A stretch of 64,000 nucleotides of DNA, taken from Streptomyces nigrescens (GTDB lineage Bacteria; Actinomycetota; Actinomycetes; Streptomycetales; Streptomycetaceae). The stretch spans positions 6,572,001 to 6,636,000 of the forward strand of contig AP026073.1 of the NCBI GenBank assembly GCA_024349765.1, written 5' to 3'. The notes below the pieces were generated by a model that did no database searches, was not told the origin of the DNA, and saw nothing but the letters and a program-made list of their open reading frames with translations. Position 1 is the first letter of the stretch. The number at the start of each line of letters is the position of its first letter. Positions 1 through 64,000 of this stretch are shown in pieces. The position numbers were made by a program, and so were the translations under genes.

Positions 1-1
1 G

Positions 2-271
2 TACACCTGGGGCCTGCTCAGCTCGATGCCGCGGCTCTCCTCGGACGTCAGCGAGGCGCTGCACCCGATCCCGGGCTCGCCGCCGAGCCTGCTGAACCCG
101 CCGTCGGGCTGCCCGTTCAACCCCCGCTGCGGCTTCACCGGCGAGGTCGGCGGCAGCAGCTGCACCGACGAGCGGCCGCCGCTGGCGCCGGGCCGCGCCG
201 CCGCGTGCCACCTGAGCGCCGAGCAGAAGCAGACCTTCTTCATCGAGCAGATCAAGCCCCGGCTGGGCTAG
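2..271 (+). CDS. Oligopeptide ABC transporter ATP-binding protein (OppD/DppD type), 3' end only
   Basis: The gene runs in from the left edge of the window, so only the last 89 residues are seen. They form the C-terminal oligopeptide/dipeptide extension of Opp/Dpp ATPases. The visible part has the Cys-containing motif NPPSGCPFNPRCGF, a second cysteine pair further on (SSCTDE, AACHLS), and the usual ending in lysines and arginines. The catalytic ATPase core lies outside the window. The next gene starts 12 bp downstream on the same strand and encodes the partner ATPase, so the two are the distal end of a plus-strand peptide importer operon whose permease and binding-protein genes should lie to the left. 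The relation to the Streptomyces BldK importer cannot be settled from this fragment. Confidence 0.85.
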   Translation, partial: YTWGLLSSMPRLSSDVSEALHPIPGSPPSLLNPPSGCPFNPRCGFTGEVGGSSCTDERPPLAPGRAAACHLSAEQKQTFFIEQIKPRLG

Positions 272-283
272 GGAGCGACCACC

Positions 284-1417
284 ATGACCGACAACGTCAC
301 CCTCCCCGCGCCCCGTGACGCCGTGCCCGCGAAGGGCGAGCCGCTGCTCACCGCCGAGGGCCTGACCAAGCACTTCCCGATCTACGGCGGCTTCCCGTTC
401 AAGCGGAAGGTCGGCGCGGTGCAGGCCGTCGACGGCGTCGACCTGACCGTGCACGCCGGGGAGAGCTTCGGCCTGGTCGGCGAGTCCGGCTGCGGCAAGT
501 CCACCACCGGGCGGCTGCTCACCCGGCTGATGGAGCCGACCTCCGGCAGGATCACCTACCAGGGCCAGGACATCACCCACGCGGGCCGCAAGGAACTGGA
601 GCCGATCCGCTCCGAGATCCAGATGATCTTCCAGGACCCGTACGCCTCGCTCAACCCGCGGCAGACGGTCGGCACGATCATCGGCGGCCCGATGGAGATC
701 AACGGGATCAACCCGCCCGGTGGCCGGGAGAAGCGGATCCGCGAACTCCTGGAGACCGTGGGCCTGAACCCGGAGCACTACAACCGCTTCCCGCACGAGT
801 TCTCCGGCGGCCAGCGGCAGCGCATCGGCGTCGCCCGGGCGCTCGCCCTGGAGCCGAAGCTGATCGTCGCCGACGAGCCGGTCTCCGCGCTCGACGTGTC
901 GATCCAGGCGCAGGTCGTCAACCTGCTCCAGGACCTCCAGCGGGAGCTGGGCATCGCGTTCCTGTTCATCGCCCACGACCTGGCGATCGTGCGGCACTTC
1001 AGCGAGCGGGTCGCGGTCATGTACCTCGGCAAGGTCGTCGAGGTGGGCAGCCGCGACGAGATCTACAACCGGCCCCGCCACCCGTACACCCACGCGCTGC
1101 TCTCGGCCGTGCCCGAGGCCAAGTTCGTGGAGAGCGAGGAGGAGGAGCGCGAGCGCATCCGCCTCGCCGGTGACGTGCCCTCGCCGGTCAACCCGCCCTC
1201 GGGCTGCCGCTTCCGCACCCGCTGCTGGAAGGCGCAGGAGAAGTGCGCGACGGAGGAGCCGCCGCTGATCCAGCTCGACGGCAACGCCGGCGGTCACCTG
1301 ACGGCCTGCCACTTCCCCGAGGAGCCGACCACCGCGGCCCGCGACGAGGACATCGTCCTGGACCCGGCGCTGGCGGCCATCGAGGAGGCCGCGGCGGAGT
1401 CGGAGAGCTCCGAGTAA
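284..1417 (+). CDS. Oligopeptide ABC transporter ATP-binding protein (OppF/DppF type)
   Basis: A 377-residue ATPase that would energise peptide import at the cytoplasmic face of the membrane. It shows Walker [11 protein letters not shown]-loop [14 protein letters not shown], signature SGGQRQR, Walker B LIVADEP with the D-loop SALD, and the H-loop AHD. The C-terminal Opp/Dpp extension contains [13 protein letters not shown]. The last 40 residues are an acidic, alanine-rich tail (many Glu) that goes beyond the usual end of OppF. The ATG follows GGGAGCGACC, a fair ribosome binding site, 12 bp after the upstream ATPase gene, so the pair is co-translated. A strong hairpin follows the stop codon. 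Confidence 0.93.
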
Positions 1418-1435
1418 CGCGGACGCGACGGCCCT

Positions 1436-1474
1436 GCGCCGCCGTGGCGGGAATGATCCCCGCCACGGCGGCGC
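1436..1474 (+). terminator. Hairpin terminator after the plus-strand importer operon
   Basis: A perfect 16-bp inverted repeat (GCGCCGCCGTGGCGGG and its complement) with a 7-base loop, 19 bp after the stop codon of the OppF-type gene. There is no clear T-tract after the stem, as is common in Streptomyces terminators. It sits just before the Shine-Dalgarno sequence of the merR gene, so it could also act as an attenuator for readthrough into that gene. Confidence 0.7.
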
Positions 1475-1501
1475 TGTCGTTTCCACAGGAGGTGGGGGCC
1501 G

Positions 1502-1870
1502 ATGCGGATCGGGGAGCTTTCGCAGCGTACGGGCACGCCCCGGCGGCTGTTGCGCTATTACGAGGAGCAGGGGCTGATCGTCTCGGACCGCTGCGCCAAC
1601 GGCTATCGGGCCTACGACGAGCCGACCGTCGACCGGGTGCTGCAGATCCGGGGCCTGCTGGACGCCGGGCTGCCGACCCGGATCATCCGGCAGATCCTGC
1701 CCTGTCTGAACGGTCCCCGGGCGATCCACTTCCCGGACGCGACCCCGGAGATGCTCGCCACGCTGGAGCACGAGCGGGACCGGATGACCGAACGCATCGA
1801 GACCCTGTGCCGCAACCGTGACGCCATCGGCGCGTATCTGGCCGTCGTGCGCGGCGGCGTCCGGGCCTGA
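1502..1870 (+). CDS. MerR-family transcriptional regulator
   Basis: A 122-residue regulator. The N-terminal winged helix-turn-helix is typical of MerR: MRIGELSQRTGTPRRLLRYY at residues 1-20, then EEQGLI and NGYRAYDE. The C-terminal half is a short dimerisation helix (LEHERDRMTERIETL) without metal-binding cysteines, so the effector is probably a small organic molecule or is unknown. The start is well supported by AGGAGGTGGGG eight bases upstream. The gene lies between the two importer operons and its stop codon is 8 bp from the convergent stop of the minus-strand operon. Whether it controls either transporter cannot be told from the sequence. Confidence 0.88.
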   Translation: MRIGELSQRTGTPRRLLRYYEEQGLIVSDRCANGYRAYDEPTVDRVLQIRGLLDAGLPTRIIRQILPCLNGPRAIHFPDATPEMLATLEHERDRMTERIETLCRNRDAIGAYLAVVRGGVRA

Positions 1871-1878
1871 GGCGCCGG

Positions 1879-2913
1879 CTACTCGCTCGGCACGACGTGC
1901 CGCTCCTCGGCGAAGTGGCAGGCCGAGGCGTGGTGTGCCGGTCCGGTCGACTCCCGGAACTCCGGCGGGACGTCGAGCGGCGGGACGACCTCGGCGCAGA
2001 GCGGGCGGGCCTTCCAGCAGCGGGTGCGGAAGGGGCAGCCGGACGGCGGGTCGGCGGGTGAGGGGACGTCGCCGCTGAGCAGGATGCGGTCGCGGTGCGC
2101 GCGGGCCTCCGGGTCGGGGACCGGGACGGCGGAGAGCAGGGCCTGGGTGTAGGGGTGGGTGGGGTGGTCGTAGATCTGCTCGTCGGTGCCGGTCTCGGCG
2201 ATCCGGCCCAGGTACATCACGGCGATCCGGTCGGAGATGTGCCGGACGACGGACAGGTCGTGCGCGATGAAGACGTAGGAGAGGTCGAACTCGTCCTGCA
2301 ACTGCTCCAGGAGGTTGACCACTTGGGCCTGGACGGAGACGTCCAGCGCGGAGACCGGTTCGTCGGCGACGATGATCTCCGGGCGCAGTGCCAGGCCGCG
2401 GGCGATGCCGATGCGCTGGCGCTGGCCGCCGGAGAACTGGTGCGGGTAGCGGTTGATGAACTCCGGGTTGAGCCCGACGACTTCGAGGAGTTCCTGGACC
2501 CGCCGGCGGCGGTCCGTCCTGGGGGCGACCTCCGGGTGGATCTCGTACGGTTCGCCGATGATGTCGCCCACCGTCATCCGGGGGTTGAGGGAGGTGTAGG
2601 GGTCCTGGAAGACCATCTGGATGTTGCGGCGCACGGAGGTGAGGGCGCGGCCCGAGAGGGCGGTGATGTCCTCGCCGCGGTAGTGGATCCGGCCGGACGT
2701 CGGGCGCTCCAGGCCGACCAGCAGCCGGGCGAGGGTGGATTTCCCGCACCCCGATTCACCGACCACGCCGAGCGTTTCGCCCTTTCGGAGGTCGAAGGAG
2801 ACCCCGTCGACGGCCTTGACCGCGCCGATCTGCTTCCGGAAGAGCACGCCCTGGGTGAGCGGGAAGTGCTTGACCAGGTCGCGCACTTCGAGGAGGGGTT
2901 CACCGGGCGCCAT
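1879..2913 (-). CDS. Oligopeptide ABC transporter ATP-binding protein (OppF/DppF type)
   Basis: A 344-residue ATPase, last gene of the minus-strand importer operon. Walker A is GESGCGKST, followed by [14 protein letters not shown], signature SGGQRQR, Walker B IIVADEP and H-loop AHD. The C-terminal peptide-transporter extension has [13 protein letters not shown] and a later SACHF. Its ATG at 2913 overlaps the end of the preceding ATPase gene by 14 bp, which means translational coupling. It is clearly related to the plus-strand OppF-type protein at 284-1417, so the two importers may descend from a duplication, but they differ enough to have different substrates. Confidence 0.93.
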
Positions 2914-3919
2914 CGAGGGTCTCCTTCCAGAAGTGGCAGGCGCTTGCCCGGCCGGGGCCGGCCTCGTACAGCGGCGGCGGGTCGGTGCGGCAGATGTCCT
3001 GGGCCAGCGGGCAGCGCGGGTGGAAGGGGCAGCCCGGCGGGATGGCGGTCAGGCTGGGCGGCAGGCCCTTGATGGCGTGCAGCCGGCGGCCCTTGTGGTC
3101 CAGCCGCGGGATGGACTCCAGCAGTCCGCGGGTGTACGGGTGGGCGGGCGCACGGTAGAGGGCGTGGACGGGCGCGGTCTCGACGATCCGGCCCGCGTAC
3201 ATCACCGCGATGGTGTCGGCGACGTCCGCGACCACCCCGAGGTCGTGGGTGATCAGGATCAGTCCCATGGTGAGCTCGCGCTGCAGCTCGGCGAGCAGGT
3301 CCATCACCTGGGCCTGGACGGTGACGTCCAGCGCGGTGGTCGGCTCGTCCGCGATGATCAGGTCCGGGCCGAGGGCCAGCGCCATGGCGATCATGATGCG
3401 CTGGCGCATCCCGCCGGAGAACTGGTGCGGGTAGTCGTCCACCCGCGCCCGGGCGGCGGGGATGCCGACCCGCTCCATCAGCTCCACGGCCCGGCCGCGG
3501 GCCTCCTTGCGGGACGTCCCCTCGTGGACCCGGAACATCTCCGCGAGCTGGGCCCCGACGCTGAGGACCGGGTTCAGCGCGGACAGCGCGTCCTGGAAGA
3601 TCATCGCCATCTTGGCGCCGCGGATCCGGCGCCGCTCCTCCCTGCGCAGGGTCAGCAGGTCCCGGCCGTGGAAGAGCACCTGGCCGCCGGTCACCCGGCC
3701 GGGCGGGGAGTCGAGGATGCCCATCACGGCCTGGGCGGTGACGGACTTGCCGGAGCCGGATTCGCCGAGCACCGCCAGGGTCTCCCCCGGCGCCACGCGG
3801 TAGCTGACGCCGTTGACGGCGTGCGCCACCCCGTCCCGGGTCCGGAACTCCACCGTCAGGTCCCGTACGTCCAGCAGGGCCGTCCCGCCGCCCTCCCCGC
3901 CGTGCCCGTCGTTCGTCAT
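2900..3919 (-). CDS. Oligopeptide ABC transporter ATP-binding protein (OppD/DppD type)
   Basis: A 339-residue ATPase with Walker A GESGSGKS, the OppD-style [14 protein letters not shown]-loop, signature SGGMRQR, Walker [13 protein letters not shown] and H-loop THD. The C-terminal extension has [18 protein letters not shown]. The reading frame stays open far upstream, but the first 281 codons there are the shadow of the permease gene. The ATG at 3919 was chosen because it gives a normal N-terminus and follows GGAGACGG. The start is 11 bp after the stop of the upstream permease gene. It forms the ATPase heterodimer with the following OppF-type protein. Confidence 0.93.
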
Positions 3920-3930
3920 CTGCCGTCTCC

Positions 3931-4920
3931 TCAGCGCAACTTGGGGTCGAGGGCGTCGCGGACCGCGTCGCCGAGCATGATGAAGGCCAGGACGGTGATG
4001 CTCAGCGCGCCCGCGGGCCACAGCAGCATGTGCGGGGCGCTGCGGATGTAGGCGGAGGCCGTGGAGATGTCGATGCCCCAGGACACGGTCGGCGGCTTCA
4101 GGCCCGCGCCCAGGTAGGAGAGCGTGGCCTCCAGCGCGATGTACGTCCCGAGCGCGATGGTGGCGACGACGATGACGGGCGCCACCGCGTTGGGCGCGAT
4201 GTGCCGCAGCAGCAGCCGCCCGTTGCCGGCGCCCAGCGCCCGCGCGGCCTGTACGTAGTCGTTCTGCTTCGCGGTGACGACCGAGCCGCGGGCGATCCGG
4301 GAGACCTGCGGCCAGCCGAGCAGCACGATGAAGCCGACCACCGGCCAGACGGTGGTGCTGGTGACGACGGAGAGGAAGACCAGGCCGCCGAGGATCACCG
4401 GGATGCCGAAGAAGATGTCGGCGAGCCGGGAGAGCAGGGTGTCGCCCCAGCCGCCGAAGAACCCGGCCAGCCCGCCGAGCAGGCTGCCCAGCAGCGCCGC
4501 GCCGGCGGTGGCGCAGACGCCGACGGTGATGGAGGCCCGGGCACCGTAGACGACCCGGGTGTAGACGTCCCGGCCCTGGGTGTCGAAGCCGAAGGGGTGG
4601 CCGGGCTGGGAGCCCTGCTGGGCCTTGGCGAGGTCGGCGCGGTAGGGGTTGCCGGTGGCGATCAGCTGCGGCCAGATCGCGATGACCACCAGGAAGACGA
4701 TGACCAGCGCGGAGAGCACGAAGACCGGGTTGCGGCGCAGATCGTGCCAGGCGTCGCTCCACAGGCTGCGGGGTTTGCCGACGGGGGCGCCGGGCGGGCC
4801 GGCGGACGGCGGTGCGGCGGACGGGCGGCGCTCCAGCGACTCCGCCTCGCCGATGGCCAGCGCGGCGGTACCGCCGTCGCCGTGGCCGATGGCTTCCTTG
4901 GGGACGTAGGGATCAGGCAT
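3931..4920 (-). CDS. Oligopeptide ABC transporter permease (OppC/DppC type)
   Basis: A 329-residue inner-membrane permease. About 75 N-terminal residues are hydrophilic and alanine/proline-rich. The first membrane helix is near residue 80 (VFVLSALVIVFLVVIAIWP), followed by the periplasmic loop with FGFDTQGRDVYTRVVYGAR, which is diagnostic for OppC/DppC. Five further helices and an EAA-type loop (YVQAARALGAGNGRLLLRHI) that contacts the ATPase follow. The ATG overlaps the stop of the upstream permease gene by 8 bp. It pairs with the OppB-type protein to form the translocation channel. Confidence 0.93.
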   Translation of the reverse strand: MPDPYVPKEAIGHGDGGTAALAIGEAESLERRPSAAPPSAGPPGAPVGKPRSLWSDAWHDLRRNPVFVLSALVIVFLVVIAIWPQLIATGNPYRADLAKAQQGSQPGHPFGFDTQGRDVYTRVVYGARASITVGVCATAGAALLGSLLGGLAGFFGGWGDTLLSRLADIFFGIPVILGGLVFLSVVTSTTVWPVVGFIVLLGWPQVSRIARGSVVTAKQNDYVQAARALGAGNGRLLLRHIAPNAVAPVIVVATIALGTYIALEATLSYLGAGLKPPTVSWGIDISTASAYIRSAPHMLLWPAGALSITVLAFIMLGDAVRDALDPKLR

Positions 4921-5836
4921 AGCGGATCCTCGGGTCGAGGACGGCGTACAGCAGGTCGACGAGGAGGTTGGCGAGCAGGAAGACCAGCACCAGGATCGTC
5001 ACGAAGCCCACCACGGTCGGTGAGTTCTGCCGCAGGATCCCCTGGTAGAGCTGGAATCCCACGCCGTGGATGTTGAAGATCCGCTCGGTGACGATCGCGC
5101 CGCCCATCAGGGCGCCGATGTCGGTGCCGATGAAGGTGACGACCGGGATCAGCGAATTGCGCAGCAGGTGCCGGGTGATGACGCGGTGTCGGGGCAGGCC
5201 CTTGGCGAGCGCGGTGCGGACGTAGTCGGCGCGGGCGTTCTCGGCGATGGAGGTGCGGGTCAGCCGGGTCACGTAGGCGAGCGAGACCAGCGCCAGCACC
5301 AGTCCGGGCAGCAGCAGTTCGTTCAGCGGCGCCTCCGGGGCGACGGAGGGCGCCGCCCAGGCCCACCGGACACCGAACACGAACTGCAGCAGATAGCCGC
5401 TGACGAACGTCGGGACGGAGACCACGATCAGCGACAGCAGCAGCACGCTGGTGTCGATGCCCCGGCCGCGCCGCAGCCCGCTGAACACCCCCAGCGTGAT
5501 GCCCACCAGCATTTCCAGCACGATGGCGACCAGGGTCAGCCGGAGCGTCACGGGGAAGGCGGAGGCCATGAGTTCGGTGACCGACTGCCCGTTGAACGCG
5601 GTGCCGAAATTCCCCTGGAAGATCTGGCCCATGTAGTGCAGGTACTGCTTTCCCAGTGGCTGGTCGAGATAGAGGTCGCGGCGGATCTGCGCGGCGGTGG
5701 CGGGGTCCGGTGCCCGGTCGCCGAACATGGCCGCGACCGGGTCACCCAGGGCATAGACCATGAAGAAGATGAGGAAGGTGCTGCCGATGAACACCGGGAT
5801 CATCTGCAACAGCCGCCGGACCACATAACGTCCCAC
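4913..5836 (-). CDS. Oligopeptide ABC transporter permease (OppB/DppB type)
   Basis: A 307-residue integral membrane protein, six predicted helices. The N-terminus MGRYVVRRLLQMIPVFIGST is the classic OppB/DppB start, with the first helix directly after it. The EAA-type loop is seen as ADYVRTALAKGLPRHRVITR. The protein ends in LLYAVLDPRIRYA, also typical of the family. It lies 24 bp after the binding-protein gene and is coupled to the OppC-type gene. With that gene it makes the channel of the importer. Confidence 0.94.
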   Translation of the reverse strand: MGRYVVRRLLQMIPVFIGSTFLIFFMVYALGDPVAAMFGDRAPDPATAAQIRRDLYLDQPLGKQYLHYMGQIFQGNFGTAFNGQSVTELMASAFPVTLRLTLVAIVLEMLVGITLGVFSGLRRGRGIDTSVLLLSLIVVSVPTFVSGYLLQFVFGVRWAWAAPSVAPEAPLNELLLPGLVLALVSLAYVTRLTRTSIAENARADYVRTALAKGLPRHRVITRHLLRNSLIPVVTFIGTDIGALMGGAIVTERIFNIHGVGFQLYQGILRQNSPTVVGFVTILVLVFLLANLLVDLLYAVLDPRIRYA

Positions 5837-5860
5837 GCGCGCCCCGCCTCTCTTTTCCGC

Positions 5861-7483
5861 TCAGTTGACCGTGATCGCGTTGTAGACCGGCACGCTGAAC
5901 GGATTCAGCGCGACATGGCTGATCCGCTCCGAATAGCCGCCGCTGCCGTTCTGGTACCACAGCGGAATCGCCGGCATCTGCTGCGCGAGGATCTTCTCCG
6001 CGTCCTGGAACGTCGCCACGGCCTTTCCCCGGTCCGTCGCCGCATTCGCCTCGTCGACCAGTTTGTCGAACCGCCGGTCGCTGAACTTTCCGTCGTTGGC
6101 GGATCCGTTGGTGTAATACAGCGGCTGCAGGAAGTTCTGGATCAGCGGGTAGTCCATCTGCCAGCCGGCCCGGAACGGCCCGGTCATCCCCTTCGCCGAA
6201 ATCTTGTTCCGGAAGTCGGCGAAGGTACCGACCGGATCGCCCACACAGGCCCGGTCGTTGCCCAGCGTCCGGTTGATGCTGTTGCAGATCGCGTCGATCC
6301 AGTCCTTGTGCGAGCCGGTGTCCGCGTTGTACGAGAGGGTCATCCGGCCGCCCGGCAGTCCCCCGCCCTCCTTGATCAGCCGCCGTGCCTCGGCCGGGTC
6401 GAACTCGCAGGCCGCACCGCACAGCCCGGCCCGGTAGCCGCCGTCCGCACCCAGTACGGGCGAGGTCCAGTCGGTCGCCGGGGTGCGGGTGTTCTCGAAG
6501 ATCTCCTTCGTGATCTGCTTCCGGTCGATGGCCATCGACAGCCCCCGCCGGACCTTGTCCGACCCCGGCCGCGACCACTCCTTCCGGTACATCGGAAAGG
6601 TGAGCGTCTGAATGATCCCGGCCGGCTGGTTGATGTATCGCCCGCCCAGATCCGACGTCACGTGCCGCAATTGCGAGGCCGGCACGTCGTCCACCAGATC
6701 GAGGTTCCCCGCCTGCAGATCCGTGTACGCGGTGTTGTTGTCCGTGTAGACCCGGAGATCGATCCCGCCGTTGCGCGCCGGATCACTGCCCGGGTACTTC
6801 CCCCATTTCCGCATCCGCATAACGGACCCCTTCTCGTAGGAGTCCACCAGATACGGCCCGTTCCCCACCGGTTTCCGCAGCCAGCCGTCATGGTCGGTGA
6901 AGAACGCCCGGGGCAGCGGCATGAACGCGGAATAGCCGAGGGTGTCCGGCCAGCTGGAGAATTTCTGGTTCAGCCGGACGGTGAAGGTCTTGTCGTCCTT
7001 GACCACCAGCCCCGACAGCGTCCGGGCGGTGGGCTTCCCGTTCTCCGGATGCACCCGGTCGAAGCCGTCGATGTACTGGAAGAACGGCGCGTTCTTCTGC
7101 TTGTTGCCGATGAAGGCGCCGTAATTCCAGGCGTCGACAAAGGACTTGGCGGTGACCTTCTCCCCGTTGCTGAAGGTCCAGCCCGGTTTCAGGGTGACCG
7201 TGAAGTTCTGCGAATCCGGCGTCTCGATCCGCTCCGCGAGCACGTTCTCCGCCGCGCCGGTCTTCGGGTTGTACCGCTTGAGCCCCCGGAACAGCATTTC
7301 CAGGACTTTCCCGCCCTGGACCTCGTTGGTGTTCGCCGGCTCCAGCGGGTTCTGCGGATCCCCCCACGAAGCAGTGACCACACCGGACCGGCCGGTGCTT
7401 CCGCCCCCGCAGGCGGTGGCCGTCAGCGCGACGGCCGCGGCGAGGGCGCAGGCCCCCCACTGCACGCGCCCGCGTCCGCGCAT
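5861..7483 (-). CDS. Peptide-binding lipoprotein of the minus-strand ABC importer
   Basis: A 540-residue family 5 solute-binding protein. The N-terminus has a short basic segment, a hydrophobic core and a lipobox (LTATAC, about residue 25), so it should be lipid-anchored outside the membrane. The mature part shows family hallmarks: LEMLFRGLKRYNPKTG, LKPGWTFSNGEKVTAKSFVDAW, and the loop NGPYLVDSYEKGSVMRMRKW. It is the first gene of the operon; two permeases and two ATPases follow with 24 bp, overlap, 11 bp and overlap. The family includes the BldKB peptide receptor needed for Streptomyces aerial growth, and the sequence looks close to that group, but orthology is not proven here. Confidence 0.92.
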   Translation of the reverse strand: MRGRGRVQWGACALAAAVALTATACGGGSTGRSGVVTASWGDPQNPLEPANTNEVQGGKVLEMLFRGLKRYNPKTGAAENVLAERIETPDSQNFTVTLKPGWTFSNGEKVTAKSFVDAWNYGAFIGNKQKNAPFFQYIDGFDRVHPENGKPTARTLSGLVVKDDKTFTVRLNQKFSSWPDTLGYSAFMPLPRAFFTDHDGWLRKPVGNGPYLVDSYEKGSVMRMRKWGKYPGSDPARNGGIDLRVYTDNNTAYTDLQAGNLDLVDDVPASQLRHVTSDLGGRYINQPAGIIQTLTFPMYRKEWSRPGSDKVRRGLSMAIDRKQITKEIFENTRTPATDWTSPVLGADGGYRAGLCGAACEFDPAEARRLIKEGGGLPGGRMTLSYNADTGSHKDWIDAICNSINRTLGNDRACVGDPVGTFADFRNKISAKGMTGPFRAGWQMDYPLIQNFLQPLYYTNGSANDGKFSDRRFDKLVDEANAATDRGKAVATFQDAEKILAQQMPAIPLWYQNGSGGYSERISHVALNPFSVPVYNAITVN

Positions 7484-7620
7484 GACGCCTCCTCAGATCC
7501 GCGATCAGGCCTAGCCCACATAAGATCGCAAACCGGGATGTAGCGCACTTCGACGGCGACTGCCACTGCTCCATTTGCCGCCGCGCGGGAGTGCGGCGAC
7601 GGACCGCCGGGGGTGCGAAA

Positions 7621-7668
7621 AGGCCGGTGGGGGTGCACGTAAGTGATCCCGTGCACCCCCACCGGCCT
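7621..7668 (-). terminator. Rho-independent terminator of typA
   Basis: A perfect 18-bp stem (AGGCCGGTGGGGGTGCAC and its complement) with a 12-base loop, 21 bp beyond the typA stop codon. Read on the minus strand, the stem is followed by TTTTCGC, a short T-tract. It insulates typA from the peptide importer operon downstream. Confidence 0.85.
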
Positions 7669-7689
7669 CAATTCAGGGGGGGGAGGACC

Positions 7690-9594
7690 TCAGCGCTTCG
7701 CGCGCGACGCCGTGCGCCCGCGCTCCTTCTGGTCCAGGACGACCTTGCGGATGCGCACGGCCTCCGGGGTCACCTCGACGCACTCGTCGTCGCGGCAGAA
7801 CTCCAGGGACTGCTCCAGCGACAGCTTCCGCGGCGGCACGATCGCCTCGAAGGAGTCGGCCGAGGAGGAGCGCATGTTGGTGAGCTTCTTCTCCTTGGTG
7901 ATGTTGACGTCCATGTCGTCGGCGCGGGAGTTCTCACCGACGATCATGCCCTCGTACACCTCGGTGCCCGGGTCGGTGAAGAGGACGCCGCGCTCCTGGA
8001 GGTTCGTCATCGCGAAGGCGGTGACGGAACCGGAGCGGTCGGCGACCAGGGAGCCGTTGTTGCGGGTCTGCAGCGCGCCGAACCACGGCTCGTGGCCCTC
8101 GTGGATGGAGTGCGCGATGCCGGTGCCGCGGGTGTTGGTCAGGAACTCCGTACGGAAGCCGATCAGACCGCGGGAGGGGACGACGAACTCCATGCGGACC
8201 CAGCCGGAGCCGTGGTTGGACATGTTGTCCATCCGGCCCTTGCGGACGCCCATGAGCTGGGTGACGGCGCCCATGTGCTCCTCGGGCACGTCGATGGTCA
8301 TGCGCTCGACGGGCTCGTAGGTCTTGCCGTCGACCTCCTTGGTGACGACCTGCGGCTTGCCGATCGTCATCTCGAAGCCCTCGCGGCGCATCTGCTCGAC
8401 GAGGATGGCCAGCGCCAGCTCACCGCGGCCCTGCACCTCCCAGGCGTCGGGGCGCTCGGTGTCCAGGACGCGGAGCGAGACGTTACCGATCAGCTCGCGG
8501 TCGAGGCGGTCCTTGACCTGGCGGGCGGTGACCTTGCGGTCCTTGACCGCGGCCTTGGCGTCCGCGCCCTTGCCGGTGCCACCGCGGCCGACCAGCGGCG
8601 AGGTGTTCGTGCCGATGGTCATCGAGATCGCGGGCTCGTCGACCGTGATCAGCGGCAGCGCGATCGGGTTCTCCGGGTCGGCCAGCGTCTCGCCGATCAT
8701 GATGTCGGGGATACCGGCGACCGCGCAGATGTCGCCCGGGCCGGCCTTCTCGGCGGGCTTGCGGGTGAGCGCCTCGGTCATCATCAGCTCGGTGATGCGG
8801 ACGTTGGAGATCGTGCCGTCGCGCTTGATCCAGGCGACGTTCTGGCCCTTGCGCAGCTCGCCCTGCTCGACGCGGAGCAGCGCGATGCGGCCGAGGAAGT
8901 TGTCCGCGTCGAGGTTGGTGACGTGCGCCTGCAGCGGGGCGGCGTCGTCGTACTCGGGCGCCGGGACGTGCTCCAGCAGCGTGGAGAAGAACGGCTCCAG
9001 GTTGGTGCTGTCGGCCGGGACCGTGCCGTCCTCCGGCTTGGTCAGCGAGGCGACGCCGTCCCGGGCGCAGGCGTAGACGATCGGGAACTCGATCTGGTCC
9101 TCGTCCGCGTCGAGGTCGAGGAAGAGGTCGTAGGTCTCGTTGACGACCTCGTCGATGCGGGAGTCCGGGCGGTCGGTCTTGTTGATGCACAGGATGACCG
9201 GCATCCGGGCCGCGAGCGCCTTGCGGAGCACGAAGCGGGTCTGCGGCAGCGGGCCCTCGGAGGCGTCGACCAGCAGGACGACCGCGTCGACCATCGACAG
9301 GCCGCGCTCGACCTCACCGCCGAAGTCGGCGTGGCCGGGGGTGTCGATGATGTTGATCGTGATGGGCTCCCCGCCGTCCTTGGGGTGATACTTCACCGCC
9401 GTGTTCTTGGCGAGGATCGTGATGCCCTTCTCACGCTCCAGGTCGTTGGAGTCCATCATCCGGTCGTCGAGCTTCTCGGCGGCGTGCTCGGCGAACGCGC
9501 CGGCCTGCTTCAGCATGGCGTCGACGAGGGTCGTCTTGCCGTGGTCGACGTGGGCGACGATGGCGACGTTACGAATGTCGTGGCGCGTGGGCAC
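7690..9594 (-). CDS. typA: Translational GTPase TypA/BipA
   Basis: A 634-residue ribosome-binding GTPase related to EF-G, used for ribosome assembly and stress adaptation. G1 is [11 protein letters not shown]2/G3 regions include REKGITI and [11 protein letters not shown]4 is NKTDRPD. The EF-G-like domains II, III, V and the BipA-specific C-terminal domain ([15 protein letters not shown], then [18 protein letters not shown]) are present. The frame is open 46 codons further upstream, but the GTG at 9594 gives the standard N-terminus (V/M)PTRHDIRN and follows GGGAGAAG. The gene is monocistronic, with its own terminator. Confidence 0.97.
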
Positions 9595-9686
9595 TAGCGG
9601 TGCTTCTCCCGGAATCGTGGATGGCAGCGCGTACGGACCGGTACGCGCGCCCGCCGGGCATGAAGACGCCACGGCCTCACCCCATG

Positions 9687-9725
9687 GTACGGGGCCGGGG
9701 CGACAAAGGCCGCCCCAGCCCGTAC
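9687..9725 (-). terminator. Probable hairpin terminator after the long solute-binding lipoprotein gene
   Basis: An imperfect inverted repeat: GTACGGGGCCGGGGCG against CGCCCCAGCCCGTAC with a small bulge. It lies between the stop of the lipoprotein gene (9778) and the start of typA. There is no convincing T-tract, so it is called on position and stem strength alone. Confidence 0.5.
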
Positions 9726-9777
9726 ACAGCACCGCTGACCTGCGCTTTCCTTTCGAAAAAAGGGTTTGCGCGGGGTC

Positions 9778-12183
9778 CTATTTCCGGTAGCCGATGTCCT
9801 GGAAGCGGGGGGTGGCGAAGCCGAAGGCGCCGACGTTGGCGAGCGACTTCTTCGTGGCCACCAGCTCGGGCCGCTGGTAGAGCGGGATCGAGCCGGCGGC
9901 CGCCCAGATCCGGGCGTCGGCCTGCTCCACGAGCGTGCGCGCGGCGTCCTCGTCCAGTTCGGAGGCGGCCTGGTCGAAGAGCTGGTCGATGTGGTCGGTG
10001 CCGACCCGGGTGTAGTTCTGCTCGACGGTCAGCGAGCCGTCCGGCGCGGGCTGCGGCTTGGCGTAGATCGGCCGGGCGTCGGTGGCCGGGTAGGCGGTGC
10101 CGGGCCAGGAGTACAGCGCCAGGTCGTAGTCGCCGGAGGCCACGTGGTCCTGGAAGTAGCTGGCGTCGGAGACCCGCTGGAGGGAGGTCTGCACGCCGAT
10201 CTTGGCGAGCATCGCGGCGATCCGGGTGCCCACGGTGCGCAGCTGCTCGGAGGCCGCGCCGTCGGGGAGCACGAAGCGCAGGGTGAGCGGTTTGCCGTCC
10301 TTCTTGACGGCGAAGCCGCCGACTCGCCGGCCGGCCTTGTCGCCGGCCGGGGAGACGGCGGTGAGCGGGGCGTCGTAGGAGCGCGGGACGGCGGCGTGCC
10401 GGGAGCCCGGGTGGCCGCCGGATCCGGGCAGGTCGGGGGCCTGTCCGGTCTCGATCACCTCGGCCGCGCTCAGGGCCTGGGCGGCGTGCTTCTTGTACCG
10501 CTTGTACTTGGCGTAGGCGTCGGACCCGGTGTCGCCGTCGGCGTCCTTCTTCTCGGCGGCGGCCGCGTCCTTGTAGAAGGCGGCGCTCTGCCGCAGCAGG
10601 GCGGCCTGCTGGACCTCGGAGCCGACCGCGCCGGTGAAGGACAGCGGGGCCTCGGCCGCGGCGGGCCGGGCGCCCTCCCCGTGGTCGCCCTTGGCGGGCC
10701 GGACGGCCTGGGCGGGGACCGGGCGGCCGGGGTTGCGGCCGTCGGCGGCACCGTCGGCGTCCGGGTCGTAGCCGCCCTCGTCGCCGTCGTCGTACCCGTT
10801 GTCCGCGCGGTCGCCGGAGCGCTCGTCCTCGTCCTCGTCGCCGTAGTCGCGGGCGCCGAGCCAGCCGCCGGGTGCGGGGGCGCCGGCCTTCTCGCCGGCC
10901 TGCTGGTGGCCGGCGCCGTCGGGCTTCCAGCCGGCATCGGCGAGCAGCGCCTTGGCGGCGCCGGCGTCCTGGTCGCCGAGCGCGTCGCTGTGGTCCTCGT
11001 AGCCGGGCTGCCCGGCCATCAGCAGATGGCTGCCGAGCGGCTTGGACGGCAGGTCGAGGGGCTTCAGCACGGTGTCGGCGAGGGCCTGCCGGTCGATGGC
11101 GCGGGCCACCGCGCGGCGCACCCGGTCGTCGGCCAGCGGGCCGCTGCTGCCGTTGAGGGCGAGCTGGGTGTAGGCGGGTTCCAAAGCCTTGTGGATGACG
11201 TACCCGCGCAGCGCCCTGCTCCCGGCGGCGGCCTTGGTGCCGGAGCCGGCCCGGCCGGACTGCGGGCCGGCGTTGCCGCCGTCCGACTTCCCGGCCGCCT
11301 CGACCCGCTCGGCGGCCGTCTGGTCGACCGCGGCGACGTCGATGGAGCCCGCGGCCAGCGCCGCGGCCCGCTTCTCCGCGGGCAGCGCCTGCAGCACGAT
11401 CTTCTGCAGCTTGGCGCGGGCGCCCCACCACGAGGGGTTGCGGACCAGGACGACCCGCCCCTCATCGGCGTCCCGCTTCCGCACCAGGAACGGGCCGGCG
11501 CCGACCTTGAGCTGCTCGCGCACCCCGTCGTTGAAGGCGTTCGGGCTGCCCATCACGCTCCGGGGGTAGAGCGGGGTGAACAGTGAGCGCCAGTCGGCGT
11601 AGGGGCGGGCGAAGGTGACCTTGACCTCGTGGGCGCCGGCGCCCTGTTCGACCTTGCCGATCCGGTCGTAGCCGGCGTTGCGGGCGGTCCAGAACGCGTT
11701 GTCCTTGCCGCGCAGCGCGGTCCACTGGGCGATGAAGTCCGCGGCGGTGATCGGCTTGCCGTCGCTCCACCGCGCCTTGGGGTTGATCTTGTACGTGACG
11801 ACCTGCTTGGGGTCGCGGGCGCTGACGTCGGCGGCGTCGAGGTAGTCGGCGTTGCGCTGCGGGGTGCCCTCGGCGTCGACGGTGAACATGCTGGGCAGCA
11901 CCGCGCCGGTGATCCGGGCGGTGGTGGCGTCGGCGTCGGCCTGGAAGGCGTTGAAGGTGCCGGGCATCGCGTCGACGGCCCAGCGCAGGGTGCCGCCGTC
12001 CTTGAGCTCGCCGCGCGGCGCCGGGGCGATGTCCTGGGACGCCTCGGCGGACGCCTCCCGGTCGTCGGTGCTGCATCCGGCCAGGGCCGGCAGGGGGAGC
12101 AGCACCCCCGCCGCGACGAGCGCGGCACAGCGGCGTCTGCGGCCCGCCGAGCGGCGGCCTGAGGGGTGGTCGTGGTCGGTCAT
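9778..12183 (-). CDS. Solute-binding lipoprotein, ABC transporter family 5, with large acidic insert
   Basis: An 801-residue extracellular lipoprotein. The ATG at 12183 follows GGAGGT and starts a signal peptide with lipobox LAGC at about residue 39. Family 5 binding-protein sequence fills residues 80-420 (LKDGGTLRWAVDAMPGTFNAFQ, ARWSDGKPITAADFIAQW, DRVRRAVARAIDRQALAD) and 620-800 (LTLRFVLPDG onwards). Between them is an insert of about 190 residues, poor in hydrophobics, with a run of Asp/Glu/Gly (DYGDEDEDERSGDRADNG) and a Lys/Ala segment. No permease or ATPase gene is next to it; it is an orphan receptor, resembling LpqW-type orphan binding proteins. The ligand is unknown. Confidence 0.85.
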   Translation of the reverse strand: MTDHDHPSGRRSAGRRRRCAALVAAGVLLPLPALAGCSTDDREASAEASQDIAPAPRGELKDGGTLRWAVDAMPGTFNAFQADADATTARITGAVLPSMFTVDAEGTPQRNADYLDAADVSARDPKQVVTYKINPKARWSDGKPITAADFIAQWTALRGKDNAFWTARNAGYDRIGKVEQGAGAHEVKVTFARPYADWRSLFTPLYPRSVMGSPNAFNDGVREQLKVGAGPFLVRKRDADEGRVVLVRNPSWWGARAKLQKIVLQALPAEKRAAALAAGSIDVAAVDQTAAERVEAAGKSDGGNAGPQSGRAGSGTKAAAGSRALRGYVIHKALEPAYTQLALNGSSGPLADDRVRRAVARAIDRQALADTVLKPLDLPSKPLGSHLLMAGQPGYEDHSDALGDQDAGAAKALLADAGWKPDGAGHQQAGEKAGAPAPGGWLGARDYGDEDEDERSGDRADNGYDDGDEGGYDPDADGAADGRNPGRPVPAQAVRPAKGDHGEGARPAAAEAPLSFTGAVGSEVQQAALLRQSAAFYKDAAAAEKKDADGDTGSDAYAKYKRYKKHAAQALSAAEVIETGQAPDLPGSGGHPGSRHAAVPRSYDAPLTAVSPAGDKAGRRVGGFAVKKDGKPLTLRFVLPDGAASEQLRTVGTRIAAMLAKIGVQTSLQRVSDASYFQDHVASGDYDLALYSWPGTAYPATDARPIYAKPQPAPDGSLTVEQNYTRVGTDHIDQLFDQAASELDEDAARTLVEQADARIWAAAGSIPLYQRPELVATKKSLANVGAFGFATPRFQDIGYRK

Positions 12184-12590
12184 GACGGTTACCTCCGGGC
12201 TCGCCCGCGCCGCGCCGAGCACCGCCTGGTGCCGGACCGGCGCACCACGTTCGGCCGACTTTGCGGCTCATCACATCTATGGCATCCCTACTGAAGGCGA
12301 CCGGAGACGGACCGGCATCCCGACACGGCGACTGCCACGCCAAGGCCACCCGCCCGGCCCAACATCAGGCCCGTACGGCGGAGTGGAGACCGGCGCACGA
12401 GGGGGGCGCGCGGGGTGCCGCATGCGCCGTTTCCCGCAATGGCGTTCGACCCCCGCCGCGGCGCATGAATGCCGAAACGCACCGGTTCGAGTCGTAATCG
12501 CGCCGGACCCCTTCCCAACCCCTACTGTGACGCGCGACACTCTCGGGCGCATGAGATCGCCCAGCACACCTTCAAAAGTGAGGGCACGTT
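12184..12590. other. Intergenic region between divergent genes, no clear feature
   Basis: About 400 bp between the divergent lipoprotein gene and the small ORF that heads the succinate dehydrogenase operon. It must hold promoters for both directions. I see no convincing -35/-10 pair, repeat or riboswitch. A weak TACTGT near 12523 could be a -10 element for the plus strand. Confidence 0.4.
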
Positions 12591-12890
12591 ATGTCCCTTC
12601 AGGACGAATTGACGGCGGTTGAACGCAGCCTGGACGACCTGGTCCGGTCGGTGGGCAGGCTCGAGGTGCGGCTCGGCGGCGGCCTGGACGTCCGCCGGGT
12701 CCGGAGCGACACCGACCACCTGCGGCAGAGCCTCGCCCTGCTCAAGCAGAGCGCGGCCTGCGGACCGGCCGCCCGCGGGCAGGCCGTCCAGGCCGAGATG
12801 GTCACGATCTCCGACGCGCCCTACAACTCCGCGCTGTGGGCCGGTGCCGACGACGAGGGCCTCGGGTCGAGACACGGGCACGCCCCCTGA
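12591..12890 (+). CDS. Small conserved-type protein at the head of the succinate dehydrogenase operon
   Basis: A 99-residue, mostly helical soluble protein that I do not recognise. Residues 1-55 look like an amphipathic coiled coil (DELTAVERSLDDLVRSVGRL, then VRSDTDHLRQSLALL). The C-terminal half is Gly/Ala-rich and polar. The ATG follows GTGAGGG. The gene is 107 bp upstream of the cytochrome gene and the intervening stretch has no obvious terminator, so it may be cotranscribed with the sdh genes. Function unknown. Confidence 0.65.
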   Translation: MSLQDELTAVERSLDDLVRSVGRLEVRLGGGLDVRRVRSDTDHLRQSLALLKQSAACGPAARGQAVQAEMVTISDAPYNSALWAGADDEGLGSRHGHAP

Positions 12891-12997
12891 CGGACCGGAC
12901 CGCAGGAGGAGACCTCCCCCTGGGCACACCCCCGTCCGCCCCTCATCCCGCCCCGCCGCGCCGTGCCGCGACGGAGCGCCCTTCACGGAGACCGACG

Positions 12998-13825
12998 TTG
13001 GCCACTGGCACCGAACCCACCTCGCAAACGGGCACGACCGGCGTGCACACCCCGTCGCGCGCCGCCATCCCGGCCCGCCACCTGCGGACCGACCGCTGGT
13101 GGCTGGCACCGGCCACCACCGCCGCCGGGCTGTTCGCGTTCATCGTCTACTCGACCTGGCGGGCGTTCGCGAACGCCGACTACTACAGCGCGCCCTACGT
13201 CTCGCCGTTCTACTCGCCGTGCCTGGCCCAGAACTGCCACACCATGCACGGCGGGCCCAACTGGGAGATCGTCGGGAGCTGGTGGGGCCTGTCCCCGGCC
13301 CTGCTGATCCTGATCTTCCCGCTGGGCTTCCGGCTCACCTGCTACTACTACCGCAAGGCCTACTACCGCGGCTTCTGGGCCTCGCCGCCGGCCTGCGCGG
13401 TCGCCGAGCCGCACAAGAAGTACACCGGCGAGACCCGCTTCCCGCTGATCCTGCAGAACATCCACCGCTACTTCTTCTACTTCGCGGTGCTGGTGGCCGG
13501 CGTGCTGACCTACGACACCGCGCTCACCTTCCGCGACGAGCACTACGCCTGGGGCCACATGGGCCTGGGCACCCTGGTGTTCCTCGCCAACATCGTGCTG
13601 ATCTGGGCGTACACCCTCTCCTGCCACTCCTGCCGGCACATCGTCGGCGGGCGGCTGCGGCACTTCTCGAAGCACCCGGTGCGCTACCGGCTCTGGGGCT
13701 GGATCGGCAAGCTCAACGAGCGGCACATGCTGCTCGCCTGGTCGTCGCTGATCAGCGTGGCGCTGGCGGACTTCTACGTCTTCCTGCTGGCCAGCGGGGC
13801 GTTCGCGGACCCGCGCTTCTTCTGA
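12998..13825 (+). CDS. Membrane cytochrome-type anchor subunit of succinate dehydrogenase/fumarate reductase
   Basis: A 275-residue membrane protein with about five helices (near residues 37-57, 102-122, 150-172, 185-205, 240-260). Its sequence and place directly before sdhA and sdhB mark it as the membrane anchor of the complex. Conserved-looking histidines sit in helices (ILQNIHRYFFYF, SCHSCRHIVGG) and could bind haem b. It also has a cysteine cluster, SPCLAQNCHTMHGG, between helices 1 and 2 and a CHSC motif near helix 4. The TTG at 12998 is preferred because CACGGAG lies seven bases upstream and the residues before it are proline-rich non-conserved sequence; an ATG 54 codons upstream is less likely. 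Confidence 0.8.
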   Translation: MATGTEPTSQTGTTGVHTPSRAAIPARHLRTDRWWLAPATTAAGLFAFIVYSTWRAFANADYYSAPYVSPFYSPCLAQNCHTMHGGPNWEIVGSWWGLSPALLILIFPLGFRLTCYYYRKAYYRGFWASPPACAVAEPHKKYTGETRFPLILQNIHRYFFYFAVLVAGVLTYDTALTFRDEHYAWGHMGLGTLVFLANIVLIWAYTLSCHSCRHIVGGRLRHFSKHPVRYRLWGWIGKLNERHMLLAWSSLISVALADFYVFLLASGAFADPRFF

Positions 13826-13913
13826 CGCGGCGTCCCGGGGGCCCGCGGCTCTCCCCTCCCCCTCAACAACTCCTGTTCCTACGACAGTTCTCCAAGGAAG
13901 GTTGTGCCCCCCG

Positions 13914-15881
13914 ATGGCGCATGTGGACCGGCAGACATGGGACGTGGTCGTGGTGGGCGCGGGCGGCGCCGGGCTGCGCGCCGCCATCGAGGCCCGCGAG
14001 GCAGGCATGCGGACGGCCGTGATCTGCAAGTCCCTGTTCGGCAAGGCCCATACGGTGATGGCCGAGGGCGGTATCGCGGCCAGCATGGGCAACGCCAACG
14101 AGCACGACAACTGGCAGGTCCACTTCCGCGACACCATGCGCGGCGGGAAGTTCCTCAACCACTGGCGGATGGCCGAGCTGCACGCCCGGGAGGCACCGGA
14201 CCGGGTCTGGGAACTGGAGACCTGGGGCGCGCTGTTCGACCGTACGCCCGACGGCCGGATCTCCCAGCGCAACTTCGGCGGCCATGAGTACCCGCGGCTG
14301 GCGCACGTCGGCGACCGTACCGGCCTGGAGCTGATCCGCACCCTCCAGCAGAAGATCGTCTCCCTCCAGCAGGAGGACGAGAAGGAGTTCGGCGCGTACG
14401 ACGCCCGGCTGAAGGTCTTCCAGGAGTGCACGGTCACCCGCGTCCTCACGGATGCGAAGAGCGGCTCGGCCGCGGGCTCCGGCAAGGTGTCCGGCACCTT
14501 CTGCTACGAGCGGGAGTCCGGCCGGTTCTTCGTGCTGGAGGCGCCCGCGGTGGTGCTGGCCACCGGCGGCATCGGCAAGTCCTTCAAGGTGACGTCGAAC
14601 TCCTGGGAGTACACCGGCGACGGGCACGCGCTGGCGCTGCTGGCCGGGGCGCCGCTGATCAACATGGAGTTCGTGCAGTTCCACCCGACCGGCATGGTCT
14701 GGCCGCCGTCGGTCAAGGGCATCCTGGTCACCGAGTCGGTGCGCGGCGACGGCGGGGTGCTGCGCAACAGCGACGGCAAGCGCTTCATGTTCGACTACAT
14801 CCCGGACGTCTTCAAGGAGAAGTACGCCGAGACCGAGGACGAGGGCGACCGCTGGTACGAGGACCCGGACCACAACCGCCGCCCGCCCGAGCTGCTGCCC
14901 CGCGACGAGGTCGCCCGGGCCATCAACGCCGAGGTGAAGGCGGGCCGCGGCTCCCCGCACGGCGGCGTCTTCCTGGACGTCTCGACCCGGATGCCGGCCG
15001 AGGTGATCAAGCGCCGGCTGCCCTCGATGCACCACCAGTTCAAGGAGCTGGCGGACGTCGACATCACGGCGGAGCCGATGGAGGTCGGGCCGACCTGCCA
15101 CTACGTGATGGGCGGGGTGGACGTGGACCCGGACACCGCGGCGGCGACCGGCGTACCGGGCCTGTTCGCCGCCGGTGAGGTGGCCGGCGGCATGCACGGC
15201 TCCAACCGCCTGGGCGGCAATTCCCTCTCCGACCTGCTGGTCTTCGGCCGCCGGGCGGGACTGCACGCGGCCGAGTACGTGAGCGGGCTGACCGCGCGGC
15301 CGGCCGCCGATCCGCTGCAGATCGACGCCGCGGAGGCGGAGGCGCTCCGTCCGTTCAGTGCCGAGGGCGCGGAGCCGGAGGACGCCGCCGACCGCGGCCC
15401 GGCGGAGAACCCGTACACCCTGCACCAGGAGCTGCAGCAGGCGATGAACGACCTGGTCGGCATCATCCGCAAGGAGAGCGAGATGTTCGAGGCGCTCAAG
15501 CGGCTGGCCGATCTGCGGGTGCGGGCCCGGCGGGCCGGCGTCGAGGGCCACCGGCAGTACAACCCGGGCTGGCACCTGGCCATCGACCTGCGGAACATGC
15601 TGCTGGTCAGCGAGTGCGTGGCGCGGGCGGCGCTGGAGCGCGAGGAGAGCCGCGGCGGGCACACCCGCGACGACCACCCGGCGATGGACCGGAGCTGGCG
15701 CAACATCAACCTCGTCTGCGAACTGGCCGATCCGCAGGGCGACGCCCGGGCCGCGGACCCGTCGCTGGGTCAGATCCGGCTGGCCCGGCGGGAGACCCCG
15801 CCGATCCGCCGAGACCTGCTGGAGCTGTTCGAGAAGGACGAGCTGGCGAAGTACCTGACCGACGAGGAGCTGACCCGGTGA
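13914..15881 (+). CDS. sdhA: Succinate dehydrogenase/fumarate reductase flavoprotein subunit
   Basis: A 655-residue FAD subunit that oxidises succinate (or reduces fumarate) on the cytoplasmic side. The N-terminus has the dinucleotide-binding motif VVVVGAGGAGLRAAIEA. The histidine in KAHTVMAEGGIAAS is the expected site of covalent FAD attachment. The active-site region MEFVQFHPTGM and the FAD region GLFAAGEVAGGMHGSNRLGG are intact. Two in-frame starts exist; the ATG at 13914 has GGAAGG 12 bases upstream, while the TTG at 13902 touches it and is rejected. The stop overlaps the start of sdhB. Confidence 0.94.
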   Translation: MAHVDRQTWDVVVVGAGGAGLRAAIEAREAGMRTAVICKSLFGKAHTVMAEGGIAASMGNANEHDNWQVHFRDTMRGGKFLNHWRMAELHAREAPDRVWELETWGALFDRTPDGRISQRNFGGHEYPRLAHVGDRTGLELIRTLQQKIVSLQQEDEKEFGAYDARLKVFQECTVTRVLTDAKSGSAAGSGKVSGTFCYERESGRFFVLEAPAVVLATGGIGKSFKVTSNSWEYTGDGHALALLAGAPLINMEFVQFHPTGMVWPPSVKGILVTESVRGDGGVLRNSDGKRFMFDYIPDVFKEKYAETEDEGDRWYEDPDHNRRPPELLPRDEVARAINAEVKAGRGSPHGGVFLDVSTRMPAEVIKRRLPSMHHQFKELADVDITAEPMEVGPTCHYVMGGVDVDPDTAAATGVPGLFAAGEVAGGMHGSNRLGGNSLSDLLVFGRRAGLHAAEYVSGLTARPAADPLQIDAAEAEALRPFSAEGAEPEDAADRGPAENPYTLHQELQQAMNDLVGIIRKESEMFEALKRLADLRVRARRAGVEGHRQYNPGWHLAIDLRNMLLVSECVARAALEREESRGGHTRDDHPAMDRSWRNINLVCELADPQGDARAADPSLGQIRLARRETPPIRRDLLELFEKDELAKYLTDEELTR

Positions 15882-16696
15882 CCGAGCAGCAGACAGCGCA
15901 GCACGTGGCGGAGCAGCCGGCGGCGTCCGGTGCCTACCAGGCGCACTTCCGGGTGTGGCGGGGTGACACGGAGGGCGGGAGCCTTTCCGACTTCACGGTC
16001 GAGGTGCACGAGGGCGAGGTGGTGCTCGACATCATCCACCGGCTGCAGGCCACCCAGGCCCCGGACCTCGCGGTCCGCTGGAACTGCAAGGCGGGCAAGT
16101 GCGGTTCGTGCAGCGCGGAGATCAACGGCCGGCCGCGGCTGATGTGCATGACCCGGATGTCGGTGTTCGACCGTACGGAGACCATCACGGTGACGCCGAT
16201 GCGCGCGTTCCCGGTGGTCCGGGACCTGGTCACCGATGTGTCCTTCAACTACGCCAAGGCCCGGGAGATCCCGGCGTTCGTGCCGCCGCCGGAGCTGGGG
16301 CCGGGCGAGTACCGCATGCGGCAGGAGGACGTCGGGCGCTCGCAGGAGTTCCGCAAGTGCATCGAGTGCTTCCTGTGCCAGGACACCTGCCATGTGGTCC
16401 GTGATCACGAGGAGAACAAGGCGGCGTTCGCCGGGCCGCGGTTCCTGATGCGGATCGCCGAGCTGGACATGCATCCGCTGGACGCGGCACCGGAGTCCGG
16501 GGTGGACCGCAAGCGCACCGCGCAGGACGAGCACGGGCTGGGCTACTGCAACATCACCAAGTGCTGCACCGAGGTCTGCCCCGAGCACATCAAGATCACC
16601 GACAATGCGCTGATCCCGCTCAAGGAACGCGCCGCGGACCGGAAGTACGACCCGCTGGTGTGGCTCGGGAACAAGATCCGGCGCCGCACCGAATGA
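15878..16696 (+). CDS. sdhB: Succinate dehydrogenase/fumarate reductase iron-sulfur subunit
   Basis: A 272-residue electron-transfer subunit. The N-terminal ferredoxin domain has the [2Fe-2S] ligands in CKAGKCGSCSAEI plus a later LMC. The C-terminal domain has CIECFLCQDTCHV and CNITKCCTEVCPEH, which bind the 4Fe-4S and 3Fe-4S clusters. The GTG start at 15878 overlaps the sdhA stop (GTGA), giving translational coupling. With the flavoprotein and the cytochrome this makes a complete complex. The C-terminus ends in a basic stretch, NKIRRRTE. Confidence 0.95.
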   Translation: MTEQQTAQHVAEQPAASGAYQAHFRVWRGDTEGGSLSDFTVEVHEGEVVLDIIHRLQATQAPDLAVRWNCKAGKCGSCSAEINGRPRLMCMTRMSVFDRTETITVTPMRAFPVVRDLVTDVSFNYAKAREIPAFVPPPELGPGEYRMRQEDVGRSQEFRKCIECFLCQDTCHVVRDHEENKAAFAGPRFLMRIAELDMHPLDAAPESGVDRKRTAQDEHGLGYCNITKCCTEVCPEHIKITDNALIPLKERAADRKYDPLVWLGNKIRRRTE

Positions 16697-16835
16697 TCGC
16701 CGGGCGGCCGGACGCGCCTGCCCCGCAACCCGATATGTCCGTCCAACTGCCGCTACGTCGACACTTTCTGACAGTACGTCAAATGGCTTGATCTCGCCTG
16801 CCGGCATGCACTTGTCAACGCGGTATAAAAACGGA

Positions 16836-18088
16836 ATGAATTTTCCGAAACTGAGCCGGCGCCGGGTCCTCGCCGGTATCGGCAGCGTGCCGCTGGCGGC
16901 CGCGGCAGGGGTACCGGCGCGCGGCCGGGAGCGTCCCGGAGGGCCGGGTCAGGCGCCGGACGGCAGGCGGACCACCCTGCTGCGCGGCGCCGACCTGGTG
17001 CTGACCATGGACCCGGAACTCGGCGACGGCCCGCTGGGCACGCTGGAGGGCGGCGTCGACGTGCTGCTCCAGGACGGCGCGGTCGCCGCGGTCGGCCGGA
17101 AGCTCGACGCGCCCGCCGGCGCCCGGGTCATGGACGCCGGCGGGAAGCTCGTCCTGCCCGGCTTCGTCGATCTGCACAACCACCTGTGGCAGTCGAGCAT
17201 CCGCGGCGGCTGCTCGACCCAGGACCTGTACGGCTGGCTGGCCGGCTGCAACCGCGGTTCGTCTACGCCGCCACCCAGAACGCCGCCGACCTCGACCTCG
17301 TCCCCCGGGTCAAGAAGGACTTCCTGGACCCGCTGCCGCTGGCCTCCGCGCAGGTCTCGGTGCACGCCGGGATGTCCGCCCGCAAGGAGCTGCGGCAGTT
17401 CCACAAGCTCGCCCGGGACCTCGGGGTGATGCTCAACTCCCACGTCCTGGAACACCGCGACGACCGCAAGGACGACCCGATCCGCTCGCTGCGCGAGACC
17501 GGTGCGTTCGGGCCGGACCTGCTGATGAACCACGCGATCCACCTCACCGACGAGGAGATCGCGCTGACCGGCGCCCACGACGTCCGGGTCGCCCACTGCC
17601 CGCTCAGCAACATGCGGCTGGCGTCCGGCATCATGCCGCGGCCGGCCCTGCACCGGCACGGCGTACGGGCCGGGCTGGGGCACGACGGCGGCACCAACGA
17701 CACCTCGGACATGTTCAACGTGATGAAGGCGGCGGTCGGCCTCCAGCGGGCCCGGCACGAGGACGCGTCGATCCACCCGACGATCCCGGCGGTGCTGCGG
17801 ATGGCGACGCTGGGCGGCGCGGAGTGCATCGGCATGGCGGACCGGGTCGGGTCGCTGACACCGGGCAAGCGCGCCGATGTCGTCGTCCTGGACCCCGGCA
17901 CGCTCAACTTCGCCCCGCGCTTCGACTGGACCAGCCAGATCGTGCTCAACGGCCAGCCGCCGAACGTCAGCGAGGTCTTCGTCGACGGCCACCTCCGCAA
18001 ACACCGGGGCCGGCTGGTCCACGTCGACCCGTCCCGCGTCGTCCACGAGGCGGAACGCGCGGCGGCCCGCGTACGGGGCGCGGCCTGA
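16836..18088 (+). pseudogene. Tat-signal amidohydrolase gene broken by an internal out-of-frame deletion
   Basis: Two reading frames together make one amidohydrolase. Frame one (16836 to about 17255) has a twin-arginine signal (LSRRRVLAGIG), then TLLRGADLVLTMDPE and the metal-binding LPGFVDLHNHLWQS, ending at DLYGWLAGCN. Frame two (about 17250-18088) resumes with RFVYAATQN and carries LNSHVLEH, MNHAIHLTDEE, LGHDGGTND and the C-terminal LTPGKRADVVVLD. At the join roughly 80-110 residues that the family normally has are missing and the frame changes, so the product cannot fold as an enzyme. It was a secreted cytosine-deaminase-like or related hydrolase. A sequencing error would not explain the missing residues. 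Confidence 0.75.
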
Positions 18089-18137
18089 GGGGTAGCGGTC
18101 AACGTACCCCCGCCCGGCCCCCGGGTGCCTACGCCCC

Positions 18138-20822
18138 TCAGAAGAGGCTCAGCAACGCCTCCGTCGGGTCGATTGCCGTGGATTCGCCGTCGGGGAGGGC
18201 GAGTTCGAACCAGACCGTCTTGCCGCGCGGGGTGCGGCGGCTGCCCCAGCCCTCGCTCAGCAGGCCGACGAGCTGCAGCCCGCGGCCGCCCTCGTCGGTG
18301 TCGCGGGCGCGGCGGCGGCGCGGCTGGGCGAGGTCGGCGTCCCAGACCTCGCACACCAGCGTGCGGTCCAGCAGCAGCCGGAGCCGGATCTCGCCGTGGC
18401 CGTGCCGCAGCGCATTGGTCACCAACTCGCTGACCAGCAGTTCCGTCGTGTCGACCAGGTCCTGCAGGCCCCAGTCGGTCAGCTGGTCGCGGGCCAGTTC
18501 GCGGGCCCGGGCCACCGAGCGGGCCTCCGGCGCGAGGCTCCAGTCGCCCACCGCGTCCTTGGGCAGCCCGTGCACCCGCGCCATCAGCAGCGCGATGTCG
18601 TCCTCGCCGTGCGAGGTGTCCAGGGCGCTGAGCACGTGGTCGCAGGCGTCCTCCAGCGGGCGGTCGGCGCCCGACAGCGCCCGGCGGAACGCCTGCAGCC
18701 CCTCGTCCAGCGGGTGTTCGCGGGACTCGACCAGGCCGTCGGTGTACAGCGCGAGCAGCGCCCCGTCCGGCAGTTCGACCTCGATCTCCTCGAACGGTTC
18801 GCCGCCCACCCCCAGCGGCATCCCCGGCGGTACGTCGAGCAGCAGCGCGTCCTCGCCCTCCTCGACGAGCACGGGCGGCAGATGTCCGGCGTTGGCGAAC
18901 GTGGCGCGCCGGGTGACCGGGTCGTAGACGGCGTAGACGCAGGTGGCGAGGTAGACCTCGGAGAGGTCGGCGGTACGGGCGGAGCGCCTCGGCTCCGGGG
19001 CGGAGGCGGCGGTGCCCGAACGGCCGCGCGCACCCCGGCCCTTGGCGCGGCCGTCGCCGCCGCCGCCGAGCCCGCGGGCGATCTCGTCCAGCGCGGAGAG
19101 CACCTCGGCCGGTTCCAGGTCGAGCAGGGCCAGCGTCCGCACGGCGGTGCGGAGTTCGCCCATGGCCACGGCGGCGCGCAGTCCGCGGCCCATGACGTCG
19201 CCGACGACCAACGCCGTGCGGTGGCCGGGGAGTTCGATGACGTCGAACCAGTCGCCGCCGACCTCGGTGGCGGTGGTGCCGGGGAGGTAGCGGCAGGCGA
19301 TGTCGAGGCCGGCCGCCTCCGGGTCGCCCGGCGGCAGCAGGCTGCGCTGCAATATCAGGGCGCGTTCGTGTTCGCGGCGGTAGAGGCGGGCGTTGTCGAT
19401 GCAGACCGCGGCGCGCGCGGCGAGTTCGACGGCGAGTGCGGTGTCGCGTTCGCCGAACGGCTCGCTGCCCTTGGTGCGGGAGAACTGCACCAGCCCGACG
19501 ACGGTGTCCCGGGCGACCATCGGGACGGCGAGGGTGGAGTGCACCACGGCGCCCATCCCCGGCCCGTCGTCGCTCTCCCGGCCGGGGATGATCTGGGCCC
19601 GGGCGGTGCGCAGGGCGCCGGCGCAGGGGGAGTTGAACGGGTAGCGGTGGACGGCGCCGACCGCGACCGGGCCCGGTGCGTCCTGTGACTCGCAGCAGGG
19701 GCCCCCGGCGAGCGGGGCGTCGGAGACGGCGCTGGCGAAGGCGACCCGGCGGAGCTCGGCGCTGCCGTCGCTGGTGCCGGGCGGGGCCTCGTCGCCGGAG
19801 AGCAGGCCCTGGTAGAGGTCCACGGAGGCCAGGTCGCAGAACTGGGGGACGGCGACGTCGAGGAGGGTGCGGGCGGTGGTCTCCAGGTCGAGGGAGTTGC
19901 CTATCCGGGCGCCGGCCTCGTTCAGCAGGGCGAGGTTGCGGCGGGCGTTGGCGGCCTCGCGCTCGGCCCGGCGCCGGCCGGTGACGTCGGCGGCGAGCGC
20001 GGCGACGCCGATGGGGCGGCCGCTGGCGCCGTGCAGCCGGTAGAGCGAGATCGACCAGCGGCGGCGCTCGTCCTCGCCGGGTACCGCGCCGACCAGTTGC
20101 ATTTCGGTGACCGGTTCGCCGGTGTCCAGGACGCGGCGCAGGGCGACGGTCATCCGCTCGGCCTCGGGGCGGGGCAGGAAGTCGTACGGGGTGCAGCCGC
20201 GGTACTTGCTCGCCGGGCCGCCGAAGACCGTGGCGAAGCGTTCGTTGACGCGCAGCAGCTTCAGGTCCGTGCCGAACAGGGTGAAGCCCATGGGAGATTG
20301 ACCGAAAACGGCCTGCGAGGCGGCGAGGTCGGTCTCGATACCGCGCAGCGCCCGGACGTCGACGACGACGCAGACCGCGGCGCGTTCGCCCTCCTCGTTG
20401 CGGGAGGGCATGACGTAGATCTCGGCGAGCCCGTCGGCCGGTCCGTCCTCGTTCCGGCGGTAGGGCACCAGGCCGGTCCACTCCCGGCCGTCGAGGATCT
20501 CGGAGACCTTGCGGCGCCCGGTTTCCCGCAACTCGCTGGGTACGAAGGCCGCTACGGGGTCCTTGCCGAGGGCGTAGCGGGCGGGGATGCCGAGCATCTG
20601 CTCGGCGCGCTCGCTCCACTGGTCGATGCGTCCGTCGGGTCCGAGGGAGAAGGAGGCCACCCGGATGTAGTCGTAGATCGATCCGGGGCGGCTGCTCTGC
20701 CAGACGGGCGGGCCCTGCGGTTCGCGCGCGTGCGGACGGGCACCTGGGTCGCCGGGGCCGTCCACACCGCCCCGACCATCGGCCTGTGCGGGTTCTGCCC
20801 CGCCAGATGACATCTCGCTCAC
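18138..20822 (-). CDS. PAS-GAF-SpoIIE serine phosphatase with fused anti-sigma-type ATPase domain
   Basis: An 894-residue multidomain signalling protein. Two PAS domains fill roughly residues 50-290, a GAF domain about 295-470, a PP2C/SpoIIE phosphatase about 490-720 and a GHKL ATPase about 740-890. Phosphatase metal sites are visible in VGGDWFDV, VVGDVMGRG and LYTDGLVE. The ATPase has the N box ELVTNALRHGHG and G box DEGGRGLQLV. Such proteins act in Streptomyces partner-switching: the phosphatase dephosphorylates an anti-sigma antagonist and the ATPase can act as kinase. The GTG at 20822 follows GGAGGGG nine bases upstream. The regulated sigma factor is not in the window. Confidence 0.92.
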   Translation of the reverse strand: MSEMSSGGAEPAQADGRGGVDGPGDPGARPHAREPQGPPVWQSSRPGSIYDYIRVASFSLGPDGRIDQWSERAEQMLGIPARYALGKDPVAAFVPSELRETGRRKVSEILDGREWTGLVPYRRNEDGPADGLAEIYVMPSRNEEGERAAVCVVVDVRALRGIETDLAASQAVFGQSPMGFTLFGTDLKLLRVNERFATVFGGPASKYRGCTPYDFLPRPEAERMTVALRRVLDTGEPVTEMQLVGAVPGEDERRRWSISLYRLHGASGRPIGVAALAADVTGRRRAEREAANARRNLALLNEAGARIGNSLDLETTARTLLDVAVPQFCDLASVDLYQGLLSGDEAPPGTSDGSAELRRVAFASAVSDAPLAGGPCCESQDAPGPVAVGAVHRYPFNSPCAGALRTARAQIIPGRESDDGPGMGAVVHSTLAVPMVARDTVVGLVQFSRTKGSEPFGERDTALAVELAARAAVCIDNARLYRREHERALILQRSLLPPGDPEAAGLDIACRYLPGTTATEVGGDWFDVIELPGHRTALVVGDVMGRGLRAAVAMGELRTAVRTLALLDLEPAEVLSALDEIARGLGGGGDGRAKGRGARGRSGTAASAPEPRRSARTADLSEVYLATCVYAVYDPVTRRATFANAGHLPPVLVEEGEDALLLDVPPGMPLGVGGEPFEEIEVELPDGALLALYTDGLVESREHPLDEGLQAFRRALSGADRPLEDACDHVLSALDTSHGEDDIALLMARVHGLPKDAVGDWSLAPEARSVARARELARDQLTDWGLQDLVDTTELLVSELVTNALRHGHGEIRLRLLLDRTLVCEVWDADLAQPRRRRARDTDEGGRGLQLVGLLSEGWGSRRTPRGKTVWFELALPDGESTAIDPTEALLSLF

Positions 20823-20984
20823 GAGCCCCGTCCCCTCCAGCTCATCGTGCCCGGACCGGACCAGCCTGAGTATCCAACACCGCGGCTATCCGGAACACGG
20901 TCTTCACGATCACAGCACAGTCTCGATCGCAGGCCATCGACAAAATGTCGATGAAATGGCAACGATCAGGACCCCACCTGTCTC

Positions 20985-21482
20985 CTAACCAGCCACCGAC
21001 AGCTCGAACCACACTGTCTTGCCACTCTTTCCGCGACGGGTCCCCCAGCGCCGGGAACTGCAGGCGACCAGCTGCAATCCGCGTCCCCCCTCGTCGTCGG
21101 GGGCGGCGGTGCGCTCCTGCGGCGGGTCGGGCAGCGGATCGGAGACCTCGACGAGGAGCTCGCCGGCGCTCAGCAGGACCATGCGCACCCCGATCGGTCC
21201 GGTGGCATGACGCAGGGAGTTGGTGACGAGCTCGCTGACGAGAAGTACGGCCACGTCGGCGGCGCCGTTCAGGCCCCAGTCGTTGAGCACCCGGCGGACG
21301 ACGGTGCGGGCGGTGCGCACGGCCCCCGGGTCGGCCGGGAAGCTCCATTCGGCGATCGGTGAGCCGGTGGCCCTGCCGCGCTTGCGGACGTGGTCGGTGC
21401 CGGGTGCCGGGGAGCCTTCCGCTGCGCTGTCGCTCACGCCGATCACATCCCAGCCGAGGCATCCCCGTCGGAGTACCCGCAT
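20985..21482 (-). CDS. RsbW-like ATP-binding protein (anti-sigma kinase family)
   Basis: A protein of up to 165 residues with one HATPase_c_2 domain. The N box ELVTNSLRHA and the G box DDEGGRGLQLV are intact, and the C-terminus GKTVWFEL is typical. Stand-alone proteins of this type phosphorylate STAS-domain antagonists or bind sigma factors. The start is uncertain: the ATG at 21482 has no good ribosome binding site, and GTG codons at 21446 and 21437 would give a 153- or 150-residue protein that begins just before the conserved domain. It lies upstream of the phosphatase gene on the same strand, 160 bp away, so the two may be functionally linked. Confidence 0.85.
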   Translation of the reverse strand: MRVLRRGCLGWDVIGVSDSAAEGSPAPGTDHVRKRGRATGSPIAEWSFPADPGAVRTARTVVRRVLNDWGLNGAADVAVLLVSELVTNSLRHATGPIGVRMVLLSAGELLVEVSDPLPDPPQERTAAPDDEGGRGLQLVACSSRRWGTRRGKSGKTVWFELSVAG

Positions 21483-21712
21483 TCAAGGGCTCAATCAGGA
21501 CATACCCGATATCGAGGGTGAAGTATCGCCCGCAACCGTGCACCGTGGAGCAAATGGCGCATATGTCTGCAGTGACGTGAGAGAGGCCTGGTGGGCGGAC
21601 ACGCGTGCGCGGCAGAAGGGCCGCGCCACGCCGGGCGTGCCGGGCGGCGGACGGCCGACCGCGCGCCCTCAGGGGCCCGCTCGGCGGCGTGCGGCGGGGC
21701 CACGGTCCGCGC

Positions 21713-22138
21713 TCAGCGGCGTACGCCCGGCACCCCGGCAGCCGTGGCGGCCAGCCGTCGCATCGCCTCGGCGACCGCCGGCCGGTCCTGGTCCAGCCAG
21801 TCGACCTGCTCTTCCTCCCCGGGCCGCAGCCAGCGCAGCTCGTCGTGATCCTCGAGCGGCCGCGGCACCCCGGACACCAGCCGCGCCGTCCACACCTGGA
21901 GGACGTAGCCGGGCCGCAGCACCCACTCTCCCGGGATGCGGTCCCCGATCTCGGTCTCGACGCCGAGCTCCTCGCGCAGCTCGCGCTTCAGCGCCCGCTC
22001 GGGCGTCTCGCCGTCCTCGACCTTGCCGCCGGGCAGCTCCCAGCGGCCGGCCAGCGCGGGCGGTGCGCTGCGCCGGGCGGCCAGCAGCCGCCCGCCTTCG
22101 CACACCGCTCCGCCCACCACTACGTGCACCGTCGTCAT
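21713..22138 (-). CDS. Nudix hydrolase (MutT/8-oxo-dGTPase type)
   Basis: A 141-residue hydrolase of nucleoside diphosphates linked to another group. The complete Nudix box is visible at residues 38-60 (GGKVEDGETPERALKRELRE, then ELGV). The flanking sequence (RWELPGGKVEDGE; RPGYVLQVW; WLRPGEEEQVDWLDQDRPAV) matches the MutT-like (deoxy)nucleoside triphosphate pyrophosphohydrolases that sanitise the nucleotide pool. The frame is open for 99 more codons upstream, but those overlap the next gene and lack conservation; the ATG at 22138 is preferred. Confidence 0.9.
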   Translation of the reverse strand: MTTVHVVVGGAVCEGGRLLAARRSAPPALAGRWELPGGKVEDGETPERALKRELREELGVETEIGDRIPGEWVLRPGYVLQVWTARLVSGVPRPLEDHDELRWLRPGEEEQVDWLDQDRPAVAEAMRRLAATAAGVPGVRR

Positions 22139-22188
22139 GCGCGGCAGCCTACGTCCCCCGTCCTCGTCCCGCTTCTGCGCGGCGTCCC

Positions 22189-22368
22189 TCAGGTCGCCGC
22201 GCGATCGACCTTCTCGACCACGTAAAGCCGCTGGTTGCCCCGGGTATCGAGCCGTTCGGCCACCCGCTCCGCCTCCGCTCGGGTGGCATAACGGCCCACG
22301 CGATACCGGTTGCCGCCTTCGTCCTGGCGGATGACGAGCCAGGGCAGCACGGCCCCGTTGTCGGTCAT
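22189..22368 (-). CDS. Small SPOR-like domain protein
   Basis: A 59-residue protein. The pattern PWLVIRQDEGGNRYRVGRYATRAEAERVAERL is like the short SPOR-type repeat annotated in many Streptomyces small proteins, with the YRVGRYATRAEAE strand-helix. There is no signal peptide, so it should be cytoplasmic. The ATG is well placed after GGAGGGG. It lies 50 bp upstream of the Nudix gene on the same strand and may be cotranscribed with it. Function unknown; true SPOR domains bind denuded peptidoglycan, which does not fit a cytoplasmic location. Confidence 0.75.
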   Translation of the reverse strand: MTDNGAVLPWLVIRQDEGGNRYRVGRYATRAEAERVAERLDTRGNQRLYVVEKVDRAAT

Positions 22369-22631
22369 TGCGCCCCTCCGTCCGCCGGACAGCGCGCCGT
22401 GACGCGCCCCTCGTGTGCTGATGCCGAAATCGCAATCCGCATATGCCCGAGCGTACGCCCGACCTTTACGCACCGGATATGGAATTACACAAAGAGATAC
22501 CGAACCGGCCACCCGCGGGCCCCGGCGTACCGGAGGCGGCCTGCGAGTGGCCGGTGTGGCCCGAACGACTCGGGCACGTGTGGTGGGGAAGGGGGCGACC
22601 CGGCGCGGGCCACCCCGAGGGGCGGGATCCC

Positions 22632-24350
22632 TTACGCCCCCACGGGCGCCTTGGTCCCCTCGGCCGCTCCCGTCCCGTCGGCCTCTCCGGTCTCGTCCGC
22701 CGCACGGCTCTCCTCGGCGGCGAGCTCGTCCTCGACCGTCACCAGGGACGGGTTGCGCCAGGAGCTGCGCACGCCCCAGTAGTAGAAGGCGAGCGCGATC
22801 ACGGCGACCAGGAGGATGTCCCAGCCCTCCGGCAGGTAGCCCTTGCCGCCGAAGTCCTTGCCGCCCAGGTAGGACACGGCGGCCATGACCAGCAGGTACG
22901 CCACCATCCAGGCACCGGCCTTCAGGTGCGGGAGCAGCGCGGCCCACGGCTTGCGGCCCTGGGTGAGCGGCTTGCCGATCTCGTACCAGGCCCAGACGGG
23001 CAGGCCGACGGCCATGATCAGGATGACCTTGCCGGTCAGCGGCCAGCGGCCCCAGTAGAGGACCAGCGAGCCGAAGATCATCGCGATCGGGGCGATGACC
23101 GGCATGGCGCGCAGCTTGACCGGGCGCTTGAGGTCCGGCGACAGCCGGCGCAGCGACATCACGGCGACCGGGCCGGTGATGTACGAGATGACCGTGGCGA
23201 CCGAGACGATCTCGGCCAGCGAGCCCCAGCCGCGGAAGACCGCGAGGAAGAGGAACGCGATCACGAGGTTGAGCAGCAGCGCCGGGCGCGGCACACCGGT
23301 CTTCTTGTCCACCCTGCCGAAGACGCCGGGCAGGTGGCCGTTCTCCTGCACGCCCTGGATCATGCGCGAGGTGGTGGCGGCGTAGATCATGCCGGTGCCG
23401 GACGGCGAGACGAAGGCGTCCGCGTAGAGCAGCAGCGCGAGCCAGTTCAGGCCCCAGGCCACAGCCAGGTCGGCGAGCGGCGAGTTGAAGCCGAGGCCGG
23501 CCCAGCCGCCGCTGGCGCCCAGCTTGTCGCCGGGGACCGCCATCAGGAACGCGACCTGCAGCGCCACGTAGATGACCAGCGCGATGATGATCGACGAGAC
23601 CACGGCCTTGGGCAGCGACTTGCCGGGGTTGCGGGCCTCGGCGGCGAGGTTCAGCGGGGACTGGAAGCCGTTGTAGGCCCAGACGATGCCGGAGACCGCG
23701 ACGGCGGTGAAGACCGAGCTCCAGCCGTTGGGGGTGAAGCCCCCGTGGTGCGCGATGTTGCTGGTGTCGAAGTGCGCCAGCATCAGGGCGCTGGCGGTCA
23801 GCACCGGGACGACGACCTTGAAGACCGTGATCGCGGTGTTGGTCTTCGCGAACAGCGAGATCGCGAACCAGTTGAGGAAGAAGTAGAAGATCAGCAGGAT
23901 GCTGGCGAGCCCGACGCCGGAGCCGGTCAGCTCCTTGCCGTCGTAGAGCGCCTGCGCCCAGCCGAAGTCCCACGAGCTCATGTACTGGACGGAGGCGGTG
24001 GCCTCGCCGGGGATGACCGAAACGATGGCGATCCAGTTGGCCCACGCGGCGAGGTAGCCGGCGAGCGAGCCGTGCGAGTACTGGCCGTAACGGACCATGC
24101 CGCCGGCCTTCGGGAACATCGCGCCGAGCTCGGAGTAGGTCAGGGCGATGGTGAGTGCGACCAGCGCGCCGATGATCCAGGCGAGGATCGCGGCCGGTCC
24201 CGCGATGGCGGCGGCCCGCTCGGCCCCGAAGAGCCAGCCGGAACCGATGATGGACCCGAGACCCGTGGCGGTCAGGGCGATGGTCCCGAGGGACCGACGG
24301 TAATGCGAGTGCGAACCCTGCTCCGCACCCGGGTTTTTCGTCGTGCTCAC
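22632..24350 (-). CDS. APC-family amino acid permease
   Basis: A 572-residue membrane transporter with about 12-14 helices. The N-terminal motif LTATGLGSIIGSGWLFG is the APC substrate-binding helix 1. TYSELGAMFPKAGGMVRYGQ in helix 3 is also diagnostic. The C-terminal 40 residues are a soluble acidic tail rich in Glu, Ala and Thr. The GTG at 24350 follows AGGAGA eight bases upstream; the longer frame has no ribosome binding site. Substrate cannot be told; the sequence is of the group often annotated as aspartate/proton symporter-like. Confidence 0.9.
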   Translation of the reverse strand: MSTTKNPGAEQGSHSHYRRSLGTIALTATGLGSIIGSGWLFGAERAAAIAGPAAILAWIIGALVALTIALTYSELGAMFPKAGGMVRYGQYSHGSLAGYLAAWANWIAIVSVIPGEATASVQYMSSWDFGWAQALYDGKELTGSGVGLASILLIFYFFLNWFAISLFAKTNTAITVFKVVVPVLTASALMLAHFDTSNIAHHGGFTPNGWSSVFTAVAVSGIVWAYNGFQSPLNLAAEARNPGKSLPKAVVSSIIIALVIYVALQVAFLMAVPGDKLGASGGWAGLGFNSPLADLAVAWGLNWLALLLYADAFVSPSGTGMIYAATTSRMIQGVQENGHLPGVFGRVDKKTGVPRPALLLNLVIAFLFLAVFRGWGSLAEIVSVATVISYITGPVAVMSLRRLSPDLKRPVKLRAMPVIAPIAMIFGSLVLYWGRWPLTGKVILIMAVGLPVWAWYEIGKPLTQGRKPWAALLPHLKAGAWMVAYLLVMAAVSYLGGKDFGGKGYLPEGWDILLVAVIALAFYYWGVRSSWRNPSLVTVEDELAAEESRAADETGEADGTGAAEGTKAPVGA

Positions 24351-24941
24351 GTGCTGGTCTCCTGGTCTTCCCCCGTGCCGTGCACAAACTTCGCCATCGT
24401 AAGAGCGAATCCGAAGATCGGATTCCCGCACTCGGCCAAAACAGCCACCCAGTTGAGGGTCTGTGAGGTTTGCAACACCAAGATCCGGCCAACATTTAGG
24501 TTAATTTCCGGACGAATCGGACAACGGACTTGAGGCCGAAAGTAACTACGGATCCCGCACGGGACGCAGCCTCGGTCCCGCACACGAGACGCACGCGGGA
24601 CACACGCGGGACGCACGCGAGAAGACCGTCCCCTCGGGAACACCGGCCCACGGGAAGGCCAGCCCACGGGAACACCGACCCTCGGGCCGCCCTCGGGGGT
24701 GCCGCCCGTCGCGGGGTGCCGTCCCTCGCGGGGTGCCGTCCCTCGGGAAGACCGCCTCCTCGGGAATACCGCCTCCCCCCGCCGCGTTGTCGGCCCACAG
24801 GGGGCGCACGCAACCCCTACGGGATCCGTTCGCCCCCGCCCTAGGGGCAAGGCCGCTCCACGGGGCCGCTCTACGGGACCTCCCTACGGGGCCGCTCTAC
24901 CGGGCAGAGGCCGGCGACCGACCGAGCGCCCGCCCCGCCGC
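24351..24941. repeat. Intergenic region with degenerate GC-rich short repeats
   Basis: About 590 bp between the permease and the GntR regulator hold no credible gene. From about 24550 to 24905 the sequence is built from degenerate short words: ACGCGGGAC repeated near 24590-24620, CCCACGGGAA and CCCTCGGG near 24650-24700, GGGGTGCCGTCCCTCG twice near 24713-24750, and CCGCTCTACGGG-type words three times near 24850-24905. All reading frames through it are low-complexity Arg/Pro/Gly and have no conserved look. It may be a decayed tandem array. Confidence 0.55.
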
Positions 24942-25694
24942 CTACTTCACCGGCAGGTGGTACGCGACCCGGTAGCGGTCCGCGAGCGTGATGATGTCGG
25001 CCGTCTCGACCGGGCGGCCGCCCGCGAAGTACGTCCGCGAGATCACCAGCACCGCATGGCCCGGGACCCCGCCCAGCGCCATGGCCTCCTCGGCCAGCGC
25101 GGGGCGCGCACCGACCTCCTCGATGACGTTGTCCACCACGACGTCGATGGCCGCCATCCGTTCGACGACGCCGCGCCCGGCCAGCGGCCCCTCCTCGGGC
25201 AGCATCACCGGAGTCCGGCCGGTCACCTCCAGCGGCTCCCAGGACGTCGAGAGCATCGCCGGCTCGCCCTCCGCGCGGAAGAGATAGCGGGTCCGCATGA
25301 CCCTGCCGCCCGGCGGGATCCGCAGTCGGCCGGCGACCGCCGAACTGGCCGCCTCCTGCTCGCTGCTGGACTCCCAGGTGCCGCGCACCCGCTCGTCCGT
25401 CTGCTCCTGCCGGAAGGGCGTGCATCCACCCACCGCATGGAACCCGACCCGCGCGATACGCCGCGGCACGGGCTGCTCCCGTACGTACGTCCCCGACCCC
25501 GAGCGGCCCTCGACGAGCCCCTCCGCCATCAGGACCTTGCGGGCCTCCAGGGCGACGGTGTCCGAGACGCCGTACTCCTCGCGGATCCGGGCCTGGGAGG
25601 GGAGGCGGGTGTGCGGCGGCAGCACCCCGTCGACGATCTTCTGGCGCAGGTCGCCGGCGACGCGTAGGTACGCGGGCTGCTCACCGAAAGGCAC
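24942..25694 (-). CDS. GntR-family regulator, HutC/UTRA subfamily
   Basis: A 250-residue repressor-type protein. The N-terminal winged helix (LRQKIVDGVLPPHTRLPSQA, then REEYGVSDTVALEARKVL, EGLVEGRSGSGTYV) is typical of GntR. The C-terminal UTRA ligand-binding domain covers roughly residues 85-245, with VMRTRYLFRAEGEPAMLSTS and the final YRVAYHLPVK. Regulators of this subfamily bind sugar phosphates, histidine derivatives or similar small ligands. It is flanked by the APC permease (behind) and by a divergent PIG-L gene; either could be a target. Confidence 0.9.
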   Translation of the reverse strand: MPFGEQPAYLRVAGDLRQKIVDGVLPPHTRLPSQARIREEYGVSDTVALEARKVLMAEGLVEGRSGSGTYVREQPVPRRIARVGFHAVGGCTPFRQEQTDERVRGTWESSSEQEAASSAVAGRLRIPPGGRVMRTRYLFRAEGEPAMLSTSWEPLEVTGRTPVMLPEEGPLAGRGVVERMAAIDVVVDNVIEEVGARPALAEEAMALGGVPGHAVLVISRTYFAGGRPVETADIITLADRYRVAYHLPVK

Positions 25695-26111
25695 GTGCCC
25701 CTCCCAACAGCTTGACAGTCAGCAACAGCGTGGCAACCGCGCGTGGTCGACCGCAACCTCGGGCCAGATATTCACCTGTTGTGATGAAACCCAGCTCAGC
25801 CACCTGGGGGCCGTCCGCGCGGGCACCGGCCGTGCGCATCTTCCGCCTCGCCCACCTCCGGCGTCACACCCGCACGCGCCACCTCGTCATGTCACGATCG
25901 TCCACATGCCCCACCCACGGGGCAGGCACGATGACGACCACGGCAAACAGGCGGCCCGACGACGCCCCGACGGGACGGCCGGACGACCGCCCCGAAAAGC
26001 GACCGAAAAGCGACCGTGCCGGACCATCCCGGAACGGACCGGACCACCCCGGAGCGGACCGGACCACCCCGGAACGGAAACGACCACCCCGGAGCAGGAA
26101 GGAAGGCGCCC
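25695..26111. other. Divergent promoter region between gntR and the PIG-L gene
   Basis: A 417-bp non-coding stretch. It must hold the promoters for both flanking genes. Apart from the 20-bp tandem repeat described separately, there is a doubled CGAAAAGCGAC word near 25993-26015 and a pair of CAACAGC words near 25708-25730 close to the gntR start, which could be part of an autoregulatory site. Confidence 0.4.
26021..26100 (+). repeat. Four head-to-tail copies of a 20-bp repeat before the PIG-L gene
   Basis: Four units in exact 20-bp register at 26021, 26041, 26061 and 26081. The consensus is GGACCACCCCGGARCGGACC; the fourth copy decays at its 3' end where it runs into the ribosome binding site. 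The array ends 11 bp before the ATG of the deacetylase gene, so it is in the 5' leader or promoter. Confidence 0.85.
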
Positions 26112-26861
26112 ATGCCCGCCGAGTCCCACCTCTCCCCCATGCCCAAGGAGTGGCAGCGGGCCCTCGCCGTCGCCGCCCACCCCGACGACCTCGAATACGG
26201 CGCCGCGGCGGCCATCGCCGAATGGACCGCCGCCGGGCGCGAGGTCAGCTACCTCCTGGTCACCCGTGGCGAGGCCGGTATCGACGGGTTGGCCCCCGAG
26301 GAGTGCGCCCGGGTGCGGGAGACCGAACAGCGGGCCGGCGCCGCGCTCGTCGGCGTCCACACCGTGGAATTCCTCGACCACCACCGGGACGGCACGGTCG
26401 AGGGCGGAACGGCGCTGCGCCGCGACCTCTCCGCGGCCATCCGCCGCCACCGCCCGGAGCTCCTGATCACCCTCAACCACCACGACACCTGGGCCGGGGG
26501 GCACTGGAACACCCCGGACCACCGGGTGGTCGGCCGGGCGGTCCTGGACGCGGCGGGCGACGCCGGCAACCGCTGGATCTTCCCGGAGCTCGCCGACGCC
26601 CTCGGCCTCGCCCCCTGGAACGGCGTCCGCTGGGTGGCCGTGGCGGGCTCGCCGTACCCCACCCACGCCGCCGAGGTCGGCCCCGGCATCGACCGCGCGG
26701 TGGCCTCCCTGGCGGCGCACGGTACGTACATCAACGGCCTGCGCGGTCACGGGCAGGACGCGCAGTCCTACGCCCGCGCCTTCATCGAACAGACCCTCCG
26801 CACCGGCGGGGAACGCCACCGGGGCCGGCCGGCGACCCTGTTCGAGCTGTTCCCGCGCTAG
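26112..26861 (+). CDS. PIG-L family deacetylase
   Basis: A 249-residue zinc-dependent N-acetyl hydrolase of the LmbE/MshB fold. The metal motif AHPDDLEYG is at about residues 21-29, and the second histidine region is LNHHDTWAGGHWNTPDHRVVG. The family includes MshB (mycothiol synthesis), Mca, and deacetylases of natural products and cell-wall sugars; this copy is not clearly MshB. The ATG at 26112 follows GGAAGG by six bases. The in-frame upstream part is just the translated 20-bp repeat. Confidence 0.9.
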   Translation: MPAESHLSPMPKEWQRALAVAAHPDDLEYGAAAAIAEWTAAGREVSYLLVTRGEAGIDGLAPEECARVRETEQRAGAALVGVHTVEFLDHHRDGTVEGGTALRRDLSAAIRRHRPELLITLNHHDTWAGGHWNTPDHRVVGRAVLDAAGDAGNRWIFPELADALGLAPWNGVRWVAVAGSPYPTHAAEVGPGIDRAVASLAAHGTYINGLRGHGQDAQSYARAFIEQTLRTGGERHRGRPATLFELFPR

Positions 26862-26875
26862 GCCCCACCGTACGG

Positions 26876-27856
26876 TCAGGAATCCCGAGTCCCGGGCTCC
26901 GAGCTCCCGTTCACCTCCACGGCCACGAACGTGGTCACCAACTCCGCGATCTCCTGCGGCCGTTCCAGCACCATCGCATGGGTCGCGTCCACCCCGGCGA
27001 CGGTGACGTGCGGCTGTGTCCGGGCCAGTTCCGCCAGATCGTGCCGCAGGCCCTCCGTATAGGCCGCCATCAGGTCGTCGAACCACGACGGCACGCCCGG
27101 CACCGGCGGGTTGGGGCGCAGTGCCCGGGCGATCAGCAGCGGCCGGGAAACGGTCCGGTACCGGCCGAACAGGTCGATCCCGGCCATCGCCTCCTGCAGT
27201 TCCCCGGCCTGTTGCCGCCCGGGCCGCAGGAAGAGCCGCCCGTCCCCGGTCTCCGCCAGCGCCCGCCGCACGCCCGCCTCCATCACGTCGGCGGGAATCC
27301 CCAACTCGGCGGCCATACCGGTCTGATAGCCGATCACGCCCGCCAACGCCTCGGCGCCGAAGGGCCGTCCGCCCGCCTCCTCGGCGAACTGCCGTGCCTC
27401 GGCGAGCCGTTCCCGCACCCACTCCGGGTCCAGCCCGGCGTACTGCTCCGGCCGTCCCATTCCGTGCCCGTCGAGGTTCACCGCCGCGGGCACGAGGTCC
27501 GCCAGGGCCTCCAGGCACCGCACGGCCACCATCCCGCCCAGGGAGTGCCCGACCACCACGGCCCGCGGTATCCCGCACGCCGCCAGCACGGCCCGTACGT
27601 CCTCGACGGCCGTCCCGAACGTCCACGGCACCGCGCCGTCCCCCGACCGCCCGTGCCCCCGCAGGTCCATCGCCAGCACCCGGTGCCCGGCGGCCAGCAG
27701 CGGCGCCGCCCGTTCCCAGTCCAGGAGCGTCCGTCCGGCCCCGTGCAGCAACAGCACCGCCGTCCCGGCCCCGCCGTGGTCCCGCACCGCCAGCTCCACC
27801 CCGTCGCCGGCCTCGCACACCAGGTCCCGGCCCGTATTCCCCGCGCTTCGTGTCAT
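26876..27856 (-). CDS. Alpha/beta hydrolase
   Basis: A 326-residue alpha/beta-hydrolase-fold enzyme. The oxyanion region LLLHGAGRTLLDW, the MDLRGHGRSG strand and the nucleophile elbow VVGHSLGG (Ser near residue 104) are clear. The catalytic histidine is in DATHAMVLERP near the C-terminus. No signal peptide. Substrate unknown; the family covers esterases, haloperoxidase-like proteins and C-C hydrolases. The gene is convergent with the PIG-L gene (14 bp between stop codons). Confidence 0.88.
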   Translation of the reverse strand: MTRSAGNTGRDLVCEAGDGVELAVRDHGGAGTAVLLLHGAGRTLLDWERAAPLLAAGHRVLAMDLRGHGRSGDGAVPWTFGTAVEDVRAVLAACGIPRAVVVGHSLGGMVAVRCLEALADLVPAAVNLDGHGMGRPEQYAGLDPEWVRERLAEARQFAEEAGGRPFGAEALAGVIGYQTGMAAELGIPADVMEAGVRRALAETGDGRLFLRPGRQQAGELQEAMAGIDLFGRYRTVSRPLLIARALRPNPPVPGVPSWFDDLMAAYTEGLRHDLAELARTQPHVTVAGVDATHAMVLERPQEIAELVTTFVAVEVNGSSEPGTRDS

Positions 27857-28061
27857 GCGTCCACGCTAGGGCCGCCGAACGCGTTCAAGATCATCCGCGA
27901 AGTCGATGCGCCGGGGCCCCTTTCCGGGAGAGAATGGATCATCCCCCTCCACCCGGCGCGCTGCCGCCCGCCCTCGTCCCGGCGCCGGGACGCCGCGGTA
28001 CGGACTGCCGAGACGGCCGCCCTCGTGCGTGCGCCGCCCCGGCCCGGTCAGAACTGACGGT

Positions 28062-28472
28062 TCACGCGGCGCGGAGCTCCGCCCACCATGTGATGCCGCC
28101 CGGGTGGACCCGTGTGCCGCACTCGGCCGCCAGGGCGGTGACGATGCCGAGCCCGCGTCCGTGCTCGCCCGGGCAGGGCTCGGCGGCCGGCCGGCCGGCC
28201 CCGGCGTCGGTCACCTCGACCCGCAGGCCGTTGCGCCCGCCGGCGACCCGCGACAGCCGCAGCACCGCCGGCGGCAGGGCGTGGACGACGGCGTTGGTGA
28301 TGAGCTCCGAGATCACCAGGAGCGCGTCCTCGGCGAGGTCCGGTGCCAGGTTCCAGTCGGCCAGGACCGCACGCGCCCGCCGGCGAACGACCGAAACGGA
28401 CTCGGGGATGTGCGGCAGCGGAAAGACATGTTCGGACGTTTCCCGAACCGCCGCGTCAAGCTGTGCCGCCAT
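28062..28472 (-). CDS. RsbW-like ATP-binding protein (anti-sigma kinase family)
   Basis: A 136-residue HATPase_c_2 protein. The N box is ELITNAVVHAL and the G box EHGRGLGIV; the protein ends in GGITWWAELRAA. The ATG at 28472 follows GGAGGAGG, one of the strongest ribosome binding sites in the window, so the 26 upstream in-frame residues are not used. It is divergent from the gylR-type regulator. This is the second stand-alone ATPase of its kind here; its partner antagonist and sigma factor are not in the window. Confidence 0.88.
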   Translation of the reverse strand: MAAQLDAAVRETSEHVFPLPHIPESVSVVRRRARAVLADWNLAPDLAEDALLVISELITNAVVHALPPAVLRLSRVAGGRNGLRVEVTDAGAGRPAAEPCPGEHGRGLGIVTALAAECGTRVHPGGITWWAELRAA

Positions 28473-28635
28473 GCCGCCTCCTCCGAGGCCTCTACCGGCT
28501 GGAACGCCGGGCTTGAGAGGGACGCTATGAGGCACGGTGGAGGCGGTCAATGAACACCGGTCGGCATTACCGAACGCTCGCCCGCGCAGGGCCCTCTCCC
28601 CCGGCAGATGCCGACCGCGGGACTACGATGGCCTC

Positions 28636-29403
28636 ATGGCCGGCCCGGTCCAGTCGATCGAACGGGCGGCGGCAATCCTGCGTCTGCTCGCCAGTGGGCC
28701 CCGTCGGCTCGGGCTGGGTGAGGTGGCCGTGTCGCTCGGGCTGGCGAAGGGCACCACCCACGGCATCCTGCGCACCCTGCAGAACATCGACTTCGTCGAG
28801 CAGGACCCCGCGACCGGGAAGTACCAGCTCGGGGCGGCGCTGCTGCACCTGGGCACCAGTTACCTCGACGTGAACGAGCTGCGGTCCCGCTCCATCAACT
28901 GGGCCGACGCCCTGGCCGCCCGCAGCGGGGAGGCGGTCCGCCTGGGCGCGCCCCTGGAGGGCAAGGTGCTCATCGTCCACCACGTCTTCCGCCCCGACGA
29001 CACCCTGCAGACGCTGGATGTGGGCGCGCTGCTGCCCCTGCACGCCTCCTCGCTCGGCAAGGTGCTGCTGGCGTTCGGCAGTGTGCCCCTGGAGCCGGCC
29101 GTGGAGGCCGGGCTGGAGGCGTACACCCGCCACACCCTGGTCGACCCGGGGCACCTGACCCGGGCGCTCAACGAGGTCCGGGAGCTCGGGTGGGCCGCCG
29201 AAGTGCAGGAGATGGTCATGGGCGACGCCGGCGTCGCCGCGCCGATCCGGGGCCACGGTGGCCTCGTGGTGGGCGCCATCGGTGCCTCCGGCACGGTCGA
29301 GCGGATCTGTGACTCCAAAGGGGTCCCACAGTCGGCCCTGGTCAGCCAGGTCCGCCACGCCGCCCAGGCGATCTCCAGGGATCTGGGGGCCGCCCGCTGG
29401 TGA
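28636..29403 (+). CDS. gylR: IclR-family regulator, GylR-like
   Basis: A 255-residue regulator. The N-terminal helix-turn-helix ([20 protein letters not shown], then [16 protein letters not shown]) and the C-terminal effector domain ([25 protein letters not shown]) closely resemble GylR, the glycerol repressor of Streptomyces. The glycerol kinase gene starts 37 bp downstream on the same strand, which supports a role in glycerol use. It could be a second GylR paralogue rather than the main one, because the usual partners glpF and glpD are absent. The ATG at 28636 is preferred over upstream in-frame starts, which precede non-conserved sequence. Confidence 0.85.
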
Positions 29404-29440
29404 GTCCCGCCGCCTCATGCCCCGCAACGGAAGGCTGATC

Positions 29441-30955
29441 ATGGTTGAGCGGTATGTGATGTCCATCGATCAGGGCACCACCTCCACCCGATGCATCCTC
29501 TTCGACCACCAGGGGCGGCTGGTGTCGGTCGTCCAGCGGGAGCACCAGCAGCACTTCCCCCGGCCCGGGTGGGTCGAGCACGACGCGGTCGAGATCTGGC
29601 ACACCCTGCAGCGCGTGGTGCCGCAGGCGCTCTCCCACGCCGATGTCGGCCCCGATGAGGTCGCCGCCGTCGGCATCGCCAACCAGCGCGAGACGACCGT
29701 GCTGTGGGACCCGCGTACCGGCGTCCCGCTGGGCAGGGCGATCGTCTGGCAGGACACCCGTACGGGTTCGCTGGTCGAGGATCTCAGGAGCCGGCCCGGG
29801 GACGAGTTCTTCCTCCGGCGCTGCTGTCTGGCCCCTTCCACGTACTTCTCGGCCCCCCGGATCCGCTGGCTGTTCGACCACGTCGACGGGCTGCGGCAAC
29901 GCGCCGAGGACGGCGAGGTGCTGTTCGGCACGATGGAGAGCTGGCTGATCTGGAACCTCACCGGCGGGCCGGCCGGCGGCATACACATCACCGACGTCAC
30001 CAACGCCAGCCGCACCATGCTCATGAACATCAGCACCCTCGACTGGGACGAGGAGCTGCTGGAGTTCTTCGAGGTCCCCCGGTCGATGCTCCCGGAGATC
30101 CGCCCCTCGGCCGAGACCTACGGGACCGCCCGTTCCGTCATCCCGGGCGTCCGCATCTCCGCGGCGCTGGGTGACCAGCAGGCGGCGCTGTTCGGACAGA
30201 CCTGCTTCGCTCCGGGCGAGGCGAAGTGCACCTACGGGACCGGCAGCTTCCTGCTGCTCAACACCGGCACCGACCTCGTACGGTCCCGGCACGGACTGCT
30301 CACCACCGTCGCCTACAAGATCGAGGACCAGCCCGCGGTCTACGCGCTCGAAGGCCCGATCGCCGTCACCGGCGCGCTGGTCCAGTGGTTCCGCGACCGG
30401 CTGGGGCTGATCAGCAGCGCCCCCGAGATCGAGACCCTCGCGCGCACCGTCGAGAACAACGGCGGCTGCTACATCGTCCCGGCGTTCTCCGGCCTGTACG
30501 CGCCGCACTGGCGCAGCGACGCCCGCGGGGTCATCGTCGGCCTCACCTCGTACATCACCAAGGGGCACCTGGCCCGGGCGGTGCTGGAGGCCACCGGCTG
30601 GCAGACCCGGGAGGTGGTCGACGCCATGAACGCCGACTCCTCGCTCGCCCTGAAGGTGCTCAAGGTGGACGGCGGGATGACGTCGGACAACCTGCTCATG
30701 CAGTTCCTGGCCGATGTGCTCGACGTGCCCGTGGTGCGCCCCATGGCCGTGGAAACGGTCTCCCTGGGCGCCGCCTACGCCGCCGGGCTCGCCGCCGGCT
30801 ACTGGCCCGACCTGGAGGTCCTGCGCCGCAATTGGCACCGGGCCGCACAGTGGCTGCCGGACATGGCCCCCGAGCGGCGGCAGGCGGAGTACGCGGACTG
30901 GAAGCGCGCGGTCGAGCGCTCCCTCGGCTGGATCGCCCCACCACCCCCGCCCTGA
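29441..30955 (+). CDS. glpK: Glycerol kinase
   Basis: A 504-residue FGGY-family kinase that makes sn-glycerol 3-phosphate from glycerol and ATP. It has the full family set: [16 protein letters not shown], the substrate loop [10 protein letters not shown] and [55 protein letters not shown] and LKVDGGM. The length is normal. The ATG follows GGAAGG by seven bases. It is the only glycerol catabolic gene here: in the classical Streptomyces gyl operon it is preceded by glpF and followed by glpD. After the stop the sequence runs into the ychF-derived attachment region. Confidence 0.95.
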
Positions 30956-31019
30956 CGCCCCGACCCGCGGCCGAACCGACCACCGACGGACGGCCCGGAT
31001 CCGGCGATCGGCACGCGAA

Positions 31020-31050
31020 CGGGGCCGGACCCCGGAGGGAACCGGCCCCG
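31020..31050. terminator. Hairpin left of attachment-like site A
   Basis: A 9-bp stem (CGGGGCCGG and its complement) around a 13-base loop, 64 bp downstream of glpK. It could terminate glpK, or, if this was once the sequence downstream of ychF, terminate that gene from the other side. Similar hairpins lie at the same place left of sites B and C. Confidence 0.55.
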
Positions 31051-31100
31051 CTGGACCTGCGCACTTTGGGCACCGCTACGTCGATGCCGTGGCAGGCGCT

Positions 31101-31116
31101 AGACGTTGCAGCGGAA
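31101..31116. other. Attachment-like site A: degenerate copy of the ychF 3' end
   Basis: AGACGTTGCAGCGGAA matches the 3' end of ychF (ACACGTTGAAGCGGAA at 41626) in 14 of 16 positions. The 63 bp that end at this core align without gaps to the 63 bp that end at the ychF copy, including GACCTGC at the left and GCTAC in the middle. To the right, TCAGCAC occurs at 31168 and 31179, 11 bp apart, like integrase arm sites. To the left no such arm repeats are seen. The arrangement is that of the left junction of an element integrated into ychF. Confidence 0.6.
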
Positions 31117-31204
31117 CGTACGTAACGACGCTCTCACCTGCGAAAACGTACCTACAGCAGGCTCAAGTCAGCACAGAATCAGCACGGGATTATGCCGCTG
31201 CCCT

Positions 31205-31789
31205 TTACTCGAGATCGCCGTCATCTCTCAGCGGTCTCATGGGGATCTCAAGGAGGGCGGGTTCTGCCAACTCGGGGGCCTCCACACCCGAGGTCCGCTC
31301 CGAGCTCTGCCGTCCCAGCCGCTTCCGGACCTCAATGCTCAGCGCTTCGACGGAGCGGGACTGCTCCTCCTGCGCGTCTGCGCTCCTCTTGAGATGTTTC
31401 GCGATCTGATGGGTACTCCACTCCACCGAGTCGGTCTCTAGGGCACTGTCCCGGAGGGCTTCAAGATCCACCGTGTAGATGAGCGGGTCCACGCGGCCGA
31501 ACGTTTCAATCACCAGCACGAGCAGCGATGACCCAGGGATACGAGGCCGGATGTCGACGATGACGTACGGCTCCGCCTGCTCGCGTTGCGCCTTCTCTGT
31601 GAGGGCGTTGGCTTGGGCAACTGCTCTCGCCTGGCGCCGGTTGTAGACGAGGGCCCAGAACGCCGCCGTCGTTGAGAAGACGAGAGCCGCCACGGAGATG
31701 ACACAGTGGCGATCTGGACGGATGAGTCGCTCATGACCGGTTGCTAGGCGGGTGGCCGGATATGGCGCGGAAAGGTTGCCGAAAAACAT
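31205..31789 (-). CDS. Hypothetical single-span membrane protein in the island
   Basis: A protein of about 194 residues that I do not recognise. One likely membrane helix (VISVAALVFSTTAAFWALVY) is followed by a basic, alanine/glutamine-rich helix and a cytoplasmic domain of about 140 residues (PYVIVDIRPRIPGSSLLVLV onwards). The C-terminal part is rich in Glu, Arg and Ser and probably helical. The start is uncertain: the ATG at 31789 lacks a ribosome binding site, as does a GTG at 31693 just before the helix. The gene is divergent from the Uma2 gene and sits between attachment-like sites A and B, so it belongs to the smaller element. Confidence 0.55.
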   Translation of the reverse strand: MFFGNLSAPYPATRLATGHERLIRPDRHCVISVAALVFSTTAAFWALVYNRRQARAVAQANALTEKAQREQAEPYVIVDIRPRIPGSSLLVLVIETFGRVDPLIYTVDLEALRDSALETDSVEWSTHQIAKHLKRSADAQEEQSRSVEALSIEVRKRLGRQSSERTSGVEAPELAEPALLEIPMRPLRDDGDLE

Positions 31790-31843
31790 CCGGCCGGGAT
31801 TGTGGGCACTCCGGCCTGAGCTGCGGGCCGCTACCGTGAAGCC

Positions 31844-32425
31844 ATGACCGCACTGCCCGACTGGATGCGCCCGCCGCGCGCGGAAGGCTGGTTCGCGGAG
31901 GACCTCGACCGCCTCCCCGAGGCGCCCCGCCACACCGAGTTGATCGACGGAGCCCTCGTCTTCATGATGTCGCCCCAGCGGTCCTGGCATGGCCGCCTCG
32001 TCACCGCCCTGACCACCACGCTCATGGCGCAGGCGCCCGCCGGCTTCGAGGTCGAGCGCGAGATGACGATCCGCCTCGATGCCCGCAACCGCCCTGAGCC
32101 GGACCTCTTGCTGACGAACCTGCCCTATGACCCCGACCGCACCTGGTACGCCCCGGAGGACGTGAAACTCGTCGTGGAGGCGGTGTCACCCGAGTCCGCC
32201 CATCGCGATCGCACAGTAAAGCTCCGCAAGTACGCGGAGGCCGGCATCCCGCACTACTGGTGCATCGAGGACGAGGACGGGGCACCCGTCGTCCACGTCT
32301 ACGAGCTCGACGAACCCACCGGCGCCTACGCGCCCGCCGGGATCTTCCGGGGCACCCTCCAGCGCCCGGTGCCCTTCGAGGTCAGCCTGGACCTGGACAA
32401 GCTCACGCCGCCCCGAAGCAGCTGA
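31844..32425 (+). CDS. Uma2 family (DUF820) endonuclease-like protein
   Basis: A 193-residue protein of the Uma2/DUF820 family, which has the PD-(D/E)XK nuclease fold. The active-site pattern is visible: RPEPDLLLT (Asp), LVVEAVSPESAHRDR (Glu) and VKLRKYAEAGIPHYW (Lys). Homologues are very abundant in Streptomyces, often in accessory regions, and their function is mostly unknown. It is one of two genes between attachment-like sites A and B and is directly followed by arm-like repeats and a strong hairpin. Confidence 0.88.
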   Translation: MTALPDWMRPPRAEGWFAEDLDRLPEAPRHTELIDGALVFMMSPQRSWHGRLVTALTTTLMAQAPAGFEVEREMTIRLDARNRPEPDLLLTNLPYDPDRTWYAPEDVKLVVEAVSPESAHRDRTVKLRKYAEAGIPHYWCIEDEDGAPVVHVYELDEPTGAYAPAGIFRGTLQRPVPFEVSLDLDKLTPPRSS

Positions 32426-32456
32426 AAAGTCAGCACGAGGTCAGCACGGGAATGCA

Positions 32457-32490
32457 GAAGGGGTCGGACTCACCAGAGTCCGGCCCCTTC
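32457..32490 (+). terminator. Terminator after the Uma2 gene, left of attachment-like site B
   Basis: A 15-bp stem with one T-G wobble (GAAGGGGTCGGACTC against GAGTCCGGCCCCTTC) and a 4-base loop ACCA, followed by TGACC. It starts 31 bp after the Uma2 stop. Confidence 0.8.
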
Positions 32491-32539
32491 TGACCCGCGC
32501 GTTTGACGAAACTGGCTAACATGCAGTGACGAGGCGACT

Positions 32540-32555
32540 ACACGTTGAAGCGGAA
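32540..32555. other. Attachment-like site B: exact 16-bp copy of the ychF 3' end
   Basis: ACACGTTGAAGCGGAA is identical to the last bases of ychF at 41626-41641. Arm-like repeats lie on both sides: TCAGCAC at 32430 and 32441 to the left, TCCAGCAC at 32606 and TCCAGCGG at 32617 to the right, each pair in 11-bp phase. The right flank (CGCTATGACCTGCGGAAACG) resembles the right flank of site A. Arms on both sides suggest the junction between two tandem elements. Confidence 0.7.
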
Positions 32556-32712
32556 TGTCGGAGGCTGCGCTATGACCTGCGGAAACGCCCCGTCGTAGGG
32601 TCCGATCCAGCACGTATCCAGCGGTCGGTGATCGCCGCCGCGCGCGGCTCACAGAGCGCCATCGTGCGGTAACCGCCGGGGGATCAGGTGGTCCTCCGAG
32701 GCGTCGTCCGGC
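32556..32712. other. Right arm of attachment-like site B, no gene seen
   Basis: A short non-coding stretch between site B and the SWIM protein gene. It holds the arm-like repeats near 32606 and 32617 and nothing else that I can identify. Confidence 0.4.
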
Positions 32713-34386
32713 TCACAGACCGTGCTCGTCCATCAGGCGCATCAGGTTCCGCTTGCGTTTGTGGGCGGTACGCAAAGCGGTGACGTAAGCGGTGAGCTCC
32801 TCGGGCGACCCCAGCCGACGGTGGCAGTCCCGGATGCTCAGCAGCAGACTGACCAGCTGCTCGTAGACCGCGTTGCCGGTCTGCCCGGTCAGCGGCTCGG
32901 CCAGACGCAGGTAGACGCCGAGTGCGTCGGCCGGGCGGGTGGCACGGGCCTGGTCGGCGAGGGCGAGCCACTGCCGGTCGTGGGCGCCGGTCTCGATGAC
33001 GACCTGCCAGGCGGCGTCGACGTCCTTGTCGTCGAGCAGGGCGTCGACCAGGACGGGACCGCCGTACCGCCATTGCCGCCGCCCCGCGTCGGCGCGCAGC
33101 AGGGCCAGCGCGCCCTCGCGCTCGGCCGACCAGCAGTCCGCGGCCCGGGCAGCGGCACGCAGCTGCTGGTAGGTGAGCAGGGTGCGGCGGGCGCCGAAGT
33201 GGTCGCGGCGTAGGGCGACGGCGTCGGCGAGTCGACCAGCCTGCGTGTAGCGGTCGCAGAGGTGGTCGACGAGGGCGGTGTCGACGGCAGCGAGGTCCCC
33301 GGCCTCCCGGACACCGCGTTCCGCCCAGTTCAGGGCATCGCCGGGGCGTCGGGCGAGGTCCAGCTCGCGGGCGATGACCAGGTGTGTGTGGCCGTCCGGT
33401 GCGAGGTCGGCCGCATGCACCGCAATCACCGCATCGACGTCGCCTCCCTTCTTGGCCAGACGCTCCATCAGGTCCTTCTCCGCCCAGCCACGGCGGTTGC
33501 CCTGCCACGCCTCGATCGCCAGCTTCCGCAGGGCGGCCATCCCCGCTGCGCCGAGAACATCCTCGTAGTCGAGTGGATCGATGTCGGTGAAGCCGTCGTC
33601 CGCCTCGCCGAGTACATGGCCGATGAGCCAGCCCGCGAGCTCTCCCGGGTCGGGGCGCGCCGCACGGCACGCGTCGAGATGAGCGTCGGCGAGGTCGGCG
33701 CCCACCTGGCCGAGCCAGCCGTCGGAGTCGTCGACGCTCTCCGCCGCCTGGGCCAGCAGATTCATCGCCTCCCGCGCCAGGACGACCGCGTCGGCCGCCC
33801 GTCCGGAGCCGGTCAGCGCACCGATCGCCGACACCGCCTGCCCGGCCTGATCCGCGTAGGCGCGGGCATCGGCGTACTCGACGTACCCGTACTGTGCTAA
33901 CGAGCCGACGTCGAGCAGTTCACGGACACGGGCCCCGACCGCGGCGAGATCCCCGCGGTCGCTCGCGGCCCGCAGCTCCAGGCGGTGCCGCAACTTCCGG
34001 TCCTCGCCGAGCTGTTCCCGCATCACAGCGAGCAACTCGTCCTTGGACAAGGCGGTCAACCACGCTTCGAGGTGCTGTGCCCGATCCCGCGCCGCCTTCC
34101 GCTGCCGCGTCAGGCTCTCCGAGCGAGCGAGCACCGTCAGGCCGAGGGCAACCAGATGCTTGCAGAAATTGCCCTCACGGCCATACGGACAGTCGCACGC
34201 GCCGGACAGCCCGCCAGCCCCTTCCAAGGACAGTTCCACTTCGTACCGTTCCGTGCCGTGGACGCTGGCGGTGATCCATCCGTCACCGACCTCGACCCCG
34301 GACACCGCATCCAGGTATCCGCGCCCGCGCTCGAAGGAACGGACACCCGCCAACATCTTGAGGTTTGTCTCGGTGAGGCCGCGCAT
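32713..34386 (-). CDS. SWIM zinc-finger family protein
   Basis: A 557-residue cytoplasmic protein. The SWIM motif C-x-C-x(9)-C-x-H is seen at about residues 61-76 (CDCPYGREGNFCKHLVAL). The rest is a long alpha-helical repeat region resembling a tetratricopeptide-like solenoid (many AL.LAR.A segments), so it may be a protein- or DNA-binding scaffold. SWIM proteins of this layout are common in actinobacterial accessory regions, and their role is unknown. The ATG at 34386 follows GGAGACC; the 58 in-frame residues before it look non-coding. Confidence 0.85.
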   Translation of the reverse strand: MRGLTETNLKMLAGVRSFERGRGYLDAVSGVEVGDGWITASVHGTERYEVELSLEGAGGLSGACDCPYGREGNFCKHLVALGLTVLARSESLTRQRKAARDRAQHLEAWLTALSKDELLAVMREQLGEDRKLRHRLELRAASDRGDLAAVGARVRELLDVGSLAQYGYVEYADARAYADQAGQAVSAIGALTGSGRAADAVVLAREAMNLLAQAAESVDDSDGWLGQVGADLADAHLDACRAARPDPGELAGWLIGHVLGEADDGFTDIDPLDYEDVLGAAGMAALRKLAIEAWQGNRRGWAEKDLMERLAKKGGDVDAVIAVHAADLAPDGHTHLVIARELDLARRPGDALNWAERGVREAGDLAAVDTALVDHLCDRYTQAGRLADAVALRRDHFGARRTLLTYQQLRAAARAADCWSAEREGALALLRADAGRRQWRYGGPVLVDALLDDKDVDAAWQVVIETGAHDRQWLALADQARATRPADALGVYLRLAEPLTGQTGNAVYEQLVSLLLSIRDCHRRLGSPEELTAYVTALRTAHKRKRNLMRLMDEHGL

Positions 34387-34523
34387 GGTCTCCGTCGCCC
34401 TGCTCCTGCTGCTGTCCCTTACGGCCGCCAGCTTAGGACTGACGGTCAGTCCGATCAGAAGGTCCACGGAATTTCCGCAAAGGCTGTGGCCGTACCGCGG
34501 GCTGCCGCGAACTGCAGAAACGC

Positions 34524-34544
34524 CCCTTGCGAGGGCAGCAAGGG
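34524..34544. terminator. Small hairpin between the SWIM gene and the SUKH remnant
   Basis: A 7-bp stem (CCCTTGC and GCAAGGG) with a 7-base loop, 31 bp beyond the stop codon of the SUKH-like remnant, which is read on the minus strand. No T-tract. Confidence 0.4.
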
Positions 34545-34574
34545 CCAGCTGAGGAGGCAATCGGCTTCCTCTGG

Positions 34575-35434
34575 CTACCCTCGTGACTCCCTGTACTTGT
34601 TGATCTCTTCCTGGGCTGCCGCCACGTTCCCGTGCTCGAAGGCCAGTCGACCGGCCGGTGCCGCCAACTCCACCCGTAGCACGCGAGGGTCACCGTTCGC
34701 CGCAAACAATGCGCAGTCGACTCGCGGTGTCGCCGGCTCGGCACAGGCACCAGTGTCGTCGATCCTGGCCTGCGCCGCTGCCAACGTGATGTCCAGTTCG
34801 AAGCCCTCGAAGCCCGCCGCCTGCAAGCGACCACGCAGCTCCGTGATCACGCGCAGCGTGACATCCTCCAAGGCGCCATCCCGCAGCGGGTATTCCAGAT
34901 CAAGCGGCTCCCTACCGAACCCCGTCTTCTCCCGCACATGCAGCCGGAGTATGTCCGTTCTCAGTACCGAGTGGCGATCCAGGACGAAGACCAGGACCAT
35001 GGCCGTCTTCACAGCGTCGGCAACGGTGTCTTCCTCTCCCATGGGGGGCAGCAGCCATTCCCGCTTCTCCTCTGCCACACGTTCCGGCCGCTGCCCCTGG
35101 AGCAGAGCGGTGATGCCCTCCGCCGGTGAAGCACCGAGGAGCCATGAGCCACCGTGATCGACGGAGAAGAGGCGAGCCTGCTCGTCGACGGCGAGCAGAG
35201 CATCGGAGTCGGTGCGGCCGAAGGGAAACAGTTTGACGCCCAGCGCCTCACTCAACCCGGCAAGCGTGCTGTGGGTGTACCGGCCGAGACGGGGATCCAC
35301 TGTGCATCCCGTGGCGGCCACCTGCAGCCCGGGCACCGTGGGCCGGAAAGTCAATCCGTGAAACTCGCGAACGCTCTGTTCTGCGGCCGGAAAGAGCACC
35401 CATCGCCCAGGGCCGGACCGCGCGACCGTGCTTA
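34575..35434 (-). pseudogene. SUKH-3-like immunity protein gene, 5' end cut by an IS element
   Basis: About 285 codons remain on the minus strand. The first part has SUKH-3 hallmarks: AAEQSVREFHGLTF, VAATGCTVDPRLGRYT, LGVKLFPFGRTDSDALLAVD, and FSVDHGGSWLLG followed by ITALLQG. SUKH proteins are immunity partners of secreted or contact-delivered toxins, often nucleases. After the SUKH domain comes an unusual extension of about 160 residues with no family I know. The frame runs straight into the IS5-type element at 35435, so the natural start is lost. It lies next to the nuclease cassette on the same strand, which fits an immunity function. Confidence 0.6.
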
Positions 35435-36292
35435 GACGCCGTTTCTGATGGTGTGATCGCTCGTTGAGCCGTGCATGACGGATCTGGTTGAGCGGTTGGT
35501 ACCGGACGAGTTGTGGGTGCTGTTCCGGCGGGTGGTCCCGCCGACGGAGGTCATACGCCCGCAAGGCGGCGGCCGCCGACGGGCCGGTGACCGCGCATGC
35601 CTGGCAGCGATCATCTTCGTGGCCACCTCGGGCTGCACGTGGCGGCAACTGCCGCCGGCGTTCGGGCCGGCCTGGCCCACCGTCTACCGGCGCTTCGCCC
35701 AGTGGAGCCGGGACCGGGTGTGGGCCAGGCTGCATCGCGTCATCCTCGACGAGCTCGGCGCCCGCGGAGCGTTGGACTGGTCGCGGTGTGCGATTGACTC
35801 CGTCAGCGTCAGGGCGGCAAAAGGGGGCCACTGACCGGACCGAATCCGACCGATCGAGGCAAGAGCGGATCGAAAATCCACCTGATCACGGACCGCAACG
35901 GGCTGCCCCTGTCCCTGGGCATCTCCGGCGCCAACATGCACGACAGCCTCGGACTGGAACCACTCGTGGGCGGGATCCCGCCCATCCGCTCCCGCCGCGG
36001 ACCGCGCCGCCGGCGTCCAGCCAAGCTCCATGCCGACAAAGGCTACGACTACGACCACCTGCGCCGATGGCTCCGTAAGAAAGGCATCCGTCACCGCATC
36101 GCCCGCAAGGGCATCGAGTCCTCCACCCGGCTGGGCCGCCACCGCTGGGTCGTCGAAAGGACGGTCTCCTGGCTCGCCGGATGCCGCCGCCTGCACCGCC
36201 GCTATGAACGCAAGACCGAACACTTCCTCGCCTTCGTCGGCATAGCAGCGACCCTCATCGGCTACCGCCGCCTCACCAAGTGAAACGACGTC
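35435..36292 (+). mobile_element. IS5-family insertion sequence, 858 bp, with TTA target duplication
   Basis: The element is bounded by imperfect inverted repeats (left GACGCCGTTTCTGATGG; right, complemented, GACGTCGTTTCACTTGG) and a direct TTA duplication at 35432-35434 and 36293-36295. Inside is one transposase split in two frames. The TTA target and the split frame are features of the IS427 group of IS5. It sits in the SUKH-like gene and stops 12 bp short of the stop codon of the next gene, which it leaves intact. Confidence 0.88.
35475..36283 (+). CDS. IS5-family transposase, probably made by programmed frameshift
   Basis: The first frame (35475-35834) encodes the N-terminal DUF4096 part (MTDLVERLVPDELWVLFRRV, TSGCTWRQLPP, DWSRCAIDSVSV with the first catalytic Asp). 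It ends just after AAKGGH. The second frame, one base back, continues with LTGPNPTDRGKSGSKIHLIT and carries the second Asp (HADKGYDYDHLR) and the Glu (HRWVVERTVSWL). The run AAAAGGGGG at about 35819-35827 is a plausible slip site for a -1 shift. Both halves are undamaged, so the element may be active. Catalytic DDE residues are all present. Confidence 0.85.
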
Positions 36293-36304
36293 TTAGTTGA
36301 ACAC

Positions 36305-36826
36305 TCAGACACTGTCTTCTTCGCCATCTGGGCAGACGTTGCCTGTGAGGTGGAGGTCAAGGTAGTAGTGCTCTGGGGTGGGATTGTTCCGCCAGGCGCG
36401 CTTGAGACTTTCGGGTTCTGTGTGTTCGGTAAGGATGCGGTCGTAGTAGTCACGCGTGGACTTTCGGCCAGTCCACCAGGCGTGGCCTTCGTAGATCCCG
36501 GGGCGGGGGAGGTCCATGGTTCCTGCGGGACCGACAGTGAGTTGGTTGATGACCAGGCAGGCGGTGGCGGACTCGATGAGCACGGGGGTGGAGCCTTCGC
36601 AGTGCTTGGGTGGCGCTTGTACCTGATCCCAGATGCGGATGGTCACGTCGACCTTGATGTCGGGTTGCAGGCTGTGCAGGTACAGGTGGTAGCCGTTGCC
36701 GGCTACCACCTGCTCTCGTGATGCCTCGGCTGCGGCGCTGTCGTCGAGGTAGGCGTCGGCGTCGTAGACCTCCACCAGGCCGTGGGCAGGTCGGGCTTTC
36801 ACGGTGTGTTCGGCGAGCAGCGCCAC
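36305..36826 (-). CDS. Probable inhibitor/immunity partner of the NucA-like DNase (Nin/ComJ-like)
   Basis: A 173-residue soluble protein without a signal peptide. The central part (LPRPGIYEGHAWWTGR after ATACLVINQLTVGPAGTMDL) resembles the end of the Bacillus ComJ/Nin fold, where a similar DLPKGDY segment closes the domain. In Bacillus, Nin inhibits the NucA nuclease and the genes are neighbours. Here the gene starts 16 bp after the NucA/NucB-type gene, with AAGGAAG before a GTG, so the two are cotranscribed. Similarity was judged by eye and is weak; the functional call rests mainly on context. Confidence 0.5.
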   Translation of the reverse strand: MALLAEHTVKARPAHGLVEVYDADAYLDDSAAAEASREQVVAGNGYHLYLHSLQPDIKVDVTIRIWDQVQAPPKHCEGSTPVLIESATACLVINQLTVGPAGTMDLPRPGIYEGHAWWTGRKSTRDYYDRILTEHTEPESLKRAWRNNPTPEHYYLDLHLTGNVCPDGEEDSV

Positions 36827-36841
36827 AATGTCTTCCTTGAG

Positions 36842-38146
36842 TTAGCTCGTGATTTTCACGAAGAAGGGATCGCCGTCGAGGATCCTGTTTGCGGTGTACA
36901 CGGAGTTGAGTCGACGGCCGCCGGTTTCATTGTCCGCGCCGTCGATCAGCCGGACGGAGTAGCGGTTGTCGCCCTTGTTCGATCCCTCGCGGGTCGAAGC
37001 GAAGGGATACTCGTCGCACTGCAAGGGAGTTCCGGAATAGTTCCCCCACACCTTGGTGCACTCGCTTATTGATTTTTCCCGGTTCGCTTCCTGCTTTTTG
37101 GTGTCTATGAGTCGGTGCAGCGGTTCTTTCGCTCCGGGCACGCTCTTTCCAGGCCAAGACGGGAAGGTTCGCTCCGGGTTCTTCTGGGCGTCGAGTATGT
37201 GCTGTGCGCTCTCGTTGACTGCCGGGTCCTTGAGGCTCAGCGCAAGTTCAGCTCGGCCTTCGGTGAACACGGTCCCCTTGTGCTTGCCTGCGATCGGTCC
37301 TGCATAGTCGAAGCGGACGTTGGAGTGGTAGGCGTCGACTTGGTTGTACGGAGCGACATCGGGGGCGTTCACGGTGAGCTCGGTCATTATCAGGGACTCG
37401 ACCAGCTGCAGGTTGCCTTTGCTCCACTGGGGGCCTGCGTCGGGCGAGGTGTAGGTGAGCGTCCACTGAGGCTGCTTGTCCCAGGCGCCGAGCAGCTCGT
37501 CACGGCTCTCCTTCTTGGGAGGCGTGACCGTGCTGGACGGGTCGCCGGAGGGCGAACCGCTGGTGTGGCTGAAGTACTGCCCCACGGTCCAGTTTCGCGC
37601 GTCAGCGCCAGAGCCGGGAGCGGTCTGGACCCGTATGTTCTCGATACTGCTGACAAAGTCGACGCGCCTGGCGCCGTCGGTGGCGAATCCGAGCACCCAC
37701 ACATCGAACCAGAGCCGCCCAATCTCTTGAGTGCCTCTCATGTCACGCACCACAAGGTCGAAAGGGCGGTGCTGGCAGGTTTCGAACCGGCTCTTGAGCC
37801 ATCCCTTGGAAGCCGCCGCTTCCCTGTGCTTGGTGCACTGTTCTCGCAGATCCGTCTGTTCGTTTCCTGCTGCCACAGCGGACCTGGTGGCCCTTGGGGC
37901 AAGCGTGGAGGCTGCCGCTCCCGTATCCGGACGGTATTCATCGAGAGGCACGGGATGGTTGAGATCGCGCAGAGCCTCAGAAGGCAGGGTGGCAGCGGGC
38001 ACGAAGGTCACCGCGGGCGTCGAGAGGCCATGGCCTGGCGCCGGAGACCCAGTGGCGCTGGCGGCTGAGGGAGCACTGGCCAAGAGGAGCGCACCTGCCA
38101 CAACGAGCAGACGAGCCCTGCGAGCGAAGGGTAAGTGACGAGTCAT
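36842..38146 (-). CDS. Secreted nuclease with C-terminal NucA/NucB domain
   Basis: A 434-residue protein. It has a Sec signal peptide at residues 1-32 (RRARLLVVAGALLLASAPSA, then ASA). Residues 35-345 are a large N-terminal region with several cysteines and no family I recognise. The C-terminal 90 residues match the DNase NucA/NucB domain: the key LQCDEYPFASTREG motif with the catalytic Glu, then GADNETGGRRLNSVYTANRI and a final DPFFVKIT. NucB of Bacillus is a secreted sporulation DNase. The ATG at 38146 follows AGGAG. It lies in a three-gene minus-strand unit between a secreted protein and a likely inhibitor. Confidence 0.78.
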   Translation of the reverse strand: MTRHLPFARRARLLVVAGALLLASAPSAASATGSPAPGHGLSTPAVTFVPAATLPSEALRDLNHPVPLDEYRPDTGAAASTLAPRATRSAVAAGNEQTDLREQCTKHREAAASKGWLKSRFETCQHRPFDLVVRDMRGTQEIGRLWFDVWVLGFATDGARRVDFVSSIENIRVQTAPGSGADARNWTVGQYFSHTSGSPSGDPSSTVTPPKKESRDELLGAWDKQPQWTLTYTSPDAGPQWSKGNLQLVESLIMTELTVNAPDVAPYNQVDAYHSNVRFDYAGPIAGKHKGTVFTEGRAELALSLKDPAVNESAQHILDAQKNPERTFPSWPGKSVPGAKEPLHRLIDTKKQEANREKSISECTKVWGNYSGTPLQCDEYPFASTREGSNKGDNRYSVRLIDGADNETGGRRLNSVYTANRILDGDPFFVKITS

Positions 38147-38222
38147 CGGCGTGGCTCCTGTAGCGCAAGTCGTCGGAAGGGCAGGCCAAACGAATTCCTC
38201 AACGTCCGGTGAGGGAGAGGCG

Positions 38223-39524
38223 TCATGACTCGCACATCTGGCCCCAGCACGCATCGATCAACTGGCCGGTCACCTCGGAGTAGGAGGCTCGGAATCCCGC
38301 GAAGTTCGCCTCGTGGTGGCCGAGTCCCGGCGTGGCCTCAGCAGACGTCACAGTCCATACGTGTGCGGCTTCGCTGCCAGTAGTGAAGCCGGTACCGGAG
38401 GAAGGGGCGACAACCGTCAACTTCTCAGGAGCCACCGCAAAGGACGCGGCTGCCCTCTGCCGAATTTCCTCACCGCTGACAGAAGTGCTCGGACCCGGAA
38501 CGTCGGCGACAGCGCTGTCCGCACCCTCGGCATTGCACATACGGGCACTGGCAACGCACTCCGCCAGGCCTGGCACCGTGGCCATGCACTCGTCAGGTGC
38601 ATTGATCAAGCACTCCTGCAGCGCTGGCTGATCAACACCGTTGAAGACTTCGTTCCGAGCAGGACTCAGTACGGAGAGGGAGCGGCCCGGTAACGCCGTG
38701 GTGAGGGATGGCGCAAACTCCGCTGCTTTGCGAGGCTTTCCAGTCGTCCACTGAGTGAACGACGCACCGCCCGTCAACTTGGCGTTGAAGCAGTAGGGAG
38801 GTTTTCTCGTGCCGCCACAGGTACCCAGAGAGATTATCTTCGCCGTATTAGCCGATGCGACCTGGTGCCATGCCTTGTCCTCACTCATGAACTGCATACG
38901 GCTGGCGATGTTGGGGACGTGAGAGTACTGAGGCCCCATTACTTCAAGGCCGAGATCGATCCGGTTAGGGTTTCCACGAGGAACCTTCAGCTGGTGGCCA
39001 GTACTGCCGACCTTGTTGAAGTCGTACAGGATGTCCCATTGGTTGCCGCTCTGTTGGCGCACCACCATGTAGGTGTGGTTGCGCCGGTCCGACTTCGTCG
39101 GGTTCACGCCGGCCTTGATGGCTTTCGTCACGCCACCTTGAGTGGTCAGCTCACTCCAGCGTGGCCCGTAGGACTGCGTCGCCTTGCCGGTCTTCTCGGC
39201 ATACAGCCCAACCTCGATGTTGGGTGCAATCGGAGAACTCTCGGTGTTGGGTGAGACCCTCATATAGTTCGCGACCTGAACTGTGGTATTCGGCGTGTCG
39301 ACCTTGTCGAACGTGACAGGCTCGTTCCGCCAAGTAGCGAACCCGCCAATCATCGGCTCACCGGGCTGACTGCACGTCATCGCCCAGAACACGATCTGTG
39401 CGGTGTACGCGGTGTTGCAGGACCTCGTAGGCGGCGACGCTGAAGCCTGTCCTGCCGAAAGGGGCACCAGCCCCAGTGCCCCCGCAAGCGCTGCCAACGC
39501 ACCGCGACGTATCGGTAATCGCAC
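38223..39524 (-). CDS. Secreted protein of unknown function heading the nuclease cassette
   Basis: A 433-residue protein with a clear Sec signal peptide (basic start MRLPIRRG, hydrophobic core, ASA-type cleavage near residue 29). The mature protein has about a dozen cysteines, mostly in the first 40 and in residues 245-350, so disulfides are likely. I recognise no domain. The GTG start follows AGGGGGG. The DNase gene starts 77 bp downstream on the same strand, so the two secreted proteins are probably made together. It might help deliver, store or activate the nuclease. Confidence 0.7.
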   Translation of the reverse strand: MRLPIRRGALAALAGALGLVPLSAGQASASPPTRSCNTAYTAQIVFWAMTCSQPGEPMIGGFATWRNEPVTFDKVDTPNTTVQVANYMRVSPNTESSPIAPNIEVGLYAEKTGKATQSYGPRWSELTTQGGVTKAIKAGVNPTKSDRRNHTYMVVRQQSGNQWDILYDFNKVGSTGHQLKVPRGNPNRIDLGLEVMGPQYSHVPNIASRMQFMSEDKAWHQVASANTAKIISLGTCGGTRKPPYCFNAKLTGGASFTQWTTGKPRKAAEFAPSLTTALPGRSLSVLSPARNEVFNGVDQPALQECLINAPDECMATVPGLAECVASARMCNAEGADSAVADVPGPSTSVSGEEIRQRAAASFAVAPEKLTVVAPSSGTGFTTGSEAAHVWTVTSAEATPGLGHHEANFAGFRASYSEVTGQLIDACWGQMCES

Positions 39525-39744
39525 GCAAACCCCCCTGTTGAGCGATCTTCAGTCGAGGCGAAGTTAGCAAGATTCCATGATGTATGACCGAATGGATCGA
39601 TAAGCGTCTCAAAGTCCACCATGAGATGCGATGAGGGTTCCACCGTCGACGCAAAGGCACGACCATGCCATACACCCCACCAACTGAAGAGCACAGCGGT
39701 CGTCCAACGTCGGCCAGGGGATGCGAGGGAAAGCCCCCAGCAGC
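39525..39744. other. Upstream region of the nuclease cassette
   Basis: About 220 bp, less GC-rich than the window average. It must hold the promoter of the three-gene cassette, but I see no clear -10/-35 pair. The far end merges with the remnant IS5 element. Confidence 0.35.
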
Positions 39745-40235
39745 CGTTTAAGAGGGCTTCTCATTTGGCCGGGTCTTCGGCAGGTGAGGGTGCAGGCGAT
39801 GCTGGTGAAGGCCAGAAAGCGGTCGGCTTTGTGCTCGTAGCTTCGGTGGAGTCGGCGGCAGCCGGCGAGCCAAGCCATGGTGCGTTCGATGGTCCAGCGA
39901 TGCTGGCCCAGCCGCTTGGACGATCGATGCCTTTGCGGGCGATCCAGTGGGTGATCCCACGTCCGCGCATCCATCGCCGCAGGTGGTCATAGTCGTAGCC
40001 CTTGTCCGCGTGCAGTTTGGCGGGGAGCCGTCGACGGGGTCCGCGTCGGGAGCGGATCGGTGGGATGCCGCGAACGAGGGGCTCGAGGCCCTGGCTGTCG
40101 TGGAGGTTGGCGCCGGAGATGCCGATGGAGAGGGGCAGGCCGGTCCGCTCAGTGATCAAGTGGACCTTTGATCCCCTTTGCCCCGATCGATCGGATTCAG
40201 ACCTGCCATTTCCCCCTTTCGCGCTGACCGCAGTA
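39745..40235 (-). pseudogene. IS5-family transposase remnant
   Basis: The C-terminal two thirds of a transposase close to that of the intact element: KVHLITERTGLPLSIGIS, the HADKGYDYDHLRRW Asp and, after a frameshift following ARKGID, RWTIERTMAWLAGCRRLH with the Glu. The N-terminal DUF4096 half is missing, and there are at least two frame breaks, so it is dead. In front of it the frame continues into 40 residues of unrelated sequence that includes CPVCP. Confidence 0.8.
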
Positions 40236-40431
40236 CCTCTGCCGCGGGCCACGGGCCGCCAGCTGGTGCTGGCCGCCGACATCACGCGCGAGGCGATCTG
40301 TTCTCGCGGGATGACCTGGGGGCAAACCGGGCATTTGAGGTTCAAGCCGCCAACCGCGTGCAGTATCCGCTCCGTCGAGTGATCGCGAACTTGTAGGCGA
40401 TGCCTTCCCGTAGCTGACGCGCTGATCGTGC

Positions 40432-40842
40432 ATGAAGTCTGTGACGATTTGCCCGGTTATCAGGCGGGGTGTTCCCCTCGTGGCAGCGTCAGCTCTGCTT
40501 CCCTTGCTGAGCGCGCAGCCAGCAGTCGCCGACGCCAGTAGCTGCACGCACGATTTCTCAGGGCCACAGATCTGCATCCGCCTCAAGGGCCGCAACGGTT
40601 CCAACTCCGTCACGGGCATCTGGACCAACCCTTCGCAAGGGACCCGGCACAGAGCTGTCACTGTCTTCATGAACGGCAGGCGTGTCAGCACCGCCCAGGC
40701 CCGCCGGGTCGGCAGCACGCTCTCGCATACCTGGCCCACCATGCACACAGGCACCGACACCAAGATCTGCGTGAAGTTCGCTGGAATCGGCAGGGTCGCC
40801 TGTGACACAACCCGGTACATCGGAGACCGGGCCCAACTCTGA
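40432..40842 (+). CDS. Small secreted protein of unknown function
   Basis: A 136-residue protein with a Sec signal peptide (hydrophobic GVPLVAASALLPLLSAQPA, cleavage near AVADA at about residue 34). The mature part of about 100 residues has four cysteines (SSCTHD, QICIRL, KICVKF, VACDTT), enough for two disulfides, and a high content of Thr, Arg and Gly. There is no recognisable family. The start lacks a good ribosome binding site; a GTG three codons in is possible. It lies in the island between IS debris and the region before ychF. Confidence 0.6.
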   Translation: MKSVTICPVIRRGVPLVAASALLPLLSAQPAVADASSCTHDFSGPQICIRLKGRNGSNSVTGIWTNPSQGTRHRAVTVFMNGRRVSTAQARRVGSTLSHTWPTMHTGTDTKICVKFAGIGRVACDTTRYIGDRAQL

Positions 40843-40989
40843 CCGGACAGAAACTCGCCCCTGTCCCCGGCCCGGCTCGGATCAGCACGGCTGACCGGTC
40901 GCTTCGCGCGCCTCCAGCGCCCCTCACTGGGCGGGGCGCTGGAGACGTGTGCGGCTACCAGCGGCGAAGATCGCTGCATAGCTGGTGGG

Positions 40990-41160
40990 TGCCATGCCGT
41001 ACGGCGCAACCGTCGGCGGCCGTCGGGTTTGTCGCCAAGGGCGACGACGGGGTCAGCGACGCCGTAGCGTGATGCGGTAAGCCAGGAGGTCGGTTGCGGT
41101 ATCCATCCACTCGTTGACACTCCGCTTGGGCGGCATCGGCCCGAGGACGGTGACTAACCG
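40990..41160 (-). pseudogene. Possible relaxase-type fragment, frameshifted
   Basis: On the minus strand one frame reads LVTVLGPMPPKRSVNEWMDT, then ATDLLAYRITL, and the next frame continues YGVADPVVALGDKPDG. Together they resemble a stretch often seen near the C-terminus of TrwC/TraA-type conjugative relaxases of actinobacteria (LGP, AAYR, YGV.DP..ALG). It is only about 55 residues, with one frameshift, and the match is by eye. Confidence 0.35.
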
Positions 41161-41198
41161 AGCTTGTTCCACTTTGACGGACACCGTCGGTGCGGTGG

Positions 41199-41267
41199 TC
41201 AGGCCGCAAGGGCAGCCTCGCAGTCGGCGGGTGCGCGGTAGCCGAGACTGGTGTGTAGCCGGACCAT
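41199..41267 (-). pseudogene. IS3-family transposase, C-terminal tail only
   Basis: The 22 residues MVRLHTSLGYRAPADCEA plus ALAA end at a stop codon. This is the conserved end of IS3-family (OrfB/InsF) integrase cores, where RLHSSLGYRSPADFE is usual. The catalytic part is gone. The sequence GTCCGTCAAAGTGGAACAAG just beyond it, read on the minus strand, looks like the end of such an element. Confidence 0.55.
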
Positions 41268-41543
41268 GCGCATGGCACGGTTCCCCCACCGCGTCCCACG
41301 TGGCGCCACGGACACCGCACGCGGGCCGCATACCGCGCCCATGGGCAACGGGCACCGCGCACACCCCCATCCCCCAGCCCCAGCCCCCACCCCCAACGAA
41401 ATCCGCAGCCAGGACCCAGCCCATCCAGCTGACACCCCATCAGCCACATCCAGCCCCGATCCAGCAACGGTACGCATAACCAGGGATGACGACAGCTGAC
41501 GAGACGTCAGCAAATCCAGCACGGATCCAGCAACGGGAACGAC

Positions 41544-41575
41544 AGCGGGGCCGGCCCCCACATGGGCCAACCCCG
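41544..41575. terminator. Terminator hairpin beyond the ychF 3' end (site C side)
   Basis: GCGGGGCCGGCCC pairs with GGGCCAACCCCGC around a short loop, with a two-base internal mismatch. It is about 50 bp beyond the ychF stop on the side where ychF transcription ends, and may have been supplied by the integrated element. Confidence 0.6.
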
Positions 41576-41623
41576 CCTGACCTGCACATTTGCCAGGTGG
41601 CTACCTCAACGCTATGACCGGCG

Positions 41624-42712
<1,089 letters not shown>

Positions 42713-42976
42713 GGTGGCGACTCGACTTCCGAAGCGAGAGCGGTGGGGTGGGCAACGGCCTCGTGAGGGGCCGATCCACCAGTCTACGGGGCGGGCGGCG
42801 GCGCCCGGCCGCCCCAGGCCCGGGCCGGTGCCCCGCCGCCGCGCCCCCTTGTCCAGGCCCGCCCTGCCCCGTCCCGCACCGGCCCCGCACCCGCTCGTGT
42901 CGAACGCAGTCCCAAGCTCGGCCAAAGCGCGTGTCCCGTAACCGGTTAATACCACTTAGCGGCCTACCGTTGGCGA

Positions 42977-43918
42977 GTGGAGCAACACGAAGCGCGCACC
43001 CCCCAGCACGGCCCGCCGTGGTCCGGACGCCCGGCCGCGGACCAGGACGCCCGGCTCCCGCGCCCGGCGGAGGCCGTGGCCCCCGACCCCGACGACGACT
43101 TCCTCTCCGCGATGCGGGCCTCCGGCTTCGCGTCCGTCCCGATCGCCGCGCCCGCGCCCGTACGGGCCACGGCGCGCGGCCCGGCGCAGGCGTGGGCCGC
43201 CCGGGGGCCCACCCCGGCGGCCCTGGCGGGACCCGTGGGCGAGCGGGCGGCCGTGCCGCCCCCGGCGGGCGTGGAGTCCTCGACCGTCTACCGGGCGCGC
43301 CCGCAGCGTCCGCTTCCCGCGGCGCCGGAGAACCTGCGGCGCCGGATGCCCGCGGCCAAGCTCACCGGCCTGGGCTGCTGGCTGCTGGCGACGCTCGCGC
43401 TGTTCGCCTTCGCCTGCCTGGACCAGCTGCTGCTCGGCGGCGCACAGACCCCGTACGGGGTGTTCTTCCTGCTGGTGGGCGTGGGCGCGGCGGTGTGGGT
43501 GCGGCCGTACGACCTGATCTGCGCGCCGGTCACGCTGCCGATCGCGTTCACGCTCGGGGCGGTGCCGATCCACCGCGGCGGGGACGGTTTCGACGGGCTG
43601 CTGATGGGCGTCTTCACCGTGCTCGCGCTGAACGCCGGCTGGCTCTACGCGGGCACGCTGGTCTGCGCGCTGATCGCGATCGTCCGGCGGGCGGCGGTCA
43701 TCGCGCGACGTCGGGCCAGCCGACCGGTGACGCGACCGCGGAGCGGGGAGCCCGGGCCGGCGAACCGGGCGGCGGCCCGGAAGGCTGACCGGTCGCGGCC
43801 ACGGCCGGGGACGCGGCCGCGGCAGGTGGCGCGCCAGCCCGAGCGGCGTACGCGGCCATCGCAGCCCCCACGATCCCCGCGTTGTTCTGAAGCTGAGCCG
43901 GCACGATCTCGGCCCTGA
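42977..43918 (+). CDS. DUF6542-type membrane protein
   Basis: A 313-residue protein with three parts. Residues 1-120 are a proline/alanine-rich cytoplasmic region. Residues 125-235 hold four or so membrane helices ([68 protein letters not shown]), the pattern of DUF6542. The last 80 residues are Arg/Pro-rich and overlap, on the opposite strand, the end of ppgK. The GTG start is supported by the position of the conserved region rather than by a strong ribosome binding site. Function unknown. Confidence 0.78.
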
Positions 43919-44591
43919 TGCCCTCGATCAGCGGCAGGAACTTCTCGGCCTTGCGGCTCACCCCGCCGCCGATCACGAACAGCTCGGGCGAGAACAGCAT
44001 CTCCACATGGGCGAGGTACTTCTGGACCCGGCGCGCCCAGCGCTGCCAGCTGAGCTCCTCGTCCTCCTTGGCCTTGGTGGAGGCGCGTTTCTCGGCGTCG
44101 TGGCCGTGCAGTTCGAGGTGGCCGAGCTCGGTGTTGGCGAGGAGCCGGCCGTCGGTGAAGACGGCGCTGCCGATGCCGGTGCCGAGGGTGAGGACGATGA
44201 CGGTGCCGCCCCGGCCGCGGCCGGCGCCGAAGCGCATCTCGGCCAGGCCGGCCGCGTCCGCGTCGTTGAGGAGGGTGACCGCGCAGCCGCCGGCCTCGCC
44301 GCCGAGGCGGTCGGTGATCAGGGTGGCGGCGTCGGTGCCGATCCATCGTCTGTCGACGTTGGCGGCGGTGCGGGTGATGCCGCCGGTGACCACTCCGGGG
44401 AAGGTCACGCCTACGGGGCCGGTCCAGCCGAAGTGCGCGACCACCTCGCGGACGCAGTCCGCGACGGCGTCCGGGGTGGCCGGATGCGGGGTCAGTACCT
44501 TGTGGCGCTCGTCGGCGAGGTCGCCGCGTTCGAGATCCACCGGGGCGCCCTTGATGCCCGATCCGCCGATGTCCACACCGAAGACCCTCAT
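43698..44591 (-). CDS. ppgK: Polyphosphate glucokinase
   Basis: A 297-residue ROK-family kinase that phosphorylates glucose with polyphosphate or ATP. The N-terminal phosphate motif [13 protein letters not shown], the [12 protein letters not shown] motif and [11 protein letters not shown] are typical. The core ends near residue 247 with [12 protein letters not shown]. About 50 further residues are Ala/Pro/Ser-rich and low complexity. This tail overlaps the convergent DUF6542 gene by 221 bp; it may be a normal read-through extension without function. Confidence 0.93.
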
Positions 44592-44690
44592 GGGGAAAAG
44601 GCTAGGCGCGGACGGGCCCGGCCGCCCAGGGAACGCGGATCCGGCGGCACTGTCGTCCGCCGGGGCCGCGCTCGCCGTCGGGCCCGGGTG

Positions 44691-45737
44691 TCAGGCGTCG
44701 GTGTCCTCGGTCGCCGCCTTGGCCTCGGCGCGCAGATCGCGGCGGAGTTCCTTGGGCAGCGAGAAGGTGATGGACTCCTCGGCCGCCTTGACGATCTCGA
44801 CGTCGCCGTAGCCGCGCTCGGCGAGCCATTCCAGGACCTGCTCGACCAGGACCTCCGGGACGGAGGCGCCGGAGGTGACGCCGACCGTGGTCACGCCCTC
44901 CAGCCAGGCCTCGTCGATCTCGCTGGCGAAGTCCACGAGGTAGGCCTCGCGGGCGCCGGCGAGCTTGGCGACCTCGACGAGCCGCTTGGAGTTGGAGGAG
45001 TTGCGGGAGCCGACCACGATGACCAGGTCCGCCTCGGCGCCCATCTGCTTCACGGCGAGCTGGCGGTTCTGGGTGGCGTAGCAGATGTCGTCGCTGGGCG
45101 GGGAGATCAGCTGCGGGAACTTCTCCTTCAGCGCGTCGACGGTCTCCATGGTCTCGTCGACGGAGAGGGTGGTCTGGGAGAGCCAGACGATCTTCGACGG
45201 GTCGCGGACCTCGACCTTGTCGACGTCCCCGGGGCCGTCGACGAGCTGGATGTGGTCGGGGGCCTCGCCGGAGGTGCCGATGACCTCCTCGTGGCCCTCG
45301 TGGCCGATCAGGAGGATGTCGTAGTCCTCGTTGGCGTAGCGGACGGCTTCCTTGTGGACCTTGGTCACCAGGGGGCAGGTCGCGTCGATGGTGGCGAGGC
45401 GGCCCTGCTTGGCCTCCTCGTGGACGACGGGGGCGACGCCGTGCGCCGAGAACATCACGATGTTGCCCGGCGGGACCTCCTCCGTGCGCTCGACGAAGAT
45501 CGCGCCCTTCTTCTCCAGGGTCTTCACGACGTACTTGTTGTGCACGATCTCGTGGCGCACGTAGACGGGCGCGCCGTACTGCTCCAGGGCTTTCTCGACG
45601 GCGATCACGGCGCGGTCCACGCCCGCGCAGTAGCCACGGGGGGCGGCGAGCAGGACCTTGCGGCCGGCGGGCTGGATGTCACTGGGACGCGCAGCGTCTC
45701 CACTGGGGGCGGCGGTGGGCGACGGGCGGGAAGTCAT
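44691..45737 (-). CDS. ispH: 4-hydroxy-3-methylbut-2-enyl diphosphate reductase
   Basis: A 348-residue iron-sulfur enzyme, the last step of the methylerythritol phosphate route to IPP and DMAPP. The three cluster cysteines are in [22 protein letters not shown] and [17 protein letters not shown] and HEGHEEV give the substrate histidines, and TSGASVPE the Ser/Ala motif. The ATG at 45737 is used; one at 45746 would add three residues, and neither has a strong ribosome binding site. The C-terminus has a short acidic tail. Confidence 0.96.
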
Positions 45738-45822
45738 GCCGTCCATCGTAAGGGCCGTGCCCGGCGCCCGAAGATCGGCCGCTGCCCCAGACTGGGAGGC
45801 CGGAACTACCGAGGAGGCCGGG

Positions 45823-47232
45823 ATGGAGTCGGGGCGGCGGGCCGGGGCGGGCGAGGAGGCGGGGCCGGCGGCGCTGCGGCGGACGCTGACGTTCCGGGAC
45901 CTGGTCGTCTACGGGCTGCTGTTCATCGCCCCGATGGCGCCGGTCGGGATCTTCGGCACCCTGCAGGCGAAGTCGCACGGCGCGATCACCCTGGTCTACG
46001 TGGTGGCGACGGCCGCGATGGCGTTCACGGCGTACTCGTACGCCCAGATGGTGCGGGTCGCGCCGCGGGCCGGGTCGGTCTACACCTACGCCCGGGTGGG
46101 GCTGGGGGACGGTGCCGGGTTCGTCGCCGGGTGGATGGCGATGCTGGACTACCTGCTGATCCCGGCGGTGGCGTATCTGTTCTCCGGGATCGCGCTGCAC
46201 GCCCTGGTGCCGTCGGTGCACCAGTGGGTGTGGACGGCGCTGGCCGTGGTGGTGACGACGCTGCTGAATCTGTGGGGCGTGCGGACCGCGGCGGTGGTCG
46301 GCTTCGTGGTGCTGGCCATGGAGCTCGCGGTGCTGCTGGTCTTCGTCGGCGCGGCCGGGTACGTGCTGGTCACGGAGGGGGCGCGGCGCGGCTGGAGCGA
46401 GCCGTTCCTCGGTGCGGGCGCCTTCTCCCCGGTGGCGGTGCTCGCGGCGGTGTCGGTCGCGGTCCTGTCGTTCCTGGGCTTCGACGCGATCGCGTCGTTC
46501 GCGGAGGAATCGGCGGGTGGCGTTTCGAGGGTCGCGCGGGCGGTGCTGACCTGTCTGGTGGTGGCGGGGGTGCTGTTCGCCGTGCAGACGTATCTCGCGG
46601 CGCTGCTCGCCCCGGTGTCCGCGGCCGAACTGGCGGCCAGACCGGGTGAGCAGGGCGCCGCCTTCTACGCGACGGCGGAGGCGGCCGCCGGGCCCTGGCT
46701 GGGGCAGTTGGTGGCGGCCAGCAAGGCGATCGGGGCGGCGTTCGCGGCGCTGGCGGGGCAGGCGGCGGCCGGGCGGCTGCTGTTCGCGATGGCCCGGGAC
46801 CGGCGGCTGCCGGGGGCGATGGCCGAGGTGGACGCCCGCCGCGGGGTGCCGCGCCGGGCGCTGCTGGGCGCGGCGGTGGTGACGCTGGTGGCGGCGGTGT
46901 GGGCGGCGCGCCGGGACGACGGGCTGGACCAGCTGTCGTCGGTCGTGAACGTGGGGGCGCTGACCGCGTTCGGGTTGCTGCACGCCTCGGTGATCGGCTG
47001 GTTCCGCTTCCGGGCGCGGGAGCGGGCCGGGGTGCCGGGCGTGCTGCGGCACGTGGTGGTGCCGCTGCTGGGGCTCGCGGTGGTGGGCGCCGTACTCGTG
47101 GCGGCGTCGCCGACGGCGCAGGCCGTGGGCGGCTGCTGGCTGGCGGTGGGGCTGGTGTGGCTGGCGGTGCAGTACGGGCGGCGCTCGCGGGCCGGTGGTG
47201 CGGGCCCCGGGGAGGGCGGGGCGGCGGGCTGA
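45823..47232 (+). CDS. APC-family amino acid permease
   Basis: A 469-residue transporter with about 12 helices. The first helix region [19 protein letters not shown] and [20 protein letters not shown] are typical of the family. [14 protein letters not shown] is the conserved helix 6 segment. It is shorter and more hydrophobic than the other APC permease in the window and not closely related. The ATG at 45823 follows GAGGAGG. It is divergent from ispH and 47 bp before xseA. Substrate unknown. Confidence 0.9.
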
Positions 47233-47279
47233 GGGCGAGGCGGCCGGCACTGTCGGTGGCCGCCGCTACGCTCGCTCGT

Positions 47280-48515
47280 ATGGCTGTCTCCACGTCCCCC
47301 GAAACGCCGATCCCGGTCGGCGAGGTGTCCCGGCTCATCGGCGGCTGGATCGACCGGCTCGGCGCGGTCTGGGTCGAGGGGCAGATCACCCAGCTCTCCC
47401 GCCGCCCCGGCGCGGGCGTGGTCTTCCTGACGCTGCGCGATCCGTCCCACGACATCTCGCTGCGCGTGACGTGCTATCGCCAGGTCTTCGACAAGGTCGC
47501 GGACGTGATCAGCGAGGGCGCCCGGGTGGTGGTGCACGCCAAACCGGAGTGGTACGCCCCGCGCGGTCAGCTGTCGCTGCGGGCCGCGGAGATCCGGCCG
47601 GTCGGGGTCGGCGAGCTGCTCGCGCGGCTGGAGCAGCTGAAGAAGTCGCTGGCGGCGGAGGGGCTGTTCGCGGCGGACCGCAAGCGGCCGCTGCCGTTCC
47701 TGCCGCAGCTGATCGGGCTGGTCTGCGGGCGGGCCAGCGCCGCGGAGCGGGACGTGCTGGAGAACGCCCGGCACCGCTGGCCGGCCGTCCGCTTCGAGGT
47801 GCGCAACGTACCGGTGCAGGGCGTGCATGCGGTGCCGCAGGTGATCGCGGCGGTGCAGGAGCTGGACGCGCTGCCCGAGGTGGACGTGATCATCGTGGCG
47901 CGCGGCGGCGGCAGCGTGGAGGACCTGCTGCCGTTCTCCGACGAGCAGCTGGTCCGGGCGGTGAGCGCGGCGGTGACGCCGGTGGTCTCGGCGATCGGGC
48001 ACGAGCCGGACACCCCGCTGCTGGATCTGGTGGCCGATCTGCGGGCCTCGACGCCGACGGACGCGGCGAAGAAGGTGGTGCCGGACGTGGGTGAGGAGCT
48101 GGCCCGGGTGCAGCAGCTGCGCGAGCGGGCGCTGCGCGCGGTCGAGGGCTTCCTGCAGCGGGAGCAGCGGGGGCTGGCGGCGGCGCTGCAGCGGCCGTGC
48201 ATGGAGCGTCCGCAGCGGATGGTGGAGGAGCGTGCGGAGCAGGTCACGGCCCTGGTGGAGCGCGGCCGGCGGACGCTGGGGCATCTGCTGGACCGGGCCG
48301 ACTCGGAGCTGACGCACACCCTCGCGCGGGTGGTCGCGCTCTCCCCCAGGGCGACGCTGGAGCGCGGCTATGCGGTGCTCCAGAAGGCGGACGGGGCGGC
48401 GGTGCGCTCCCCCGGGGAGGTCGAGAACGGCGAGGAGCTGCGGGCGCGGGTGTCCGCCGGCGAGTTCCGGGTCCGGGTCGGCGGCGTCCAGGGCGCTGTC
48501 AGTGACCCCGAATAG
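47280..48515 (+). CDS. xseA: Exodeoxyribonuclease VII large subunit
   Basis: A 411-residue catalytic subunit that degrades single-stranded DNA to oligonucleotides. The N-terminal OB fold ([40 protein letters not shown]) is followed by the catalytic region with [19 protein letters not shown] and [20 protein letters not shown]. The C-terminal coiled-coil half is helical. The ATG was chosen by the conserved N-terminus. xseB starts 10 bp after the stop, so the subunits are coexpressed. Confidence 0.95.
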
Positions 48516-48525
48516 GGTGGGAGAC

Positions 48526-48888
48526 ATGGCGAAGGCGCAGGCGAAGACGGAGCGGGAGACGGACGGCGTGGCGGAGACGGAGCAGGGTCCGGCGGTCGGC
48601 GCGGACACCGGCGCGCGGGCCGCGGAGAGCGCGGAGCCCGCCGCGGAGCCCGGTCCGGACGCCGCCGGACCGGAGCCGGCCGCGGTGCCCCCGGTGGAGT
48701 CCACGCTCGGCTACGAGCAGGCGCGGGACGAGCTGATCGAGGTCGTCCGCAGCCTGGAGGCGGGCGGGACGACGCTGGAGGAGTCGCTGGCGCTGTGGGA
48801 GCGCGGCGAGGCGCTGGCCAAGGTGTGCCGCCGCTGGCTGGACGGCGCCCGGGAGCGCCTGGACGCGGCGCTGGCCGAGGACCGCTAG
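48526..48888 (+). CDS. xseB: Exodeoxyribonuclease VII small subunit
   Basis: A 120-residue protein. The conserved XseB domain is in the second half: [20 protein letters not shown], then [20 protein letters not shown] and LDGARERLD. The first 55 residues are an Ala/Glu/Pro-rich tail that is longer than in most bacteria but is seen in streptomycetes. It binds the C-terminal coiled coil of XseA. The gene is 10 bp after xseA. Confidence 0.93.
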
Positions 48889-48986
48889 GCGCGGCGGGGC
48901 CGGGCCGCGGACCGGGCGTCCACGGCGCACCCCTTCTCAGGAACCACGGGAACCATGTGAACCGGCTCACAACGCCCCCGATTTAG

Positions 48987-49014
48987 TTGAACATTAATCT
49001 ATCTGCTTTACAGT
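48987..49014 (+). promoter_or_regulatory. Promoter of the nitroreductase-fold gene
   Basis: TTGAAC (48987) and TACAGT (49009) are 16 bp apart, in an AT-rich patch (TTAGTTGAACATTAATCTA) that stands out against the GC-rich background. The patch has partial dyad symmetry around the -35 element, as in many MarR- or HxlR-type operators. The gene starts 121 bp downstream. Confidence 0.6.
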
Positions 49015-49134
49015 GGAGAGCACGGAGAACCGTGCAGTATGTGGACTGCGGTATCCGCATCGTGGTACTCGCCGCCTCCGCGGCGGGCTGCCGCAGACCC
49101 GTTGAACACCGAGCTGACCACCGAGGTGCCCTTT

Positions 49135-49728
49135 ATGTCTCTCGCCCTTGACTCCGCCGCCCAGGACCTCCTCTTCCGCGAGGCCCAGACCGCCAACACG
49201 TTCACGGACGAGCCGGTGACGGACGAGCAGGTCCAGGCGATCTACGACCTGGTCAAGTTCGGCCCGACCGCCTTCAACCAGTCGCCGCTGCGGATAACCC
49301 TGGTCCGTACCCCCGAGGCCCGGCAGCGCCTGGTCAACCACGCCATGGGCGCCAACGGCCCGAAGACCCTGACCGCGCCGCTGACCGCGATCCTCTCCGT
49401 CGACCTGGACTTCCACGAGAAGCTGCCGGAGCTCTTCCCGCACGCCCCCGGCATCAAGGACACCTTCTTCGCCGAGGCCGCCGTCCGCGAGGTCGCCGGC
49501 ACCCAGAACGCCACCCTGCAGGCCGGCTACTTCATCGTCGGCGTCCGCGCCGCCGGCCTGGCCGCCGGCCCGATGACCGGCTTCGACTTCACCGGCATCG
49601 ACAAGGAGTTCTTCGGCGACGGCAAGCAGAAGTCCTTCCTGGTCCTCAACATCGGCAAGCCGGGCCCGGACGCCTTCTTCCCGCGCTCGCCGCGCCTGAC
49701 CTTCGACGACGCCGTCTCCACCGTCTGA
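49135..49728 (+). CDS. Nitroreductase-family protein, malonic semialdehyde reductase type (RutE-like)
   Basis: A 197-residue flavin-dependent reductase of the RutE/HadB subgroup. Diagnostic are RTF-like TANTFTDEPVTDEQ, FGPTAFNQSPLRI, AAVREVAGTQNATLQAGYFI and GFDFTGIDKEFF. RutE reduces malonic semialdehyde to 3-hydroxypropionate. Here no other pyrimidine degradation genes are nearby, so the true substrate may be another aldehyde or nitro compound. The ATG at 49135 follows GAGGTG. The strong AT-rich promoter upstream suggests induction by a ligand or stress. Confidence 0.9.
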   Translation: MSLALDSAAQDLLFREAQTANTFTDEPVTDEQVQAIYDLVKFGPTAFNQSPLRITLVRTPEARQRLVNHAMGANGPKTLTAPLTAILSVDLDFHEKLPELFPHAPGIKDTFFAEAAVREVAGTQNATLQAGYFIVGVRAAGLAAGPMTGFDFTGIDKEFFGDGKQKSFLVLNIGKPGPDAFFPRSPRLTFDDAVSTV

Positions 49729-49749
49729 CGGCCGTAGCGGAAACACGCA

Positions 49750-49784
49750 GGGGCCGCCGCACCCAGCCCGGGTGCGGCGGCCCC
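49750..49784 (+). terminator. Terminator after the nitroreductase-fold gene
   Basis: A perfect 15-bp stem (GGGGCCGCCGCACCC and complement) with a 5-base loop and a following TTT, 21 bp after the stop. It can also serve the convergent DUF4245 gene. Confidence 0.85.
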
Positions 49785-49808
49785 TTTGCGCGCTTCGGTC
49801 CGTCGGCC

Positions 49809-50348
49809 CTACTTCGCCACCAGCGCGGCCGCCAGGTCCGCCAGCCGCCCGTACGGAGCGGTGCCGGTGACGACCGTGGTCACGCCCTTCTCCTCGCGGA
49901 CCAGCGCCTTGTACTTGTCGCCCTCGTAGCGGTCCCACTTCTTGCTGCCGACGGCCTGCTTGCCCGCGGTCCTGGTGGCGCCGAGCGTGACCTCCTGGAT
50001 GAACTTCCGCGCCGGCGCGTCGCTCTGCTCGACCGCCGCGTACTGCTCCTCCGGGTCGAGCAGGCCCAGGTGCCAGGCGCCGCCCTTGCCGTCGTCGCTC
50101 GCCTTGTAGGAGACGGAGGTGGCGCGCCAGGTCTTGGGGAGCCCCTGGGGCGCGGCGACCGGATAGGGCGCCGCCCGCCGGGCGGTGATCAGCTCGACGC
50201 GGTAGTCGACCGCCTTCACCGCGTTCTTCGCCGCGTCCGCGCTCTCGTCGTGCGGGATGAAGATGTAGATCGCCCCGACCAGGACGCCGATCACTGCCAG
50301 CGACAGGACCATGTCCCGCACCGTTTGCCTGCCTCGCATACCTGCCAC
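49809..50348 (-). CDS. DUF4245 domain protein
   Basis: A 179-residue membrane-anchored protein. One N-terminal helix (MVLSLAVIGVLVGAIYIFIP at about residues 13-32) is followed by an extracytoplasmic DUF4245 domain (YRVELITARRAAPYPVAAPQ, WHLGLLDPEEQYAAVEQS, a final RLADLAAAL). The start is not certain: GTG at 50348 and ATG at 50339 are both possible, and the GTG is kept because of the longer conserved-type basic N-terminus. It is divergent from glpX, as is usual in streptomycetes. Function unknown. Confidence 0.82.
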   Translation of the reverse strand: MAGMRGRQTVRDMVLSLAVIGVLVGAIYIFIPHDESADAAKNAVKAVDYRVELITARRAAPYPVAAPQGLPKTWRATSVSYKASDDGKGGAWHLGLLDPEEQYAAVEQSDAPARKFIQEVTLGATRTAGKQAVGSKKWDRYEGDKYKALVREEKGVTTVVTGTAPYGRLADLAAALVAK

Positions 50349-50575
50349 GCCCCTATGGTCCCCCATCCCGGCGCCGACCCCGACAGGCCCCCCGGTGACG
50401 CCCGTCACCTGCGCAAACACCGCGCCGCGCATCCCCCGACCGGCCGCTCATGCGAAGGGCCCACTGCTCATTTTGGCGACGTGCGGATACTGTGAACCTC
50501 TGGGGGAGTCCCCCGCGCCCCCGTACAGCCACCCTCACTCCTCCGCGGCCGTCGCCGTACAGAAAGGTGCGCTCG

Positions 50576-51607
50576 ATGACCGAGCATCATCTCCCGTCCC
50601 AACTCGAGGTCAGCCCCGAGGCCCCGGACCGCAACCTCGCCCTGGAACTCGTCCGGGTCACCGAGGCCGGTGCCATGGCGTCGGGCCGCTGGGTGGGGCG
50701 AGGTGACAAGAACGGCGCGGACGGCGCGGCGGTCAAGGCCATGCGCGCCCTGATCCACACCGTGTCCATGAACGGGGTCGTGGTCATCGGGGAGGGCGAG
50801 AAGGACCACGCTCCGATGCTGTACAACGGCGAACGCGTCGGGGACGGCACCGGCCCGGAGTGCGACGTGGCCGTGGACCCGGTGGACGGTACGACGCTGA
50901 CCGCCAAGGGCATGGCCAACGCGGTCTCGGTGATGGCGGTCGCCGAGCGCGGCTCGATGTTCGACCCGTCCGCGGTCTTCTACATGGACAAGCTGGCCAC
51001 CGGCCCGGAGGCGGCGGACTTCGTCGACATCACCGCCCCGGTGGCGGTGAACATCAAGCGGATCGCCAAGGCGAAGAAGTCCGCGGTCGAGGACGTCACC
51101 GTGGTCATCCTGGACCGGCCGCGCCACGAGGGCCTGGTCAAGGAGGTCCGGGAGGCGGGCGCCCGGATCAAGTTCATCTCCGACGGCGACGTCGCCGGCG
51201 CGATCATGGCGGCACGTGAGGGCACCGGCGTCGACCTGCTGCTGGGCATCGGCGGTACGCCCGAGGGCATCATCACGGCCTGTGCCATGAAGTGTCTGGG
51301 CGGCACCCTGCAGGCCAAGCTGTGGCCCAAGGACGACGAGGAGCGGCAGCGCGCCCTGGACGCCGGTCACGACCTGGACAAGGTCCTGGAGATCGACGAC
51401 CTGGTCCGCAGCGACAACGTCTTCTTCGTCGCCACCGGCATCACCGACGGCGAGCTGCTGCGCGGCGTGCGCTACCGCGCCGAGACCGCCTACACCCAGT
51501 CCCTGGTGATGCGGTCCAAGTCCGGCACCATCCGGCAGATCGACTCCCAGCACCGGCTGTCGAAGCTGCGCGCCTACAGCTCGGTGGACTTCGAGCGCCC
51601 CAGCTGA
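50576..51607 (+). CDS. glpX: Class II fructose-1,6-bisphosphatase
   Basis: A 343-residue gluconeogenic phosphatase of the GlpX type. The metal- and substrate-binding motifs [28 protein letters not shown] and [10 protein letters not shown] are intact, as are [14 protein letters not shown] and GVRY at the C-terminus. Length is normal. The ATG at 50576 follows AAAGG. It is followed by a strong bidirectional terminator shared with the WhiB-like gene. Confidence 0.96.
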
Positions 51608-51634
51608 CGGCTCCCACCGGGACGACCGGGGACG

Positions 51635-51675
51635 CACTTCGCCCCCGCCGGAGAGGCTCCGGCGGGGGCGAAGTG
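51635..51675. terminator. Bidirectional terminator between glpX and the WhiB-like gene
   Basis: A perfect 19-bp stem (CACTTCGCCCCCGCCGGAG and complement) with a 3-base loop, 27 bp after the glpX stop and 19 bp from the stop of the convergent whiB-like gene. Confidence 0.85.
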
Positions 51676-51694
51676 GCCCATACGCGCGGTCCGT

Positions 51695-52054
51695 TCAGCC
51701 GGCCGCGGGCATATGGGCCGCACGCTGCAGTTCGGACTCCCGGCGCCGGCGCCGGGTCAGCACGACCCGGCGCTCGGCCGCGGTGAGCCCGCCCCAGACG
51801 CCGTACGGCTCCGGCTGGAGCAGCGCGTGCTCCCGGCACTCGACCATGACCGGGCAGCGGGCACAGACCCGCTTCGCGGCCTCTTCCCTGGCCAGTCGCG
51901 CGGCGGTCGGCTCCTTCGACGGGGCGAAGAACAGCCCGGCTTCGTCCCGGCGGCACACCGCCTCGGAATGCCAGGGACCGGCCTCGTCGCGCGCAGGCAC
52001 TCGCGGGGACGGAACGACAGCGGCATCCTGCAGGGGCTGATGCGGTAGCAGCAC
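51695..52054 (-). CDS. wblI: WhiB-family iron-sulfur transcription factor (WblI-like)
   Basis: A 119-residue Wbl protein. Four cysteines that bind a 4Fe-4S cluster are at residues 34, 64, 67 and 73 (AVCRRDE; CARCPVMVEC). The GVWGG turn is at about 85-89 and is followed by a basic tail (VVLTRRRRRESELQ) for DNA binding. The gene lies downstream of, and convergent with, glpX, which is the place of wblI in Streptomyces as far as I recall; the symbol rests on that context. Wbl proteins act with the principal sigma factor in redox or developmental control. Confidence 0.88.
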   Translation of the reverse strand: MLLPHQPLQDAAVVPSPRVPARDEAGPWHSEAVCRRDEAGLFFAPSKEPTAARLAREEAAKRVCARCPVMVECREHALLQPEPYGVWGGLTAAERRVVLTRRRRRESELQRAAHMPAAG

Positions 52055-52263
52055 GGTCTACTCCTGACGACGGCTTCGGCGAGAGAAATCACCCTTGCCC
52101 GTCTCGCTGCGCACGGCCTTTTTCCGCACCCCGCAGCCGTACGAGAGACGATGCACCAGCCCTACCCGCTGTGCGCACGCTTATGCACACCGTGGCGATC
52201 GTGCGGAAACGAGATCACGCGACAACGCGAAAAGTCGCACCGCGCCCCCGGGACGTACGTACG

Positions 52264-53097
52264 TCAGCGGCCGCCGTCGTGCCTCCTGCGGAAGCGGTCG
52301 CGGCGCTCCTGCCGCTCCAGGCGATGCCGTTCGTGCCACTCACGGTGCCGCTCGCGGTGCTCCTCGCGGAGCTGGTGGCGCAGTTCGCGGTGGCTCTCAC
52401 GCAGCCGGTCGCGCAGGTCGCCGATCAGCGCCCCGCGCTTGGGCCGGGCCTCCACGCTGCCCAGGATCGCGTAGCCGTTGACCTGGATCTGCGGGGCGTC
52501 GCCGTCCTCCGCCTCGTGGGTGTCGATCTCGAAGGCGCCCAGGATCCCGGAGCCGCTGCTGCGCAGCGTGACGTTCTCCGGCACCCGGATCTCCACGCTC
52601 CCGAAGAGGGAGGTGACAGTGATCTGGACCTGCTGCTGCGGGAAGACCGCCTCGGTCAGGTCGATCTCGACGGAACCGAAGATCGCCACGGCGTTGATCC
52701 GCGCCGGGACGTGCCAGCGCCCCTTGCGGGTGGCCGCGCTGAAGATCGCGACGAGGTTCTGGTCCGGCTGCGGCGCTCCGCCGTACGCGGTCGCCGACGC
52801 GTCCGGTCCCGGCCGCGGACGGCCGCCGGCCGCCGGCAGGTCGCGGACGACCGGCTCCAGCTCGCCCAGGGTCTTGGCGCGGTAGACCGTGTCGATCCGC
52901 TCGGCGTGCTCCTCGGGATCGAGGCGGCCCTCGGCCAGCGCCTCCCGGAGGATCCCGGCGATCCGGTCGCGGTCCGCGTCGGACGCCCGGATGTCCGCCT
53001 CGGCCACGGGCGCGCCCGCGGGCCTGGTCTCGGCCTTGGTCAGGTCCACCGTTTGCGGGGTCTCGGGGCCCACTCGTCCCCCGTTGTCTGCATCCAC
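52264..53097 (-). CDS. DUF1707 and LiaF-like domain protein
   Basis: A 277-residue protein. The N-terminal DUF1707 (SHOCT-like) domain is at about residues 35-90 (IRASDADRDRIAGILREALA, GRLDPEEHAERIDTVYRAKT). A beta-rich LiaF/cell-wall-active-antibiotic-response domain covers about 115-220 (ARINAVAIFGSVEIDLTEAV, TSLFGSVEIRVPENV). The last 50 residues are an extraordinary Arg/His/Glu-rich helix (LREEHRERHREWHERHRLER). There is no transmembrane helix, so it is cytoplasmic or peripheral. The family is linked with envelope stress sensing. Confidence 0.85.
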   Translation of the reverse strand: MDADNGGRVGPETPQTVDLTKAETRPAGAPVAEADIRASDADRDRIAGILREALAEGRLDPEEHAERIDTVYRAKTLGELEPVVRDLPAAGGRPRPGPDASATAYGGAPQPDQNLVAIFSAATRKGRWHVPARINAVAIFGSVEIDLTEAVFPQQQVQITVTSLFGSVEIRVPENVTLRSSGSGILGAFEIDTHEAEDGDAPQIQVNGYAILGSVEARPKRGALIGDLRDRLRESHRELRHQLREEHRERHREWHERHRLERQERRDRFRRRHDGGR

Positions 53098-53311
53098 CGC
53101 CCCAGCGTACCGAAACGCGATAGATCGCGACTAGGTATCGCAGGACCGGACCGCACATCCGCCCGAACCGGAGCCGGTACCGGCCCCGAACCGGAGCCTG
53201 CCGCCGACTGAGCCTCACCTCACAGCCGCGTCCGCGCGCCGGGGTTCTACGCTGTTGGGGCGCTGCCGTAGAAGCCAGCCAGACCCCTCCGAGTAAGGAT
53301 GAACCGCCACC

Positions 53312-54985
<1,674 letters not shown>

Positions 54986-55017
54986 CCCGTCCGGCCCCAC
55001 CCGGCCCGCAGCACCCC

Positions 55018-55051
55018 ACCGTCCCGCCGAGCGAACCGCCGGCGGGACGGT
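55018..55051 (+). terminator. Terminator after the class I fumarase gene
   Basis: An 11-bp stem (ACCGTCCCGCC and complement) with a 12-base loop, 32 bp after the stop. It separates the two fumarase genes, so fumC should have its own promoter. Confidence 0.7.
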
Positions 55052-55097
55052 CGCGTCGGGCGGGAACAGATCCCCTTCCCCGGGCACTGTCATAGGT

Positions 55098-56510
55098 ATG
55101 AGTGACACGAGTGCAGTGGGTGACGGCGACGGCTTCCGGGTGGAGCACGACTCCATGGGGGAGGTCCGGGTGCCCGCGGGGGCCAAGTGGCGGGCGCAGA
55201 CGCAGCGGGCGGTGGAGAACTTCCCCGTCTCCGGGCAGCGGCTGGAGCGGGCGCACATCGAGGCGCTGGCGCGGATCAAGGGTGCGGCCGCCACGGTGAA
55301 CGCCGAGCTGGGGGTGCTGGACAAGGAGATCGCCCAGGCCGTGCGGGAGGCGGCCGCGGCGGTCGCCGGCGGCGAGTGGGACGCGCACTTCCCGGTCGAC
55401 GTGTTCCAGACCGGCTCCGGGACGTCGTCGAACATGAACGCCAACGAGGTCATCGCCACCCTCGCGAGCGAGCGGCTGGGGCGGGACGTCCATCCGAACG
55501 ACCACGTCAACGCGAGCCAGTCGTCGAACGACGTCTTTCCGTCGTCGATTCACATCGCGGCCACTTCGGCGGTGCTGAACGATCTGATTCCGGCGCTGGA
55601 GCATCTGGCGGCGGCGTTCGAGCGGAAGGCGGAGGAATTCGCGGACGTCGTGAAGTCGGGGCGGACGCATTTGATGGATGCCACGCCGGTGACGCTGGGA
55701 CAGGAATTCGGCGGATATGCCGCCCAGGTGCGGTACGGCGTGGAGCGGCTGCGGAGTGCGGTGCCGCGGCTGGCGGAGCTGCCGCTCGGCGGTACGGCCG
55801 TCGGGACGGGCATCAATACGCCGCCGGGATTCTCCGCCGCGGTGATCGCGGAAGTGGCCCGGGCGACCGGGCTGCCGCTGACCGAGGCGCGCAATCATTT
55901 CGAGGCGCAGGGCGCGCGGGACGGCATCGTCGAGACCAGCGGGCAGCTGCGGACGATCGCCGTCGGGCTGACGAAGATCGCCAATGACCTGCGGTGGATG
56001 GCGTCGGGGCCGCGCACCGGGCTCGCCGAGATCAATCTGCCGGACCTCCAGCCCGGTTCGTCGATCATGCCGGGGAAGGTCAATCCGGTGATTCCGGAGG
56101 CGGTGCTGATGGTCGCCGCTCAGGTCACCGGGAATGACGCGACGGTGGCCGCGGCCGGCGCGGCCGGCAATTTCGAGCTCAATGTGATGCTCCCGGTGAT
56201 CGCGCGGAACGTCCTCGAATCGATCCGGCTGCTCGGGAATGTGGCACGGCTGCTGGCGGACCGTACGGTCGACGGCATCACGGCCAATGCGGAACGGGCC
56301 CGCGAATACGCCGAATCGTCGCCGTCCGTGGTCACCCCGCTGAACAAGTACCTCGGTTACGAAGAGGCGGCGAAGGTGGCGAAGAAATCGCTCGCCGAGC
56401 GGAGGACGATCCGTCAGGTGGTCCTGGACGAGGGGTACGTGGAGCGCGGGCTGCTCACCGAGGAGCAGCTGGACGAGGCGCTGGACGTGCTGCGCATGAC
56501 CCACCCGTGA
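55098..56510 (+). CDS. fumC: Fumarate hydratase class II
   Basis: A 470-residue member of the fumarase/aspartase superfamily. The signature [12 protein letters not shown] with the catalytic Ser is present, plus [26 protein letters not shown], and [17 protein letters not shown] with the catalytic His. It needs no cofactor and works under oxygen. The ATG is preceded by a weak ribosome binding site (CATAGGT). Codon use in its second half contains more A/T third bases than the neighbours, for example many AAT and ATT codons, but the protein is undamaged. Confidence 0.96.
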
Positions 56511-56644
56511 CCATGTCCCCGTAGCCGTGCCGCCATGGCCATGACCCGCCCGTAACACCGCAAGGAAGGTACGTTACCGCTCCCGTAACGCCCGCTGCGT
56601 CTCATGTCACGGCGGGCGTCACACGGCACCCCTAAAATCTGCCC

Positions 56645-57385
56645 ATGACAGCGGACATGGTGGACACGGCGGAAGGCGAGGCGGCCGGCGGGCGCGGGAC
56701 GTCCGGAGTGCGGCAGGTGGCGGCGGGGGGCGCGGCGGGCCGCTGGGCGCCGGGCGACCACATCCTGTGGCGCTACCGCGACAACGCCGATCCGGGGCGC
56801 TTCCACATCTGCCGGCCGATGACCGTCGTCCAGGACACCGAGGAGCTGCTGGCGGTGTGGATGGCGCCGGGGACCGCGTGCATCAAGCCGGTGCTGGCCG
56901 ACGGCACACCGGTGCACCACGAGCCGCTCGCGACCCGCTACACCAAACCGCGCCGGACCACCCGCGACCACTGGTTCGGCACCGGCGTGCTGAAGCTCGC
57001 GCGGCCCGGCGACCCCTGGTCGGTCTGGCTCTTCTGGGAGCAGGGCTGGCAGTTCAAGAACTGGTACGTCAACCTGGAGCAGCCGCGCCGTCGTTGGTCA
57101 GGGGGAATTGACTCCGAGGACCATTTCCTCGACATCTGCGTCTATCCGGACCGGCACTGGGAGTGGCGGGACGAGGACGAGTTCGCACAGGCGCAGCGGG
57201 ACGGGCTGATGACCAACGCACGGGCCGCGGAGGTCCGGTCCGCCGGACGGGCCGCGATCGCACAGATCTCGGCCTGGCGCGGACCGTACTCGGACGGCTG
57301 GGAGGACTGGCGGCCCGACCCGGCCTGGGACGTCCCCCGGCTCCCGGAGGACTGGGACCGCACACCGGATCGTTTGCGGTCGTGA
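56645..57385 (+). CDS. DUF402 domain protein (FomD-like)
   Basis: A 246-residue cytoplasmic protein. The DUF402 core is at about residues 45-200 with RWAPGDHILWRYRD, WLFWEQGWQFKNWYVNLEQP, and DHFLDICVYPDRHWEWRDED, which contains the acidic metal-binding cluster. FomD of the fosfomycin cluster and staphylococcal Ntdp are known members and hydrolyse nucleotide phosphoanhydrides. The first 35 residues are Gly/Ala-rich. The substrate here is unknown. Confidence 0.87.
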   Translation: MTADMVDTAEGEAAGGRGTSGVRQVAAGGAAGRWAPGDHILWRYRDNADPGRFHICRPMTVVQDTEELLAVWMAPGTACIKPVLADGTPVHHEPLATRYTKPRRTTRDHWFGTGVLKLARPGDPWSVWLFWEQGWQFKNWYVNLEQPRRRWSGGIDSEDHFLDICVYPDRHWEWRDEDEFAQAQRDGLMTNARAAEVRSAGRAAIAQISAWRGPYSDGWEDWRPDPAWDVPRLPEDWDRTPDRLRS

Positions 57386-57606
57386 GGGAGTGAAGTGAAA
57401 CGGGGTACAGGGAGTGGGAGTGAAGGGGCGGACCGTGGAAAGGTGCGCCTTGGGGCAAAGCTGTTCCCCGCCGGGCGAGGAGGCGGTCCGAGCCCCCTTG
57501 CTGCGCCCTGGGTCTTCAAACGTAGGATCGTCCTCCGCAAGACTGCACAGGCGCAACTCCAGAACTGGAAAACGAACTTGACCGCGGTCGCAGGAGGGGC
57601 GAGGTC

Positions 57607-58290
57607 GTGAGCGCGAAGAGCTACGACGAATACGAGGGCCTGAACCGGTTAGCGCTGGACCGGGCCGGGCAGGCCGAGGCGTTCGACGCGATCGGCGACC
57701 GCTACAACGACGCCTTTCCGCACAAGGAGGGCCAGCTGTCCTCGGGTGCCTGGCTGGCCGGTGCCCTGCCCGCGGGCGCCCGCGTCCTGGACGTCGGGTG
57801 CGGTACGGGCCTGCCGACCGCCCGTCAGCTCTCCGACGCCGGGCACCGCGTGGTCGGTATCGATCTCTCCCCCTCCATGGTCAAGCTGGCCCGGGACAAC
57901 GCCCCGGGCGCGGAGTTCCACCGGCTGGACATCGCCGATCTGCGCGGCGGCCGGCTCGGCGGCCCCGGCTCCTTCGACGGTGTCGCCGCTTATTTCTCGC
58001 TGTTGATGCTGCCCCGTGCGGAAATCCCTTACGCACTGGGCCTGCTGCATGATCTGCTACGACCCGGTGGGCTGCTGGCCCTGTCGATGGTCGAGGCGGA
58101 CGTGGACGACTTCCCGATCCCGTTCCTGGGCAACACGATCCGGGTATCGGGTTACCTGCGGGACGACCTGCGCCGGGTCGTGCACGACGCGGGTTTCGAC
58201 GTCGTCGGGGAGGACGCCTACGCCTACGCCCCGGCGAGCACGGACGTACCACCCGAGATCCAGCTCTTTCTGCACCTGCGACGCGCCTGA
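57607..58290 (+). CDS. Class I SAM-dependent methyltransferase
   Basis: A 227-residue methyltransferase. Motif I is VLDVGCGTGLPTARQL at about residue 60, followed by the acidic VVGIDLSPSMV and the motif III region LLRPGGLLALSMVEAD. The GTG follows GGAGGGG by seven bases. The phosphatase gene begins 90 bp downstream, same strand. Substrate cannot be inferred. Confidence 0.9.
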   Translation: MSAKSYDEYEGLNRLALDRAGQAEAFDAIGDRYNDAFPHKEGQLSSGAWLAGALPAGARVLDVGCGTGLPTARQLSDAGHRVVGIDLSPSMVKLARDNAPGAEFHRLDIADLRGGRLGGPGSFDGVAAYFSLLMLPRAEIPYALGLLHDLLRPGGLLALSMVEADVDDFPIPFLGNTIRVSGYLRDDLRRVVHDAGFDVVGEDAYAYAPASTDVPPEIQLFLHLRRA

Positions 58291-58380
58291 AACGCAGCGC
58301 GTCGGGCGCGTCCCGTACGGGCTGCGCGCCCGGAACGCGGCGCGTCGGACGCGCAGCCCCGGACGGATGGAATCCCACGC

Positions 58381-60858
58381 GTGACGGAGCATCCCACCTC
58401 CCACGAATCGCGACGGTCGGCCCCGACCGCCGCGCCCTCGGCGTCCCCTGCGCGGGGGCCGGGCCGGACGCCGCCGTTGGGCGCCGTCCCGGACCCGCGC
58501 GGCGCCCTGCAGCAGCCCGCCGCGGCCGGCTTCGTCCCGGCGGGGCCGCCGGCCGGCCGGGCCGACCGCGAGCCGCCCGCGGACCACGGCGCGGCCCGGG
58601 ACGACGCGGCGATTCCGTACGGGGAGGCGTACGGGGACACCTTCGGCGGCGCGGGCGCGTACCGTGGCGCGGGCAGGTACGGCGGCGCGAACGCCTATGG
58701 CGGCGCGGACACTTACGGCGGCGACCCCTGGGGCGCCGACTCTTACGGGGAGGTGGCCATGCCGGCGAGCGGGCGGCCGGGCGGCGCACCGGACGGGGAG
58801 CGCGAGGCGGCCCCGGCGCGGCGGCGGGTGGCACAGGGCGCGGTGGGCCGCGCGGGCACGCCGGATCCGGGTGAGGAGCCGCACCGCGGGGAGCGTCCGC
58901 GGCCCGGCGGCGAGGGCATCGGGCGGCCGCGGGACGGCGGCGCCGGACGGTCCCGGCCGCGCGGCGGGGAGGCCGGCGGGACGGTGCCGGGCCGGGCGCC
59001 GGCCGGGGAGGCGACCGGTGCGCAGGTGCCGGCGCCGGCCGGGCCGCCGCCGGGTCCGCCGCCCGCTCCGCTGCCGCCCGCCGGCCCGGCGCGCTCGGCG
59101 CATCCGGGCGAGAGCGGTGAGGTCGCGGCGGCCCGGCAGGCGGGCGGTGACCGGCTGCGGTTCATCGGTGCGGCGACCCGGCGGATCGCCCGCGGGATCG
59201 ACCTCGACGAGATCGTGCTGGGGCTGTGCCGGGCGACGGTGCCGACCTTCGCCGACGCGATCCTGGTGTATCTGCGCGATCCGCTGCCGGTGGGCGACGA
59301 GCGGCCCACCGGGCCGGTGGTGCTGCGGCTGCGGCGCACCGACCGGATCCCGGAGGAGCCGGACACCAACGGCGGGCGGCTGCCGGTGCTGCCCGCGCAG
59401 CCCGATCTGGGCCCGGCGATGGGCGGCAGCGCCGCGGAGCTGGCCGAGGTGCGGCCCGGCGGTCCGCTGGCGGAGGTGCTGCGGGGCGTGCGGCCGCTGT
59501 TCGGCGAGGCGCAGGCGGCCCGGACCGCGCTGCCCGAGCTGCTGGGGCCCGATCCGCGGCTGCCCAGCGGCCACCGGGTGATCCTGGCGCCGCTGCGCGG
59601 CCGGCGGCGGGTGATCGGTGCGGCGGTGTTCCTGCGCAGGCCCGACCGGCCGGCGTTCGAGCCGGACGACCTGCTGGTGGCGGCGCAGTTGGCGACGCAC
59701 ACCGCGCTGGGCGTCGACAAGGCGGTGCTGTACGGCCGGGAGGCGTACATCGCCGACGCGCTGCAGCGCACGATGCTGCCGGACTCGCTGCCGCAGCCGA
59801 CCGGGGTGCGGCTGGCCAGCCGCTATCTGCCGGCCGCGGAGACGGCCCGGGTGGGCGGTGACTGGTACGACGCGATCCCGCTGCCGGGCAGCCGGGTGGC
59901 GCTGGTGGTCGGTGACGTCATGGGGCACTCGATGACCTCGGCGGCGATCATGGGCCAACTGCGCACCACCGCGCAGACCCTGGCCGGTCTCGACCTGCCG
60001 CCGCAGGAGGTGCTGCACCACCTCGACGAGCAGGCCCAGCGGCTGGGTTCGGACCGGATGGCGACGTGCCTGTACGCGGTGTACGACCCGGTCGCGCACC
60101 GGATCACGATCGCCAACGCGGGCCATCCGCCGCCGCTGATGCTGCATCGCGGCGGGCGCGCGGAGGTGCTGCGGGTGCCGCCGGGCGCGCCGATCGGCGT
60201 CGGCGGGGTGGACTTCGAGGCGGTGGAGCTGGACGCCCCGGCGGGGGCCACGCTCGTGCTGTACACCGACGGTCTGGTGGAGTCGCGGATCCGGGACGTG
60301 TGGACCGGCATCGAGCAGCTGCGGGAGCGGCTGGCGGAGACGGCCCGGCTGACGGGCCCGCATCCGCCGCCGCTGGAGCCGCTGTGCGACGAGGTGCTGG
60401 ACATGCTCGGGCCGGGCGACCGGGACGACGACATCGCGCTGCTGGCGGCCCGGTTCGACGGGATCGCGCCGAGCGACGTCGCGTACTGGTACCTGGATCC
60501 GAAGGCGCAGACCGCCGGGCAGGCCCGCCGGCTGGCCCGCCGGGCGCTGGCGCGCTGGGGTCTGGACGACCTCACCGATCAGCTGGAGTTGCTGGTCAGT
60601 GAGGTGGTGACGAACGCGGTGCGGTACGCGGAGCGGCCGATCACGCTGCGGCTGCTGCGCACGGACGTGCTGCGCTGCGAGGTCGGGGACGACGTGCCGC
60701 AGCTGCCGCGGCTGCGGCAGGCCCGGCCGTCGGACGAGGGCGGGCGGGGGCTCTACCTCGTCAACCGGATGGCCCGGCGCTGGGGCGCGACCCGGCTGAG
60801 CATGGGCAAGGTGGTCTGGTTCGAGCTGACCATGCCGCCGGGGACACCGCGCCGCTGA
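58381..60858 (+). CDS. GAF-SpoIIE serine phosphatase with fused anti-sigma-type ATPase domain
   Basis: An 825-residue signalling protein. The first 240 residues are disordered Pro/Gly/Ala/Arg sequence, including YGGAN, YGGAD and YGGD repeats. A GAF-like sensor covers about 255-450, the PP2C/SpoIIE phosphatase about 470-690 (VGGDWYDAIPL, VVGDVMGHS, LYTDGLVES, DDDIALLAA), and a GHKL ATPase about 700-820 (EVVTNAVRYAE, DEGGRGLYLV). The GTG start has GGATGGA upstream. Its layout lacks the PAS domains of the phosphatase at 18-20.8 kb but the catalytic halves are alike. Confidence 0.9.
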   Translation: MTEHPTSHESRRSAPTAAPSASPARGPGRTPPLGAVPDPRGALQQPAAAGFVPAGPPAGRADREPPADHGAARDDAAIPYGEAYGDTFGGAGAYRGAGRYGGANAYGGADTYGGDPWGADSYGEVAMPASGRPGGAPDGEREAAPARRRVAQGAVGRAGTPDPGEEPHRGERPRPGGEGIGRPRDGGAGRSRPRGGEAGGTVPGRAPAGEATGAQVPAPAGPPPGPPPAPLPPAGPARSAHPGESGEVAAARQAGGDRLRFIGAATRRIARGIDLDEIVLGLCRATVPTFADAILVYLRDPLPVGDERPTGPVVLRLRRTDRIPEEPDTNGGRLPVLPAQPDLGPAMGGSAAELAEVRPGGPLAEVLRGVRPLFGEAQAARTALPELLGPDPRLPSGHRVILAPLRGRRRVIGAAVFLRRPDRPAFEPDDLLVAAQLATHTALGVDKAVLYGREAYIADALQRTMLPDSLPQPTGVRLASRYLPAAETARVGGDWYDAIPLPGSRVALVVGDVMGHSMTSAAIMGQLRTTAQTLAGLDLPPQEVLHHLDEQAQRLGSDRMATCLYAVYDPVAHRITIANAGHPPPLMLHRGGRAEVLRVPPGAPIGVGGVDFEAVELDAPAGATLVLYTDGLVESRIRDVWTGIEQLRERLAETARLTGPHPPPLEPLCDEVLDMLGPGDRDDDIALLAARFDGIAPSDVAYWYLDPKAQTAGQARRLARRALARWGLDDLTDQLELLVSEVVTNAVRYAERPITLRLLRTDVLRCEVGDDVPQLPRLRQARPSDEGGRGLYLVNRMARRWGATRLSMGKVVWFELTMPPGTPRR

Positions 60859-60889
60859 GAGGCGCGGGCTCCGGCCCGTGACGCAACAC

Positions 60890-60921
60890 CGCGGCCCCCG
60901 CCGGATCCGGCGGGGGCCGCG
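60890..60921. terminator. Bidirectional terminator between the phosphatase and penicillin-binding protein genes
   Basis: A 32-bp palindrome (CGCGGCCCCCGCCGGA and its complement) between two convergent stop codons. It serves both genes. Confidence 0.85.
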
Positions 60922-60948
60922 TGCTGTCGTTCCGGCGGCTGCCGGGCG

Positions 60949-63243
60949 TCAGTTGAAGCCGGGCACGCTGTTGGCGCCCTTGGTGCCGCCGTTGCCGTTG
61001 CCGCCGGTGCCGCCGTCGGCACCGCTGGTGGTGCCGCTGGTGTCACCGCCGTCCACGCCGCCGTCCGGCGGGGAGGCCGTGTCGCTCGGGGTGGTCGGGC
61101 TGCTCGGACGGCCGCTCGGGGTGTGCGACGGCCGGCCGGACGGGGACGACGGGGTGCCGCTGGGCGTGCTGCTCGGGGTGCCGGTCGGCGACGGGGTCGT
61201 CGACGGGGTGACGGTCGGCGTCGGGCTGGTGGTCGGCGGGACCGCGGCGCCCATGTCCGTCTCCAGGTCGAAGTCGCCGCCGGTGTTGCCGCCGAGCGCG
61301 TTCTCGGTGTAGTCCGCCCACACCTTGGCCGGGTAGCCGCCGCCGTTGACCCGGCCGCCGCCACCGGTGCCCTTGAGGGTCACCTGGGCACCGCCCTTGG
61401 GCGACTCGCCGAACATGCCGACCGCGGTGACCAGCTTGGGCGTGTAGCCCACGAACCACGCCGACTTGTTGTCGTCGGAGGTACCGGTCTTGCCGGCCGC
61501 CTGGTAGGCGGTGTTCTTGACGGACTCCGAGGCGGTGCCGTCGTTGACCACGCCGGTGAGGACGGAGGTCAGGGTGTCCGCGGTCCGGCGGCTGAGGACG
61601 TCCGGGCCGATCGGGTCCTTCAGCGACAGCTCGTTGTCCACGCCGTTGACGGTGTGCACGGCCTTGGTCACCACCGCGGGCGTGACCTTCTTGCCGTGGT
61701 TGTCGAACGTGGCGTACGCGCCGGCCATCTGGAGCGGGCTGGCACCCATGGTGCCCAGGGTCATGGCCGGCTTGACGTCCATCTTGGAGCCGTCCATGCC
61801 GAGCCTGACCGCGGTCTTCTTCACGTTGTCCAGGCCGACGTCCGCGCCCATCTGCGCGAAGACCGAGTTGACGGAGTTGTTGGTGGCCGTCTGGACGGTG
61901 ATCTTGTCGTAGTTGTGCTCGTCCTCGTTGGGCGGCGCGAAGGGGATGGTGCCGCCGACGACCGGACGGCGGTTGCGGCCGTCGTAGATCGTGTTCGGGG
62001 TGATCGGCACGCCGTCCTGGGTGACCGCGTTGTTCTCCATCGCCGAGGCGAGGATCAGCGGCTTGAACGTGGAGGCCGGCTGGTAGTCGGAGCGGGTCGC
62101 GTTGTTGGTGTAGTGCTTGGGATAGCCCGCACCGCCGTACATCGCCACGACGTGGCCGGTCTTCGGGTCGACCGAGGTGGCGCCCAGCTGGGCGTCCCCG
62201 TCGACCTTGCGGGCCTTGGGGTTCAGCTCGTCGGTCAGCTTGTGCTTGACCGCCCGCTCCAGCGCCTTCTGCTTGTCCTTCTCGATGCCGAGGGTGATCG
62301 TCCAGCCGCCGGCGTCGAACTGCTTGCCGTCGACGCCCTGGGCCATCAGCTCCCGCTTGGCCTCCGCGACGATGTAGCTGGTCTGCCCGCTGACGCCGGG
62401 CAGCGGCTTGGGGTCCTTCGGTATCTGGAACTTCTGCTTGGCGCGCTGCTGCGGCGAGAGCCAGTGCATCTCGACCATGTTGTTCAGCGTGTACGCCCAG
62501 CGCTCCTTGACCCGCTTCTGACCGTCCTTGGTCGCGAGGGACCAGTCGTACTGGTTCGGCGCCTGGAGCAGCGAGGCGAGGTAGGCGCCCTGCGAGACGG
62601 TGAGCTTGTCGACGTCCACGCCGTAGTAGGCGCGGGCGGCGGCCTGGATGCCGTAGGCGCCGCGGCCGTAGTAGCTGGTGTTGAGGTAGCCGGCGAGGAT
62701 CTTGTCCTTGCCCAGCTTGTTGTCCACCTTCAGCGAGATGACGATCTCCTGGAGCTTGCGGCTGACCGTCTGCTCCTGCGTCAGGTAGTAGTTCTTGACG
62801 TACTGCTGGGTGATCGTCGAGCCGCCCTGCTTCCCCTTGCCCATCAGGGTGTTGAGGATGCCGCGCGCGGTGCCCATCAGGTCGACGCCGGAGTCGTGGT
62901 AGAAGTTCTTGTTCTCGGCGGCGACGAAGGTGCGCTGCACCGCCCAGGGGATCCGGTCGAGCGAGACGTTCTCGCGGTTGACCTGGCCGACCCGGGCCAT
63001 GACCTTGCCGTCGGCGTACTTGTAGACGTTGCTCTGGAGCTGGGCCTGCTTGTTCCCGTCATTGGGGATGTCCACGTACAGGTACAGCCCGATGAAGCCG
63101 AGGATGCCCAGCAGGCACACCCCGAGGAAGGTTCCGAGGATCTTCTTCCAGGTGAAGAGGCGGCGTATGCCGGACTTCTTCTGCTTCGTTTTGGCCCGGC
63201 GGGCGCTCCCCTGCTGCGCCCGTCTGGCTTCCGCTCGGCCCAT
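60949..63243 (-). CDS. Class A penicillin-binding protein (transglycosylase/transpeptidase)
   Basis: A 764-residue cell-wall synthase. A basic cytoplasmic tail (about 30 residues) precedes one membrane helix (ILGTFLGVCLLGILGFIGLY). The GT51 glycosyltransferase domain has AAENKNFYHDSGVD with the catalytic Glu and GGSTITQQYVKNYY. The transpeptidase has the serine in STFKP, SVN and the KTGTS motif. The last 120 residues are a Thr/Pro/Ser/Gly-rich extracellular tail. The ATG at 63243 gives a normal N-terminus; 75 in-frame codons upstream look non-coding. Confidence 0.94.
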   Translation of the reverse strand: MGRAEARRAQQGSARRAKTKQKKSGIRRLFTWKKILGTFLGVCLLGILGFIGLYLYVDIPNDGNKQAQLQSNVYKYADGKVMARVGQVNRENVSLDRIPWAVQRTFVAAENKNFYHDSGVDLMGTARGILNTLMGKGKQGGSTITQQYVKNYYLTQEQTVSRKLQEIVISLKVDNKLGKDKILAGYLNTSYYGRGAYGIQAAARAYYGVDVDKLTVSQGAYLASLLQAPNQYDWSLATKDGQKRVKERWAYTLNNMVEMHWLSPQQRAKQKFQIPKDPKPLPGVSGQTSYIVAEAKRELMAQGVDGKQFDAGGWTITLGIEKDKQKALERAVKHKLTDELNPKARKVDGDAQLGATSVDPKTGHVVAMYGGAGYPKHYTNNATRSDYQPASTFKPLILASAMENNAVTQDGVPITPNTIYDGRNRRPVVGGTIPFAPPNEDEHNYDKITVQTATNNSVNSVFAQMGADVGLDNVKKTAVRLGMDGSKMDVKPAMTLGTMGASPLQMAGAYATFDNHGKKVTPAVVTKAVHTVNGVDNELSLKDPIGPDVLSRRTADTLTSVLTGVVNDGTASESVKNTAYQAAGKTGTSDDNKSAWFVGYTPKLVTAVGMFGESPKGGAQVTLKGTGGGGRVNGGGYPAKVWADYTENALGGNTGGDFDLETDMGAAVPPTTSPTPTVTPSTTPSPTGTPSSTPSGTPSSPSGRPSHTPSGRPSSPTTPSDTASPPDGGVDGGDTSGTTSGADGGTGGNGNGGTKGANSVPGFN

Positions 63244-63552
63244 CGCTTCGACAACTCCAGTCGTTCCGCCCCCAGCTAACTCAGCTGTTGAAGCTAACAC
63301 CGCATCTGTCAACAAATACTCATCGATCAAGGCTTTTCCTGACGTGACAAAGAGCACCCGGCCCGGGGGAACCATGGGGTGGGTTTTCTGCGTCGCCCGC
63401 CGCTCACCTGCGCACTTGCCGTAAATCGGGCTCGGTACCGGGACTGGACGACCCGACCTTCCGTCCATTAATCTGCTATCACTTTGCTAGACCAGCGACA
63501 TCATCGAATGCGGCGGACATCACGCGCCGCATCGGGAGAAACGGGGATCTTC

Positions 63553-64000
63553 ATGTCCGACCAGCCCACGGCCGACCACCTCACCGGCCCCACCCCCGGC
63601 GACGACCTCGCCGTGACCGCCCCCGAGCTGCCCCGCCCGCAGATCCGCGAGGTCAGGGCGCACAGCATCGCGGGTGGGCTCGCCCTGCTGCTGACCGTGC
63701 TCGGCGTGGCTCTGGGCGTCGGCGCGATCGCCGTCGGCGGCTTCCTCGCCGACGGCGGCAACAAGGCGGCCGGCATACCGCTGATCCTCGCCGGCGCCGC
63801 GATCCTGCTCGGCTCGCTCTTCTGCATGACCGGCGTGAAGATGGTCGCGCCCGGCGAGGCCCGGGTCATCCAGCTCTTCGGGCGGTACGTCGGCACCATC
63901 CGCACCGACGGCCTGCGCTGGGTCAACCCGCTGACCACGGCCCGCAGCATCTCCACCCGGGTGCGCAACCACGAGACCGCGGTCCTGAAGGTCAACGACG
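63553..64000 (+). CDS. SPFH/Band 7 domain protein, 5' part only
   Basis: The gene runs off the right edge; 149 codons are seen. A Pro/Thr-rich cytoplasmic start of about 35 residues is followed by two membrane helices (GGLALLLTVLGVALGVGAIA; GIPLILAGAAILLGSLFCM) and then the start of the SPFH domain (VAPGEARVIQLFGRYVGTIR, TDGLRWVNPL). SPFH proteins such as stomatins and flotillins organise membrane microdomains. It is divergent from the penicillin-binding protein gene. The ATG follows GGGGATCTTC. Confidence 0.88.
   Translation, partial: MSDQPTADHLTGPTPGDDLAVTAPELPRPQIREVRAHSIAGGLALLLTVLGVALGVGAIAVGGFLADGGNKAAGIPLILAGAAILLGSLFCMTGVKMVAPGEARVIQLFGRYVGTIRTDGLRWVNPLTTARSISTRVRNHETAVLKVND

Follow-up and report, generated by a model that had tools for sequence, protein, structure and literature searches.

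Why does the 3' end of ychF recur at a distance from the gene itself in Streptomyces nigrescens? In the window (the whole stretch of 64,000 nucleotides that was analysed), ychF was recognised by its YchF relatives on the minus strand (41624..42712; stop codon 41624-41626; frame open to 42955, probable start near 42712). The 16-base core at the end of the gene, ACACGTTGAAGCGGAA, occurs exactly at 32540 and 41626 and with two changes at 31101, as the sequence-only reading had noted. These plus-strand copies are denoted core A (AGACGTTGCAGCGGAA; 31101..31116), core B (32540..32555) and core C (41626..41641, the ychF 3' end). A fourth match, with three changes, lies at position 393; four matches at up to three mismatches compare with 0.25 expected, and this number was reached in none of 100 shuffles. 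Elsewhere in the genome of this strain the exact core is absent, which speaks against a common intergenic repeat family. Near matches alone carry little weight, since nine places match at up to two mismatches against seven for a backwards control; five further places of this kind, all on contig C1, have neither the arm repeats described below nor the GACCTGC context, and a sixth, on contig C2, lay outside this comparison. Position 2 of core A is G, a frequent natural variant among ychF ends, which leaves core A with a single unusual change. Sites A and C align without gaps over 63 bp with 42 identical positions. Left of the core, 28 of 47 bp are identical, and 23 of 200,000 random pairs attain as many.

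Arm-like repeats of the type YCAGCAC flank the cores, and TCAGCAC is found 19 times in the window (7.8 expected). To the right of core A, two TCAGCAC copies lie at +67 and +78 (31168..31185), offsets shared with the arms next to the integrases of loci L048, L053, L150, L159 and L164. Core B has arms at -110 and -99 (32430..32447) and at +67 (CCAGCAC), followed by a decayed CCAGCGG at +78 (32607..32624). Left of core C, CCAGCAC at -110 is paired with CCAGCAA at -99 (41516..41533), and a decayed outer arm-like pair, also 11 bp apart, lies at 41450..41467. All these arms are on the plus strand, and the spacing within every pair of the three sites is 11 bp; the distribution and phase that had been described for them hold throughout. 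Likewise, a hairpin on the minus strand was confirmed left of each site: at 31020..31050 for A (z -3.75), at 32455..32492 for B (z -4.36; 94% complementary arms) and, downstream of ychF, at 41545..41576 for C (z -3.52). Each of the three folds better than 200 of 200 shuffles.

The cores delimit two units, element 1 (31117..32555; 1.4 kb) and element 2 (32556..41641; 9.1 kb), with core A as the distal attL-type site of element 1, core B as the junction and core C as the attR-type site, so that attL and attR are retained at both ends. Each end of element 1 has an arm pair spaced at exactly 11 bp, and element 2 has one decayed arm per pair. Element 1 contains a Uma2 gene on the plus strand (31844..32425; PF05685; PADLOC candidate PDC-S03) and a 261-residue open reading frame on the minus strand (31205..31990) that matched no Pfam or PADLOC family. 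On the minus strand of element 2 are encoded a 615-residue protein (32713..34560; PADLOC candidate PDC-S62, E 5e-40), a SUKH-3 domain protein (34575..35831; E 1.2e-20), a 173-residue protein (36305..36826), a protein with a C-terminal NucA/NucB DNase domain (36842..38254; E 3e-13) and a 433-residue protein (38223..39524); a 136-residue protein is encoded on the plus strand (40432..40842). The 173-, 433- and 136-residue proteins are without a Pfam or PADLOC family match.

Neither unit carries an integrase: four integrase queries gave no match in positions 28001-48000 of the window (locus L057), and neither Pfam nor PADLOC found an integration gene among the main window reading frames. The tyrosine integrase family PF00589 was found next to the ychF core in relatives and not in the window. 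Phage structural families were also not found by Pfam among the scanned window proteins, and the array does not qualify as a temperate phage. The defining feature of an actinobacterial integrative and conjugative element (AICE) is a transfer gene of the FtsK/TraB type; none was among the Pfam matches of the scanned window proteins, which sets the array apart from this class as well.

Comparison with another genome, G018, pointed to a probable order of the units. Element 1 is conserved there at 86% identity over 404 bp and 92% over 1046 bp, and the similarity ends at the cores. It begins at 31103, inside core A, and homology to G018 was undetectable left of element 1. In G018 the right core of element 1 is that of ychF itself; element 2 is absent, and the sequence left of B is joined directly to ychF. 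A shared stretch of 698 bp (92.8% identity) stops 2 bp short of the core on both sides. Judged by its sequence, the G018 arrangement is the pre-insertion state of element 2, and it bears out the proposed succession of attL, element 1, junction, element 2, attR and ychF. Element 1 is found between cores in two genomes with unrelated left flanks, and G182 has an 874-bp relative; it is evidently a recurring integrase-less unit. The array had also been called decayed; this describes core A and some of the arms but suits element 1 poorly, given that a second genome preserves it as a bounded unit.

Where the array ends on its outer side is uncertain because the flank left of site A differs from the usual ychF neighbourhood. 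A comparison with strains in which glpK/gylR or other sequence directly follows ychF had been suggested. Homologues of the glpK region exist in other genomes; in the six that were inspected, no ychF was found within 11-18 kb beyond glpK, and glpK is consequently not established as the original chromosomal flank. Among 100 loci, glpK lies near ychF only at that of the window, and we rejected it as the native neighbour. The left flank thus did not reveal an empty site, and the one for element 2 was demonstrated by G018, from the element 1 side.

How widely is the end of ychF used in this way? Arm-like repeats occur there in 36 of 79 named ychF loci. Arms denoted class A were found at 26 of the 79, compared with 6 of 1,495 control stretches, and class B arms at 10 (17 of 1,495 controls); a doubtful class, "A?", with 12 of 79 against 160 of 1,495, is scarcely above control. 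Over 180 sites, arm positions peak at -110 to -108, at -99 to -97 and at +67/+78, and 91 of 140 adjacent spacings are exactly 11 bp. A second arm set lies at +80/+91 and -142/-131. A survey of second sites comprised 34 loci, 20 of them mostly picked for two cores and included regardless of a second site, and the other 14 being those of the 79 named loci that have one, three of them weakly (L061, L115, L136). In a sample of 36 loci from genomes selected for the exact core, ychF was recognised in 28, and 10-11 of these have a site besides that of ychF (L178 is weak; L200 was excluded because its core is ychF's own).

Integrases are present at the same site in other genomes, as a search of Streptomyces for integrases adjacent to ychF revealed. 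Integrase-bearing elements occupy it in L048, L053, L174, L180 and L190. Class A integrases adjoin arms at +67/+78 in L048, L053, L169 and the IMG/VR contigs L150, L159 and L164; in L174, L180 and L190 the arm pair beside the integrase is at +80/+91, likewise 11 bp apart. L044 has an integrase and no such arms. The elements of G157 and G278 are prophages of 54-56 kb with SPP1-type portal genes, in which an integrase adjoins a ychF core that has paired arms, and the same combination of core, paired arms and integrase is found in restriction-modification elements of 12-17 kb and in three IMG/VR contigs. Among 1,016 phage and 205 plasmid matching records, none qualified as a known carrier of the class A integrase at 60% identity or more; the top-ranked phage match was Streptomyces phage Success (32.6% identity). 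The ychF 3' end is, by all appearances, a widely used attachment site for tyrosine integrases in Streptomyces, and we found no literature describing it as an integration site.

Units without an integrase are not peculiar to the window. Among 31 adjacent site pairs, 23 have no integrase match and 8 have one, weak and profile-only in one case (L124). This count drops L086 and L064, which share their contigs with L047 and L050, and leaves out pairs with the ychF-like CTCCACCAC directly after their left core (L043, L054, L117 and L089 among them) and pairs whose left site fails the context filter, such as that of G018 itself. An exact 11-bp arm pair is missing from both ends in 9 of the 23 integrase-less pairs, element 2 included. 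The smallest integrase-less units measure 0.82-0.87 kb. Cargo of other ychF units includes restriction-modification, candidate defence or toxin-antitoxin (TA) genes; of 30 large cargo proteins, 13 matched no PADLOC model, and conjugation genes were not seen in the proteins scanned. At core position 2, the distal and ychF copies differ in 18 of the 31 pairs, which fits a crossover to the right of this position. Co-variation of the cores was rejected as proof of exchange, as distal and ychF copies agree about as often as chance predicts wherever the core varies (13 of 31 pairs at position 2, with 16.3 expected; several pairs share one locus).

We put a probability of about 0.88 on the reading that the window holds stacked integrase-less units at a ychF attB, the newest next to ychF, and that they were most likely integrated by integrases of other elements. 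The attB would consist of the final ychF codons together with the stop. An incoming circle would bring a hairpin, presumably a terminator, and a 16-25 bp copy of the core between paired arm sites (mostly near -109/-98 and +67/+78). Recombination would keep the ychF reading frame, supply new stop-side sequence with its hairpin and displace the former end outward, where it would become the distal core. Units would stack in order with the newest adjoining ychF, because each insertion rebuilds an intact target there: element 1 with Uma2 would have entered before element 2, which would have inserted between it and ychF. The integrase would most likely have come from ychF-specific prophages or integrase-bearing defence elements; in the same scheme, the units may instead have arisen from larger elements through such integrases. 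Genome comparison shows where the sites lie, where element 1 is bounded, whether element 2 is present and that an integrase adjoins the same site elsewhere; from these we infer the recombination, the order of insertion and the supply of integrase in trans.

The arms and hairpin could in principle be a vertically inherited ychF terminator that was duplicated together with ychF ends by homologous recombination. Some right-hand ychF flanks are indeed similar across many species. Such a history would require boundaries outside the cores, whereas those of element 1 coincide with them; moreover, arms also lie to the right of distal cores and beside integrases, they are missing at 31 of 79 loci, and no common native neighbour emerged, since no gene family called by a simple gene caller was found downstream of ychF in more than 13 of 90 loci. 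We regard this explanation as contradicted and its probability as very small. It is unlikely, if less strikingly so, that elements 1 and 2 arrived as one composite island from which G018 lost element 2; excision from such an ancestor would yield the same two states, one being G018 with element 1 alone, but divergence is greatest in core A, whereas B and C match exactly; an older A side would explain this, though the argument is weak.

A far stronger case, at close to even odds, can be made for all integrase-less units being immobile CIME-type remnants of integrase-bearing elements that stacked only while they had their own integrase. Broken or fragmentary integrases lie at ychF sites in L039, L061, L071, L109, L169 and L190, core A and the arms of element 2 are partly decayed, and gene loss followed by accretion is described as the origin of CIMEs in other bacteria (PMC5704250). 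In a search of 13 genomes, mostly carriers of integrase-less units, 12, the own genome included, had no relative of the class A integrase (E<=1e-30) and the thirteenth had a fragment, which suggests that decay of larger elements accounts for part of the set. Against its accounting for all of it, L225, L195 and L173 (0.83-0.87 kb) differ in cargo, with one Uma2 gene or one TA-like pair each, yet every one retains both arm pairs, and element 1 lies between cores in front of unrelated left flanks. Repeated deletions that spare a single gene or pair and both arm sets would be less economical than the movement of complete units.

Stacked units at one attachment site recall several known systems. 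Integron cassettes are compact single-module units, TA pairs included, that are aligned at one site, and a cassette array is defined by its integron integrase and attC sites. The ychF units would work somewhat alike; we do not claim that they are integrons, as they have two-sided arm sites, a phage-type integrase and the end of ychF as target. Tandem accretion itself is already known. CIMEs of the ICESt1 type in streptococci are described as lacking integration genes, keeping attL and attR and forming stacks, at a target gene's end, together with elements that have an integrase (PMC5704250). The window units share these traits, with related integrase-bearing elements at the same site in other genomes and none close in their own. 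By comparison with that account, integrase-bearing partners here include prophages, units are as small as 0.82 kb with one gene or TA-like pair, and much annotated cargo is defence or TA. In Streptomyces turgidiscabies, PAISt is reported at the bacA 3' end, where a tyrosine recombinase and three gene-end copies give two modules (PMC4057263); genus, recombinase type, protein-coding target end and copy number agree with the ychF array, and the bacA target with its 8-bp palindrome, the modules of 105 and 569 kb, the virulence cargo and the integrase present there differ. The ssrA islands of Dehalococcoides, as described (PMC3146451), also stand in tandem at one single-copy gene, bounded by repeats of the target end, sixteen but not all having an integration module; unlike the ychF units, they use a CcrB-like serine recombinase and carry reductive dehalogenases. 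Defence genes of Escherichia coli are reported to be concentrated at prophage- or integrase-linked loci of phages and satellites (PMC9122126, PMC10121019). The ychF case involves whole att-bounded units, as opposed to a variable slot inside a phage. A satellite prophage of Streptococcus pneumoniae BM6001 shares the ychF neighbourhood and is described at an intergenic 26-bp site upstream of the gene (PMC10383233).

The array in the window appears to carry candidate defence or TA cassettes for which ychF prophages or elements related to them would provide the integrase in trans. A bolder view, which we offer tentatively and at somewhat less than even odds, is that a phage attachment site at the ychF end forms the basis of an integron-like platform. 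Single-module defence or TA cassettes from 0.82 kb in size, with two-sided arms and no integrase, would be taken up, lined up and reshuffled there by integrases that ychF-specific prophages supply in trans; phages that use the site would thus spread anti-phage genes. Whether a phage integrase moves defence cassettes in trans is a testable question. Because they act on a known position in a conserved gene, the tyrosine integrases are possible genetic tools, and the unit boundaries at ychF could aid the discovery of new defence systems, given that many units encode proteins without a family. For Streptomyces, the end of ychF represents a place where defence and TA genes insert frequently and where their insertion can be mapped.

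A core match scan bore out the sequence-only reading that the 16-base end of ychF at 41626 (site C) recurs exactly at 32540 (site B) and with two changes at 31101 (site A). In a search of the whole genome, the exact core was confined to 41626, the end of the minus-strand ychF gene, and 32540. With two mismatches allowed, it matched at nine places versus seven for a backwards control, so near matches alone weigh little; the five such places examined on the main contig lacked both arms and context. Arm repeats of the YCAGCAC type lie at +67/+78 from the core at site A, at −110/−99 and +67 (decayed partner at +78) at site B, and at −110 (decayed partner at −99) at site C. All these pairs are spaced by 11 bp. 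The offsets agree with the arms described earlier to the right of A, to the left of C and on both sides of B, as does the hairpin found left of each site.

Arm geometry was surveyed over 180 sites in 142 loci, some genomes contributing more than one locus. Arms on the left had peaks between −110 and −108 and between −99 and −97, those on the right at +67 and +78, and 91 of 140 neighbouring spacings were 11 bp. The offsets at the window sites match those beside the integrases of loci L048, L053, L169, L150, L159 and L164; a second arm set, at +80/+91 and −142/−131, occurs in L174, L180 and L190.

The exact core is present in 169 of 392 genomes of the genus, with more than one copy in 20; besides the S. 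nigrescens genome, at least 13 carry two cores on the same contig and strand, 1.7–56 kb apart. Of 80 named loci fetched, 79 had a recognised ychF end, where arms were of this type (class A) in 26, of the TGCGGAC type (class B) in 10, doubtful in 12 and absent in 31. Random stretches from the same loci (n=1,495) gave 6, 17, 160 and 1,312, respectively, which makes the doubtful class uninformative (12/79 versus 160/1,495). Within up to 10 kb per locus, 14 of the 79 loci showed a further core-like site with context, three of these being weak; the reversed control yielded none over all 100 loci (1.77 Mb) and the opposite strand one. When ∼18 kb downstream of ychF was scanned in 28 loci, all of genomes selected because they hold the exact core, 10–11 had a further site. 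This downstream region is hypervariable: among 692 predicted genes in 90 loci, no family was present in over 13 loci. Beside several ychF sites (L054, L101, L109, L047 and others), many of which have class B arms, a HEAT-repeat protein precedes a DUF6000 protein; the DUF6000 family was present in 9 of 90 loci.

The search for integrases adjoining ychF, proposed from the sequence, was productive. A class A integrase (PF00589) adjoins the distal core, the one at the far side of the unit from ychF, in L048 (genome G157), L053 (G278), L174 and L180, and in two pieces in L190; it also lies beside the core in the IMG/VR contigs L150, L159 and L164. In L169 (G007:C1:8655000-8674500), the core and arms are joined by a class A integrase that is broken, and ychF is missing from the surrounding ∼10 kb, which suggests either a secondary site or a long element. 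L044 has a relative at ∼1.5 kb from ychF and lacks such arms. A second integrase class with different arms was found in L042, L045, L063 and L070, adjoining ychF in the last two, and as fragments in L039, L061, L071 and L109. The G157 (56 kb) and G278 (54 kb) elements are prophages, both with an SPP1-type portal; the former encodes Sipho_Gp37, an amidase and, at its ychF end, Type III restriction-modification genes, and the latter a phage-type exonuclease. In L174 (12.5 kb) and L180 (17.4 kb), the integrase is accompanied by a restriction-modification system, Type ISP-like or Type I.

The boundaries of element 1, the A-to-B unit, were examined by comparison with genome G018. The alignment spans 31103-32555 and ends at the cores, the left flanks show no similarity, and the right core in G018 is that of ychF. 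The two ychF genes are 91% identical and the sequence beyond them 70–80%; given the former value, element 1 is not clearly closer to G018 than ychF is. The left half of element 1 occurs in 11 of 199 genomes, including its own, in some as merely a few dozen bases of arm, and G182 holds a complete 874-bp unit in the order core-arms-Uma2-arms-core-ychF. For 15 of 47 distal sites (37 rows), another genome has the left flank at the matching distance (within 60 bp) from its ychF; some rows are based on the conserved element end alone, and at nine sites the match extends over ≥395 bp. The left neighbour of site A is a glpK-type gene pair (28537-30955), with its nearest homologues (83–85%) in G001, G007, G016 and G020. 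The suggestion that glpK might directly follow ychF elsewhere found no support, as ychF was absent from the stretch examined around these homologues; the pair would so have been displaced, or the surroundings of ychF altered.

At core position 2, distal sites often have G where ychF has C; the two differ in 18 of the 31 pairs, consistent with a crossover to the right of this position. With such a crossover, the element would bring in the hairpin and the stop side of ychF, and successive insertions would build an array whose newest unit adjoins ychF. Among the 31 adjacent site pairs (26 loci), four integrase queries, which an unrelated recombinase could escape, matched in 8 (one weakly) and not in 23. 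Exact 11-bp arm pairs were present at both ends of 8 of these 23, at one end of 6 and at neither end of 9; nine were under 2 kb. Pfam revealed no recombinase in ten further large proteins. We infer that the integrase is supplied in trans. The S. nigrescens genome has nine PF00589 matches, eight above the cut-off, none of them close to the class A integrase.

When 30 large proteins from the cargo of other units were scanned with PADLOC, 17 matched a model (E≤1e-3, in some cases weakly) and 13 none, a raw share. The cargo comprised Type I restriction-modification (L043, L124), DrmD/DpdE/ZorD-like helicases (L123, L039), AbiU (L083), PDC-S41/AbiO-like (L135), PDC-S27 with a TIR protein (L040), PDC-M05A (L069), NB-ARC (L054) and Phd/YefM with ParE or YoeB (L039). 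In the window, two of ten proteins scanned matched PADLOC candidates, PDC-S62 and PDC-S03. Reading of the sequence alone added what we take to be YefM/YoeB-like pairs (L173, L199), Phd/RelE-like pairs (L195, L159), an RHH/PIN-like system (L171) and an MNT/HEPN-like one (L069). The single unit L117:11432-14869 has an RHH/PIN-like pair at each end, in opposite directions; that at L135:5558-11509 has such a pair at one end and a lone, oppositely directed PIN-like ORF at the other. The Type I units of L043 (subunits assigned by PADLOC) and L050 (by similarity) carry an additional methyltransferase-like gene, and L043 also a DUF6119 protein.

Arrays of this kind are already known, with precedents in the accretion of CIMEs (PMC5704250), in PAISt (PMC4057263) and in the ssrA islands (PMC3146451). 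Among the open PMC papers listed, none was found to describe ychF as an attachment site in Streptomyces; a pneumococcal prophage paper has a mention of 'ATPase YchF' (PMC8637289), and the passages retrieved from a Streptomyces vector paper covering Samy and other serine integrases contained no ychF (PMC12924846). The viral contig L150, which has a ychF-type site, carries a reverse transcriptase gene (8822-10588), at a guess of the group II intron type, and an AbiU-like gene ∼6 kb away. Class-B-like integrases lie beside the core in the IMG/VR contigs L140, L147 and L158, at ∼0.9 kb from it in L147. Because the ychF of L147 is just 47% identical to that of the window, the target may also be in use outside Streptomyces.
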